This document shows positions 1 to 64,000 of a stretch of 64,000 nucleotides of DNA, piece by piece (the stretch's first letter is position 1; the number at the start of each line of letters is the position of its first letter). Where the stretch lies: the NCBI GenBank assembly GCA_961205875.1, contig OY540813.1, positions 744,001 to 808,000 on the forward strand, in the 5' to 3' direction. The DNA is from Sialis fuliginosa. Its lineage: Eukaryota > Arthropoda > Insecta > Megaloptera > Sialidae. The notes under the pieces are model-generated. The model was not told the DNA's origin, searched no databases, and was given only the letters and a program-made list of their open reading frames with translations. Made by a program: the position numbers and the translations under genes.

Positions 1-712
1 AAATAAAAACCGATAAAGTTTACCATTTAATTTTTATACAATTTTACTAAATAATTATATAATATAATAATTATTATTATTACAATAAATATTAGTTCGA
101 AGTTTTTCTTAAAACCCACCTGATTATTTTTTCGTATATTTTTAATTTTTTGACAATTTCAATCTAAAATGCAAACGTCAGAATGACATTTAATATGTAG
201 AAGTAAATATCAATTTAAAAAAAAAAAAAATGATTTTTAAAGCAAATTGAGATAAATCTTTGTAAGGTAATATTTTACAACAAACGTTGTAGACCCAAAT
301 TGAATGCTCTACAAAAAATATTCTACAAAATTTTCACGTAACATGTGTCGTTCTTAAGAAATCTTGAAAAAATAAATATTTTGGGATGTCACCCCTCCCC
401 CTTTCACACAATTTTGTACGAGTGACAAGGATTCAGGAGACAAACACACAGACAGACAGACACTGAACGAAAAGTGTTTGTGTTGACGTGAAACGGAAAC
501 AACAATTTAAAATTTTAAAATCGGATAAAAAATTTAAAAACGATCGCAAAGCTTCTCGTATCTTTGATATTGCGTGGAAGCAATACTAAAGAAAAGGAAA
601 AAGTAAATATCTATGGATAGATCTTCCAACAACACCTGAAAAAAATCGTTCATTGACCGGGTGACAAAAATTCTAACGTCATATTATGTATTTAATGTAC
701 AGTGTTGGCTGT
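1..712. other. AT-rich non-coding stretch
   Basis: No gene is visible. The segment around 290-365 (CTACAAAAATTTTCACGTAAC-like, GTCGTTCTTAAGA) reappears in inverse orientation near 56446-56515, so it belongs to an old dispersed repeat. A short CAGACAGACAGACA run lies near 448. This may be intron 5' of the kindlin exons or true intergenic DNA. Confidence 0.4.
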
Positions 713-815
713 AGGCGGTGGGTGGGTGAGCGGGCGAGTGTGTGTGCGTGCTCCGGTCACACACACACACACACACATACATACATATACACCCACGCCC
801 GCTTACACCTCCGCT
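713..815. repeat. GC-rich imperfect palindrome with (CA)n core
   Basis: A GGCGGTGGGTGGGTGAGCGG-type left arm, a (CA)n run at about 759-778 and a CACCCACGCCCGCTTACACC-type right arm can fold back on each other. It stands out because the surrounding kilobases are strongly AT-rich. Confidence 0.5.
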
Positions 816-1034
816 AGATTGCAATTATGAATGTATATCTTGTTTCGATTAGTTTTTCATCATATGTTCTGTTTTTCGACGACGAAAAACCTGTTGTAGA
901 AACATTTGTGAAATATTTCACAGATAATGGTTTCGAGCGATGATGTGACATTTCTAATGTGTACATGGAATTTTCAGTTTCCATGGGCGTCTATGGTATT
1001 TTTTTCTGACAAGGTTTTTTGTTACCCTTTTATA

Positions 1035-1200
1035 ATTTGTAACTATCTAAAAATTGAAAAATATTTTTATAGGAAATTTTTTATCAATTTTTCGGGATAC
1101 AAAGTAGCCTATGTTCTTCCTCGGGATGTAAGCTATATCCCTACCAAATTTTATCAAGATCGGTTCAGCGGTTTAGCCGTGAAAAGGTAACAATATTAAA
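1035..1200 (+). repeat. Dispersed retroposon 3' end (SINE/LINE tail)
   Basis: The core ACAAAGTAGCCTATGTTCTT, then AAGCTATATCC, then CAAGATCGGTTCAGCGGTTT, then AGCCGTGAAAAGGTAACA, is a widespread insect non-LTR/SINE tail. Related copies sit at about 27205-27420 and 39280-39500, where they run into CAGACAGA repeats. No coding part remains. Confidence 0.6.
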
Positions 1201-1307
1201 ATTAAATTATAACTTATTTAATTATTTTTTCCATTTGGTTATTTGATAATTTTCGATTTTATTTTGTACCTGATCGTTCTTAATGTTCTTACGCCTTTAC
1301 GGGACGA

Positions 1308-1714
1308 CAGTGGCGTAGATAGATTTTTGCGATGGGGGGGGGGGGGGGGGATATGACTTAGTATTTAATCTCATATTTTTGGTTCAGGGACCCTCAATAC
1401 GTGTAATTCCGTTGAAATCTCGAGTTCGATTTTTTTCATGATTACTATACTTTATTATACAGTACATTTCATGTATGTATAATAAAAAATATAAAAAAAC
1501 GTTTAAAAAAATTAATTTGCCTTTTTAAAACCGACTAAAAAGCTGAAAATAAAATTCTATTAGACTCTTTTCGTACTAACTATTGCATTTTAAAAAAAGT
1601 TGATTTTGTTCATACTAGAAGAGTTTAAAAAAATGTCTTTGAGTTTTCTCATGAAGTAGACTCATGGGGGGGGGGGATTGATCCCCTTGATCCCCCCCCC
1701 TATCTACGCCACTG
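1308..1714. mobile_element. hAT-like MITE, copy 1
   Basis: The ends are inverted repeats: CAGTGGCGTAGATAG on the left and CTATCTACGCCACTG on the right. The element is flanked by a perfect 8-bp target duplication CGGGACGA (1300-1307 and 1715-1722). Eight-bp duplications and CAG-type ends are typical of the hAT superfamily. It has no transposase. Long G runs lie just inside both ends. A second copy is at 60240-60634. Confidence 0.9.
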
Positions 1715-1722
1715 CGGGACGA

Positions 1723-2429
1723 TATATCCAAAAATGTATCTTGAATTTTTATATACATACTAGAATATAAAACTTCATTTCGTAATACTGTTTTTTTTTC
1801 GATGCTCCAAAAATTAAGTTAAATATTTATATAATTAAAAGTTATTTTCATCACGTTAAATAAATAAACATTTAAAAAATAGGTAAAGTTAAAGTACATT
1901 TTGACAGAGAGAGAGGGGGGGGAGGGTTATAAATGAAATTTTTTTAAAATTATTTAAGCATTTTTTTATTTTTCTTCTACATTTTTTTAAGTAAGGCAGC
2001 TGTTGGGGCAAGGGAGGGGGGGGGGGGGGTATTGACTCTTAAAGTAGGCATAAATGACAGTTCCACTGTAATCTGTGACGAAATATTAGCTGTTGTGAGA
2101 AAAAGGTGCAGCTGAAGAAATTGGATTTAAATTTATATCAATATTTGTATTATAATTTGAAATAGTCAGGGGCGGTGCATGGAAAAATTATATATTTTTG
2201 AATTTACTAAAACACAGTTGATTATTATATTTTTCATATACATCATTACTGTTTTACTATTTCGTTAAACAGTCAATAAACGTCATAGAACTGTCATATA
2301 AAATGTCTGTTATCAAAAAAATAAAATATAATTTATACATAGACCGTATCAAAGGAAAGAGATAGAAATAGGTTTTGGATATACTTGTCCTTTTTTAAAC
2401 AGTAGTGTTTATTTCATTCTTATTAGAAA
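1723..2429. other. AT-rich stretch with G-run microsatellites
   Basis: No gene is visible. There is a GA/G-rich patch near 1904-1926 and a long G run near 2016-2029 beside AT-rich DNA. Confidence 0.4.
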
Positions 2430-2816
2430 ACTAGCTGGACCCACGCGGCGCTAAATCCACGTAAACAGAACCCAAATATTTTTAATTTTCTTTGTAACAT
2501 AAAAGCAGTCATTGTGGCTTAAATACAAAAGTTAGACATATGGTGTCGCGGACTTTATTGTAGAACTTTTGATTCTACACAATTCTTTAATACATTATTT
2601 TGTTCTATATTGAACGGTTTAGGCAGCGTATTGCAAAATAGCGCGCCGACGGCAAAATTTTTTCCGACTTGATTTACTATTATCGTCACTGCTTAGTTGT
2701 TATGTTACCTAACGTAACAAAATATAGCCTATAACCTGGCCAGAGAACGTACCTATGAATTAAAAAAAAACAGACAGAGAGACGTTGAGCTTTATATATT
2801 AAGGAAAAGAGAGAAA
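2430..2816 (+). mobile_element. Non-autonomous dispersed element, copy 1
   Basis: It starts at CTAGCTGGACCCACGCGGCG and ends in CAGACAGAGAGACGTTGAGC followed by a TTTATATATTA end. A longer copy of the same element lies in reverse orientation at about 40595-41475, where the start holds a GCGAGCGAAGCCGCG hairpin. Copy 1 lacks several hundred internal bases present in copy 2. The family is non-coding; whether it is SINE- or Helitron-derived is unresolved. Confidence 0.6.
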
Positions 2817-3408
2817 TGTTACACAATTATGTTGATACAGAATTCTCGGCCCATTCTCTATGAATTAATCAATTATTGCATTTACCCTACTTAAAAAAAA
2901 TCTAAATGCAAAAAAGCGTATAAGAAAATCGTGTGTATTGACTAAAACATAAATATTTTGATATAAAAACACTACATTTGTAATAAATATTTGTTTTTAA
3001 TAGCCAACATATAAAACTACGTAATGTAAGCGAATTAATGATATAACCTCATATGTAAATAATGAATTTTATTGCTTAAATTCCAGCAAAATTAGCATAA
3101 TTTGATGCGTAGTCGTCGAATGCACATATTTTAATTTTGTGATTCTCGTAGGTTTCAAATTTGATTTTATAATTTTTATTTATTGAAATTTTATTATAAA
3201 TCTTTTTCGGTTATTTTATGTGTAACTGTATTTTTAATTAGGTGTTTATAATTAGGGCATTCAGAAGATAAAGAAATTAACTCTATTTATTTTATTTTTT
3301 TCAACACTTTTGCGCTCCTTGATGATCTTTTTTGTTCGTTTTTTACAAGCGTTTTTTTATTAGCTTCATGTAAAATTGGATTTTTAAAATTATGTAATGT
3401 TATACATA
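2817..3408. other. AT-rich stretch, nothing recognised
   Basis: I see no gene, terminal repeat or tandem array here. Confidence 0.4.
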
Positions 3409-3562
3409 TGGATCTTGGCTTCTGGGTGTAAGCCGCGTCGGTTTGGTCGTGTTATCGGCCAACATTTCGTCACACATTGCAGTGGACAAACACGACTAAA
3501 CCGACGTGGCTTACACCCAGAAGCCAAGATCCATATCAAGATCACCGCGGAAGCCTGAAAAC
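3409..3562. repeat. Hairpin element with ~43-bp inverted arms
   Basis: The left arm (about 3410-3453, GGATCTTGGCTTCTGGGTGT then AAGCCGCGTCGGTTTGGTCG) is matched by its near-perfect reverse complement at about 3488-3531, with a loop of about 34 bases. GATCACCGCGGAAGCC follows. Related sequences occur at 56362-56420 and 61271-61345. Confidence 0.75.
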
Positions 3563-4594
3563 TTGTAATGTTATACATTATAATTAAATATGTATTTGAT
3601 GAAAAGTATACGTTATAAGCTTAGAATAAATTTGTTAGTACACTTACTTATTATGAATATTATAACGTTGTTTATTTGTTTTATTTTCACCATAATGAAT
3701 TAATCCAGATAAGGTGGCATTTAAAAAAATATAGATAAAGTTTGATAATACATACTTCGATACTTAACCTAGTTGTTGATAAAGGATATTAAACTATGTT
3801 TTATATTTATATACAAAGTATACATAATTACATATAATATTATGTAATAACAAATTAATTGTCTAAACCTAAAAAAATATATATTGAATAATAAGTATTG
3901 CAAGCTTTCGATTCACAGAATTTTTTATGGTCGCTTAAAACTTTTTGGTACTTTTTTCATTCAAACTCGAATATCGCGACACCAAAAAATTATAAAACAA
4001 ATTTGAAAAAGCGTTTTAGAGCTGAAAAAATTTCCTACAAAATGGTTATCTTGAAATTTTGGAAAAAAAAATTTACATCCCCGTGGGTCTCTTTCAAAAT
4101 TGTAAAAAAAAATCAATTTTTTTATTTTTTATTAAACCGCGATTTGGTCACAAAAATAAATTTAATAACACAAAAATACCCCTAAATTCGAAAAGAAGAT
4201 AAAATTTTCTTCAATTTTCATACCCTATAAGTAAAAAAGGATCATATTTAAATGGAATACCCTGTATATTCTAACCTAAAAGCATTTATTTACCCCATAA
4301 ATATATTACCTAGATACACCCCTGTATTATATGTATATGTATATACATAGCACGTGTATATTGGTGCTAAATATAGACTGCAAGTGTTCCAGACAACAGA
4401 CACCACTGACTGCCATCTCTTGCAGCCCATCCCCGGACTCCCCCCACTCTTCTACCCCCTCCCTGACGTTCTTGTTATCATAGAACACCGTGATCTCATT
4501 GAAAAAACATTTCAATTAATTATAATGTTGTTGTTGGTTGAATTCAGATACAAAAAAATTCCTGAGTAAAATTACGATTTTTGTAATTATTTTA
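3563..4594. other. AT-rich stretch, nothing recognised
   Basis: The reading frames here are AT-driven and low in complexity, without recognisable domains. The frame at 3898-4185 has no ATG start. Confidence 0.4.
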
Positions 4595-4598
4595 TTAA

Positions 4599-4720
4599 CC
4601 CGTTAACGCCCAGCGTCCTAAATACAGGAGTTTTTTATGCTTGTCTTTGTTTTAGAGAATATGAACAAAAGTGAGCATTTAACTTGCTGTCATGTGTATA
4701 GGACGCTGGGATTTATCGGG
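4599..4720. mobile_element. piggyBac-like MITE
   Basis: The left end is CCCGTTAACGCCCAGCGTCC and the right end is GGACGCTGGGATTTATCGGG, an imperfect inverted repeat. TTAA lies directly outside both ends (4595-4598 and 4721-4724). TTAA duplication and ends starting CCC are diagnostic of piggyBac-type elements. At 122 bp it is a deletion derivative. Confidence 0.85.
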
Positions 4721-4832
4721 TTAAATGAAACATTTTCAATTAGGGGCAACCGTTATATTTTATTTCACGACACTGTTTAACAAAGTTAGAATTACCATGT
4801 ACCCCTTTTGAGAGTTGAGTGTTACCGGCGTA

Positions 4833-5130
4833 CAGAGGCGTATTTATCATGGGGCCATGGGGGCCATAGCCTAGGGCGGCAGACCGAGAGGGGCGGTAAA
4901 TTTTTTTAGTATATTTAAAAAATATAGAGGAACAAAAAAGGTCATCAGTTTTTATGTGGTTTATATTTTCCATTATTTATATAAACTTCAAGAATTTTCA
5001 CTGTTAAAAATATATTATATTTCCTCTTGATTCAGGGGCGGCAATTTTTTTTGATAAGGACGACAATTTTTTTGCCCAGAACGGCAATTATTTTTTACCC
5101 AGGGCGGCACTTAACGTAAATACGCCACTG
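4833..5130. mobile_element. hAT-like MITE, second family
   Basis: The ends CAGAGGCGTATTTA and TAAATACGCCACTG form an inverted repeat. A perfect 8-bp target duplication CCGGCGTA lies at 4825-4832 and 5131-5138. The internal sequence has several AGGGCGGCA repeats and no coding capacity. The ends resemble, but differ from, those of the 1308-1714 family. Confidence 0.9.
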
Positions 5131-5138
5131 CCGGCGTA

Positions 5139-5561
5139 CCCTATGAGCGCATCCGTTGGGAGGGGGGAATTTTTTTGAAAAAAATTGCAATTTTATAGCT
5201 GTTTTACATGAAAATAATAAAATAAGTACGCTAAACGAAATTAAAAATAGTTATTTGTGTAACTAGGGTGTAAAATGGCAATTTTTCATCCGGTAACCGC
5301 TAGTATGTTATGTATTTGAAAAGACTTGACTTCTACTTATAATCCCCGACATATTTCCGTCAACCAATTGTTTTTATTGTCTAAAATAAAAATAAAACCA
5401 AGCAGTTTCTTATTATGCAAGTGACAGTGACATTTTCTTCCTGTTTCTAAGTTTAACGGGAGAAAGGCGTATCAACTAGGGACTGCATTAACTTGAGCTT
5501 ATTTAAGCAGTTATTTTAAGCCTTAAACACTTAAACTTAAATTATATATATGTATACCAGT
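5139..5561. other. AT-rich stretch, nothing recognised
   Basis: No gene or clear repeat boundary seen. Confidence 0.35.
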
Positions 5562-5565
5562 TATA

Positions 5566-6095
5566 GGTACTGGCACCAGTCTTGGATATGACCCCAGTAA
5601 TGGCTATTTTTAATGAATTAAAAATATTTGTTGATATTTGATTACTGCAATTTCTGAATATTAATCTATATACATTTAACTGTCTTACAGCGTGATTTGA
5701 TCACATCAGGCCAATATGTGTCTAAATGATGGACATTTAAACTAATTATTTATTTATTAATTATTATATTATCATAGCAACTGCTTTACATTGTTTCAAA
5801 TTTGACGATATATTTTGTGTCGTAGTACTTATCATTAGCAAGTGTCCATCACTACGTGCTCATTACTGGTTTTACTTTATCCATTACTGGAGAAAAAACA
5901 TAAACAAAATAAAAGGATATAATTTAAAAAACAAACTATATTTGCGGACTTTGGTAATTAAATTGATTAAATAAAGAGTTACTTGTTTTATTAGTAACAT
6001 GAGTTTATAAGAATTACAAAAAAGAAGCCCGTCAATCACAAAAACAGTAAACCTTGCTCTTAAAGCGGCCATAACTGGTGCCAGTACCGTGTATT
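5566..6095. mobile_element. ACTGGCACCAGT-end MITE, copy 1
   Basis: The ends are GGTACTGGCACCAGT and ACTGGTGCCAGTACC; the end motif is itself palindromic. Internal landmarks CCATTACTGGAGAAAAA and TTACTTGTTTTATTAGTAAC recur in the copy at 61700-62210. A third fragment is at 63180-63250, and a fourth copy, running off the window edge, begins at about 63849. No clear target duplication was found, so the superfamily is unassigned. Confidence 0.75.
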
Positions 6096-7340
6096 GTAAT
6101 TGGCAGAGTTATTAATTGTAGGAGCGATATTTTAAAACCTAATTAAAATTCTCAATGGAAAAAGTTATTCATCAAACGCTCTTAAAATAATTCACTTCCG
6201 GATATTAAAATTCATTGAAAATCAGTGCCAGGGGTTCTCAAAATGTTTTTATTTTATTTTATGCATTTGTGTGAAACAGTGCCTCCAAAACTTTTATTTA
6301 TGAAAATATATATATAATATAATATAATATATATATAATTTTTATATAATTAATTTTAATAGTTTTTGTTCTGATTTGACACGAAAACTACTTAACCGAT
6401 TTTGATGGGGTTTTCACTGTTCGAAAACTTAAAACCCTATAATTAGTTTAGGCTATATGATAATTGATTTACGACAGGACTGTTTTAAGGAAAATTTATA
6501 GTTGATATTATTGTAAAAATGTTTTAAAATATTTTATTTTGAAATAAGCGAAGAATTAATTGTATAATGATATGTATAAGATTCTCCTAAAACTGTTAGT
6601 TTTTTAGTACTAATTATTTCTTAAGAAGGTAAAATGTAAATTTAAAAATTTTTTTTTTTTTAAGTACATACTTTGTATCTCGAAAAATTAATTAGATAAA
6701 AAAATACAAAGTTTCCGGTAACAGCTGTTAGATAATAAACTACTGATACATATTGTTATTGAAACCGGGCATTAAACGTTTTGTCAGAATTTCGAAATAC
6801 GATTTTCAGGAAAAAAACATATAAATTTCTAATTGAATTAAATTTGATGACTTCATAAACAAGTGTACAATTATTAGAGCTATAGATGGCGCTGCAATCG
6901 AATATGTGGGCGTAACTTTGAGTCAAACAAACAAAACGAGGTCGCCTTGCACATGGTCTTAATGTCCTTGGTCACAAGATCGTAGTTTTTTTCTAACAAC
7001 TGTCATAAAAAAAAACATCATATTAATACGAATCTTCTTTTTTTACATGTCGCGAATTTTTATTTGTTTTTATATCGGCATTAAGATCTTGAGAAATGAC
7101 ATTTTTTTCACGTTTATTCAATTGTTTTGCTCTTTTTAATCATATATACAGGGTTAACCGAAAGTAGAGATACTCATAGTAAGAGTTCTGGCAGCCGGAA
7201 TCGATTTTATCGATCAATATCATTAAATATAAATTAAAATTTTCAACAAATGATTTGAAAACTAAAATTTTCAAACTTTAAAACTGTTTTTTTTAAACTG
7301 TTCTACGAGCACCACTGTATCCATATACATTGGGCCTAGT
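6096..7340. other. AT-rich stretch with old transposon-tail fragments
   Basis: At about 6372-6420 an ACGAAAACTACTTAACCGAT motif resembles the unit of the tandem array that starts at 7347. The rest holds no recognised gene. Confidence 0.4.
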
Positions 7341-7346
7341 TTATAA

Positions 7347-8190
7347 GCGCTTGAAACAAAAATTACTGAACCGATTTTTATGAAACATTCATTGTTAGAA
7401 ATACACTACTAGAATTATGAAAACTATGATTATAAGTGTAGTTTGGGTTATAATTAATTAATTTACAAACGCATGACATAAAAATTACTGAACCGATTTT
7501 TATGAAACATTCATTGTTAAAAATACACTACTAGAATTATGAAAACTATGATATTAAGTGCATTTTGGCTTATAATTAATTAATTTACAAGCGCATGACA
7601 TAAAAATTACTGAACCGATTTTTATGAAACATTCATTGTTAAAAATACACTACTAGAATTATGAAAACTATGATATTAAGTGCATTTTGGCTTATAATTA
7701 ATTAATTTACAAGCGCATGACATAAAAATTACTGAACCGATTTTTATGAAACATTCATTGTTAAAAATACACTACTAGAATTATGAAAACTATGATAATA
7801 AGTGCATTTTGGCTTATAATTAATTAATTTACAAGCGCATGACATAAAAATTACTGAACCGATTTTTATGAAACATTCATTGTTAGAAATACACTACTAG
7901 AATTATGAAAACTATGATAATAAGTGTATTTTGGCTTATAATTAATTAATTTACAAGCGCATGACATAAACATTACTGAACCGATTTTTATGAAACATTC
8001 ATTGTTAGAAATACACTACTAGAATTATGAAAACTATGATAATAAGTGCATTTTGGCTTATAATTAATTAATTTACAAGCGCATGACATAAAAATTACTG
8101 AACCGATTTTTATGAAACATTCATTGTTAGAAACGCATTATGAAAACTATGATAAAAAGTGTAATTTGGGTTATAATTAATAAATTTAAT
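7347..8190. repeat. 122-bp tandem array (about 7 units)
   Basis: Units containing GCATGACATAAAAATTACTG, ATTCATTGTTAGAAATACAC and TTATAATTAATTAATTTACA repeat at a spacing of exactly 122 bp (landmarks at 7471, 7593, 7715, 7837, 7959 and 8081). The last unit is truncated and runs into the 3' splice site of the kindlin exon at 8202. The unit resembles a transposon tail (ACTGAACCGATTTTTATGAAA). Confidence 0.9.
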
Positions 8191-8201
8191 ATCTATTACA
8201 G

Positions 8202-11200
8202 ACATAGCGATGGACTGGTCGGACCACGCGCTTTGGTGGCCCGCGCGTAACATGTGGCTCAGCAGAACACGCTCGACGCTGGACCAGTGCGGAGTTCAGG
8301 CAGACGCCTTGCTTCATTTTACCCCGATGCACAAGACAATGCGTCTTCAGATACCCGATTTACGCTACATCGATTGCCGCGTCGATTTCTCGATCAAGGC
8401 GTTCAGTGCGGTTGTACAGATATGCAAGGTAAATATACTTAAGTTAAGTTGTATACGCACATGATAGGGTTCAATTGAACTACAAATGTACCAAATCTTA
8501 TCAAAATTAGTGAGATAATACTCGCAATGGACACTTTTTAGATTTAGACGAAAGAAGTTACAAAATTTCGAATATTTCCAAAACCCCTGATCCGATTAGC
8601 ACCAAAATCAATAGGTCTGGAGTACTCACTGAGACAAACATTTTCCCCAAAAATAATTCAGATCGGTGCATTTTTACAGTAGTTATTGTGAACGAAAGAA
8701 AATTCTACGTGCACAGCCGCTATTCGGAAATTAACTTTTCTTTACGTTTTGACGTTAGTACAATCAGAATCTGTCATTATATCGGACACGATTTTTCGAC
8801 GGAACATGGAAGTAAAAACAAAAAACTTTTTATAAAAAAATAAAATAAAACCGAGTAAAAATAAACCCTAAAAATACTGAAAAATATATGTTTTATTTTT
8901 TATATTTGTTTTATATTTGTTTTATATTTGTTATAATATTTTTTATTGGCTTCAAAAACTGTTAAATTTAATAATTATATTCTTTTCAGATTTTTTTTTT
9001 TTCTTAAAAAGTTTTTTATTTTTCTCTTTCTAGTAGCGTATCTTCAAAGTCCATGATCAGATTCTGATAAAATTTATATGGGGCCTACTCGGGAGTATTC
9101 TCTTTCAAACAAACAAAAAATCATCCAAATCGGTTCATATTTGTCGGAGTTATGCCCGAACATATTATACAGGGTGTCTAAATACCAGGGGACAGTATAT
9201 TTCACAATAATTTCATAGCCTACTAGATATTAGCCATAAACCATTTTAGTCCGAATTTTTCGATCGTGAATATTTCTTAAGCGACTTGAAATTTAAAAAA
9301 ATGTTTCAAATAAATGCTGTAGGGTTTAGTATTGTCTATTTAGAAATATTTTTTTAATTTTCAGAAACCTCGTAGTTTTTGAGATATGAGACTAACTTTA
9401 TTCACGATCAAAAAATTCGGACTAAAATGGTTTATGGCTAATATCTAGTAGGCTATGAAATTTTTGTGAAATGTAAATACACCATTGAACTGTCCCCTCT
9501 TAAAGGTAACTTTTCTATCATTTAACCAAATCTCTATCTCTTATAGTTTCCGAGATCCCCATACTTTCCCCTGGTATTTAGACCGGTTGAAAATACTGTT
9601 TATGTACTATGTATTTATTTCTTTGGTAGGAATTGGGCATAAGACATCCAGAAGAACTGTCATTACATAAACCATTAGAACCTCAACACTTGAAATATAA
9701 CCTAAAAGATCTACCATCGAATAAGAAACGAACAACAGAACAAAATGGAGCCCCAAGAAATGGCCACCTTTACCCACCGGCCGATACAAACACATTCATT
9801 GCAAACTCAAGTCCGTTGGGTAGCACAGGGAGCCTCGACAAGTCCAACCCGAACAACTTCATGTGCGCGCCTGTATCTACCCCCCAAAGACCCCCATCGA
9901 CGACGCCCATTAGCTCCCCTGTGACGCCCCAATCAGGGACTTGGCAACGCCAGAACGGGCATCTTCCGATGAACGGTACCCACTCGCCGAATGCGAACAC
10001 TAGCTTAAGTCTGGAGGCACTTAATGGTAGCTCGGAGTTGTCGTTATCGCATAGTCCCGTGACGCCGAACCAAGAAGCCCGGAGCAAACTTGTCCGGCCG
10101 AAGAATTTGGTCGAGAAGGCACGTTTGAACGTCGGGTAAGAGAATTTTAACATTTGGTTCTAGTTTTATTTAAAAATAGCGAAATAGAAGAAAATATCTG
10201 CCTTGGGAACCACGGGACTTTCTTATACGTATACAGTGAATAGTATACGTGATTCTTATTTTATTAAAACATTTCTGACAAACTAACAAGATAGAATAAA
10301 ATGAATAATATAGGTAATATTGTTGTCTCAATTATATAACAAGTGATTTTTTTTAACGTAATAACTGAAAACGGATGTTTACTCTTGTAAATTTTTGGAT
10401 TTTTGAAGAATTTTAGTCGATATTTGTACGACGAGTTGAAGTTCACTGCAGGAAATTTCACTAAAAAATTTCGAATTTTTGATTTCGTTAAAAGTATGTT
10501 TATTGTATAGAAAATAACGTGAAAAGTTGTTTGTTTCAAACCGCAGGTCTGTATCTCAAACCGTTCTCGAGATATAGCCTCTCAAAGTTTTCGTTTTTTC
10601 AAAATTTTGGAGAAAAAAGGCCATAACTTTTGAACGCGTGGTCGGAATTGATTTTAGTTGACGGATTTGGAATCAGCGTGTCAAAATCTATATAATGACA
10701 TGTATAATACTTTAAAATTCGACAAAAAAATTTTGGTCAAAAATCGACATTTTTTTAAGGTATACCCCTTTGAATTTTTTCGATTTTTCGCGAAAATTTT
10801 TTTTTCGAGTTTTAAGGTATTATACATGTTACTATATAGATTTTGACACGCTGATTCCAAATCCGTCAACTAATATCAATTCCGACCACGCGTTCAAAAG
10901 TTATGGCAATTTTTCTTCAAAAATTTGAAAAAACTAAAACTTTGAGAGGCTATATCTCGAGAACGGTTTGAGATACAGACCTGCGGTTTGAAACAAACAA
11001 CTTTTCACGTCTTTTTCTATACAATAAACATACTTTTAACGAAATCAAAAATTCGAAATTTTTTAGTGAAATTTCCTGTAGTAAACTTCAACTCGTCACA
11101 CAAATATCGACTAAAATACAAAAAAATAAGACGTAGGAGAAGGGATTTTTTACGTAGAATTTAATGAAGAACCTTTTATTCCATTACTTTTTTTTCTCCG

Positions 11201-14200
11201 AATAACGGTTCGGATAAAAAGTGAGAAAAACTGGAATAAATTCCAATTTTTCGCGTTTCGGTCTTTTATTCTTAATTTTCTTTTATAGTTGGTTAGATTC
11301 ATCTCTGTCAATCATGGAGCAAGGGGTCCGAGAATACGACACACTGTGCCTTCGTTTCAAATTCTACTCGTTCTACGACTTAAACCCTAAACTAGACGCC
11401 GTGAGAATCAACCAACTTTACGAACAGGCCAAGTGGCAGTTGCTGAATGAAGAAATCGATTGCACGGAAGAAGAAATGCTAATGTTTGCAGCTCTTCAGG
11501 TAAATTGACAAAAAGTTAGGTTAGGTTCACTCGTGTTGATAATACAGATATCTGTTATGTCGAATTATCGGTAAAACAGGTTTTTAGTTTTGCATTTTCT
11601 CGCTAGATGTCACTGCAAAAAAATTATTCTATGATGATCTTACGTGTCTCCTATTTCCAAAAAAATACTTATTTCTGCAGAAAATAAAGGTTTAATCACT
11701 AAAATTAACCCTTTTAAAACTAATTTTGAATTTGACGCCAAAACGCTCGCAGGTGTCATGGCGCATTTGTGACGTCACGCCTATGTAAACACTCATTGTC
11801 AACAATAATAAATCCTTGTTCCATCGCTAACGTTTCTCGGTTTTAGTTTTGGTAACACAAAATTGAGCAAATTGATAATTTAAAATCACAAAATAATTTA
11901 TAAACAGTGCAGATATTAATGAAACAAAAATTATGTTTATTGAAGCGTGACGTCATTCACTCTGATTGTTGTTTTTTATGTTTTTATTTCAACAATAGAA
12001 AAATAAATACATTTTTTTAAATCTTTTTAACCTATTTCATTAATTTAAAATCATAATTTCAGTGATACTTTGTTACTGGTATCATGCCTATTGTATGAAG
12101 TTAAACTTCTAACGCGTGTTAACACTTTTTTTGTCAGGTGCAAGTGACGTTGCAAGCCAGCGTGCCGCAACCAAGTCTAGACAATAGCAGCGTATCGTCT
12201 CCTATGGATGACGATATAGATGCCGCTCTAATGGATCTACAAGTGACGCTCGAGGGCACTAATATCAACAATTCGGCGAGTGATATCACACAAGTGCCGG
12301 AGCTTTTTGACAATTTACGATTCTTAAAGTAAGTTTGAATTAATTATTTTAGCAGATAAAAAAAAATGGTAGCCAAATTTGAATCATACCATTTGAAAAC
12401 TCGGGTCTTTAGCTTCAAATTGCTTTCTCGATTTTTTTTCTACGATTTTTTTTTATCGAGTTATTGAAGTTTTCAGCAAAAAACGTCTTAAATTTTTTCG
12501 GCACACTCTGTAACTTTTTACGATGTACATGAAATTAAAATTTTTTGAAGGAAACTCAAAGAAGAGATTTCAAGTTTTAATTTCCTTTTTGAAAAAATTC
12601 ATTTCGATCATTTTTACCAAAGTTACAGCTATTTGAACATTGGACTTAATTTGACAATTGATTGAATTGAGGTTATATTTGTGTTTATTTAATATTATGA
12701 GAGAAAAGATACTTTTAAACAAGTTTGAGTGAGATACATGTATTAATACCAACTGTCAGTGAGAATAGGAACTAAATTAGATTTAAATTGAGGTTATGTT
12801 CGTTTTGATTTAAATGTGAGATGGAAAATACTTTTAAACAAGTAAGAGTGAGATACATGTATTAATTAATACCAACTGTCAGTGAGAATAGGAACTAAAT
12901 TAGATATAAATTGAGGTTATGTTCGTTTTGATTTAAATGTGAGATGGAAAATACTTTTAAACTAGTTAGAGTGAGATACATATTAAATTAGATTTAAATT
13001 GAGGTTATGTCTGTTTAAATTCTACAATCAATTGACTTTTTTTCTGCAGACCCAAACGTTTCACATTGAAAGCATTTAAACGTTACTGGTTTACTTGCCG
13101 TGAGTTACACCTGGTGCTATACAAGACAAGAGAAGAAGCTGTGGCGCAGTCACGCCCCGCGTACTCTGTAGATCTCCGAGGCTGCGAAGTAACGCCCGAT
13201 GTCTGTCTCGCTAATTCGCGCTACGGAATCAAACTAGAAGTTCCTAGCGCTGACGGTATGACGGAAATGCTGATAAGATGCGATACGGTAAGTTCTAATT
13301 GATTTATTAATACTGTGCCTGTTTAAACTAGTGCTTTTTGAATTGGTAGGAAGAACAATACGCAAGATGGCTTGCGGCGTGCCGTTTAGCATCGAAGGGA
13401 CGTTCTCTCGCTGATAGTTCGTACGAGACAGAAGTAAAGAATATAATCGCGTTCTTGCAAATGCAGCATCCGGCTGAAGTGCCGGCGATAAATCCAGCGT
13501 CGCTTGACATACAGCCAGAAGATTACGTAGCCCCGAGGTTCTTGAGGAAACTTAAAGGAAAAGTAAGTATATTCACTAAAAAAAACAAAATATAACCTAT
13601 TTACCAATCAATTGTTTCAGCTGGTTCACAGAATATTAGAAGCGCACGCTAATGTTAAAGACCTGCCGTTAATCGATGCGAAAATGAATTTTATAAAAGC
13701 ATGGCAGTCTCTACCGGACTACGGAATATCATTATTCATTATTAAATTCATGGGGTACAAAAAGGAGGAGCTGTTAGGGGTCGCACACAACAGGATTATG
13801 AAAATGGAACTGGGTACAGGCGATCATTTGAAAACGTGGAGATACAATACGATGAAGGTAAGGAGCTCCATCCATTTATAACTTTAAAATGTTAGGTTAG
13901 GTTAGAATATCTTCATCAAATTTTAGAGCGAAATTTGCAGTCCTTCCGAAGTTATAGCTAATGTAACATTTGAGTCTTGAAACAAGATAACTCTAAAACT
14001 ATTTGATAGATTGTTTTGAAGTTTTGAACATTGATTTGAAATTTATTTTTAGGGTTCTGAAGAAACCCTATTAATCTCACTTTGTTGTTCGTCTGTCCGA
14101 CTTTTACAGCCAATGCAATATATCTTGTAAACTATATAAGCTAGAAACTTGAAATTTGTACTGAACGTGTAAAATGATGCCCTCTAGTAAAAAATGTACA

Positions 14201-14503
14201 AATTTGTTGAAAAAATCAACTGCTATTTTTAAATATTAAGAAAATAGTTTTTGAAAATTAAAATTTTTGACCTTAATTTTTTAATTGTTTCTCTTGATCC
14301 AGGCGTGGAACGTGAACTGGGAAGTAAAACACATGATGGTGCAGTTCGAAGAAGGGAACATAATATTCAACTGCCTTTCAGCTGATTGTAAAGTGATCCA
14401 TGAATTCATTGGGGGTTATATTTTCCTATCGATGAGATCAAAAGAAGCCAACCAGACATTGAATGAAGAGCTGTTCCATAAATTGACAGGGGGTTGGGTG
14501 TAA
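8202..14503 (+). CDS. Fit1: Kindlin / fermitin family protein (5' exons not seen)
   Basis: Kindlins bind integrin beta tails and activate integrins at adhesion sites. Exons by my splice reading: 8202-8428, 9630-10135, 11289-11499, 12138-12328, 13050-13287, 13350-13562, 13621-13857, 14303-14503. All junctions are GT-AG and phases agree. They give 673 aa starting at the F1 motif DWSDHALWW; about 55 N-terminal residues (F0) seen in vertebrate kindlins must lie in an exon I could not find. In order: F1, a Pro/Ser/Thr-rich loop (exon 9630-10135), F2 with [13 protein letters not shown] and [12 protein letters not shown], a PH domain ([11 protein letters not shown] to [13 protein letters not shown]), and F3 ending [11 protein letters not shown] and LTGGWV. 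The residue before the F3 integrin-binding Trp is Ala (MKAWNVNW); human kindlin-2 has Gln. Introns carry several repeats listed separately. Identification is firm by homology; the choice between Fit1 and Fit2 type is open. Confidence 0.95.
8462..8815 (+). repeat. Dispersed repeat X, copy 1 (kindlin intron)
   Basis: Landmarks ACTACAAATGTACC, AATCAATAGGTCTGGAGTAC, TTCAGATCGGTGCATTTTTA and CAATCAGAATCTGTCATTAT recur in the same order at 28244-28550 in an ATRX intron. It is non-coding and its ends are unresolved. Confidence 0.7.
9170..9585. mobile_element. Foldback MITE with CAGGGTGTCTAAATACC end
   Basis: An inner arm at about 9216-9270 (TTTCATAGCCTACTAGATAT then TAGCCATAAACCATTTTAGT) is repeated inverted at about 9398-9460. 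The outer end GTCTAAATACCAGGGG (from 9175) is matched inverted by CCCCTGGTATTTAGAC near 9568-9583. A TA lies just before the left CAGGG. It is probably a Tc1/mariner-type derivative; the right boundary is eroded. Confidence 0.6.
10195..10411 (+). repeat. Host repeat Y interrupted by foldback copy A
   Basis: TCTGCCTTGGGAACCACGGG, ACTTTCTTATAC, TATACGTGATTCTT, GATTTTTTTTAACGTAATAA and CTGAAAACGGATGTTTA match 62411-62625 in order. There the sequence continues without the foldback element, so 62411-62640 serves as an unoccupied-site copy. Confidence 0.7.
10412..11134. mobile_element. Long foldback element, copy A (kindlin intron)
   Basis: This is a near-perfect palindrome. The left arm (TTTTAGTCGATATTTGTACG, AGTTCACTGCAGGAAATTTC, AACCGTTCTCGAGATATAGC, TATAATGACATGTATAATAC) is mirrored in the right arm, ending GACTAAAATAC and AAATAAGACG. 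The short asymmetric centre (about 10745-10800) contains AAGGTATACCCCTTTGAATT. Other copies are at about 24969, 39675 and 58110. No transposase is present. Confidence 0.85.
11625..12105 (+). repeat. Dispersed repeat Z, copy 1 (kindlin intron)
   Basis: Landmarks TTTGACGCCAAAACGCTCGC, GGCGCATTTGTGACGTCAC, CCTTGTTCCATCGCTAACGT and ATGCCTA recur in inverse orientation at 52665-53235. It carries several TGACGTCA/GACGTCAC (CRE-like) motifs. The 52 kb copy lies beside a THAP-domain reading frame. Confidence 0.75.
12655..13015. repeat. Roughly 120-bp tandem repeat, about 3 units
   Basis: AAATTGAGGTTATGTTCGTT, GAGTGAGATACATGTATTAA and ACCAACTGTCAGTGAGAATA recur two to three times just before the kindlin PH-domain exon at 13050. 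The last unit is shortened. Confidence 0.75.
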
Positions 14504-15700
14504 ATAATTAAAACGACGCACATACTTTACGATTAATTAATTTTATACAGAGGGAATTTTTATCCACCCTGTATATAATTGTATAAATTTGATCCTGAAG
14601 ATATTTTAGTACTTAAATTTGGACAGTTTACGTCGACTTGTTATTTTAAAAACTAATAAGATATTCTAAATTAATGTGAAGTATGATAATAAAAAAAATC
14701 GATATCGGGTGGGTAAAAACGACATAGTACTCTGGAACTATAAATCGCACAAATTTCAGATTAGTCTTAAAATGTTCGCCATTTAATCTAGTTTTATGTA
14801 TAAATGTTTCAAATCATTTTGATTAATCGTTCGAGAGTTACAACTTTTTAAGTAAAGTACATCAAAAATTTAGATATTGATGTTTTTGATGTACTTTATT
14901 TAAACAGCTATAACTTACAAACGATTCATAGGAATGATTTGAAATTTTAACACATAAAACTAGATTAGATGGCGAACATTTTAAGATGGTTTCGAAGTTT
15001 GTATGAGTTATAGTTTCCGCGTACCATGTTGCCAAACTTTGCGCTCGATAAGTGTATACTAAACTAAAATTTATAACTTGAATATTGGATTTTTTATTAA
15101 AATGACGTTTATTATATTATAAATTTTACCTTAACATTATTAAAACTACCAATAATTTCACACGGTTATGTATTTTTAATATTAATATGCTTTAAAAATT
15201 ATTAGCTCGTAATCAATTATTGTAATGTTGGCGTTAGATAAAGAAGAATTATTTTCATAATAGTAAGTTTTAATGTATATTTGCAATATAAAATATAATT
15301 GTACCATTTATAAATATATAAGATTTCTTTTTTTTATATTTTCATAAGATTTTAGGCTTATTGCTCACCATTTTATTTTTCACCGTTTTAATTGAATTTA
15401 AACTTGATGTAAGTATATTTGGTGTGCGGTGAGTCTCGATGTTAAAAGTTCAGTCAAGAGTGCCTCTTTTAAATATTGTCAATTGTATATTTTATGATAA
15501 ATATGTGCCTCATGTATTTACGGTTAGGTATCTTTTAATTGTCAAGATACTTGAATGTTTAATAATTATTAATTAATTGACTATAGATTATTATTAATAA
15601 TTATAAAATTTATATTTGTATACATAACATTGTAATTGTAATATATGCAAAATTAGTTATTAGTATTTAAAACCATTGTTATTCAATAAAAAGTATTCTT
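14504..15700 (+). other. Probable kindlin 3' UTR
   Basis: The sequence downstream of the stop holds AATAAA at 14688-14693 (proximal) and at 15685-15690 (distal, followed by a short GT/T-rich stretch). The inverted repeat at 14722-15045 lies between them. UTR extent is inferred from the signals only. Confidence 0.45.
14722..15045. repeat. Inverted repeat of dispersed family B in the kindlin 3' UTR
   Basis: The left arm (GGAACTATAAATCGCACAAA, AAAATGTTCGCCATTTAATC, AGTAAAGTACATCAAAAA) is mirrored by the right arm (TTTTTGATGTACTTTA, GATTAGATGGCGAACATTTT, GAGTTATAGTTTCC). The turning point is near 14880. The arm is a family B unit, also found at 21880-22555, 46310-46640, 49140-49310 and 61440-61580. 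Confidence 0.8.
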
Positions 15701-16509
15701 CAAAACTATTAACAATTTTATTTTTATGTACCCAATTTTTTGAAATACTGAAATGCAAATGGCGCCTTAAATTGCAATTTCCATTTGTAAAGTTTCACAT
15801 TTGCTCCAGAAAGGTAAGTTTTATTACAAACAATGAATATTTTTAGTAACAATAATATAATTTACGCGGGTGTTTTGACGTAGACGCATTTTAAATAATT
15901 GCTTTTAACATTTGTTATAACTTTTATATGCTTTTGACATGAATCACATATACTCTCTGAAATAGAGATGGTTTACAAGCCATAGCTCATTAATAATATC
16001 ACAGTTGAATGTTCTCATCTGGTTTACAATAACTGATTCGTGTTTTATATAAAAAAGTAAGTTTTTTTTTTGAATTTATAAAACATGCATGAGCACAAAA
16101 AATACTTCTTTTTCTTCTTTTATAATAAAGAGACATCTATGTTGAAAATATGAATTAAATATTGTAAGCGGACCGAATTGTCATAATTTCGTTTAGTTCA
16201 AGCATTTACTTGTTTACAGGTGATATATAGTTTATTTTATGACTTTTGTATTTAAATAAATACAGAAACGATGATGTGTTACATTTGAGTCGTAAGGAAA
16301 ATCGATAAGTAAAGGTAATTTGTGATTATTGTCTTTGTAAGCATAATGGGGGAAATATAACGAATATCGCGCGGGAATGTCGGCTGAATTATTAGGTTAC
16401 AATATTGCTTTATATTGCAGTCAAATTTACAATTGACTATATTTTTGATTACTTATATTTTTACCCCTTCCAGGTTTCGCGAGATAATTTCTTAAGCCTC
16501 ATATCAACG
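15701..16509 (+). promoter_or_regulatory. Intergenic region with probable ATRX promoter
   Basis: About 0.8 kb separates the distal kindlin AATAAA from the presumed ATRX 5' exon. It is AT-rich and I recognise no core promoter motif with confidence. A promoter is inferred from position only. Confidence 0.35.
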
Positions 16510-16526
16510 ATGGAAGGGGTTCAAAT
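16510..16526 (+). other. Possible ATRX 5' UTR exon end with upstream ATG
   Basis: A consensus donor (AAT then GTAAGT) ends a possible exon at 16526, and a good acceptor (TTGTATTACAG) opens the next exon at 16575. The ATG at 16510 has A at -3 and G at +4. Spliced, it would read ATGGAAGGGGTTCAAATAAA and stop at TAA after ten codons, overlapping the main ATG (16577) in another frame. Confidence 0.45.
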
Positions 16527-16576
16527 GTAAGTAATGCATGTTTATGAATATTTAGATTTTCTTTTGTATTACAGAA

Positions 16577-19500
16577 ATGTCTCAAGATAAAGACACCTTA
16601 CAGTTTTTTTCCGATGCATTGTCAGATCTTTCCGATCTATCAGATTTTATTTCTAAAGCAACAAACACTTTAAAAGCAAAACATATTAGAGTTGATACAA
16701 GTTCTGTAGAAACTATCGTAAAATTTTACACCAGAATTAGTAAGGTTGTAAATATAGTCAAAGATAATGTAGGCATTATTGATACAGCTTTAAATCAACA
16801 TTATGATGTCTGGTATAAGGAAAACAACGTAGTGTTAGAAGATAAACAAAACAATTCGAAAAGTGATAAAACGACAAAAGTCAAAAAAACTAGTTCTAAA
16901 AATAAATCAAAGAAAACAAATAGCAATATTAAAAATGATACGGATTCGTTAATTCATCAAAGGGAAGATGACAATCATAAAAATACAACAGAAAAACAGT
17001 TGTCAAAAGAAAATTCTATGAATATAAATGAAGATATACCAAATGATAGTGAAATAACTGAAAAATCAATTGAAAATTTAACACCAAAAATAGATATTCC
17101 AACTGTTGAAGTTCCTACAGCTAATGAAAGTTCAATTTTAAAAACAATGCTAGCTGAAGACGACTTAACAAATCAAAATGAAGAAAGAAAGACTACAATT
17201 GAAAATTTAACACCAGAAAAAGATATTTCAACTGTTGATGTTCCTACAACTAAGGAAAGTTCAATTTTGAAAGCGATGTTAATTGAAGATGAATTGACAG
17301 ATAAAAATGAAAAAGTAACAACTGCAATTGAAGATGATACAAATACAAACAAAGAATCTCCAAATAGTACAATTCCAGCTGAAAATAACAACGCCAGTGA
17401 ATTATGTGTTAAACTAGAAAACCCTGAACCTAAAATTGGACTTATTAAATTAGTGAGTTTAAATAAACTAATTGACAAACCAAAAGCATGGTTAGATGCG
17501 GCCTTAAATGGAAAAGAAGATACAGTAGAAGTTTTAATAATTTCATCTAGCGATGAAAAATCAAAAGGAAATAAGAAAAGGGCGAAATCAGATAAAAAAA
17601 GAAACCGAAAACAATCGGTTTCTGGGAGTTCAGATGAAGATTTATCAACCCAGAAAAAGAAATTATTGAGAAAAAGATCTTCAAGCCATAAAAAAATATA
17701 TTTGGAAAGTTCAGATGATGAAGTAGTAAATACAGTGAAAAAATCTTATAGTTCAGATTCAGATAATGCAAAATGTAATTCAAGAAGGCAGACGCTGACA
17801 CGAGATTTGAGGAAAAGGTTTGAAGATTTACGACAGAAACGCCAAAATAGGAGAATCTTTGATGATTCGGATTCAGAGACAAAAACAGATGAAAAAGAAA
17901 CAGTTGATCCGAAATTTCACCAGCCTTGTTACGTAATCGTTGAAAGAATTTCAGACAACAATGAAATTTTAAAAAGTTATTTGTTGGAAAAACAGTTAAC
18001 TCTTGCAGACAGGTAAATTATTTGTTTGTGTGAGAAACAATTGATAATATCTATAAGGGCGAATTGATTCTAAAATAAAAGTATGCCTTTCTTGTTTTTA
18101 GGTTATAATTAATTGATTTTTCAGGGAAAGTTGATTTGTGCCTACCATTTTTACGTCATTTAGGTTAGGTTATCTTTCAAACGTGTTATCTAGTTAATTT
18201 TAAATATTACGGCTGTAGCTGTAAATACATATTCTAGCTGCAAAAGCTACTGTTTTTCCTCGATCTTTATCGAGTGACCATTTTATTATTATTGTAGGTA
18301 GTTTGTTTTATTGTTTGAAATTGTTTCTAATTTCTTTTATACTATACTTGTAACGTTATTTAATGTAAAATGAATGGTTGAAATATGTATTCTTTACTTA
18401 TATTTCTAAATATATGTATAGACGTTTTTAAACTATGCATTTTTAATTTTTCCACCAATTTTAGTTTAAGCAAGTATTTTGTATTTATGTGGCACTAGCT
18501 TTAATTTTAATTTTCAGTAAATTCAAACTGTCATTTTGAAATTTGTATTTTAACCAATCATTTTAAATTAATGCAAAAAATTGATTGTTGTAAATATTAA
18601 ATTGAATACAACAATGACATTTAAAATTAAAGTCGAGAAAAATAATATCCAAAAGCAGAATACTTCAAGTAAAATACTTTAAAGTGCTTCATGTGCATTT
18701 AAATACAGTTAGGTCTTTTTTTACGCGGATTTGAAGTTACGCGGTGTGGTATCAAATGAAAGCTGGTAATTCAAGGAATTTAAATATGTAAACGTTTTGT
18801 TATTATTTAAATCTTCATTTAACAAGATTACACAAATGGTGCCGAGTTGTATTTTCAGATAGTGACGAAAATTCTGATGAAAAAAAATTGTTACTTTCCA
18901 ATAAAAATAAATATAATTAAAATTGAAAAATAAACTTATTTTATTTGAAGTTTTAATTTTCTTTGTGTTTATTTAGACTTTCTTATTTTCGAGAATGTTC
19001 AGGAACGTTTTTCCGCGTTTTTTGGCCTATTTTACGCGGTTTTGGAAAATTATGGAATGCATCCCTATTTTAATAACAAGTGAAGTACTTAACATTTAGA
19101 AATACTTCAAGTGCTTTACAATAAAATGAGGTTATACTGTAGTACCAATTTTCTGAACTATTTTTTTTTATTTTGAATTATTTAACTTGCTATGAATGTA
19201 AATTAAAATTAAATTATTTCATAGATTGACGGATCTCAGTTCACTCGAAAGAAAAAAGAAAAAATCTAAAAAATCAAGTGACAATGACAGCGTTACTTCA
19301 AAATCATCGAAGAAAAGCAACAATAGTGAAGCGAGAGTTACAAGATCTTTAAAGAACGGTAGTGATAATGATAGCACCGCTTCTAAATCGTCAAAAAAAA
19401 GCAGCAGTTCAAGATTGTCGAAGAAATCTAACGACAGTGCGAAATCAAAATCGAAAAGGCAGAAAACGAAGAAGTCGTCTTCGGAGGAACAGAACGGTGA

Positions 19501-22500
19501 TGCGGATTCCGAGGATTTATTCGAAGATCAAGTTAACGTGTCTATTTCGTCGCTTGAGCTAAATACTGTCACGGAACCTGATAGTTTCAATGAGATAAAT
19601 AATGATAATGATATCGGGGTTTTGGCAAGTTCAGATTCGGATGAAGAAAAAGCTGTAGAAAATAATTTAGAAAATGATGGCGAGTCTGTTAAAAGTAAAA
19701 AAGAAAATGGCGACGATTCGAAAGAAAAGAAAACTGATGATAAAAAAAATGATTCATCAAGTGGTGATGAGGTTGATAAGGAAAAGGCGGAGTGGAGAAA
19801 AGATAAACTTCTAACGGAGAAGCTAGATGCGGAAAAATCTGACAGAAAGAAAACATCAAAAGATGGAAGCTTGGCTTCAAGCGATGATGAAGATAAAAAG
19901 AAGGAAAATAAAGAATCTGTAGAAAAAATGTTTACCTCAAGTGATGAAGAACAGGAATTAGAAGATAAAAAGAAAAGTGAATTAACTGAGAAAATGCTTA
20001 CATCTAGTAGTGAAGAAGAAAAAGAAGATAAAAAGAAGAAAAAGAAATCAAAAGATTTGAGTGATGATGAAGTAAAGAAAGAAGAAAACAATGATGAAAA
20101 AGATGAAAAGAAAGAAAAACCAGAAAAGAGCAGGTATTTCCAACTTTATATTTTTATTATAACCTAACCTGCCCTAAAGAAACAAAAAAAAACATTTTCT
20201 AAATTCTTTTAGGTTGAATAAAATTAACTTTTCAAACAATACTTATTTATTTGCATACCTCATTTTTTTTATTTAATGGCAATTATTATATCTATTATTA
20301 TTTTTTCTAATTGTAAATACCTACGCCAAATTTAAATTAATAATACGTAAAAATGTTCGATTATTGCAACTAAATGTGATTTCGAATTGAACCAATCAAA
20401 TCGCAGATAATCCATGTAATGGCGTCACGTTCCATAGTTTTGATTGGCTTAATGGAAACCGTTTTTCAATTCAAATAATCGGACATTTTGAGCAATTGTT
20501 GTACGATTTCTGTTTCATATTTATTTATTATACATACTTAACCCTCTTTGGAGAAGTGTAATCATTATTTGTTTGTTGTGTTTGTAATTATATGCATTTT
20601 AAAATGCAGCCTTATGGAGTTCATTCAAATCAGGTAAAAATAAATTATTTCAATTTTCAAAAGTGGCTTGACATAATACAGTAGACGTTCTATATTGTAA
20701 ACCTATAGAATCCCCACTTCAACCGTCATTTATGCCGCGAAAACTAGGTGGTAATATGGTATGGAATGTCTACTGTAATTAAAATAACTTTTGGTTAATT
20801 TTAATATATGATTTACTTGAAATATATTTATTATTTTAATATTATCTAGCAATAAAAAGGGAAAGAAAGGAACTGGGAAAAAAAGGAATCGAGTGATTAT
20901 GTCAGAATCTGAAGGTGATTCAAACAAGGAAGAAGATAATCAAGAATCGGATGATGCCAATAGCAATAATAGCGATAACAGTGATGATGCATTCCAAAGC
21001 AAGAAGAAGCGAAAGAAACAATCAACAGATTCAGATGAGAAATCTTCCAGCAGCGAAAAGAAAAAGTAAGTTTGTATGATATTTCTGGCGTAACCGAGTA
21101 CTAACATTATTCTGTTGTTAGAAAAAAACTGAAGAGGATAAAAACTATAAATGATAGCGATGAAAGCACCGATGATGAAGGCGGCAAAAGGAAATCTCGT
21201 AAAAACATCCGTAGCATCAAAGGCGATAAATCGTTATCGAAAACTACCCGGCAAGCGGCTAAAGAAGAAGAAGAAAGAAAGAAGCGTATCACCGACAGAC
21301 AGAAATTGGTAAATTAACATCTGCAACTTCGGGAACGATTAGAAAGTTAAAATCTGTTTATTTTTCAGTATAATCAAATGTTTGATATCGTCGAACAAGA
21401 AAACTCCCGCTTGGATCAGCTTGTTTTGGATTTTGACCCGGAAACGAAGGAAGAGCTTGTCAAAGTCCACCCGAAGCTTGTCGAAAAGTTGAAGCCGCAT
21501 CAGGCAAAGGGCGTTAAGTTCATGTGGGATGCTTGTTTCGAGTCTTTGGAACGCGCCAAGAAGGATAAGGGCTCAGGCTGTATCCTCGCACATTGCATGG
21601 GTCTCGGAAAAACCCTACAGGTATGTTTAATCGACGTAAAAATCAAAGAAAAAAAGTTACAATTTTTTTTTTTAGGTTGTTACATTAATCCATACTTTAC
21701 TGACTCACGAAGAGACTGGTATTAAAACTATTTTGGTCGTGTGTCCGTTGAATACGGTGCTTAATTGGGTTCATGAATTCAAACTGTGGCTTTCGGAGAT
21801 TAACGATGGCGAGGATGTTAACGTCTTTGAATTGTCAAAGTAAGTCTGTTTTTATGATTTTTTGGCTGTATCTTTTAAACGGTTTATTATAACGGTTTGA
21901 AATTTTGATACATTAAATTAGATTATATAACACACATTTTAAGATGATTTTGAAGTTCCTGTGATTTATGGTTACAGAGTTCTATGTTACTGAACACGAG
22001 ATATTTTTAATTATTCTTTATACTGATGATTTTTTACATACTTTACTAAAACAGCTGTAACTTTTAAACTATTTATTGAATCAATTTGAAATTTTAATAC
22101 ATTAAACTAGATTATATAACACACATTTCAAGATGATTTTGAAGTTCCTGTGATTTATAGTTACAGAGTTCTATGTTGCCAACCACGAGACGTTTCTACT
22201 GATGATTTTTTACATACTTTACTTAAACAGCTGTAACTTTTAAACTATTTATTTAATCAATTTGAAATTATATTACATGGAACTAGATTATATAACACAC
22301 ATTTTAAGATGATTTTGAAGTTCCTGTGATTTATAGTTACAGAGTTCTATGTTGCCAAACACGAGACGTTTTTACTGATGATTTTTTACATACTTTACTT
22401 AAACAGCTGTAACTCTTAAACTATTTATTTAATCAATTTGAAATTTTATTGCATTAAACTAGATTATATTACACACATTTTAAGACCAAGCTGAAGTCTG

Positions 22501-25500
22501 TGTGATTTGTAGTTACAGAGTTCTATGTCATCAAACACGAGACATTTTTATTCACGTACTAAAACGATAAAATCGTTGTTTTTTTTTTAAAGATACAAGA
22601 AAAACTTTGAACGCTCTTACCAGATCGACGAATGGCAAGAATGCGGCGGAGTCTTAGTGATAGGGTACGAAATGTACCGCCTGCTCAGTAATGAAACAAA
22701 TAAAAAGATACGCAAGAAGATCTTAAACTCGTTTCAAAGAGGGCTTGTAGATCCAGGTAACTTGTGACGCTTGTTTAATTAAGTCGAGGTAACATTTTAA
22801 CTTGTGTGTGTGTTGTTTCACAGGCCCAGATCTAGTTGTGTGTGATGAAGGTCATTTACTTAAGAACGAGAAGTCCCGACTGAGTATCGCAATGAATAGA
22901 CTGACTACGTTACGCCGTATAGTATTAACGGGAACGCCCGTTCAGAATAATCTTAAAGAATGTAAGTGCAATATCTTTATTTATTACAGGCATACAGAGA
23001 GACAGACATAAAGACTGACAGACAGACATACAGAAAGACAGACATAAAGACAGATGTACAGAAGGACAGCAGACAGACAGACATACAGAAAGACAGACAT
23101 AAAGACAGATGTACAGAAGGACAGCAGACAGACAAAGAGACAGACGGACAGAAATTACAGAAATACAGACAGACAAAGAGATATAAAGACAGACAGACAG
23201 ACAAAGAGACAGACAGACATTACAGAAAGACAGACAAAAAGACATAAAGACAGACATTACAGAAAGACAGACATAAAGATAGAATGACAGACAAAGAGAC
23301 AGACAGACAGACATTACAGAAAGACAGACAGACAAAGAGATATAAAGACAGACAGACAGACAAAGAGACAGACAGACATTACAGAAAGACAGACAAAAAG
23401 ACATAAAGACAGACATTACAGAAAGACAGACATAAAGATAGAATGACAGACAAAGAGACAGACAGACAGACATTACAGAAAGACAGACAGACAAAGAGAT
23501 ATAAAGACAGACAGACAGACATTACAGAAAGACAGACAAAAAGACATAAAGACAGACATTACAGAAAGACAGACATAAAGATAGAATGACAGACAAAGAG
23601 ACAGACATACAGACAGACAAAAAGACATAAAGACAGACATTACAGAAAGACAGACATAAAGATAGAATGACAGACATACAGACAGACAAAGAGACATAAA
23701 GACAGACAGACAGACAAAGAGACAGACAGACAAACAGCCACACATTACAGAAAGACAGACAAAGAGACAGACAGACAAACAGACAGACATTACAGAAAGA
23801 CAGACAAAGAGACATAAAGACAGACAAAAATACATAAAGACAGACATTACAGAAAGACAGACAAAGAGACAGACATACAGACAGACAAAGAGACATAAAG
23901 ACAGACAAAGAGACAAAAAGACAGGCAAAGAGACAAAAAGACAGACAAAGAGACAGACAGACATACAGACAGACATTACAGAAAGACAGACAAAGAGACA
24001 TAAAGACAGACAAAGAGACAGAAAGACAGACAAAAAGACATAAAGACAGACATTACAGAAAGACAGACATAAAGATAGAATGACAGACAAAGAGACAGAC
24101 AGACAGACATTACAGAAAGACAGACAGACAAAGAGATATAAAGACAGACAGACAGACAAAGAGACAGACAGACATTACAGAAAGACAGACAAAAAGACAT
24201 AAAGACAGACATTACAGAAAGACAGACATAAAGATAGAATGACAGACAAAGAGACAGACATACAGACAGACAAAAAGACATAAAGACAGACATTACAGAA
24301 AGACAGACATAAAGATAGAATGACAGACAAAGAGACAGACATACAGACAGTCATTACAGACAGACAAAGAGACATAAAGACAGACAGACAGACAAAGAGA
24401 CAGACAGACAAACAGCCACACATTACAGAAAGACAGACAAAGAGACAGAAAGACAGACAGACAAACAGACAGACATTACAGAAAGACAGACAAAGAGACA
24501 TAAAGACAGACAAAAATACATAAAGACAGACATTACAGAAAGACAGACAAAGAGACAGACATACAGACAGACAAAGAGACATAAAGACAGACAAAGAGAC
24601 AAAAAGACAGGCAAAGAGACAAAAAGACAGACAAAGAGACAGACAGACATACAGACAGACATTACAGAAAGACAGACAAAGAGACAGAAAGACAGACAAA
24701 AAGACATAAAGACAGACATTACAGAAAGATAGACATAAAGAGATAGAAAAACAGACAAGCAGATAGACAGACATACAGTCAGACAGACAGAGAGACAAAC
24801 ATACAGACAGACATTACAGAGAGACAAACAAAGAGACAGAAATACAAACAGGCAAACATACAGACAGATAGACAAACAGACAAAGAGACATAAAGACAGA
24901 CATACATATTTATGATATTGAAGTAAATTAGGACAAAATAATATTCAACTAAAATAAAAATTTCGAATTACGTCTTATTTTCTTGTATTTTAGTCGATAT
25001 TTGTATGTCGAGTTGAAGTTCACTGCAGGAAATATCACTAAAAAATTTAGAATTTTTGATTTTGTTAAAAGTATGTTTATTGTATAGAAAATAACGTGAA
25101 AAGTTGTTTGTTTCAAACCGCAGGTCTGTATCTCAAACCGTTCTCGAGATATAGCCTCTCAAAGTTTTAGTTTTTTTAAATTTTTGGAGAAAAAAGGCCA
25201 TAACTTTTGAACGCGTGATCGGAATTGATTTTAGTTGACGGATTTGAAATCAGCGTGTCAAAATCTATATAATGACATGTATAATACTTTAAAATCCGAC
25301 AAAAAAATTTTGGTCAAAAATCAACATTTTTTTAAGGTATACCCCTTTGAATTTTTTCGATTTTTCGCGAAATTTTTTTTCCCGAGTTTTAAGGTATTAT
25401 ACATGTCATTATATAGATTTTGACACGCTGATTCCAAATCCGTCAACTAAAATCAATTCCGACCACGCGTTCAAAAGTTATGGCCTTTTTTCTTCAAAAT

Positions 25501-28500
25501 TTTGAAAAAACTAAAACTTTGAGAGGCTATATCTCGAGAACGGTTTGAGATACAGACCTGCGGTTTGAAACAAACAACTTTTCACGTCATTTTCTATACA
25601 ATAAACATACTTTTAACGAAATCAAAAACAAAATTTTTTAGTGAAATTTCCTTCAACTCGTCATACAAATATCAACTAAAATACATGAAAATAAGACATA
25701 GAGGTAATATAGTTTTATAATTGAACGTGTAAATTAATATTAAATGCTAATTTTAACTATCTCGCATAGGAACCAAGATATTTACGATTTTGTGTTTATT
25801 ATGAATAAAAACGAAAAAATAATTATAATTTCATCGCGTCTTAAAATATGATTTGTGCTGCCAACATACAAAAATTAAAAAACGCGAGCAGGACCGCTAG
25901 TAAATAAATAAATAAATAAATCCGTTCTAGATTTCTGCATGGTGCAGTTCGTAAAACCGAACTTATTAGGAAAATACAACGAGTATACAAACAGATTCGT
26001 GAACCCGATAACCAACGGGCAGTACACGGACTCAACGCCTCGAGACATAGCACTGATGAAGCGCAGGTCGCACGTCCTACACAAAATGCTCGACGGCGTC
26101 GTTCAGGTAACGTATTAAACATCATTTTACCCTTTACCTAACCTAACCTAACCTTACCTTTTCTAATGCAGTTTTTTAATATTATAACATATATTTCATG
26201 CACTTATATTGACTTAATTCATTTCGTAAGTATCCTAGGACATCAATTGTTATAAAAGAAAAGTAATATGCGCTTTTTTAAATAATTACCGCATTTTATA
26301 AATAAATAAAGAGTAAAAAAGTAGCTATTTTGCAGATTAAATGTAACTGTGGCAAATCTATTACAGTTAAAAAATCGGTAATCTGCTTTATAAAGGTTTT
26401 TGGGGTCGCTGATTATAAATCTGAAGTCAAAAATTCAAAATTCAAAATGGCGGATCCAATATGGCGGTTAAAAAAGATAAAATTTATTAGATTACGCTGA
26501 AAACTAGTATGCGAGGGTTTTTGGGGTCGCTGATTACGAATCTGAGCACAGATTTTCAAAATTCAAAATGGCGGATAAAAGTACAAAAAGTTGCTCGATG
26601 AAAGTGAAAATGGGCACTCGGGGGTTTTTGAGGTCGCTGATGACGAAGAACAGCGGACAAAAGTACAAAAAGTTTTGTCCGCCATATTGGGATCCGCCAT
26701 TTTGAATTTTGAAATTCTGTGCTCAGATTCGTCATCAGCGACCTCAAAAACCCCCGAGTGACAAATTTCAAGTCCATTGAACCCAAAGAAAAATGTATGC
26801 ATGAAAAAGGGTTAATAAAATACCTTACCGACAAATTGTTTGCTACTGCAGAGACGAGATTACAACGTGCTGGCGCCGTTCTTGCCGCCGAAACACGAGT
26901 ACGTCATATTCCTGCAGCTGAAAGAGATCCAGGTGAAGCTGTACGGGATCTACATGAAGGAGTACTCGGGCAGGTCGGACCTGGGTGGGAAGGCAGTCGC
27001 TCTGTTTGCAGACTTCCAGGAGCTGCAGCGTATCTGGACGCACCCGAGGATGCTGCGGGCACACAGCGATAAGTACGAGAGGGAACGCGACAAGAAGGTG
27101 AGTCGCAGATTATGTATTGTTATTACTTCTACCACATTTGTCAAGTATTTGACTTCGTTCGCGTGAAATTTAGGTTAAGTAGGAGCTGTCAAACATAAAA
27201 CCCGTAGGTAATACAGATTTTTGTTCTGATAGTTGATAAAACAGGTCGCGCGTACAATTGTCACATACATTTTATAGTAAATAATTTTTTCGGGGTACAA
27301 AGTAGCCTATGTCCTTTCTTATGCTGCAAGCTAACTCTCTGCCAAATTTCATCAAGATCGGTTTAGCAATTTAGCCGTGAAAATATAACAAACAGACAGA
27401 GACAGACAGACAGAGATAACAAACCGGAAAAATCGTTATTTTTTGCCGGAATAAAAATATCGATTTTGCACGATCTTATTTCCCACTTTAGTTGTTCAGT
27501 ATCTACCATAAAATGTTCTAAATTATGATAGAAAATAAATGTTTAACACAAATAAATTTTTTTTAATTAATCACTCGGAGGTAAACCGGAAAACCCGTTA
27601 TTTTTTTCGGAACGAAAACCAGAACCGAACCGAAATATATTTTTTTAAACGGTTCGAAGCCCTGCATTAAATAATTTCAGAAAGTATTTAAATAGGTACT
27701 AATTTTAAACGTTGTTCGATTAAGATGTTATCAGAGGACGAAGATTCTGAAGGATCCCTGCGTGATTTCATCGACGATAGCGAAGAGTCGGCCGAGAGCA
27801 CCCCGGCGAGCGACGACGACGACGTGATCTCGATAAACAGCGACGACGATGCGCCGGTGAAGAGCAAGAAGAAGAAGAAACCGCCACCTCCCAGGAGGAG
27901 GACCCGCGCCATGGCTCAAAGTAAGTCGATTCGACACGTTGTGTTTGTTTTCGATCGTTTGAATACGTGTGTCTCGTGTGTTTATTCAGCTGAACCTGAA
28001 GAGGAGGTCAAGCCTGAGGAACTGAAGCCGCACAACCCGACCGAATGGTGGTGTAAGCATATAGACGGTGAAGAGCTCGACGATATACGGTGCAGTGCGA
28101 AGCTTCTCGTGTTCTTTGATATCTTGAAGAAGTGCGAAGCTATCGGTGATAAACTGTGAGTGTTTTTTAAATGTTGTTCGGAATATTTTTTTTTCTAGGT
28201 TAATAGATGAAATTCAATGCCCACTTTTTTTTACATAAAAAAACAATTGAACTACAAATGTACCAGGTCTTATCAAAATTATTGTGATAATATTCGCAAT
28301 GTTCATTTTTTAGACGAACCAAAATCAATAGGTCTGGAGTACTTAATGAGACAAACATTTTCCCCAAAAATAATTCAGATCGGTGCATTTTTACAGTAGT
28401 TATCGTGAACGAAAGAAAATTCTACATCCAGACACACAGACACACGCACAACCGCCATGCGGAAATTAACTTTTCTTTACGTTTTGAAGTTAGTACAATC

Positions 28501-31500
28501 AGAATCTGTCATTATCTCGGACACGATTTTGATGATGGAAGTAAAAAATCGGGGCACGTCACTTCTACATATCGGCCAGAGAATATATATACCAAATTTC
28601 AAGGTTCCAGCGCATTAAAAATTGATCGATTTTATTCCAGTTTGGTATTTTCGCAATCGTTGTACTCGTTGGATCTGCTGCAGCATTTCCTAGACAGGAT
28701 AGACGAAGCTACCCAGGCTGAGAACAGTTCTGAGCAGTTAGCCGGGCACACGGGTTCCTGGGCGCTCGGGCTCGACTATTTCCGTTTGGACGGCTCGTCC
28801 AGTGCCGAGAACAGAGCCGCCTGGTGCAAGTCTTTCAACCGGGAAGACAATCCGAGGGCCAGACTGTTCCTGATCTCGACCCGAGCCGGAGGTCTTGGTA
28901 TTAATTTAGTCGCAGCTAACCGTGTAATTATATTCGACGTTTCGTGGAACCCGTCGCACGATGTTCAGAGCATCTTCAGGATATATCGGTTCGGCCAGAA
29001 GAAGCCGTGCTACGTTTATAGATTTATCGCGATGGTGAGTGTGTCGAATTACGTACAGCCCGATCATTTTTAGATCAAATTCGATGTAAGATGCCAAAAA
29101 AACTACCTAGTCGAAACTTTTATGTGTGTCCGCCATCTTGGATTTTATGTTTTTGTCGATTTGAACGCGTATTTTGCATTTCTCGATAAAAAAGTTAGTA
29201 ATAAATTTGTAGAGAATTTAATTCTCTACAATCTTCATAGAGTCAATATTGTTGAAAAAACATTATTTATTGCTAGTAATAAGCAAAAAGTGTTAAAAAT
29301 TAGAAGAGTGGCGCAGTTTTTTCAATTTTTGTGCCATTTTTATTAAAAAAAAAACGCATTATTGAACTATCGTCTATTGTGTTCAACAGCGCGAGTTCCC
29401 CCATTTTTCGTGAAAAAATCTGAAATTATTGGGCTAGTATCAAAGAAACGGTTTCGTGTTATTTAAAAAAAAAAACGTTTTCAGGGTACGATGGAGGAGA
29501 AAGTATACGAACGGCAGGTTACGAAGCAGGCGATATCTAAGAGGGTAATCGACGAACAACAGATCGACCGGCATTACAACCAAAACGATTTAGCTGAATT
29601 ATACAAGTACGTATAGGGGTTGTAAAGATAAATTAACGCGCGTCAAATATCTGTGTAAATTTATAGATTCGATCCGGTTCCGGAGGGAGAACGGCCGATA
29701 CCGAAGTTGCCGAAAGACAGGATGTTCGCCGAGCTCCTGCAAGAGCACGAAAGTGTCATATACCGTTACCACGAGCACGATTCACTGCTCGAGAATAAGG
29801 AAGAGGAGGAACTGAACGAGGAAGAGAGGAAGGCAGCCTGGGAGGAATTCGAGAACGAGAAAATCGAAAAACCAGCTCCGTTCACGTTCAACCAAGGTGA
29901 GTTTGGCAACATCGACCGACAGACAGACAGACGAACAAAGAAACGAAAGACGGAATTCGTCCTGGAGCGAACATCGGCCACGATTGAATTCGTTATACCA
30001 GTTTTTTACAGTGCTGTAAGATGGTGCTTTATCACCGTATACAGAATTAAGTTAATCGATACACTACTCTTGTCTTGATAATCCACGTTGAAAGTTATAA
30101 AAAATAATCGCACGAAAATGTTCACTAGTTAATCCCATTCTTTGCCGAGATGACTTTTTCAAGTAACTTACAAAATGTTCTGAAGAAGGTTGTATTCAAT
30201 AATGTGTAGTTTCCAATGAAATGAATGTTTGTTCAGGTATGTTCGGAGGTCCGAGCCGGCAGATAGCGCCCGAGGAGGCGGCGTACGCGATCCAGATAAT
30301 GCTCCGCCAGGAGAACCCGACGTGGCCGAATGAGGAGATACGGAGGACGGTGCCTCTGATCTTGCAGCAGATGTACAGAAAGGCCGTCGACGGTGATTGG
30401 ACGGTGAGTTTTAATTAAATAGAAGCATCGTCTTGTCTGTACTACTGACCGTATTTGTTCTTGTTTGTCCGCAGTTGTATAACAGGGTCGCTAATTTCAA
30501 TGTGACGCTCCAGCAGCAGGTGTTCGCCGCCCAGAATCATTTAATGGGTGGTACGGGATATCAGAATGCCGCCGGCATGCCTATGAAGTAAGTGTGTAGA
30601 TATTTATTATTGATTGATTGATTGATGCTTTTATTATATTAGGTTCTTGACAGCATTGTAAGTATTCAGATGTATTGGTAGAGAGAGTATGCTATATACA
30701 GAATTACATTATAAATATGAAACAAGTATCTTGTACTTCTCTATTTTATTTTCTTAAGTGTTTGAGAGGGGGGGGGGGGAATCATTAAATTTATGTGACG
30801 TCACAACAGTGATTGCGGAGGCGGCTTGACAAGGTGGTGAGGGGGGAAGGGCAAAAAATCATTTGTGTGATGTAATTTATGGAAGGTCCCTATTACAGGG
30901 TGTCCACTTTGTGTTCAGGGAATTTATTGATTTTTTTTTTTTGAAAGTCAGGGAATTTCTTTGAAATTCTGAAGTCAGGGAGTTTATTAATTTTTTTTTG
31001 GAAAGTTAGAGAATTTCTTCGAAATTCTGAAGTCAGGGAATTTATTAATTTTTTTTTTTTTGGAAAGTCAGGGAATTTATTAATGTTTTTTTTTGAGAAA
31101 GTCAGGGAATTTCTTTGAAATTCTGAAACGTCAGGTAATTTATTAATTTTTTTTTTGAAAGTCGGAATTTCTTTGAATTATGAAGTCAGGGAATTTATTA
31201 ATTTTTTTTTTTTGGAAAGTCAAGAAATTTCTTTAAAATTCTGAAACGTCAGGGAATTTATTAATTTTTTTTTTGGAAAGTCAGGGAATTTATTAATTTT
31301 TTTTTGGGAAAGTCAGGGAATTTATTAGTTTTTTTTTGGGAAAGTCAGGGAATTTATTAATTTTTTTTTTTTGAAAGTCGGAATTTCTTTGAAATTCTGA
31401 AAAGTCAAGGAATTTATTAATTTATTAATCATTAAGTTGACGAGCAAAAAAAAAGTTCTTCCACATTCTGGGGGATCCTCGATCACTTCTTCTTGCCCCC

Positions 31501-31709
31501 GACTCTCTAGTGGTCGGGGAATTTTATTTTTAAAAAATTGTGGACACCCTGCCTAAGCATTAAGCTAGTAGTAGGTACTAATTGAAGAATGGATTGTTTT
31601 CGTCTGCAGCAAGGATCAAATGGCGAGCGGTCGCGTAAACGCAGCGACGGCAAGTGGTTCTGCACAAAACACTCTACCGCCGCCTACCGAAGTTGTGAAC
31701 ATCGACTAA
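16577..31709 (+). CDS. ATRX: ATRX/XNP chromatin remodeller (SNF2 family)
   Basis: This is an ATP-dependent nuclear remodeller of heterochromatin; in other animals it works with HP1 and DAXX/H3.3. Exons: 16577-18012, 19225-20133, 20850-21065, 21122-21308, 21369-21620, 21676-21839, 22593-22756, 22824-22961, 25931-26106, 26852-27097, 27725-27920, 27990-28155, 28641-29034, 29485-29606, 29667-29896, 30237-30403, 30475-30587, 31610-31709. Phases agree and give about 1791 aa. Residues 1-900 are Lys/Ser/Asp/Glu-rich and disordered. The helicase follows: Walker A HCMGLGKT (about 991-998), [16 protein letters not shown] (about 1116-1120), [26 protein letters not shown] (about 1496) and [10 protein letters not shown] (about 1536). 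An acidic/Lys insert splits the two lobes, as in vertebrate ATRX. The C-terminal part has YHEHDSLL and [19 protein letters not shown] see no Cys-rich ADD domain, as in Drosophila XNP. Confidence 0.95.
18013..18705 (+). other. ATRX intron 1, 5' part
   Basis: AT-rich; no coding or clear repeat structure before the element at 18706. Confidence 0.4.
18706..19139. mobile_element. Probable pogo/Tigger-type MITE (ATRX intron)
   Basis: The left end CAGTTAGGTCTTTTTTTACG and the reverse of the right end CAGTATAACCTCATTTTATT both start CAGT and are flanked outside by TA (18704-18705, 19140-19141). TTACGCGG repeats near both ends resemble pogo/Tigger termini. The two ends agree only partly, so confidence is moderate. 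Confidence 0.45.
20338..20505. repeat. Short foldback in an ATRX intron
   Basis: AATGTTCGATTATTGCAAC with GAATTGAACCAATCAAAT on the left is mirrored by TGATTGGCTTAATGG and CAATTCAAATAATCGGACAT on the right. It is non-coding and probably a degraded MITE. Confidence 0.55.
20679..20775. mobile_element. 97-bp Tc1/mariner- or pogo-like MITE
   Basis: The left end CAGTAGACGTTCTATA is matched by the inverted right end GGTATGGAATGTCTACTG, with TA duplicated outside (20677-20678 and 20776-20777). It lies in the ATRX intron between 20133 and 20850. Confidence 0.75.
21870..22560. repeat. Family B tandem repeat, ~175-bp unit, about 4 units (ATRX intron)
   Basis: TTTTTTACATACTTTACTTA, AACAGCTGTAACTTTTAAAC, AACTAGATTATATAACACAC, AAGATGATTTTGAAGTTCCT and GAGTTCTATGTTGCCAA repeat in order. 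The array fills nearly all of the intron 21840-22592. Confidence 0.85.
22975..24905. repeat. GACA-rich minisatellite with higher-order repeats (ATRX intron)
   Basis: About 1.9 kb of CAGACAGACAAAGAGACA, CATTACAGAAAGACAGACA and CATAAAGATAGAATGACAGA blocks. The rare variants CAAACAGCCACACATTACAG (23731 and 24409) and ACAGGCAAAGAGAC (23931 and 24607) are spaced 678 and 676 bp apart, showing a recent duplication of a ~677-bp higher-order unit. The long reverse-strand frames it creates ([11 protein letters not shown]-type) are not genes. Confidence 0.9.
24969..25765. mobile_element. Long foldback element, copy B (ATRX intron)
   Basis: Same palindrome as copy A, from TACGTCTTATTTTCTTGTAT to GAAAATAAGACATAGAGGTA. 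A one-sided extension (TTTTATAATTGAACGTGTAA) on its right matches, inverted, the left extension of copies C and D. It sits about 165 bp before the ATRX exon at 25931. Confidence 0.85.
25900..25922. repeat. (AAAT)n microsatellite next to a splice acceptor
   Basis: Five to six AAAT repeats occupy the place where a polypyrimidine tract would normally precede the acceptor TCCGTTCTAG of the ATRX exon at 25931. Confidence 0.7.
26390..26762. repeat. Direct and inverted repeat cluster (ATRX intron)
   Basis: GGTTTTTGGGGTCGCTGATT, AATCTGAGCACAGA and TTCAAAATTCAAAATGGCGG occur in three direct copies (about 26396, 26515 and 26620). A fourth, inverted, copy ends at 26760 (CGTCATCAGCGACCTCAAAA). The last pair forms a strong hairpin. 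Confidence 0.75.
27205..27425 (+). repeat. Dispersed retroposon tail, copy 2 (ATRX intron)
   Basis: GATAGTTGATAAAACAGGT, ACAAAGTAGCCTATGTCCTT and CAAGATCGGTTTAGCAATTT run into GACAGACAGACAGAG. It is closer to the copy at 39280-39500 than to the one at 1035. Confidence 0.65.
28244..28550 (+). repeat. Dispersed repeat X, copy 2 (ATRX intron)
   Basis: It matches 8462-8815 in order (ACTACAAATGTACC, AATCAATAGGTCTGGAGTAC, TTCAGATCGGTGCATTTTTA) with a short internal deletion. It ends about 90 bp before the acceptor of the large helicase exon at 28641. Confidence 0.7.
30896..31551. mobile_element. MITE with internal GTCAGGGAATTT minisatellite (last ATRX intron)
   Basis: The ends CAGGGTGTCCAC (30896-30907) and GTGGACACCCTG (31540-31551) are perfect inverts. 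The interior is about a dozen degenerate units built on AAAGTCAGGGAATTTATTAA and TTTCTTTGAAATTCTGAA. No transposase. A clear target duplication was not found. Confidence 0.75.
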
Positions 31710-32090
31710 GACACTTTTCTCTTGTACAGATATTTTTGTATATAGGTTTTAGATTTTCATTACTTTTAAATTATTATTCGGTTAGTGTAATTTTCAGTTA
31801 GGTCGAATTTTTATTTTGTCATTGATAACAGCTTTTTGAAAATGATACGCCGATTTGTATTACGGCATGCGGAGTTTTTTTTTTAATTTAAAAAAAAATT
31901 ATATCGACGATCTTAGTTCTTAATTTGTCTTTTTTTTGATAAATGGTATTCTAACGTCAATTTTTTAAATATAGCCTAAGATTGTCGATATTTTAGGTAA
32001 TTTTTTTTTAAATTATTTTATTTCAAGTAATACTCATAATAAAATATCCGGTATAATAAAAAAATAATTTTATTAGTTCAATTGTTAGCA
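31710..32090 (+). other. Probable ATRX 3' UTR
   Basis: After the stop (TAA, 31707-31709) the sequence is T-rich, with AATAAAA near 32037-32043 and AATAAAAAAATAA near 32055. The UTR extent is inferred. Confidence 0.4.
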
Positions 32091-32119
32091 AAGATAGGGA
32101 ACCCAGATTTGAAGAACCA

Positions 32120-32295
32120 GGTGTTTTTTTTTTCGAAAGTCGCTCAAGGCGATTTTTTTTTTAAATCGCCTCGGGCGATTTATTTAAATCGCTCCAGGCG
32201 TTTTTTTTCGCAATGTTAATCGCCGTAAATTTCGCCAAATACATGGCAAAAATTACCCTTGTTTTTCAGATCTCTTTAAAAAAAAATCGCCTGGT
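32120..32295. repeat. Cluster of small palindromes on AAATCGCCT / AGGCGATTT
   Basis: CTCAAGGCGATTT, AAATCGCCTCGGGCGATTTA, AAATCGCTCCAGGCG and AAATCGCCTGG follow each other with alternating polarity, so several alternative hairpins are possible. Origin unknown. Confidence 0.5.
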
Positions 32296-33891
32296 TTGTC
32301 AAAACTGAAACATCCGTTATTTAAATGTCGTGAATTTCTCGGAGGTTATTTTTGATGAAGTTTTTTTTGTAGACCTTGGAAGGTTTAATTATTCATCCTT
32401 TATTATATCGGTATTTTTAAATTTTTTATTTACAACTATTATCAGTGACAAATTTTTATTAAAATGTCGTTTCAGTTTATATATTTATTACATATCAAAT
32501 GAATTACATTTATTTAGCAGCTGCAATGAAACACACGGTGAAAAATAATAATCATTATGCAAAGAACAAAGGGAGAGATAATGTAAAATAATCTAATCCA
32601 AATTTGATGAAATACGTCAATATAAAATCGTAAATAATAATAATTTTAGTACGACTCAATTAATTGCCACTCACTGTCCTTGAAAACACAAATATTTTAA
32701 GTATGTATACATTTACTTGGTCAATTTCATTGCAACTGTAATTTTAAACAAAATGTATAGGTGTAGCTAGGAATTTTTCAAGGAGGGGCAGAACAAATAT
32801 TTATTAACACATTTGGACCTACTAGAATTAAGTTAGTTCAAATATTCAAACAAACATTTGGTTTAAATGGGTTGATAAAAACTTCTTAGCTACACTTATA
32901 CAGGATGTCCCAGATACAAAGGATCGAGCATTTTTTTTTTTGCAAAATCAACTAAAACAAAGGTATTTTTCCATTTATGAATTTTTTTTTAAATCTGCAG
33001 ATCAAAATTAAAAAAAATCTATTTGTATTGATTATATTAGATCTAAGTAGATCTACATAGATTTACAAAGATCTCAATAGATCTACGTAAATCTATTTAG
33101 ATTTATGTAAGTTAACTCTCACTAACAGGATTATTTTACTTTCGTATTTTATTTTTCCCGGGTATTATAGTTCTGTTGCTAGGCAACTGTTCCTATGTCT
33201 AATAATAATTTATTCTAGTTTCCATAGTAACGGAACAATAATAATTTTGATCTAAATAAATTGATTTTGCAAAAAAAAAATATGGTCCTTCGTAAAATCG
33301 ACACTAGATATCTATTTTTGAAGCAGCATATATAATATCTATTATTTCTTTTTATGAAATATGTAGTTATTATAATTTATTATGATTATCATAAAAACTG
33401 GTTCATATTTAAAGAAAAATATTTGCTGATTTGAAAGGTTGTATTATTTTTTACAGTGTATTTTATTTTTATATGTTATAATTATTAAAAATATATATGT
33501 ATAAATAAATGCTGCTTCCTTCGGTGATAATTATTATTACTCATTTAAATAAATAATTTATATTTCCTGGTAATTGTCATTATCAATTTAATGATTTTAA
33601 AAACGACTGTGTTTTTCTTTTATAAATTTTTATATTTATGTATGTATTCTGATGTAGGATTTAAAATATATATTTAATTATCGAGTAAAATTAATTTCAA
33701 AACAAAGGGAACATTGTATTTTATTCCAGCCCATATCCCGGAATTAGTTAATGCACAAAAATATGTACGCATGTTTTAAATTTCAATGTTGTGATAAGTA
33801 ATTAATATTATTAAGTAGTACTTGAAAGTGGACTTTGTTTCAGATAGTTCTATTTTGGTTTCTGATATATTGCATAATATTATGTAATCTA
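32296..33891. other. AT-rich intergenic stretch
   Basis: No gene seen. Degenerate TAGATCTACATAGATTTACA units occupy about 33038-33112. A CAGGATGTCCCAGATACAAA motif near 32902 looks like one end of another MITE, with no matching partner that I could fix. Confidence 0.4.
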
Positions 33892-34242
33892 CAGGATGAT
33901 TCAGCACTGTCGTGCCAAACTTGCACAGTACATTGAGAAAAATATTTTAAGCAAAAAACATTGTATAAACAAATTTTAACTCAAGAAAAAATTGAAGAAC
34001 AAAAAAATACTGGATAAAAATTACGGGCCTCCTGGTTAAAATTGCTATTGGTTGATACTGGATATCGATAACACTTATTAATACTAAACCCTGTTTCAAA
34101 TTTAATAACTGTAACATAATGGGTTCTCAAGATATTAAATTAAAACTAATTTTGAATAAAATCTTTAATAATGTTTTTTGCTTTTAAAATATTTTTCTTA
34201 ATTTACTGTTCAAGTTTGTCACGAGAGTGTTGAATCATCCTG
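33892..34242. mobile_element. Tc1/mariner-type MITE
   Basis: The left end CAGGATGATTCAGCACTGTC followed by GTGCCAAACTTG is mirrored by CAAGTTTGTCACGAGAGTGT and TGAATCATCCTG. TA lies directly outside both ends (33890-33891 and 34243-34244). The inner parts also fold (AAAATATTTTAAGCAAAAAA and its inverse). 351 bp, non-coding. Confidence 0.8.
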
Positions 34243-34244
34243 TA

Positions 34245-35947
34245 TGATTCACGTATTTATATTTGAAAAAAGAAATCGCTTTTTTAATAGATACGCATTT
34301 GACAGTTAATTGAAATCTGAGAATTTAACCTAAAAAAAACGGATTTGACTTTAATTAATGTGTAAACGTACTATTTTGTATACCCTATTTTTTATTGTAG
34401 TTTTATTATATTATGTACCTTTACACTAGAACTTTTAAGTAGGATTAAATAAAATATATCAGTATTATTGAGTATTTTTAAACTAATTCCTTTACTATTT
34501 GGAAAATGGCCCCCATATCTTTTTTTTAGGTCTATCAGTAAGAAAAGAAATGTCTTTCAATTAAAAATTTTAATTCGTAAATATCCCTTAGCCCCAGGGC
34601 TATAGTTCTGTCAGCCCTCCCATGTGGGGGCCATGTTTTAATTAAAACATACAAGAATTCACTCAATGCTGTAATTCTGTAGTTGTGGTAAAAATGACGG
34701 TAGGTAGGTAAATAAATTAAAATGCATTTTAAACATTGAAATGTCTTTATTTCAGAATTTAAAAAGATTTGTATACACGAAACACCGTAAAAATGATTGT
34801 TTTTTCAACAAAGTACAAAAAACTTGAAAAAAACTACAAAAAATTTGAAAGCATTCACATTTTTTTATTGAAAAACTTATTATTTTTTTTGAAAATAGTC
34901 ACATACATCAAAATTGTTCAAAATAATTTTTATAAGGGGCCCCTCGATCACTTGTTGCGTCAGAGCCTCTAGTTACGGCCCTTAAATCACGTAATTTTGT
35001 GAAAAATGCGAATTAAAATAGAAATGTCAATCTAAAATTATTTTGATAATTCCTTAATTAATTTTATTACGAATTTTGAGAAAAATGAAAATAAAAGTAG
35101 AAATGTCATCTTTAATTAAAATAAATTTTTATTTATTTATAGAAATATATTGATAATCCTTCAGTTAATTTTATGAGTGTATTTTTGCATTGATTTCTAA
35201 ATATTACATAATACTTACTTTCACAAACAAGTTGATTAATAAAATATAGTCCAATCGAATTGAAAACTGAAAGGCAGGTGAAAATAATAATAAAACAAGA
35301 TAAAATATATGCATGGAAATATTTATTATAACATAAGCCAGAAAAATACAAACCCATGAGAGAATTTGAAAGAATAGAAATAAGGATTAACATATAGATA
35401 AAGTAAATGGCCCCTTGAGTTAGCGCAATAACTTCATTTAAAAAAGATTAATCAAGGTCACGTTCCGCTTTAACTATTTACACACAAGGGGCATTACACA
35501 GAATGTTTAAACATATCACATTTGTATTTTGATATAAACGTGAATAATGACCTTGGTACAGAATTAATAAGAAATATGACAATTCACCTAACCTTAAATT
35601 CTGTGGTAATGTTTCGCCTTTACCTTTCGTTACAATATAGATGTAGTTTAATAATTTCATACGGTGCGTTTTAAGAATGGAATATAAGCACCGCATATTC
35701 AAAAATAAAATAAAACTGTTGCATGTGGCTTAGAGCAATCAAATGAAAAGTTTTCTTATAAATCAACAGAGAAGGTGGAAGATATATAACATTTCAAAAT
35801 TTTATCAAAAATAACAATATCAAAATAGTCGACAAATAACATGGTTACAAAGTGACAGCTTGTTTGTTCATTTCGTTTTTTTTCTTTAACTGTTTAATAC
35901 AAGAACGAGGTAAGATGAGACCACCTTCTCTACAAAAACACGCGTGT
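34245..35947. other. Intergenic stretch and probable PABP 3' UTR
   Basis: AT-rich, no gene seen. The part nearest 35948 should be the minus-strand PABP 3' UTR; AATAAA on the minus strand already overlaps the stop codon (35947-35952), and others follow further left (for example near 35130 and 35320). Confidence 0.4.
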
Positions 35948-38390
<2,443 letters not shown>

Positions 38391-41300
38391 ATGAGTTATT
38401 CTGCACAGAAATCATATTCCAACGATGGAGATACCGAGTAAGTATTTCTTATTTAAGACAAACTAAAATAAATGACATTATTTTTAAATATTGTATCTTT
38501 CATGATAATTTAAAATAAATACATGTGCAAACAGGTATCTGTCATTGTATTTTCGTATTTCTTTTTTTCAGAGATGATAGCGTATTATACAAAGTCTACG
38601 TTCAAAGAATTGATCCGGAAATGGACGAGGTATTTATAATAATTTTTTTTAATGAATGCACATTTATTCAAAGTATTTAAAAACACTTATTTTCAGGAAT
38701 TGTTAGGTGACCTATTCAGTAAACATGGAGAACCTTTCAAAGTATATATACATCCAGAAAAAAGATTCGGAATGGTTTATTACACATCATACGAGTAAAA
38801 ACAACATATAACAAACCATGTTTGCAATATATTCACATGATATTTTTTCCAGGGAAGCTTGTGAAGCTATTTCTCAGTTTAATATGAAATACCCATTCAA
38901 ATGTCTAGTAAAAATGGCCACACCTCCGACAGAGCGAATCACTGTAGCCGAACTATTAGAAATGAACAAGAAAATTAAACAACAAGCGTATATGTTAGCC
39001 CGCAAAGAAGCTTGTATAAACGAGCTAAAACAAGAATGCGAGAATTTAAGGTATTGTTAATATTAACGGAACCAGTCATTACATTGTTTAAAGGGATTTG
39101 ATGCTTGATTTTAGTATGGATCGGTTTCAAAACAAGTCTAACTACGTTCAGAAAAGACGCTACGGAAGGATCAACGGTCAATACGATGATGATTCATTTG
39201 AAAGTGACGTCAGCGGGTAAGTGTTTTATTTTTAACTAGCCGTTACCCTCGCATGATATTTATGTTGTTAGACATAAAAACCTTGAAGAAGAAGAAGATT
39301 ACAGATTTCTGTTATGATAGTTGATAAAACAGGTAGCATGTACAATCCATTTTTTAATCCAATGTGATTGTAAAGTAAATAATTTTTTCGAAGTACAAAG
39401 TGGCCTATGTCCTTTCTTATGCTGCAAGCTAACTCTCTGCCAAATTTCATCAAGATCGGTTTAGCAATTTAGCCGTGAAAATATAACAAACAGACAGAGA
39501 TAAAAAAAGATGTCTGTCTATCAGACAGAGCGATTGTTTATCTCTATCTGAGATAAACAATTTATCTGTCTCTCTGTCAGACATCTTTATGTGCAACCCA
39601 AACATTTTAACCAAAAGTCAAAAATATCATTTAATATTAATTTACACGTTCAATTATAAAACTATAATACCTCTACGTCTTATTTTTTTGTATTTTAATC
39701 GATATTTGTGTGACGAGTTGAAGTTCACTGCAGGAAATTTCACTAAAAAATTTCGAATTTTTGATTTCGTTAAAAGTATGTTTATTGTATAGAAAATGAC
39801 GTGAAAAGTTGTTTGTTTCAAACCGCAGGTCTGTATCTCAAACCGTTCTCGAGATATAGCCTCTCAAAGTTTTAGTTTTTTCAAAATTTTGAAGAAAAAT
39901 GGCCATAACTTTTGAACGCGTGGGCGGAATTGATTTTAGTTGACAGATTTGGAATCAGCGTGTCAAAATCTATATAATGACATGTATAATACTTTAAAAT
40001 CCGACAAAAAAAATTTGGTCAAAAATCGACATTTTTTTAAGGTATACCCCTTTGAATTTTTTCGATTTTTCGCGAAATTTTTTTTCCCGAGTTTTAAGGT
40101 ATTATACATGTCATTATATAGATTTTGACATGCTGATTCCAAATCCGTCAACTAAAATCAATTCCGACCACGCGTTCAAAAGTTATGGCCATTTTTCTTC
40201 AAAATTTTGAAAAAACTGAAACTTTGAGAGGCTATATCTCGAGAACGGTTTGAGATACAGACCTGCGGTTTGAAACAAACAACTTTTCACGTCATTTTCT
40301 ATACAATAAACATACTTTTAACTAAATCAAAAATTCTAAATTTTTTAGTGAAATTTCCTACAGTGAACTTCAACTCGTCATACAAATATCAACTAAAATA
40401 CAAGAAAATAAGACGTAGAGGTATTACAAATTCCTTCGGTAGTTGTTTTAAGGATATACAAATGCAAATTTTGCGCATATAGCGTTTTGAAGATCCGAAA
40501 AAACATTTTTTTCACTCCACCCTACTGTTTATGTCTGTCTGATAGAAAGACTGTGTTTCTGTCTGTCTGTCTGTCTGACAGACAGACACTTTTTTCCATC
40601 CTTAATATATATAAAGCTCAACGTCTCTCTGTCTGTCTGTCTGTCTGTTAGTGCGCTTATCACTCGAGAACCACTTATCCGATTTACGTGTTTTTTTTTT
40701 TAATTCATAGGTTCGTTCTCTGGCCAGGTTATAGGCTATATTTTGTTAGGTTAGGTAACATAACAACTAAGCAGTGACAATAATAGTAAATCAAGTCGGA
40801 ACAATTTTTGCCGTCGACGCGCTGTTTTGCAATACGCTGCCTAAACCGTTCAATAGATGTAGATCAAAATAATGTATTAAAGAATTGTGTAGAATCAAAA
40901 GTTCTGCAATAAAGTCCGCGACACCATATGTCTAACTTTTATATTTAAGCCACAATGACTGCTTTTATGTTACAAAGAAAACATAAAATATTTGGGTTTT
41001 GTTTACGTGGTCTTATGACCTGCAAAACATTAATCCTTATCGAAATAAATGATTTCATCGTCATAAGTACTTAATGTAGATATAATTTGCCATTTACAGC
41101 ATCCAATTTGGTCGTATAGTTTAGAAAATATCGAAATATATGTTATACAGGACATATTATTCGCGCGTTGTGACCGTGCGCGGGGTGCGGCGAGGGGTGT
41201 GCCAAGTAGACTCATGGCAAAGTATGATCACAGACCGGTATTCTTTTGATTGTCAATTGTTTATTTTGTTTTCAATAATTAACTTTTAAATTTAAATAGA

Positions 41301-44300
41301 ACAAAAATTATTTTTACTTTTTGTTCTGATTCGCTTTTGTTAGGTAGGTAATTTAAGTGTTGTTTGGTTTTTATTACAAAAATAACTAATCATGTTTTAC
41401 TTAATTCAACTATATATATTTTAAATCCTAAACAATAATTCCATAGTCCACGCGAGCGAAGCCGCGTGGGCCCAGCTAGTATTTGTATGAACAGTATTGA
41501 TAATCCTACTACTATAAATTTCTCATAATCACCCATTTATGTTTTCAGGGATGTAGATTTTTCCGATTATCCGACAAGCCGGTACAGGAATTACGCAGAG
41601 ACCTACATGAACATGTGGATGCGTCGAGAAATGCCCCACATTTTTAGGTAACGATTGAAATGTATTTAAAAAAAAAACGATTCGACGATTCTAACTACAA
41701 ACTTGAATTGCAGTAAATTGAACGGCGCGGGAGACCATCGTTCTGCTTCTCGGCAGTCGAGGTACAGTTCTAACAACGGAGACGGTCGCAGAGATAGGTC
41801 GTACAGTAGAGGACGATTAAATTCACACAACGATGATAACTTTGAAACTAGCTCGCAGCACAGCAGACACAGAAGTAAGAGTTCGTCAAGACAGACAGAG
41901 CAGCGTAACTTTGAAAATAAAAAAGCACCGAATACACAGAAGTTTGAGAATAAAATTGCCCCGATTACCCCGAAGTTTGAGAATAAAATTGCCCCGACTA
42001 CCCCGAAGTATGAAAACGATCGAGGCGATGGATCGTACGTGAACAGGCGATACAACCAACAAGAATCAAACAATAGACCGGTGTTTAATAAACCGAACGT
42101 TTCTGGCCCGAATAAGAATTACAGTATGCAGAAGAACAGAACTGATTTTGCAGGGAATAGAAGTTACAACGGCCAGAATAAATATCCGAGCGTTAAGAGA
42201 AAAGATGGTGACGACGGTGAGGCTTGGGGAGAAGCGACGCAAAAACACCAAGAACGGTCGAGTTTGGTCGGTGTGCCTAGACCGAATCTGATTTCTAAAC
42301 CGAATCCAAGCAGGCCGCAAGTTCCGGTTAAACAGTACAAGTGCGTTGTTCCGTGTAGATTGCCGGAAGATATCTTCACGGACGTTAAAGTCGAATACAT
42401 GGAATCGGAAACAACTGGTTGGGTTTCGTTGGTCAAGGATGAAGATTTTAATCTCGACGTTCTGGCGAAAGTGAACGACCTGCCTAAGAAACCAATGTCC
42501 CCGTTTGTGAATGATATTTGTATGGCGCAGTATGACGGTATATGGTGAGTATTTATCTTGGTGTCTGGGTGTTACAGCGTGACTAGTTTCTGGGAAACTG
42601 AAAAAGTCAGGAAATTTGGTTGGAAATCAGGGAATTTGGTTGGGAGTCAGGAAATTTGGTTGGAAATCAGGAAATTTGATTGGAAGTCAGGGAATTTAGT
42701 TGGAAGTCAGGGAATTTGATTGGAAGTCAGGGAATTTGATTGGAAGTCAGGGAATTTGATTGGAAGTCAGGGAATTTGGTTGGAAATTAGGGAATTTGTT
42801 TGGAAGTCAGGGAATTTGATTGGAAGTCAGGGAATTTGATTGGAAGTCAGGGAATTTGGTTGGAAATCAGGGAATTTGGTTGGGAGTCAGGAAATTTGGT
42901 TGGAAATCAGGAAATTTGATTGGAAGTCAGGGAATTTGGTTGGAAATCAGGGAATTTGGTTGGAAGTCAGGAAATTTGGTTGGAAGTCAGGAAATTTGGT
43001 TGGAAATCAGGAAATTTGATTGGAAGTCAGGGAATTTGGTTGGAAATCAGGAAATTTGGTTGTAAATCAGGAAATTTGGTTGGAAATCATGTAATTTGGT
43101 TGGAAGTCAGGAAATTTTTTGTAAAAATGTATTTTTGAGTTCCATATTCTTCAATATAACGTGTAAAATATGCTTAAAAAAAACACAGAGAAAAACGTAA
43201 AAAGTCACCTGCAAAAACGGGGAATTTTGTTCCAGAGAAAGACTGTGTTAGATAAGGAAGTGTGTTGAGTGTTTGTTTTTTTTTTACAGGAATCGTGCGG
43301 TTGTGTTAAAAGTGTTGCCGAATAAGTTTTTGGTTAGGTTTATCGATTTCGGGAATACGGAATATGTTACGGGTGGGTTGTGCGAGCTGGACGAGGAGAT
43401 GAAGAATATCGGAGGGCAGGTTGTTAAGATAAGGCTTGATGATGGGTCTGGTTGTAAACTCGAGGACCAGAAGGTGATGAAGGTCAAGCCGGTACGAAAG
43501 GTAAGGTTTTTTACGTATTTTTTTGGATTTAGAATAATATAAAATACAGATAATAAAACAGCCAAGTCACATGATAGGGTTCCGTAGCCATTCTCACTAC
43601 GGTTTATAAAAAAAGATTGATTCCAAAATTTTCCATAAACTATTTTTGCTACAGTGTTTGTTATTATTAGAGATTGGAAAAATAGTTGTTATTTTCAATA
43701 AAATAGTTACTAGTTAATTTTTTTTTCGAATAATAGTTGTTAAATAGTTTTTTTTACGATTTAATAATAATTAGTGCAAACCAAGCAGTAAAAAGTATCG
43801 CAAATAGTTTTAAAATAGTTGGAAAGATATGATTATGATAATTTCTACTTCAAATGATAAAAGAAGAATTCAAATAATTAAAAAAAGTTTTAATTAAAAA
43901 TTAATTATAAAAATTTAAATATGATTAATTGTTTTTGTATCGACAGGAAGGGGAGATAATTGTTGTTCACGTACCTAATGGATACTATCCAATGAATAAA
44001 CAAGCAACCGTAAAACCACCTTTGTAAGTCTGATTTTAATTAACGGCGTATTTAAAGGGGAAAGCTACTGTGATGGGAAAAAAGCGATTTTTTAAAGTAT
44101 GTATACATATTTAAAAATATGTGCAAAAAAAAAGTTCAAATTCCGAAAATTGCCCGAGTTAGAGCCTTTTCACACATTCCCGGTCGCCGGGTAAATGTGA
44201 AAAACTGAAAAGGCTCTTACAGTCAATTTAGTGAGACAAGGTAGCTCGGACCTTAGACAAGGAAAGATATAGAACTCATAACAATATCTAGCATTGTTGC

Positions 44301-47300
44301 CATATCGTTTCACAAGTCATTGGCGTATCATTCGGATTTTAAAATAAAAATCAATTGTTCGAATTATACAATTAATAAATAATAAACGTTTTATATTGTC
44401 TTTAATAGTATTTCAGTGATAATTGATTAACAGAGAAACGTCTATTTGCAATTATATCATCTCTTACAGAACAAATTCAATTGTAATTTAAATTTTAAAG
44501 CATATTTATATATTATAAATTTTTGACTGACGCCTCTGATATATGTATTTTCATAGAAATGCTTATGCCGTGTTCAGACCGAAAAAACAAAACAGCAACA
44601 TCGTGTCTTTTTGACAAATGTGCAATAAAGCCTATGCATTTTTAAATACGACGTGTTTTCAAACACCGTGTTGCTGTTTTGTTTTCTTTGGTGTGAACAC
44701 CGCATTAGATAAGGAAAGATAAAGAACAAATAACACAATATCTAGCATTGTTGCCATATCGCTTCACAAGTCATTGGCGTATCATTCGGATTTTAAAATA
44801 AATATCAATTGTTTCGAATTATAAAATTAAATTAATAATAAATGTTTTATATTGTCTTTAAAAGTATTTCAGTGATAATTGATTAACAGAGAAACGTCTA
44901 TTTGGAACTATCATCTCTCATACATACTAAATTCAATTGTAATTTAAAGTATATTTACATATTATAAATTTTCAACTGACGCCTCTGGGATAATATGCAT
45001 GGAAATGACGAAACTGACATTTAAGAAAAGATGGCCGCCGTATAATTTTGATAACAGTTTAATATACGGACTAGCATTGGTTGTTATGTATCCATAATCT
45101 TTCCTAATCTAAAAAAAAGTGTTAAAAATGAAAAAAAATTCAAACCGTCGCCATTTTGTGAAAAAATAAAATAAAATAAAACGGCTACGCACAAACGATA
45201 GCTACATTCATATAGATATTGATAAAAAAACAATTTTTTTCTGATAAAACCCCGAAATTTTAATGGGGCAATGGAGAAAAATTAGAGGCTCATTACTTTG
45301 ACAATTTTTAATATTTTTCAATAAAAAATTGTATTGAATAAGTTGAATATATACTTAATAAAATGTCCTCTACCCCATCTTAAAACAATTAGTTATACTA
45401 GTGAAAAAAATTGCCAAACATTTTTTGACCCGTCACAATGGCTTTCCCCCATAAATTATTTCGGTTTTATAAAATTATTATGATTTCGGTTTGTTTTTTT
45501 TTAGTTCGTCTTCAATTTTGAATAAAAAACAGACATCTAATAAAATAAATGGGTTCAGGTGAGTAAATATATAAAATGTGTTATCGCAATCGTTGTTTAA
45601 TTATTGTATTTATTTTCAGCACTATTTTGGAACATTTTGAAGTGGGCGATGTAGGTTTCTTAGCCGTCAGATCTTTGCTGGGGAAAAACAATTGCACGAT
45701 AACAATTGCATCGCAGAAATTTGTACATCAAATTGAGATTGTAGAGAATTTAGGAAAGGAGTATGAAAATCTGAACGGCGTTAATCACATGTAAGTGATA
45801 TTAAAAATAATATCATTTTGTTGTCTCTACTTGAATAGGTGATTTAGGGGGTTTTTAGGGTGCTGAAACAGAATCTGTTTCCCAAAATAAAATTTATTAA
45901 AAATGTTTATAAAATTAACTGTTTCAATTGCGACAAAAGTTACATAGGACAAACTAAGATATCGATAGACATTAGATTTAAAGTTTTTTTTTTGTCGGCC
46001 TGACTGTTGAAATGTTATATTTCAGAGCTCATATTGGAGATTACGTCGCTGCCCTTTGTGAAGATAAGTGGTCAAGGGCTATAGTTCTCGGCACAGAGAA
46101 CGATAAGAAGGCGTGGCGTGTGGCTTTCCTTGATGAAGGCGTGTGCCATCTGGTCTCGCGAACTTTCCCGTTGCAGGATAAAGATTTCGATATACCGGAG
46201 TTCGCGTGCTTGTGTTCGATTGTCAGTGTTCAAGACAACAAGTGTGAATTTGAGGTTAGTTTTTCGAAATGTCATTTTCGGTGAAAGTGCTTTATTCAAA
46301 GGGCTGTACATTCTGAACAATTCGTCAGATTGTTTTGAAATTTCAGTACTTGAAACTAGATTATATAACGATCGTTTTAAGTTGGTTCCAAGGCGTGTGT
46401 GATTTATAGTTCCAAAGTTCTATGTTGCCAAACACGAGACTTTTAAAAAAATCTAAAAATCGGTGTTTTTTTTTTTGTACTTGACTTAATGGGTTGTAAC
46501 TTTTAATCAAATCATTGTAAATTTTTGAAATTTTAATACATGGAACTAGATAGTACAATGCACATTTTAAGCCGATTTCGAAGCGCGTGTGATTTATAGT
46601 TCCCGAGTACTATGTCGTCAAACACGATGCGTTTTTATTTACCCAATCGACGATATTGACAGGTTCAAGACATCTTCTTGTTCAACGTGATTTCGATCAC
46701 CCGCATCCCGGAACTGACCGTCAAGTGCCAGCTTAGATGCGAAAAGACCGAAGAGAACGTGGCAGTCGTGAACCTGGTGCAGTGGCGTCCGAAGGTACTC
46801 GACGCGAACGAATCTCTGATCGACGTGCCGTCTTCCAAGGACGTTTTCATGGCATCCTACCTGCCCGTCGCTCGGCCGGAGAGCGGCGACGTCGTCTACC
46901 TGTGCAACGTCAGGAGCCAGAACGAGGCTTGCATACAGAATCTCAAGATGCAGAAAAACGCGAGCGATCTGCACAGAAAGATGCAGAGGTTCGCTGATAA
47001 ACGTGAGTTTTATTTAATTAAAATTTTGGTGATTTATTTTTGAAAACTTTGTCGGTAGCGTAACTCAATTTCTATTTAATGAATCGACCTATAAAATTTA
47101 CCAGATACTTGTCAGTGATGCCTCTATCGCTGCGTGAAATATTTTTTTGTTTTGACGTATATTTTTTTTTATTTGCAAAAGAACGAAGTTTTCAAAATTT
47201 TGTGAAATTTTTAATTTTCAAAATTCTGAAAAAAATATTCCATGACGCGGAAGATACAATGAAAAAATATTTTGTTGGAGAAAAACAGCTCTAGAACGTC

Positions 47301-50300
47301 AAACGTAGAACTTTTTTATTTTTTTTTTAGTGGGCCGCCATCTTGTGGCCGTATCTCGGCCGTCGTGTAATATTTTTTAACGAAAAAAATTGTGCATGCT
47401 CTCAAAGACTTATACAACATATACGTGTGATTGTATTTTTTTTTTAAATAACGCTTTTTTCTTAAAAAAAATGTTTTTAAATAAATCTATTTTTTTCCTA
47501 TCAAGTTATAAAATCGTGAATTTTTTTCAAGTGTCCACGGGGCGATAAAATTTTTTCAGATGATTGTAAAGCTTGAAGCTTCAGCTTCAATCTCCACCAT
47601 TTAAATTTCTTCTATGATTTTTTTTGACTGAATTATTCAATTTCAAAGCGAATACTAGAATTTCATTGTTTCCAGTAACGTCTCTATCGAATCCTCCGAT
47701 AGTGAACCAACTAGTAGTTTGTAAGTTCTCTGGAGATGGCGAATGGTACCGTGCTGAGATACGGAAAACGTTAGGAGCCACCGTAGAAGTAATGTACATA
47801 GACTACGGGAACATCGAAGACATTAACGTGACACTTTTACGTGAAATGTTACCTGAATTCACTGATGTGCCTACGTGCGTTTGTAAAGTGACATTAAAGG
47901 ATGTCCCTAAGCAGAGTTTCACCGTTCAGCAGAAGAGTTACTTGCCTGCCGTTCTGGGGAATGTTAAATTCAATATCGTAAGTACATAACAATCACTCAG
48001 TTTTTAAATAAATTATCACTATTTGACTCAGTATTCTTAAGGAGGTTGGGGGAAGTTACTTTTGAGGGGAAGGCGGTGCGGTAAGACGCAGTACGTCTTG
48101 TTTTTCTCACATGCACTCATGTATTTGTCATTACTTGTCATTTTACAATGCCAGCGCCGTTAAAAACACGTTGAAAACACAGTACTGACGAGAGTTAACT
48201 TGCGTTTATTTCTATACATTGCTACTGAAATTACAATATGAATAGTAATTTTTGCGTGCAGTTTAATTTGTTATATATATACTATTAATAATATAAATAA
48301 TTTTACACAATCGTATTGTCTTTTAATAAAAAAATTAAGTCTCGAAAAAATACTTTTTTTTTGTTTTAAAAAAAAATTAAATATGGAGATTGTAAAAGTT
48401 AAAACCGATAGTATTTTTTGATACAGAATTGAAATTTTTATTCGGCAACTATTTTTTTTATTAAGAAACAAAAGTAGCGGCGACGTTTTCTAGAACGTAT
48501 TATCTTTTATAGTTTTACGAAGGTTCAATCGAGAACGGAGTGACGTTAGTTGACAAAAGCGGCGAAATCTTCAACAAGAAAATCCTGTCTTTGCGAACTT
48601 CTACCCCCGAACCGAAAACTTCAACCCCGATTTCGAATAACGGTCGTTTTCAAGATAATTTCAGTCCGTCGACTTCGAAAGTCGAGTCTACGAATAAAAA
48701 TGTGGCGAAGGTTAGTTCTCCGGGCGGAAGTTGTGTTAGTGAGAGTAAAGGTGCGGTTAGGAAACAAAGATCTTTACCGAATTCGGAATCGGACAAGTCG
48801 GAGGTTTCGGTGGGAAGGAAAACGTGTCGAGAGGTGAAGAAGGATGAAGACGTTACCGTTCCAGTACGGGTTCTTCCAAAAGGGAACGCTGAGGTTAGTT
48901 TATTTTATTTATTTAGCTTTTTTTTCTAGAGAAATTTGACCAGTAATTTTTTTTTTTTTTACAAATATTCAACTATACTTGAAGACAGAAGGGTTAAAAA
49001 AATAGAAATAGAAAATTTTTATTTTTTTTCAGAAAGAGGAATATTTATTCTGTTAAAAATAAATTATTCACATTTTTAGCAGTGTTTTTATGTTGTTTTA
49101 GACTTTTAGCAGAAATGAATAAAAATCGTTTCATATTTTGCGACATAGTACTTTACTCAAAGGGCCGTAACTTCTGAACGATTAATTGTAACTTTTTGAT
49201 ATTTTAATACGTGAAACTAGATTAGCTGGCGCGTATTTTAAGACTAATGTGAAGTTTGTGAGGTGTATAGTTCCCGAGTACTATGTCGCTAAACATTAGA
49301 TATTTTTATTTTATTTTTTAATTGTTGACGTAGTTATTGATTGTTAAAATATTTTAGCATTAAATTAACGTAATTCGAGTTGGTAAACCTGGCGTGAATA
49401 GATATAAACGAACTGAGAATTTTATTTTATTTTAATTGTTGACATAATTTTTGATTGTTAATATTCTATTTAACATTAAATTGACATAAATTTCAGTTGG
49501 TATACCTGGCGGAAACAGAAATAACAAACGAACTGAGAATTTTATTTTAATTGTTGACATAATTTTTGATTGTTAATATTCTATTTAACATTAAATTGAC
49601 ATAAATTTCAGTTGGTATACCTGGCGGAAAGAGACATAACAAACGAACTGAGAATTTTATTTTAATTGTTGACATAATTTTTGATTGTGAATATTTTATT
49701 TGACATAATTTCAGTTGGTATACCTGGCGGAAACAGATATAACAAACAAACTGGGAATTTTATTTTAATTGTTGACATAATTTTTGATTGTTAATATTTT
49801 ATTTAACATTGAATTGACTTAATTCCAGTTGGTATACCTGGCGGAAACAGATATAACAAACGAACTGAGAATTTTATTTTAATTGTTGACATAATTTTTG
49901 ATTGTTAATATTTAATATGACATTAAATTGACATAATTCCAGTTGGTATACCTGGCGGAAATAGACATAGCAGGCGGGCTGATATCCGTTTGCACTCACG
50001 ACGCGAACGAGATCGAGTTTGCAACGGAGACGCTGACGGCACAGATAGACGAGTACGTGAGAGCATTGGGTCCGAGCGAACCTCACGTCCCTGAGGAGGG
50101 CGGTTATTGTCTCGCTTTGTTCGACGGTAAGTCACCGACTCGCCGGCGTTATTTGAAATATCTGTTACGATGATCGGGGGGTTTGTTTCTGTTGCAGATG
50201 TGTGGTACCGAGCGATGTGTATGTTGTCGAACAAGAAGGAGGTGACCGTTGTGTTCATTGACTTTGGAAACGTTGCGGCCGTTTCGCCTAAGGATATTAA

Positions 50301-51741
50301 GAAATTACCGGAGAGGTTTGCGAAATACACCGCGCTCTCGGCCGTCTGTAAGATCGACGGTGAGTATCTATAGTTTTAATTATTGTGTTTGGGAATCCTG
50401 ACAAAAGGCCGACATGGACTAAAAGTTTACAGACAAAAAGCCGACATAGACTAAAGGCTGTCATGGACAAAAGGCTGACTCTCAAAAAACCGGCATAGAC
50501 AAAAGACCAACATAGATAAAAGGCTGATATTAACAAAAAACCAACAAAAAAAGGCCGATATAAACAAAATACTGACATAGACAAAAGAAAGACACTTTAA
50601 AGACTGACATAGACAATAGACAGAAATTTACAAAAGGCTGACATAGAAAGAAAAAATACATCCAAAAGGCTGACATAGACAGAAGAAAGACATCCAAAAG
50701 ACTGACATAGACAAAATACCGACATAGACAAAAGACTGACATAGACAAAAGTAAGACACACTAAAGACTGACATAGACAATAGACAGAAATTTACAAAAG
50801 GCTGACATAGACAGAAGAAAGACATCCAAAAGACTGACATAGACAAAATATCGACATAGACAAAATACTGACATAGACAAAAGTAAGACACACTAAAGAC
50901 TGACATAGACAATAGACAGAAATTTACAAAAGGCTGACATAGACAGAAGAAAGACATCCAAAAGACTGTCATAGACAAAAGTAAGACACACTAAAGACTG
51001 ACATAGACAATAGACAGAAATTTACAAAAGGCTGACATAGACAGAAGAAAGACATCCAAAAGACTGTCATAGACAAAAGTAAGACACACTAAAGACTGAC
51101 ATAGACAATAGACAGAAATTTACAAAAGGCTGACATAGACAGAAGAAAGACATCCAAAAGACTGTCATAGACAAAAGTAAGACACACTAAAGACTGACAT
51201 AGACAATAGACAGAAATTTACAAAAGGCTGACATAGACAGAAGAAAGACATCCAAAAGACTGACATAGACAAAATATCGACATAGACAAAATACTGACAT
51301 AGACAAAGGTAAGACACACTAAAGACTGACATAGACAATAGACAGAAATTTACAAAAGGCTGACATAGACAGAAGAAAGACATCCAAAAGACTGACATAG
51401 ACAAAATATCGACATAGACAAAATATCGACATAGACAAAATACTGACATAGACAAAAGAAAGACACCCTAAAGACTGACATAGACAATAGATATAAATTA
51501 CAAAAGTGTGACATAGACAATAGACAGAAATTTACAAATGGCCGATTCTCAAAAAGCCGAATTTTGTTTAAATCCATTAAATATTATTTCAGGTCTTCCC
51601 GATCTCTTGAGTCCGGAGCAGGAAACCAAACTGGCTTCGTTGATAACTCCGCAGCACGTTTACTCGGGTGAAGTTCTGTCTAGCGGCGAAGATAACATCC
51701 ACGTGGTCAGGCTCCCCCACGTTACGGCAGCTTTTGACTGA
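38391..51741 (+). CDS. RRM plus four-Tudor-domain protein (vreteno/TDRD-like)
   Basis: Probable germline piRNA-pathway scaffold; Tudor domains of this type bind symmetrically dimethylated Arg tails of PIWI proteins. Exons: 38391-38437, 38572-38629, 38697-38794, 38853-39050, 39115-39216, 41549-41647, 41714-42544, 43290-43500, 43947-44023, 45505-45558, 45620-45790, 46026-46254, 46663-47002, 47676-47977, 48513-48893, 49943-50126, 50198-50359, 51593-51741; phases agree, about 1230 aa. Order: RRM (about 17-92), short coiled coil (ELLEMNKKIKQQAYML), Arg/Ser/Asn-rich linker, Tudor 1 (VRFIDFGNTEYV), Tudor 2 (WRVAFLDEGVCHLV, degenerate), Tudor 3 (WYRAEI, VMYIDYGNIEDI), a Ser/Lys linker, Tudor 4 (WYRAMC, VVFIDFGNVAAV). 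Drosophila Vreteno also joins an RRM to C-terminal Tudor domains but has two, so orthology is not certain. Introns are rich in repeats. Confidence 0.88.
39280..39505 (+). repeat. Dispersed retroposon tail, copy 3 (Tudor-gene intron)
   Basis: GATAGTTGATAAAACAGGTA, CCTATGTCCTTTCTTATGCT and CAAGATCGGTTTAGCAATTT lead into CAGACAGAGATA, then a small palindrome of GTCTGTCTATCAGACAGA type up to about 39590. Confidence 0.65.
39589..40425. mobile_element. Long foldback element, copy C (Tudor-gene intron)
   Basis: A left extension (CAACCCAAACATTTTAACCA, TACACGTTCAATTATAAAAC) shared with copy D leads into the palindrome, which starts TACGTCTTATTTTTTTGTAT and ends GAAAATAAGACGTAGAGGTA. Arms are about 350 bases each with the turn near 40050. 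Confidence 0.88.
40595..41475 (-). mobile_element. Non-autonomous dispersed element, copy 2 (Tudor-gene intron)
   Basis: Reverse orientation to 2430-2816: it begins TATATAAAGCTCAACGTCTC with a CTGTCTGT run and ends CACGCGAGCGAAGCCGCGTG then GGCCCAGCTAGT. About 430 internal bases (41010-41440), including a GC-rich patch near 41160-41200, are absent from copy 1. Confidence 0.65.
42590..43135. repeat. GTCAGGGAATTT minisatellite (Tudor-gene intron)
   Basis: About 28-30 units of 18-19 bp, TCAGGGAATTTGGTTGGAA with G/A variants, run almost without interruption. The same core is inside the MITE at 30896-31551 and the array at 53830-54350. Confidence 0.92.
43501..43946 (+). other. Tudor-gene intron, AT-rich
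   Basis: TGATAGGGTTCCGTAGCCAT near 43571 is a fragment of a common insect transposon tail (a relative is near 14045). Degenerate AATAGTTGTTATTTT repeats follow to about 43810. Confidence 0.4.
44161..44217. repeat. 57-base hairpin (Tudor-gene intron)
   Basis: AGAGCCTTTTCACACATTCC then CGGTCGCCGG then GTAAATGTGAAAAACTGAAA and AGGCTCT fold into an almost complete stem with one bulge. It may be a tiny MITE or a structured intronic RNA. Confidence 0.55.
44235..45000. repeat. Direct duplication of ~280 bp (Tudor-gene intron)
   Basis: AATATCTAGCATTGTTGCCA, TTCACAAGTCATTGGCGTAT, AGTATTTCAGTGATAATTGA and CTGACGCCTCTG appear in the same order at about 44260-44540 and 44715-44990. The MITE at 44566-44704 lies between the two copies. 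Confidence 0.85.
44566..44704. mobile_element. PIF/Harbinger-like MITE
   Basis: The ends TGCCGTGTTCAGACCGAAAA and TTGGTGTGAACACCGCA are imperfect inverts; inside them AAACAAAACAGCAACA pairs with TGTTGCTGTTTTGTTT. TTA lies outside both ends (44563-44565 and 44705-44707), the 3-bp duplication usual for PIF/Harbinger. Confidence 0.8.
45860..46003 (+). pseudogene. Penelope-like retroelement fossil (GIY-YIG endonuclease fragment)
   Basis: The frame from 45860 reads FIKNVYKINCFNCDKSYIGQ followed by TKISIDIRFK. The pattern I-x-C-x-x-C-D-K-x-YIGQT matches the start of the GIY-YIG endonuclease of Penelope-like elements. Only this short fragment remains, in the intron just before the Tudor-gene exon at 46026; it is old and not functional. 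Confidence 0.6.
46310..46640. repeat. Family B repeat, two units (Tudor-gene intron)
   Basis: GAAACTAGATTATATAACGA, TGTGATTTATAGTTCCAAAG and TATGTTGCCAAACACGAGAC, then a second unit with GGAACTAGATAGTACAATGC and TATGTCGTCAAACACGATGC. Confidence 0.75.
47041..47675 (+). other. Tudor-gene intron, T-rich
   Basis: A GTGGGCCGCCATCTTGTGGC motif near 47331 and poly-T runs; no coding or clear repeat structure. Confidence 0.35.
47978..48512 (+). other. Tudor-gene intron
   Basis: AT-rich with a short palindrome AAGACGCAGTACGTCTTG near 48084; nothing else recognised. Confidence 0.35.
49140..49310. repeat. Family B repeat, one unit (Tudor-gene intron)
   Basis: GTAACTTCTGAACGATTAAT, GAAACTAGATTAGCTGGCGC and GTACTATGTCGCTAAACA match other family B units. 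Confidence 0.7.
49380..49942 (+). repeat. Tandem array duplicating a 3' splice site and exon start
   Basis: Five upstream copies of the sequence at the 3' end of the intron and the first ~20 bases of the exon at 49943. Copies begin at 49380, 49497, 49612, 49715 and 49829 (spacing 117, 115, 103, 114, 114). Copies 2-5 read TTCAG or TCCAG then TTGGTATACCTGGCGGAAAC, then AACAAACGAACTGAGAATTT. The true exon starts CAG then TTGGTATACCTGGCGGAAAT. Reading on from a decoy acceptor in the same phase meets a TAA after about 17 codons. Confidence 0.92.
50380..51545. repeat. GACATAGACA minisatellite (last Tudor-gene intron)
   Basis: Units of about 100-130 bp built from AAGACTGACATAGACAATAG, ACAGAAATTTACAAAAGGCT, ACATAGACAGAAGAAAGACA and TCCAAAAGACTG, with an optional insert of GACATAGACAAAATATC type. 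Six to seven large units plus degenerate flanks. Like the ATRX array at 22975-24905, it is strand-biased, with few pyrimidines apart from ACA steps on the sense strand. Confidence 0.9.
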
Positions 51742-52330
51742 CGGCATCCTCTCATTAATTATTTACGTAAGAAAACATAACTATTTTTTAAATCGGTTTT
51801 TATTTTTCTGTATCAAGAAAGAATTTATTTTGTGATTATTAATGATTTAATACGAATCAATGTGTATTTTATTGAAGAATTTTTTATATTTTTTAAAAAA
51901 TATTTCTAATCTAATTTACGCGATATTTCTTGTCGGATTTTTTTTTATCAGTTGTACCTCCTCCCTTCCCTCTCTTCCCCCTTTCATTCTCTCTCCTCCA
52001 GGGGTTATTTTAAGAAGAAAACAAATTTAAGCTGTTTTAGAGAAAATGTTTTGGTCCTTCGAGCAACCGAAAATGGTGTTGTGTTCTTGATGAATTTCAT
52101 TAAGGTTATTTCAATATTTCAGGGGCCAAAACTGGTCAGTAAAATCAGTGATTTCAAAACGACACAATTACCGTGAATGTAAAAAAAAATTTGGGAACAA
52201 GTCGCCATATTTTCTAAACAATTGAATGTATGAAAAAAAAAGTTTCTTACTTTTTTATGATCTTTAAAATTATGTAATTTTGGATATACCGTTCCATTTG
52301 ATTTTGTTGAAAACGAGCATGTACCCCTCG
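51742..52330 (+). other. Downstream of the RRM-Tudor gene (3' UTR and flank)
   Basis: The stop codon TGA is at 51739-51741. I see no AATAAA close by, so the 3' end is unassigned. A CT-rich run (CTCCTCCCTTCCCTCTCTTC-like) lies at about 51956-51996. Confidence 0.35.
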
Positions 52331-52332
52331 AA

Positions 52333-52611
52333 CTACCCACCAAGGGGGGTTTTTAAGGGGTTGAAAATATTTTCCTGAAACTCTTTAGGGTCGATATATA
52401 TAGTAAATTTTTTATCATAAAACTCTATCTGGAATAGTTTGGGTGTAAAACATACTGGAAGACCCGGTATAATAACCTTACTTTTAACTTTTTTGCGTAT
52501 GTTTCCTTTTGGCACAGTTATAAATCTTTTTCCATGAGTTTTTTGAGTTGAATTATTACAACAAGGCACGAAACAATATTTATAACTTATTATTTTTCGT
52601 GTGTTTTCCAT
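52333..52611 (-). pseudogene. THAP-domain transposase exon remnant
   Basis: The minus-strand frame from ATG at 52611 reads MENTRKIISYKYCFVPCCNN, then STQKTHGKRFITVPKGNIRK, which fits the first half of a THAP zinc finger (Cys-x3-Cys, Lys-x-F-x-x-VPK). A possible splice donor (GTAAGG) follows soon after, as if the rest of the finger lay in another exon, but no C-x2-H half was found to the left. A TTAAATATATA box is about 25-40 bases upstream. The likely source is a P-element- or other THAP-type DNA transposon; a host THAP gene is less likely. Confidence 0.5.
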
Positions 52612-52659
52612 GTTTATCGTTGACACTTGTATATATTTAAGCCTTGACTGACATTTCAA

Positions 52660-53240
52660 TACTGGATTATGACGTCACGTAACATGGCGCGCAATAGGCA
52701 TGATGCCAGTAACATAGTAACACTGAAATTATGATTTTAAATATTGAAATAGGTTAAAAAGATTCTAAAAAATGTATTTGTTTTTATATTAAAAGCGAGA
52801 TTAATATGATTTCTGTTAAAATAAAAACGCAAAATACATCAATCCACCATGTTAGATGGAACACCAGTCAGAGTGGATGACGTCACGCCTAAGTAAACAT
52901 CACTTTTGTTTCATTAATATCTGCACTGTTTGTAAATTATTTTGTGGTTTTAAATTATCAATTTGCTCAGTTTTGTGTTACCAAAACTAAAACCGAGTAA
53001 CGTTAGCGATGGAACAAGGATTTATTATTGTTGACAAGGAGTGTTTACATAGGTGTGACGTCACAAATGCGCCATGACACCTGCCAGCGTTTTGGCGTCG
53101 AATTCAAAATTAGTTTTAAAAGGGTCAATTTTTGTGATTAAACCTTTATTTTCTGCAGAAATAAGCATTTTTTTGGAAATAAGAGACACGTAAGATCGAC
53201 ATAGAATAGTTTTTAAAAATTAGGCATCATGTCTATTGAA
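52660..53240 (-). repeat. Dispersed repeat Z, copy 2
   Basis: Reverse-orientation match of 11625-12105: AGGCATGATGCCAGTAACAT, GGATGACGTCACGCC, TAACGTTAGCGATGGAACAA, GACGTCACAAATGCGCC and GCGTTTTGGCGTC. It adjoins the THAP-like frame, so both may be parts of one transposon family. Confidence 0.75.
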
Positions 53241-53800
53241 AAGTACTTTTTTTTAAATTTGATATTTTGGGGTCGGGATAAACTTTTTTTTACCTCTAGT
53301 TTACATTAAACAGATTTTTAGGGTTTTTCATTTTTTTTTTTTTTTGCTTGCAATTTTTCAACTACTCAAATTAGCTTTTACAACTGCAGTTTTCATTTTT
53401 GGAACTGCAGAAACAAGGTACGACTACACACTAAAATAACCCCCGTTCCCCTCCACTCGTCTAAGAAACTTACTCGATTTTTAAGTTATTAGCCAGTTTT
53501 CTGTTAATTAATTAACTGAAACCAAATATTACTGAAAATATTATTTAATTAAGTAGTTTTTGGTTTATATAATTATATTAATTATATAATAAAATTCTTA
53601 TGAATAATTTAATTTTGTTAGGTTAAAATATGTTTTCAGTTTGACCGTGAATACAGCCCTGGGCCGAGTGTTAATAATATCTTACCCCAGTCCTGTGTGT
53701 TACGTATTTAACAATTGTTATTTTATAGAATGTTTTTTATTTGTTTTAAAAATGTGATTGTATGACAATTATTATGTTTTTGTTCAGTGATTTGTCGTTA
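53241..53800. other. AT-rich stretch, nothing recognised
   Basis: Poly-T tracts and an ATATAATTATATTAATTATA-type inverted patch near 53568; no gene. Confidence 0.35.
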
Positions 53801-53804
53801 TATA

Positions 53805-54582
53805 GACGGTTTTCCACCAAAACAACAATTCAAAGTCAGTGAATTTGGTTAGAAATCAGGGAATTCGGTTGAAAATCAGGAAAAGTCAGATAATTCGGTT
53901 GGGAATCAGAGAAAAGTGAGAGAATTTGGTTGGAAATCAGGGACAAGTGAGAGAATTTGGTTGGGAATCAGGGAAAAGTAAGAGAATTTGGTTGGGAATC
54001 AGGGAAAATGAGAGAATTTGGTTGGAAATCAGGGAAAAGTCAGAGAATTCGATTGGTAGAGAAAAGTGAGATAATTGGGTTGGAAATCAGGGAAAAGTGA
54101 GAGAATTCGGTTGGGAATCAGGAAAAAGTGAGAGAATTTGGTTGGGAATCAGTGAAAAGTGAGGGAATTCGGTTGGGAATCAGGAAAAAGTGAGGGAATT
54201 CGGTTGGGTATCAGGAAAAAGTGAGAGAATTTGGTTGGGAATCAGTGAAAAGTGAGGGAATTCGGTTGGGAATCAGGGAAATGTAAGAGAATTTAGTCGG
54301 AAATCAGGTTGGTCAGGAAATTCGGTTGGAAATCTGAGAAAAGTCGAAAGATTTGGTTGGTGGGAAATTTTAGTAGCAATGCCAAAGCACCGCCGTCGAA
54401 TCTGCATACGCTTTTAAATAAAGATAATATAGATTTATTACGTGCAATCGTTTTGAAATTAAGTCACGTAGAGATTTACACATTTAGTGCACAAAATTAA
54501 GAACAGAATAGACTATTTAATCTTGTAGTTTAGTTTTACAAATGTTTTTGTTACCGTTTGTCTGCTTTGCTGGAAAACCGCC
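53805..54582. mobile_element. Probable MITE with internal TCAGGGAA minisatellite
   Basis: The left end GACGGTTTTCCACCAAAAC and the right end CTTTGCTGGAAAACCGCC are imperfect inverts. The interior 53830-54350 is a degenerate array of GGTTGGGAATCAGGGAAAAG and TGAGAGAATTTGGTTGG units sharing the TCAGGGAATT core of 42590-43135 and 30896-31551. Confidence 0.6.
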
Positions 54583-55060
54583 CTAAGGTTGTAGTTTTTG
54601 TTTAAATTGAAAATTTTATCATCATGTCTGGCTCAGGAAAATGAACTTCTATTAATCAGTTAAATAAAATATGTGAAAGAGTTCTCACATTTTATTTTAT
54701 TTCAATAATAATTGTCTTAAAATTTGTGACTGTTTCTACGCAAAATAAATGTTGTTTGGCTTGATTTCGGGTTTCTGGGTGTAGGTCGTGTCTTGGTGCG
54801 TTTTGCGAGAGTTTTTTTTGTATGTCCACTACTATATAATACTACTATAATATAAATGGAATGGATAAAGCTTATGCCCAGAAACCGTTTCAAGACAAAA
54901 CTAGTAGAACTTCGTAATTAGTATTATAGGAATAAATTAATCTAAGAAAGATTTATTTTTCTCGTTATGTAGTTCAAATAAATAATTTTTATAAATGAAT
55001 AAGTTGTTTTTTTAATTTATTTATTAAATTAAAAATGTTTTGTATCTGACAATTCATGTA
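54583..55060. other. AT-rich stretch
   Basis: TTTCTGGGTGTAGGTCGTGT near 54771 is a degenerate relative of the hairpin element at 3409-3562. No gene. Confidence 0.4.
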
Positions 55061-55064
55061 GTAA

Positions 55065-55355
55065 CGTAGCGCCATCTCTGATTAACACTTTCTAGTCTCA
55101 GTAAATATAAGAACCAATGATTGATAAAAGTTTTGGTGCTGGCGTCATCTAGTGATATTATTTTTAACTTAGTTATTTTTGTTTTGTAGCGGCATCTATA
55201 AACCACGTTTTACCTTAGTAAATATAAGAACCAAACATTTTGAAAAGTTTGGTGGTGGCGTCATCTAGTAATAATGTTTTGAACTTTGTTAATTTTGTAT
55301 TGTAGCGCCATCTATGAATGAATGTTTCTACCCTCAGTAAATATAAGAACCAATT
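55065..55355. repeat. ~118-bp tandem repeat, 3 units
   Basis: GTAGCGCCATCT-type starts, CAGTAAATATAAGAACCAA (at about 55101, 55218 and 55337) and GGTGGTGGCGTCATCTAGTA recur with period 117-119. Confidence 0.85.
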
Positions 55356-55549
55356 ATTTTTAATTTAATAAATAATTTTAATTTCACATATTATGGCGAT
55401 ATATTGAATTAATTTATAACAATAGTAATTCATTTACAAAAACACATTAGAATATATTTTTTCATACATCACAATTGTTTTAAAACCACTGTTTCAAAGT
55501 GTTTGCAATGAAGTTAGAATACATTTTTTTATATAGTCGATTGATCATT

Positions 55550-55735
55550 ACCCGAGTTTTTTTTTTTTAATTTTTTTAAATTAATTTGTCAACTTCCGGT
55601 CCCGATTTTTTTTTTAATTTTTAAAAAATTAATTTGTGTCAACTTACGGTCCCGATTTTTTTTTTAAATTAATTTGTGTCAACTTCCGGTTCCGAGTTTT
55701 TTTTAAATTTATTTGTGTTAACTTCTGGTTGTATT
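55550..55735. repeat. Short tandem repeat, ~55-bp unit, 4 units
   Basis: CGAGTTTTTTTTTTTTAATT or CCCGATTTTTTTTTTAATTT, followed by AATTTGTGTCAACTTCCGGT, occurs four times with increasing divergence. Confidence 0.8.
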
Positions 55736-56360
55736 TTGACATTTACCATGCGCGTAATTTGAGTAAACCACATGTAAAACAGTTGAATATATCTTCTAAC
55801 CGTGTTAAATTCGACTTTTATTGTTTTAATTTGTCAAAGAAATGAATGGTTTTTTGTTCTGCTAAGATAAATTCGCTTAAACACAACAATTTACTGTTGT
55901 CGTAAGAAGTAACGGAAGTTCTCACGATGCATTTTGTGTGACAGACGTGTAAGAAACACAAATACAACAGCAAGCTGGGTACATTTCCTTTAAAATACAC
56001 CTTTTCATGAATATTCAAAAATCAACTACTTATTGTTTTAGTCGATCCAGCTAAATGCAATTAACTGCATTCAAATTCGTTGGGTTTCAACAAATTGCAT
56101 ATATATCTACAGTGGTGCACCCATAAAAAATTCGAAGGGGGGTAATTTTTTTTTACTATGTATTTAAACAAATTACATGTCTATATACAGTGGGGCATCT
56201 AGAAAAAAAGGGGGGGGGGAATTTTTATTTTGTATGTTTCACAAATTTTGGGGTAGGGGTTCTAACCCCTAAGAAAAAATCTTTGGTGCGCTACTGTTTG
56301 TCTATATATTAAATTTTTTTCGGTCTCGATATCAATGTTATACAATGTTTTAAGTTTTCC
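55736..56360. other. AT-rich stretch with two related sub-copies
   Basis: CTACAGTGGTGCACCCATAA (56108) and ATACAGTGGGGCATCTAGAA (56185) start two similar segments, each followed by a G run. They look like ends of a hAT-type MITE in the style CAGTGG-GC, not resolved further. Confidence 0.4.
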
Positions 56361-56361
56361 A

Positions 56362-56600
56362 CGGTGATCTTGATTTGAATCTTGGCTTCTAGGTATAAGC
56401 AACGTCGATTTCGCCGATAATCGGTCGATGAAATAGTTTTTTTTAATATCTCAAGAACGACTGTTGTTACGTGAAAATTTTATAAAAGATTTTTTGTAGA
56501 GCGTTAAATTGTCTTTAGGAAAGGTCATTATAATTTTTGTTGAAAAATGTTCCCTTACGGAGATATATCTCCCTTTGAAAATTTTTATTTTTAGGGTGTT
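56362..56600. repeat. Relative of the 3409 hairpin element plus inverted 290-365 repeat
   Basis: CACGGTGATCTTGATTTGAA, CTTGGCTTCTAGGTATAAGC and AACGTCGATTTCG match the hairpin family. CTCAAGAACGACTGTTGTTA with CGTGAAAATTTTATAAAAGA matches 300-365 inverted. Confidence 0.55.
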
Positions 56601-58024
56601 TTTTTTTAAATAAATTTTGTCAGTATGTATATAATAATAATAATTTACTTTTTAAATTAACTCCTTTTGCTGCAATTTAGATACGTTATTTTCTCCATGA
56701 TGTCTGTGTGTCTGTAAACGCTGTAACTAAAAAACGACAATGCATAAAAGGGCAATTTTTAAAATAAAATTTTGCATTAATTTTCATCTAGACATTTTTT
56801 GAATTATTTTTGAAACGGTGCGAGTTAGAAAAAAAATTTTATAAAAAAATTGTGGATAATACTACTATCTATAATTTATGTCCTATTCATTTTTTTCTAT
56901 TTTTCATCAGTTAGCCAGAAATATTTGTTTTAATATAAATTTTAAAAAATGTACCATACACTACATATATTCAGCATATAAGAAAGTCCCGTAATAGCAT
57001 AGCAAAATGTATTGTTTAGCTTTATAGGTATATATATATTTTTTAACTTTACCCCCCCCCCCCCTCCACCCACCTCGATATTTCGGTCATTATATTTAAA
57101 ACTCAATTAATTAAAAAAATTCCTAACTTATAATGAATTGTAACCAATTTAAAAGTTCTATCAACACCTTAAATTAAGCAATTACTTTTTGCGTTTAATT
57201 TTTCAATACGACTGTCAAATATTTTGAACCGTTTTGCACTGTAGGTGTTAGAGGCAGGCTTAATTTATTATCGTGACTGGCTAATGAAGCTAGCAGAATA
57301 CCTTTATTCGTCGAGTAATGATGGTTTTATAATATCTCAGAATAAATTAGACATTTGACAAATCCGTCTAATATTGACGTACCCGAAATTACGTTCTGAA
57401 TAATAAATCTAATTTTCTAATAAAATTAGTCGGAAAGAATTTTAACTGAATTGATGAAAAGACGGGAAATTAAATTGAAAAGTAAGTCAAATTTTTTTAA
57501 TATAGTTTTTGATAAAAATACTTAAAATTGTTTGATTTATTTTTTAAAGAAGTAAATTATACCAAAACAGTTCATTATAGAAAGAAACGTTTATGAAAGA
57601 AGTTTTTTCTTTATAATTTATGTCTTATTAATTTTTTTGTATCTCCAATCGTTTAACCTAAAAATAATATTTTTTTTAAATTATATATGAAACGGTTGAT
57701 TATAGAAAGAAATGTTTATTATAAAAGTTGCAGAGAATGTTAATCTCTATAATTTATGTCGTATTAATTTTTTTATATTTCTGCTCGTTTAGACTTTCAG
57801 ACTAGATAAGATTCATTAATTTTAAAAAGTGCTCAAAGTTAAAATCTAAAACTGTTTATGATTATTTCTACCCTTTAACGCTGTAATTTAAGTTAAGGTA
57901 TACAGGCCTTGTGGTGAAGCGTCCATGGAAGCAGGGGAAGCAGTGCTTCCCTTTCTTTATGGGTAAATTAATACAAATCTGTGTTTTCAGTTAATAAATA
58001 TTTAAAAAATATTATTAGAATATT
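56601..58024. other. AT-rich stretch with degenerate tandem segments
   Basis: TATAATTTATGTCTTATTAA-type segments at about 56867, 57610 and 57748, also inverted near 62740, belong to an old dispersed family. A C run is at about 57051-57064. No gene. Confidence 0.4.
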
Positions 58025-58860
58025 CATCTTTATGCGCAAACTAAACATCTTAACCAAAAGTCAAAAATAACATTTAATATTCATTTACACGTTCAATTAT
58101 AAAACTATAATACCTTTACTTCTTATTTTCTTGTATTTTATGTTAGTCGATATTTGTATGACGAGTTAAAGTTCACTGTAGGAAAATTTCACTAAAAAAT
58201 TTCGAATTTTTGATTTCGTTAAAAGTATGTTTATTATATAGAAAATGATGTGAAAAGTTGTTTGTTTCAAACCGCATGTCTGTATCTCAAACCGTTCTCG
58301 AGATATAGCCTCTCAAAGTTTTAGTTTTTTCAAATTTTTTGAGAAAAAAGGCCATAACTTTTGAACGCGTGGTCGGAATTGATTTTAGTTGACGGATTTG
58401 GAATCAGCATGTCAAAATCTATATAATGACATGTATAATACTTTAAAATCCGACAAAAAATTTTTGGTCAAAAATCGACATTTTTTTAAGGTATACCCCT
58501 TTGAATTTTTTCGATTTTTCGCGAAATTTTTTTTTTCGAGTTTTAAGGTAGTATACATGTCATTATATAGATTTTGACACGCTGATTTCAAATCCGTCAA
58601 CTAAAATCAATTCCGACCACCCGTTCAAAAGTTATGGCCTTTTTTCTCCAAAAATTTGAAAAAACTAAAACTTTGAGATGCTATATCTCGAGAACGGTTT
58701 GAGATACAGACCTGCGGTTTGAAACAAACAACTTTTCACGTCATTTTCTATACAATAAACATACTTTTAACGAAATCAAAAATTCTAAATTTTTTAGTAA
58801 AATTTCCTTCAACTCGTCACATAAATATCGACTAAAATACAAGAAAATAAGACGTTCCAA
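58025..58860. mobile_element. Long foldback element, copy D
   Basis: Left extension as in copy C (ACCAAAAGTCAAAAATAACA, TACACGTTCAATTATAAAAC), then the palindrome from CTTCTTATTTTCTTGTATTT to CAAGAAAATAAGACG. The centre is near 58480. The only copy that is not inside a gene. Confidence 0.88.
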
Positions 58861-60231
58861 CCTTCTAATTAAAGCAAAATTGAACCAACAGTTTAATTTA
58901 TTTAGAAAAACGTTACAGTACTGCAAAATGTATTTAATAATTAACTTATGAATAGTAAATTAAAAACAAGATTAATAATTATAAGTGACTCCCTTGGGCT
59001 TGTTTTGCAGAACAAAGTTTTTCGAAAAAAAAAACAATTAAATTAAATATAAACTTATATTACAATTACAGCACGATCTCAGTAAAAATTATTGTATGAG
59101 GGGGGGGGGAATAGAGGGCGATGAGAATTGTGATTGAAAATTGGATCGCAAATACTAAAAGTTTGAGAAACGCTGCAGTAACCCCATAGGTCGCGTTGTA
59201 TTTCTCGTCAACAATACAATCCCCCCTCTTCCCCTCATTTCCCCTGCCCGTCACATCGATTTTAGAAGTTCCTTCGTAGAAATACATTAAAACTATTTTA
59301 GTTTTTAAAAAACCGTCAGTTGGTATTAAGCATATCCGTTCTGGAGAAATCGTAACAAAAAACTACTTGAAAAGTTTCGTGTTTGATCGCGCGTCGGAGT
59401 CTCCTAAATCTTGTGAGGTTAGTTCCGTTAATATTTTGTAGTTTTTGCGATAAATAATTTTAATAACGATAATGGTTTTATAAACGCCGATTTGACGGTC
59501 AGTTTTTTGCATGTTTTACTTTCTTTTGTTTGTGGTGTAATTAGTTTTTGTTCTATTTTAAATTTTTCTATACGAAATATTCGCTAAAAATGATTCGTAA
59601 TTTTATTAAAAATAATTTGCAGAGGAAAGTTGTAGCCCGGTGAGGAATGTGTTATTTAACACCCCCCCCCCCTCCCCCCACACACTCCGCCATAAAAGTT
59701 TAATAAGGCAAAATAAAACTAATAAATTTTTTTTTAAATATCTTTACCTTTCTGCTCGGGGCTCGAGGCAGATAGCCCCCCCCCCTCCTCTTCTAGGGTT
59801 TTTTCAAAGTGCAAGTGTTTCGAATTAAAAAAAAATTAAGTTTTTGATACCATTTAAATTTAAGTTTTATTAAATTTTAACAAAAGGTATGTCGATTACC
59901 CCCTTCCCTCCGATATTGGAGAGAGTAAGGGAATAAACTAAGTCTTATTTTTCAAAATTTAAGAGAATTCTATAAAATTTTTAGAGTACTATTGGGAATT
60001 CAATTTTTTTAGATTGCTTGCTACTTAATATTTTTTTGGGAGAGGGGGGGGGGGGGGGGGTAATTGGTATGACTTATTTTAAATACTGTTTTTTTTTTTA
60101 TTTGACTTTATCTTCATACATTAATTAATTAATTGATAAAATATTTGAAATAGGGGCGTTTTTTTTGCGGGGCGCAATGAATCCTAGAGCCAGCTCTATT
60201 TAATTCGACTTAATTTTGAAATACATAATTT
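58861..60231. other. AT-rich stretch with G/C runs
   Basis: Polypurine or polypyrimidine patches with G or C runs at 59099-59108, 59661-59670, 59777-59785 and 60040-60060. No gene recognised. Confidence 0.4.
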
Positions 60232-60239
60232 CATTACAA

Positions 60240-60634
60240 CGGTGGCGTAGATAGCTTTTTACGATTGGAGGGGGAGATATGACTTAGTATTTAATCTCAT
60301 ATTTTTGGTTCAGGGACCCTCAATACGTGTAATTCCGTTAAAATCTCGAGTTCGATTTTTTTCATGATTACTATACTTTATTATACAGTACATTTCATGT
60401 ATGTATAATAAAAAATATAAAAAAAAAACGTTTAAAAAAATTGATTTACCTTTTTAAAACCGACTAAAAAGCTGAAAATAAAATTCTATTATAGACTCTT
60501 TTCGTACTAACTATTGCATTTTTAAAAAAGTTGATTTTGTTCATACTAGAAGAGTTTAAAAAAATGTCTCTGAGTTAAAAAAAACTCATGGGGGGGTTGA
60601 TCCTCTAGATCCCCTCCCCCTATCAACGTCACTG
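60240..60634. mobile_element. hAT-like MITE, copy 2
   Basis: Same family as 1308-1714: ends CGGTGGCGTAGATAG and CTATCAACGTCACTG, flanked by an 8-bp duplication with one mismatch (CATTACAA at 60232-60239, CATTATAA at 60635-60642). Internal landmarks GGTTCAGGGACCCTCAATAC and GTAATTCCGTTAAAATCTCG agree with copy 1. Confidence 0.88.
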
Positions 60635-60642
60635 CATTATAA

Positions 60643-61260
60643 ATTTCTGTAATTTTTATCGACAGTAAACGTTTAAATGCCGCAGTACTTTCTTTGCTTT
60701 ATTATAATATATTATGTTACAGTTATAAACATAAGTACCTAACATCTTCACAGATGTTGACATTTATTAAGGCTACTTAAATAAGAATGAATTATACATT
60801 AAGAACATGTGTTATATAATGCATATTATACTTCTTAACATCATATTTCATATTAAATAAAATATAAAAGCTAACAAAACATTAGAATGGTTTATGGAAG
60901 AACTTTAAATTAAAATATGGTATTTAAACATTTATTATAAAATATTTTATTTTGTATAATTGATTTATAAATGATTATTTTATATTTTTATTGTGTAGGT
61001 ATATGAATGTACCCTCCCCCCCTCTTATTCTAACGTTAGTATATTTATTTTAAATCAATATTTGTTTAGGATAGAGTTAAGACGAATAAATTATAGAAAA
61101 AATGCATTAAAAAACTATTTATATGCATCAAAGGTAAATATATCCTTAAAAAACAATGTTTATATAAGAAATTGAGACTCAAGACGAATACAGGGTGTTC
61201 CATTGTAAAATCTATACTATGTATTAAAAAAATGTTTGGAAAAAAACTTTTATTTAATTT
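60643..61260. other. AT-rich stretch, nothing recognised
   Basis: A lone ACAGGGTGTTCCATTGTAAA near 61190 looks like a mariner-type end without a visible partner. Confidence 0.35.
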
Positions 61261-61270
61261 TATATATTTT

Positions 61271-61345
61271 ATCTTGGCTTCTGGGTGTAAGCCGCGTCGA
61301 TTTGGTCGTGAAGATCCATACCAAGATCACCGCGGAAGCCTTCTG
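61271..61345. repeat. Hairpin element relative
   Basis: ATCTTGGCTTCTGGGTGTAA, GCCGCGTCGATTTGGTCGTG, then AAGATCCATACCAAGATCAC and CGCGGAAGCC. It matches parts of 3409-3562, but with a different internal arrangement. Confidence 0.65.
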
Positions 61346-61439
61346 ATTTCAATGTTTTATTTTATGACAGAAATCTTTAGAATCTTTATTTTTTTCTAAA
61401 AATGAGTATATTTAGGTAAAAATTAGACTCAAAAACAAA

Positions 61440-61580
61440 AAAGGTTGTAATTAGTAAATTAATTTTTGGATTGTTTTGAAAGTTTAGTAAATAAAACTAG
61501 ATTATATAACACGCATTTTAACACCAATCTGAAGTTTGTGCGATTTATAGTTCAATAGTTCTATGTTACCAAATATGGCA
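61440..61580. repeat. Family B repeat, one unit
   Basis: AAAACTAGATTATATAACAC, GCATTTTAACACCAATCTGA and TAGTTCTATGTTACCAAATA match other units. Confidence 0.7.
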
Positions 61581-61699
61581 CGAAATTGACAAAAAAAAAT
61601 TCAATTTAAAATATAAAAAAAACTAATTCAAAGTAATTTACGTGTACTTTATATTAATTACATCAAAAATAAGTACAATTACCATGATTTATACAAGAA

Positions 61700-62212
61700 A
61701 TAGACTGGCGCCAGTTTTGAATCATACCCCCTGTGTTGGACTCTTTTTTAATTAAATATACTAAATGAAAAATAATTGTTAATATTTAATTAAATACATA
61801 CTGCAATTACTGAGTCATAATCTTTAGACACTTAACTGTAAAACAGCTTAATTTGATAACAATCGGTCAATGGGTGTCAGAATGGTGGATATTTAAACTA
61901 ATTATAATTAGCGTAATGTATTTATAATTATTATATTATCATAGCATCTGCCACACATTGTTAATAATTTTACCAAACTTTATTTTATAACTTTTTTAAT
62001 CATTAGTAAGTGTCCATCACTGGTTTCACTTTGTCCATTACTGGAGAAAAACATAAACAAACTATATTTGCGGACTGTAGTAATTAAATTGATTTGATAA
62101 AGAGTTACTTGTTTTATTAGTAACATGAGTTCTTGAGAATTACAAAAAAAAACCATCAATCCCAAAAAACAGTAAACGTCGCTTTTATAGCGGCCATAAC
62201 TGGTGCCAGTAT
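61700..62212. mobile_element. ACTGGCACCAGT-end MITE, copy 2
   Basis: ACTGGCGCCAGTTTTGAATC on the left and GGCCATAACTGGTGCCAGTA on the right, with CCATTACTGGAGAAAAACAT and TTACTTGTTTTATTAGTAAC inside, in the same order as 5566-6095. Confidence 0.75.
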
Positions 62213-62407
62213 CTTAATCAAAACAATACTCTTTATGTTTATATTAAAAAAAGCATAGACCCACAATAACTTGTAAATTACGTAACCTTAAAAAGAATTA
62301 AAACCCAAAACTATTAATTTTTTTTTTTACAAATTGACCAAAAAAGTAAATTGATTTTAATAGATAATTATTAAACTCTATCAAAATTAAAAGAAAATGT
62401 ATTTAAA

Positions 62408-62640
62408 ATATCTGCCTTGGGAACCACGGGACTTTCTTATACCTAACCTAACCTAACCTAACAGTGAATTGTATACGTGATTCTTTGTTTATTAAAACAT
62501 TTCTAACAAACTAACAAGAAAGAACAAAATGAATAATTTTATATGTATTTATATAAGAAGTGATTTTTTTAAACGTAATAACTGAAAACGGATGTTTATA
62601 CTTGTAAATTCTTGGATTTTTAAATTATTTTTGAAATAAG
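62408..62640 (+). repeat. Host repeat Y without the foldback insertion
   Basis: It matches 10195-10411 (TCTGCCTTGGGAACCACGGG, TATACGTGATTCTT, CTGAAAACGGATGTTTATA) and continues past the point where copy A is inserted there. It also carries about four CCTAA units at 62442-62461 where the other copy has GTATAC. Confidence 0.7.
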
Positions 62641-62819
62641 AAAAAATGTTTTAGATAAAAAATGTCGAGTATGTTATTATTAACCATTTGAATTATAATA
62701 AATTTTTTTTTCAAAAATTCGTTCTTACAAAAAAATGAATAGAACATAAATTATAGATATAGATATTACCTACATTTTTTAACTTGACCATTTTTCTCTA
62801 TTTTGCACTGTTTCAGAGT

Positions 62820-63150
62820 AATTCGAAAAATTAAAAAATCGACGTAGGTAAACATCCGTATCCGGTTGAAAGATCGTTTTCAAAAATAGGACGTTTTCTT
62901 CCCAGCCAAAAATTAATCTTAAATATAAAATATCAGCCGTCTACGATTTGTCGTATTTGAGTTACAGCGCTTACAGACAGACAGACAGACGGACAGACGG
63001 ACACACAGACATCATGGCGAAAATAGTCAGAATGGATTCAGGGAAGGTCAAAATAGATAATTCCGTCAAAATCCGGAGTTCGAAAAAAATCGGCTTCACT
63101 ATACTTACTTATACTAATGTATATTTCATATACATGATATAAGAAAGTAA
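62820..63150 (+). repeat. Transposon-tail repeat related to the hAT MITE interior
   Basis: After a CAGACAGACAGACAGACGGA run come ATGGATTCAGGGAAGGTCAA, AATTCCGTCAAAATCCGGAG and ATGTATATTTCATATACATG. These align with 1381-1480 inside the hAT-like MITE. Confidence 0.6.
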
Positions 63151-63179
63151 AAATTGACTCCAAGATAACTTATGAGCAA

Positions 63180-63258
63180 AATATGGTAATAGGATCCCAA
63201 AAATAGAATACCTTGCTCTTAAATCGTCCAAGACTGGTGCCATGTCAGTATCGTTATT
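63180..63258. mobile_element. ACTGGCACCAGT-end MITE, fragment
   Basis: ACCTTGCTCTTAAATCGTCC followed by AAGACTGGTGCCATGTCAGT matches only the right end of the family. Confidence 0.6.
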
Positions 63259-63845
63259 TGTTTGAGATGTATGCACAACAAAAACGACAAAAAGCGTCAC
63301 CTCTCCATGGCCTGCTACACTCTGTGATATGTTGTCGTCTATGAATGTGTCATATCTAGTGCGCTACTTATGCATAGTCTAGTACTCGTAGCTATTGTTG
63401 ACTTTTGTATTTGAAGTGCTATCGAGAAAGATATTTCTTTATTTGGTGTGTGGACTAGCATGGGTTAAGAGTTGATAGTGTTTTGTTTATTGTGGTGGAA
63501 TTTTAAATAGTTGATTGTTGAATTTAGTTAGGTGAGATTTTTTTTGTTTTTATTTAAATTTTAATTGTTGGTTTGAAATTTATTTTTGGAGGTTAGTTTT
63601 GAAAATCAATTATAATTATTATTATCTGTATTTTTTTTATTATATAATGAAGATTAAAAAAAAGGTAATAGTTTTAACCCTTTCGCAACGGTTTTTCTCT
63701 AGAGGACTTATGTTTTTAGAAGTCTAAATTATCTTTTTTATTAGAAAATGTAGAAAAATTTACATAATATGTATAAATTAATTAAGCTATATAAGAATTA
63801 ATTCAAAATTTTCAGTTTTTCTATTTGAATCGATCGATTTAAAAA
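63259..63845. other. AT-rich stretch, nothing recognised
   Basis: No gene or clear repeat seen. Confidence 0.35.
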
Positions 63846-63848
63846 TAA

Positions 63849-64000
63849 GGTACTGGTATCAGTTATGACCGCTATAAGAGCAAAGTTTACTTTTTTGTAA
63901 TTCTCATGAAATCATATTACTAATAAAACAAGTAACTCTTTATTTAATCAATTTAATTACCAAAGTCCGCAAATATAGTTTGTTTTTTTTAATTTAAAGC
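63849..64000. mobile_element. ACTGGCACCAGT-end MITE, copy cut by the window end
   Basis: GGTACTGGTATCAGTTATGA then CCGCTATAAGAGCAAAGTTT matches the reverse complement of 5960-6090, and AAGTAACTCTTTATTTAATC follows. It continues beyond base 64000. Confidence 0.75.

Follow-up and report, generated by a model that had tools for sequence, protein, structure and literature searches.

A minisatellite, most likely of the mirage kind, spanning the exon 16 acceptor at the start of Tudor 4 in an RRM/multi-Tudor gene

Repeats over splice sites in other genes and in the present locus

The closest described counterparts of the locus reported here are the “mirage” minisatellites of amphioxus, a name that stems from work on Adh3, in which the repeat units measure 10–72 bp (cited in PMC3087553). 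In the amphioxus globin gene BflGb6 the mirage units are 150–160 bp long and number 6 in one haplotype and 3 in another; the inner units are homogenised with the exclusion of the edge units, and the splice signals are kept in many, not all, of them. There, RT-PCR suggests that regular splicing is undisturbed, the authors pointing out that the duplicated signals could serve as cryptic sites (PMC3087553). Three imperfect copies of 108 bp are present in lancelet PGBD5, where the authors think that splicing is unaffected, and the boundary repeats of Adh and troponin C are said to make no aberrant mRNAs (PMC3902484). Related phenomena are the gain of introns when an AG/GT proto-splice site is duplicated in tandem, in connection with which NAGNAG and further tandem acceptors in close spacing are mentioned (PMC2891723), and the tandem repeats found at exon–intron boundaries of human duplicated genes, which may form new introns (PMC2812944). 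Among the open-licence matches listed, only two papers, both on amphioxus, deal with mirage arrays, and no further example was recognised among these matches from titles and the beginnings of abstracts.

The array described here lies in a window (the whole stretch of DNA analysed) of 64,000 nucleotides and multiplies the acceptor of exon 16 of a gene encoding an RRM/Tudor protein (Table 1). It resembles the BflGb6 array in having six units (the number of one haplotype there), alike inner units and diverged edge units, and splice signals that are mostly kept; it differs in that its units measure 103–117 bp and sit in an RRM/Tudor gene, as opposed to units of 150–160 bp in a cephalochordate globin, and in that it is known from one sequence, whereas RT-PCR and two haplotypes are available for BflGb6. 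With Adh3, troponin C and PGBD5 the array shares the presence of tandem repeats over splice sites, the genes being different and the units 10–72 or 108 bp long. The likeness to proto-splice intron gain consists in a tandem duplication that multiplies splice signals (PMC2891723, PMC2812944), but there a new intron is said to result, whereas here only the acceptor is multiplied within an existing intron, and the donor-like word found within each unit, TTG|GTATAC, scores –2.07.

Three of the features of mirage minisatellites were found: the array (49316–49969) spans the intron–exon boundary at the acceptor 49943, the splice signals are kept (CAG in copies 2–5, with scores of 6.60–7.59, copy 1 being degenerate), and the inner units are homogenised while the edges are diverged, copy 6 having a mosaic structure. 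Judged from its sequence, the array most likely belongs to this known kind, here straddling the acceptor at which the first exon of Tudor 4 begins. NAGNAG-type acceptors, which are spaced by a few bases, offer a more distant parallel; there, too, rival acceptors compete for one exon, but in the present array they are separated by 103–117 bp, with branch-point-like words before each of them. The GC content of the window (32%) and its poly(A)-binding protein may point to an insect. Should the DNA not be that of a lancelet, a six-copy mirage in a piRNA-type gene would mean that such arrays are not peculiar to lancelets. Furthermore, the array represents a natural competition test, in which near-identical serial acceptors differ mainly in the sequence that follows them, and it allows one to ask whether exon context or the order of transcription decides which acceptor is chosen.

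The Tudor gene and the layout of its array

The gene model was predicted by joining exons by eye at GT..AG sites, from an assumed start codon; once spliced, it constitutes a single open frame of 1230 amino acids with phases that fit across all 18 exons. Pfam recognises in it one RRM_1 (3e-07) as well as TUDOR, in four stretches with a combined E-value of 2.6e-58; a MYND zinc finger was not matched in this predicted model at E values of 0.1 or below. The solved structures matched by the gene product are those of TDRD1, Drosophila Tudor and Tudor-SN. Silkworm Vreteno possesses an RRM, a MYND and three extended Tudors, and mouse and fish Tdrd1 have four Tudors without an RRM (PMC10711660). The present product resembles Vreteno in having an RRM followed by several Tudors and differs from it in its four Tudor matches and in yielding no MYND match; because of this combination it is named here only an RRM/multi-Tudor protein of the Vreteno/TDRD1 type. 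The domain layout recalls these two proteins of the piRNA pathway, and the domain content bears out the assignment to a piRNA-type Tudor gene made in the first-pass annotation.

The first strand of Tudor 4 lies at the very start of exon 16, which is in phase 0. When Tudor 4 is aligned with Tudor 3 (with segment limits set manually), the LVYL found at the start of this exon faces VVYL, so that on protein grounds 49943 is the right acceptor.

Table 1. Positions, within the window, of the gene model, of the exons and intron surrounding the array and of the array copies
Feature	Coordinates	Strand	Remarks
18-exon gene model	38391..51745	+	from the assumed start codon to the fourth base after the stop; 1230 aa
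Exon 15	48513..48893	+	donor GAG|gttagt, score 8.17
Intron 15	48894..49942	+	1049 bp, contains the array
Minisatellite across intron 15/exon 16 junction	49316..49969	+	TRF, ~114 bp x 5.8
Copy 1, exon-like part	49380..49421	+	TTCGAG, a degenerate acceptor; 5 codons, then stop
Copy 2, exon-like part	49497..49538	+	CAG acceptor, score 6.60
Copy 3, exon-like part	49612..49653	+	CAG acceptor, score 6.60
Copy 4, exon-like part	49715..49756	+	CAG acceptor, score 7.59; ~11 bp missing before acceptor
Copy 5, exon-like part	49829..49870	+	CAG acceptor, score 7.59
Exon 16	49943..50126	+	true acceptor = copy 6 (score 5.94); Tudor 4 start; donor ACG|gtaagt
Exon 17	50198..50359	+	Tudor 4 core (DVWYRA...VVFIDFGN)

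The six exon-side copies start at 49380, 49497, 49612, 49715, 49829 and 49943, with spacings of 117, 115, 103, 114 and 114, and TRF calls the array with a period of 114, 5.8 copies, 87% matches and a score of 909. Copies 2–5 are 93.5–97.5% identical to one another, the closest pair being copies 2 and 3, which differ at 3 of 120 positions; together with the TRF score, this is a likeness far beyond chance. The identity with copies 2–5 falls to 83.5–86.1% for copy 1 and to 83.3–86.6% for copy 6, and copies 1 and 6 share 77.4%. A query made of two units (49715–49942) found no match in the window beyond 49308–49972 at E 0.01, on which ground the reading of the array as a dispersed element was rejected.

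Six tandem copies of an acceptor with the start of its exon had been noticed beforehand at these same six positions, and only the last of them, as was also proposed, opens the long exon of the gene model. The interval then given to the array was 49380–49960; the TRF start (49316) lies 64 bp further to the left. Of the five decoys believed to precede the real site, copies 2–5 do carry CAG, whereas copy 1 has TTCGAG and scores 0.66 as compared to the 5.94 of the true site. Likewise, divergence had been placed about 20 bases into the exon; exon bases 1–19 are in fact identical across copies 2–6, but the likeness runs on to about base 42.

Apparent competence of the decoy acceptors and predicted fate of their products

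Acceptor strength was judged with a matrix built from the gene's 16 other acceptors, and its scores rest on these 16 sites only. Copies 2 and 3 (6.60) and copies 4 and 5 (7.59) score above the true site, and when the 16 other acceptors are each left out in turn, six (3.51, 2.80, 0.03, –1.50, 3.46 and –2.78) fall below 5.94; by comparison with real acceptors copies 2–5 thus look usable. Since they outscore the true site, strength alone cannot account for their being ignored, and the leak into copies 2–5 may be sizeable. On the other hand, among the 482 AG words that go unused in the introns (each intron's first 30 bases being omitted), 22 reach the 5.94 of the true site, and eight of these 22 are in intron 15, namely copies 2–5 and four located beyond the array. 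One of these four, at 49033 (+) with a score of 12.23, is the top-scoring unused acceptor-like site in the introns of the gene, and acceptor-like words that presumably are passed over are normal in this gene. Branch-point-like words (yTnAy) occur within 50 bases before the acceptors of all six copies and before 14 of 17 real acceptors, 49943 belonging to both counts; in AT-rich DNA, matches to this pattern are frequent in any case. As to RNA accessibility, the mean unpaired value at –20..+3 is 0.458 for the true site, the highest of the six, and 0.263–0.429 for the others.

What sets the true site apart is mainly what follows it. Downstream of the true site, approximately exon bases 20–100 contain 57% GC, as against 16–21% downstream of each of the five decoys. 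Measured over 60 bases, no other of the 17 real acceptors (range 0.02–0.32) has a GC step as large as the 0.32 of the true site. However, with 0.12–0.15 for copies 2–5 (and 0.03 for copy 1), the step of these decoys falls inside the range of real acceptors, so that the GC cue is partial only. The donor of exon 16 scores 9.82, and the exon that reaches this donor would be 184 nt long from the true site and 298–747 nt long from the others.

On the gene model, where 49943 is the only start of exon 16 and of Tudor 4, any use of a decoy would entail the loss of Tudor 4, as the first-pass annotation had anticipated. The early TAA which it expected after the decoys is encountered 17 codons from each of copies 2–5, but copy 1, if joined to exon 15, would encode five codons (LVNLA) and end with TGA. 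The distance between the decoy stop and the last exon junction would be 406–738 nt for copies 2–5 and 891 nt for copy 1. The formation of a cassette or poison exon from each unit was rejected, copies 2–5 being without any donor scoring above 2.75; two donor-like words are instead present in copy 1, at 49369 (score 6.23) and 49393 (score 4.65), and these, together with the acceptor-like site at 49033, could bound a non-coding exon.

Probable turnover of the array and competing explanations

Although the CAG and the first 19 exon bases are invariant in copies 2–6, the same copies also share a block of 35 invariant bases within the intron (37 columns of the alignment, of which two are gaps). The invariant exon start was therefore discarded as an indication of constraint, there being no need to assume any that acts on it in particular. 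There is no sign, at the level of the alignment, of selection keeping the decoys, nor a conservation excess at the splice site. Between copies 5 and 6 there are mismatches at 6 of 96 positions to the left of exon base 20 (0/19 in the exon and 6/77 in the intron) but at 8 of 23 in bases 20–42, where 15 match (Fisher p 0.0009), the best breakpoint between them being exon base 20 (permutation p 0.009); both p values are indicative only, because the ranges compared were picked after viewing the alignment. The simplest reading is that exchange or conversion renews the array up to approximately base 20 of the true exon and that older divergence persists beyond this point. Diverged edge copies and alike inner copies are what would be expected of an array in turnover. 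Within the first 45 bases the true exon differs from the decoy consensus at 11 positions, five of which are G to A changes at bases 28–36, in probable agreement with a drift to AT once a copy has become intronic. As to the origin of the array, GATAT is found at 49299..49303 (+), in the native intron to the left of copy 1, and again at 49981 in the true exon, close to where the segment duplicated first is presumed to have begun and ended, and a 5-bp microhomology may conceivably have started the duplication; this suggestion is a weak one, a word of 5 bp counting for little in AT-rich DNA and the same word being present at 49401, 49736 and 49850, at other places in the units.

The explanation that we favour, and regard as quite probable, is that the array is a mirage minisatellite, that the true acceptor is chosen by exon context and that copies 2–5 are dispensable passengers. 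A segment of ~117 bp, reaching from the interior of intron 15 as far as base 42 or so of exon 16, would have been duplicated in tandem, possibly via the 5-bp shared word; unequal exchange or gene conversion, as the pattern of the copies suggests, would then have expanded the extra ones and made them alike. Since only the true acceptor is followed by a short GC-rich exon, productive splicing would occur there, at the site nearest to the strong donor of exon 16. Copies 2–5, competent-looking as they are, would be dispensable, and nonsense-mediated decay would be expected to act on any decoy-spliced mRNA, which would carry a premature stop. A sub-case that overlaps with this explanation, in which the passenger is slightly harmful on account of a steady, unregulated leak into decay and its copy number drifts under weak selection, is possible but doubtful; copies 2–5 are competent on paper and no constraint was seen on them, but the true site may win completely by exon definition. 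Of the two options put forward by the first-pass annotation, the capture of a working splice site by a minisatellite unit is the one that fits best. The other, a splicing rheostat, would have the share of decoy splicing set by copy number or cell type, with the full-length protein being throttled via nonsense-mediated decay or accompanied by a 1083-aa form without Tudor 4. This could be upheld on the grounds that copies 2–5 outscore the true acceptor, that each decoy stop precedes two downstream junctions and that upstream acceptors are, as a general rule, transcribed first; nevertheless, we deem it unlikely, as the decoys are without any sign of selection, the invariant intronic block is longer than the invariant exon block, the higher-scoring 49033 goes unused in the same intron outside the array, and the amphioxus mirages are reported as splicing normally (PMC3087553, PMC3902484). 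The rheostat thus found no support. Even less credit is given to the idea that the mirage copy number sets the germline level of the full-length RRM/Tudor protein, more decoys entailing more decay or more loss of Tudor 4; if true, an unstable repeat would tune a transposon-silencing gene between individuals.

The number of copies itself could be wrong in the record, tandem arrays being often misassembled in general and the BflGb6 array having apparently been so in the draft genome of amphioxus (PMC3087553). However, the copies bear substitutions and indels of their own, so that several of them must be real even if their number is not, and an assembly or haplotype artefact appears highly improbable. 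Finally, the succession CAG, TTG, GTATAC in copies 2–6 is reminiscent of a recursive splicing ladder, in which the acceptor of each unit would be followed three bases further on by a donor (TTG|GTATAC) and the intron would be removed stepwise; yet this donor, with –2.07, ranks under all 17 real donors (the lowest at –1.97, the other 16 at least 2.65), and the true exon carries the same TTG/GTATAC word, so little being left in favour of the ladder that it is barely conceivable.

Minisatellite load of the gene and of the window

Tandem arrays, six after merging and with the splice-site array among them, occupy 2429 of the 13355 bp that the gene spans, and they make up 8493 of the 64000 bp of the window, whose GC content is 32% and whose 28 arrays were merged by hand from 50 TRF rows. 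Only one of the 34 splice junctions of the gene is crossed by an array, a junction being counted as crossed when at least 10 bp of the array lie on each side. If the six arrays were placed at random, 5.1 junctions would be crossed on average, and at least one in 98.8% of the trials, figures to be taken as an upper guide only, in that this placement ignores selection against exonic arrays. In a gene so rich in minisatellites, one captured splice site is unsurprising.

A coding minisatellite of 33 bp x 3.2 (FENKIAPTTPK-like) is located in exon 7 of the Tudor gene (41910–42013), and 60 bp past this exon, in intron 7, there are 25.7 copies of a 20-bp unit (42604–43117); the word TCAGGGAATT is common to the latter minisatellite and to those at 30915–31386 and 53832–54308. 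Another one (50400–51459), for which TRF gives overlapping periods including 17, 32, 66 and 98 bp, fills most of intron 17 (50360–51592). A repeat of ~150 bp with inverted ends (GCGACATAGTACT / AGTACTATGTCGC) occupies 49140–49289 and stops ~25 bp to the left of the TRF bound of the splice-site array; its relatives, 70–78% alike, are at 14720–15040, 21864–22552, 46286–46624 and 61474–61566, three of them sitting in a 176-bp tandem array.

Elsewhere in the window, a repeated stretch (10267–10581 on the minus strand, 10946–11161 and 40228–40479) appears by eye to be a mobile element or its remnant, and a match to the HTH of Mos1-type transposases (HTH_48, 5.8e-06) at 29785–30051 (–) is probably a mariner remnant. 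A long ACAG-type simple repeat (22986–24906) shortly follows an open frame that by eye resembles a helicase exon, and an uninterrupted frame for Poly(A)-binding protein, with four RRM stretches and an MLLE, is found at 35951–37849 (–).
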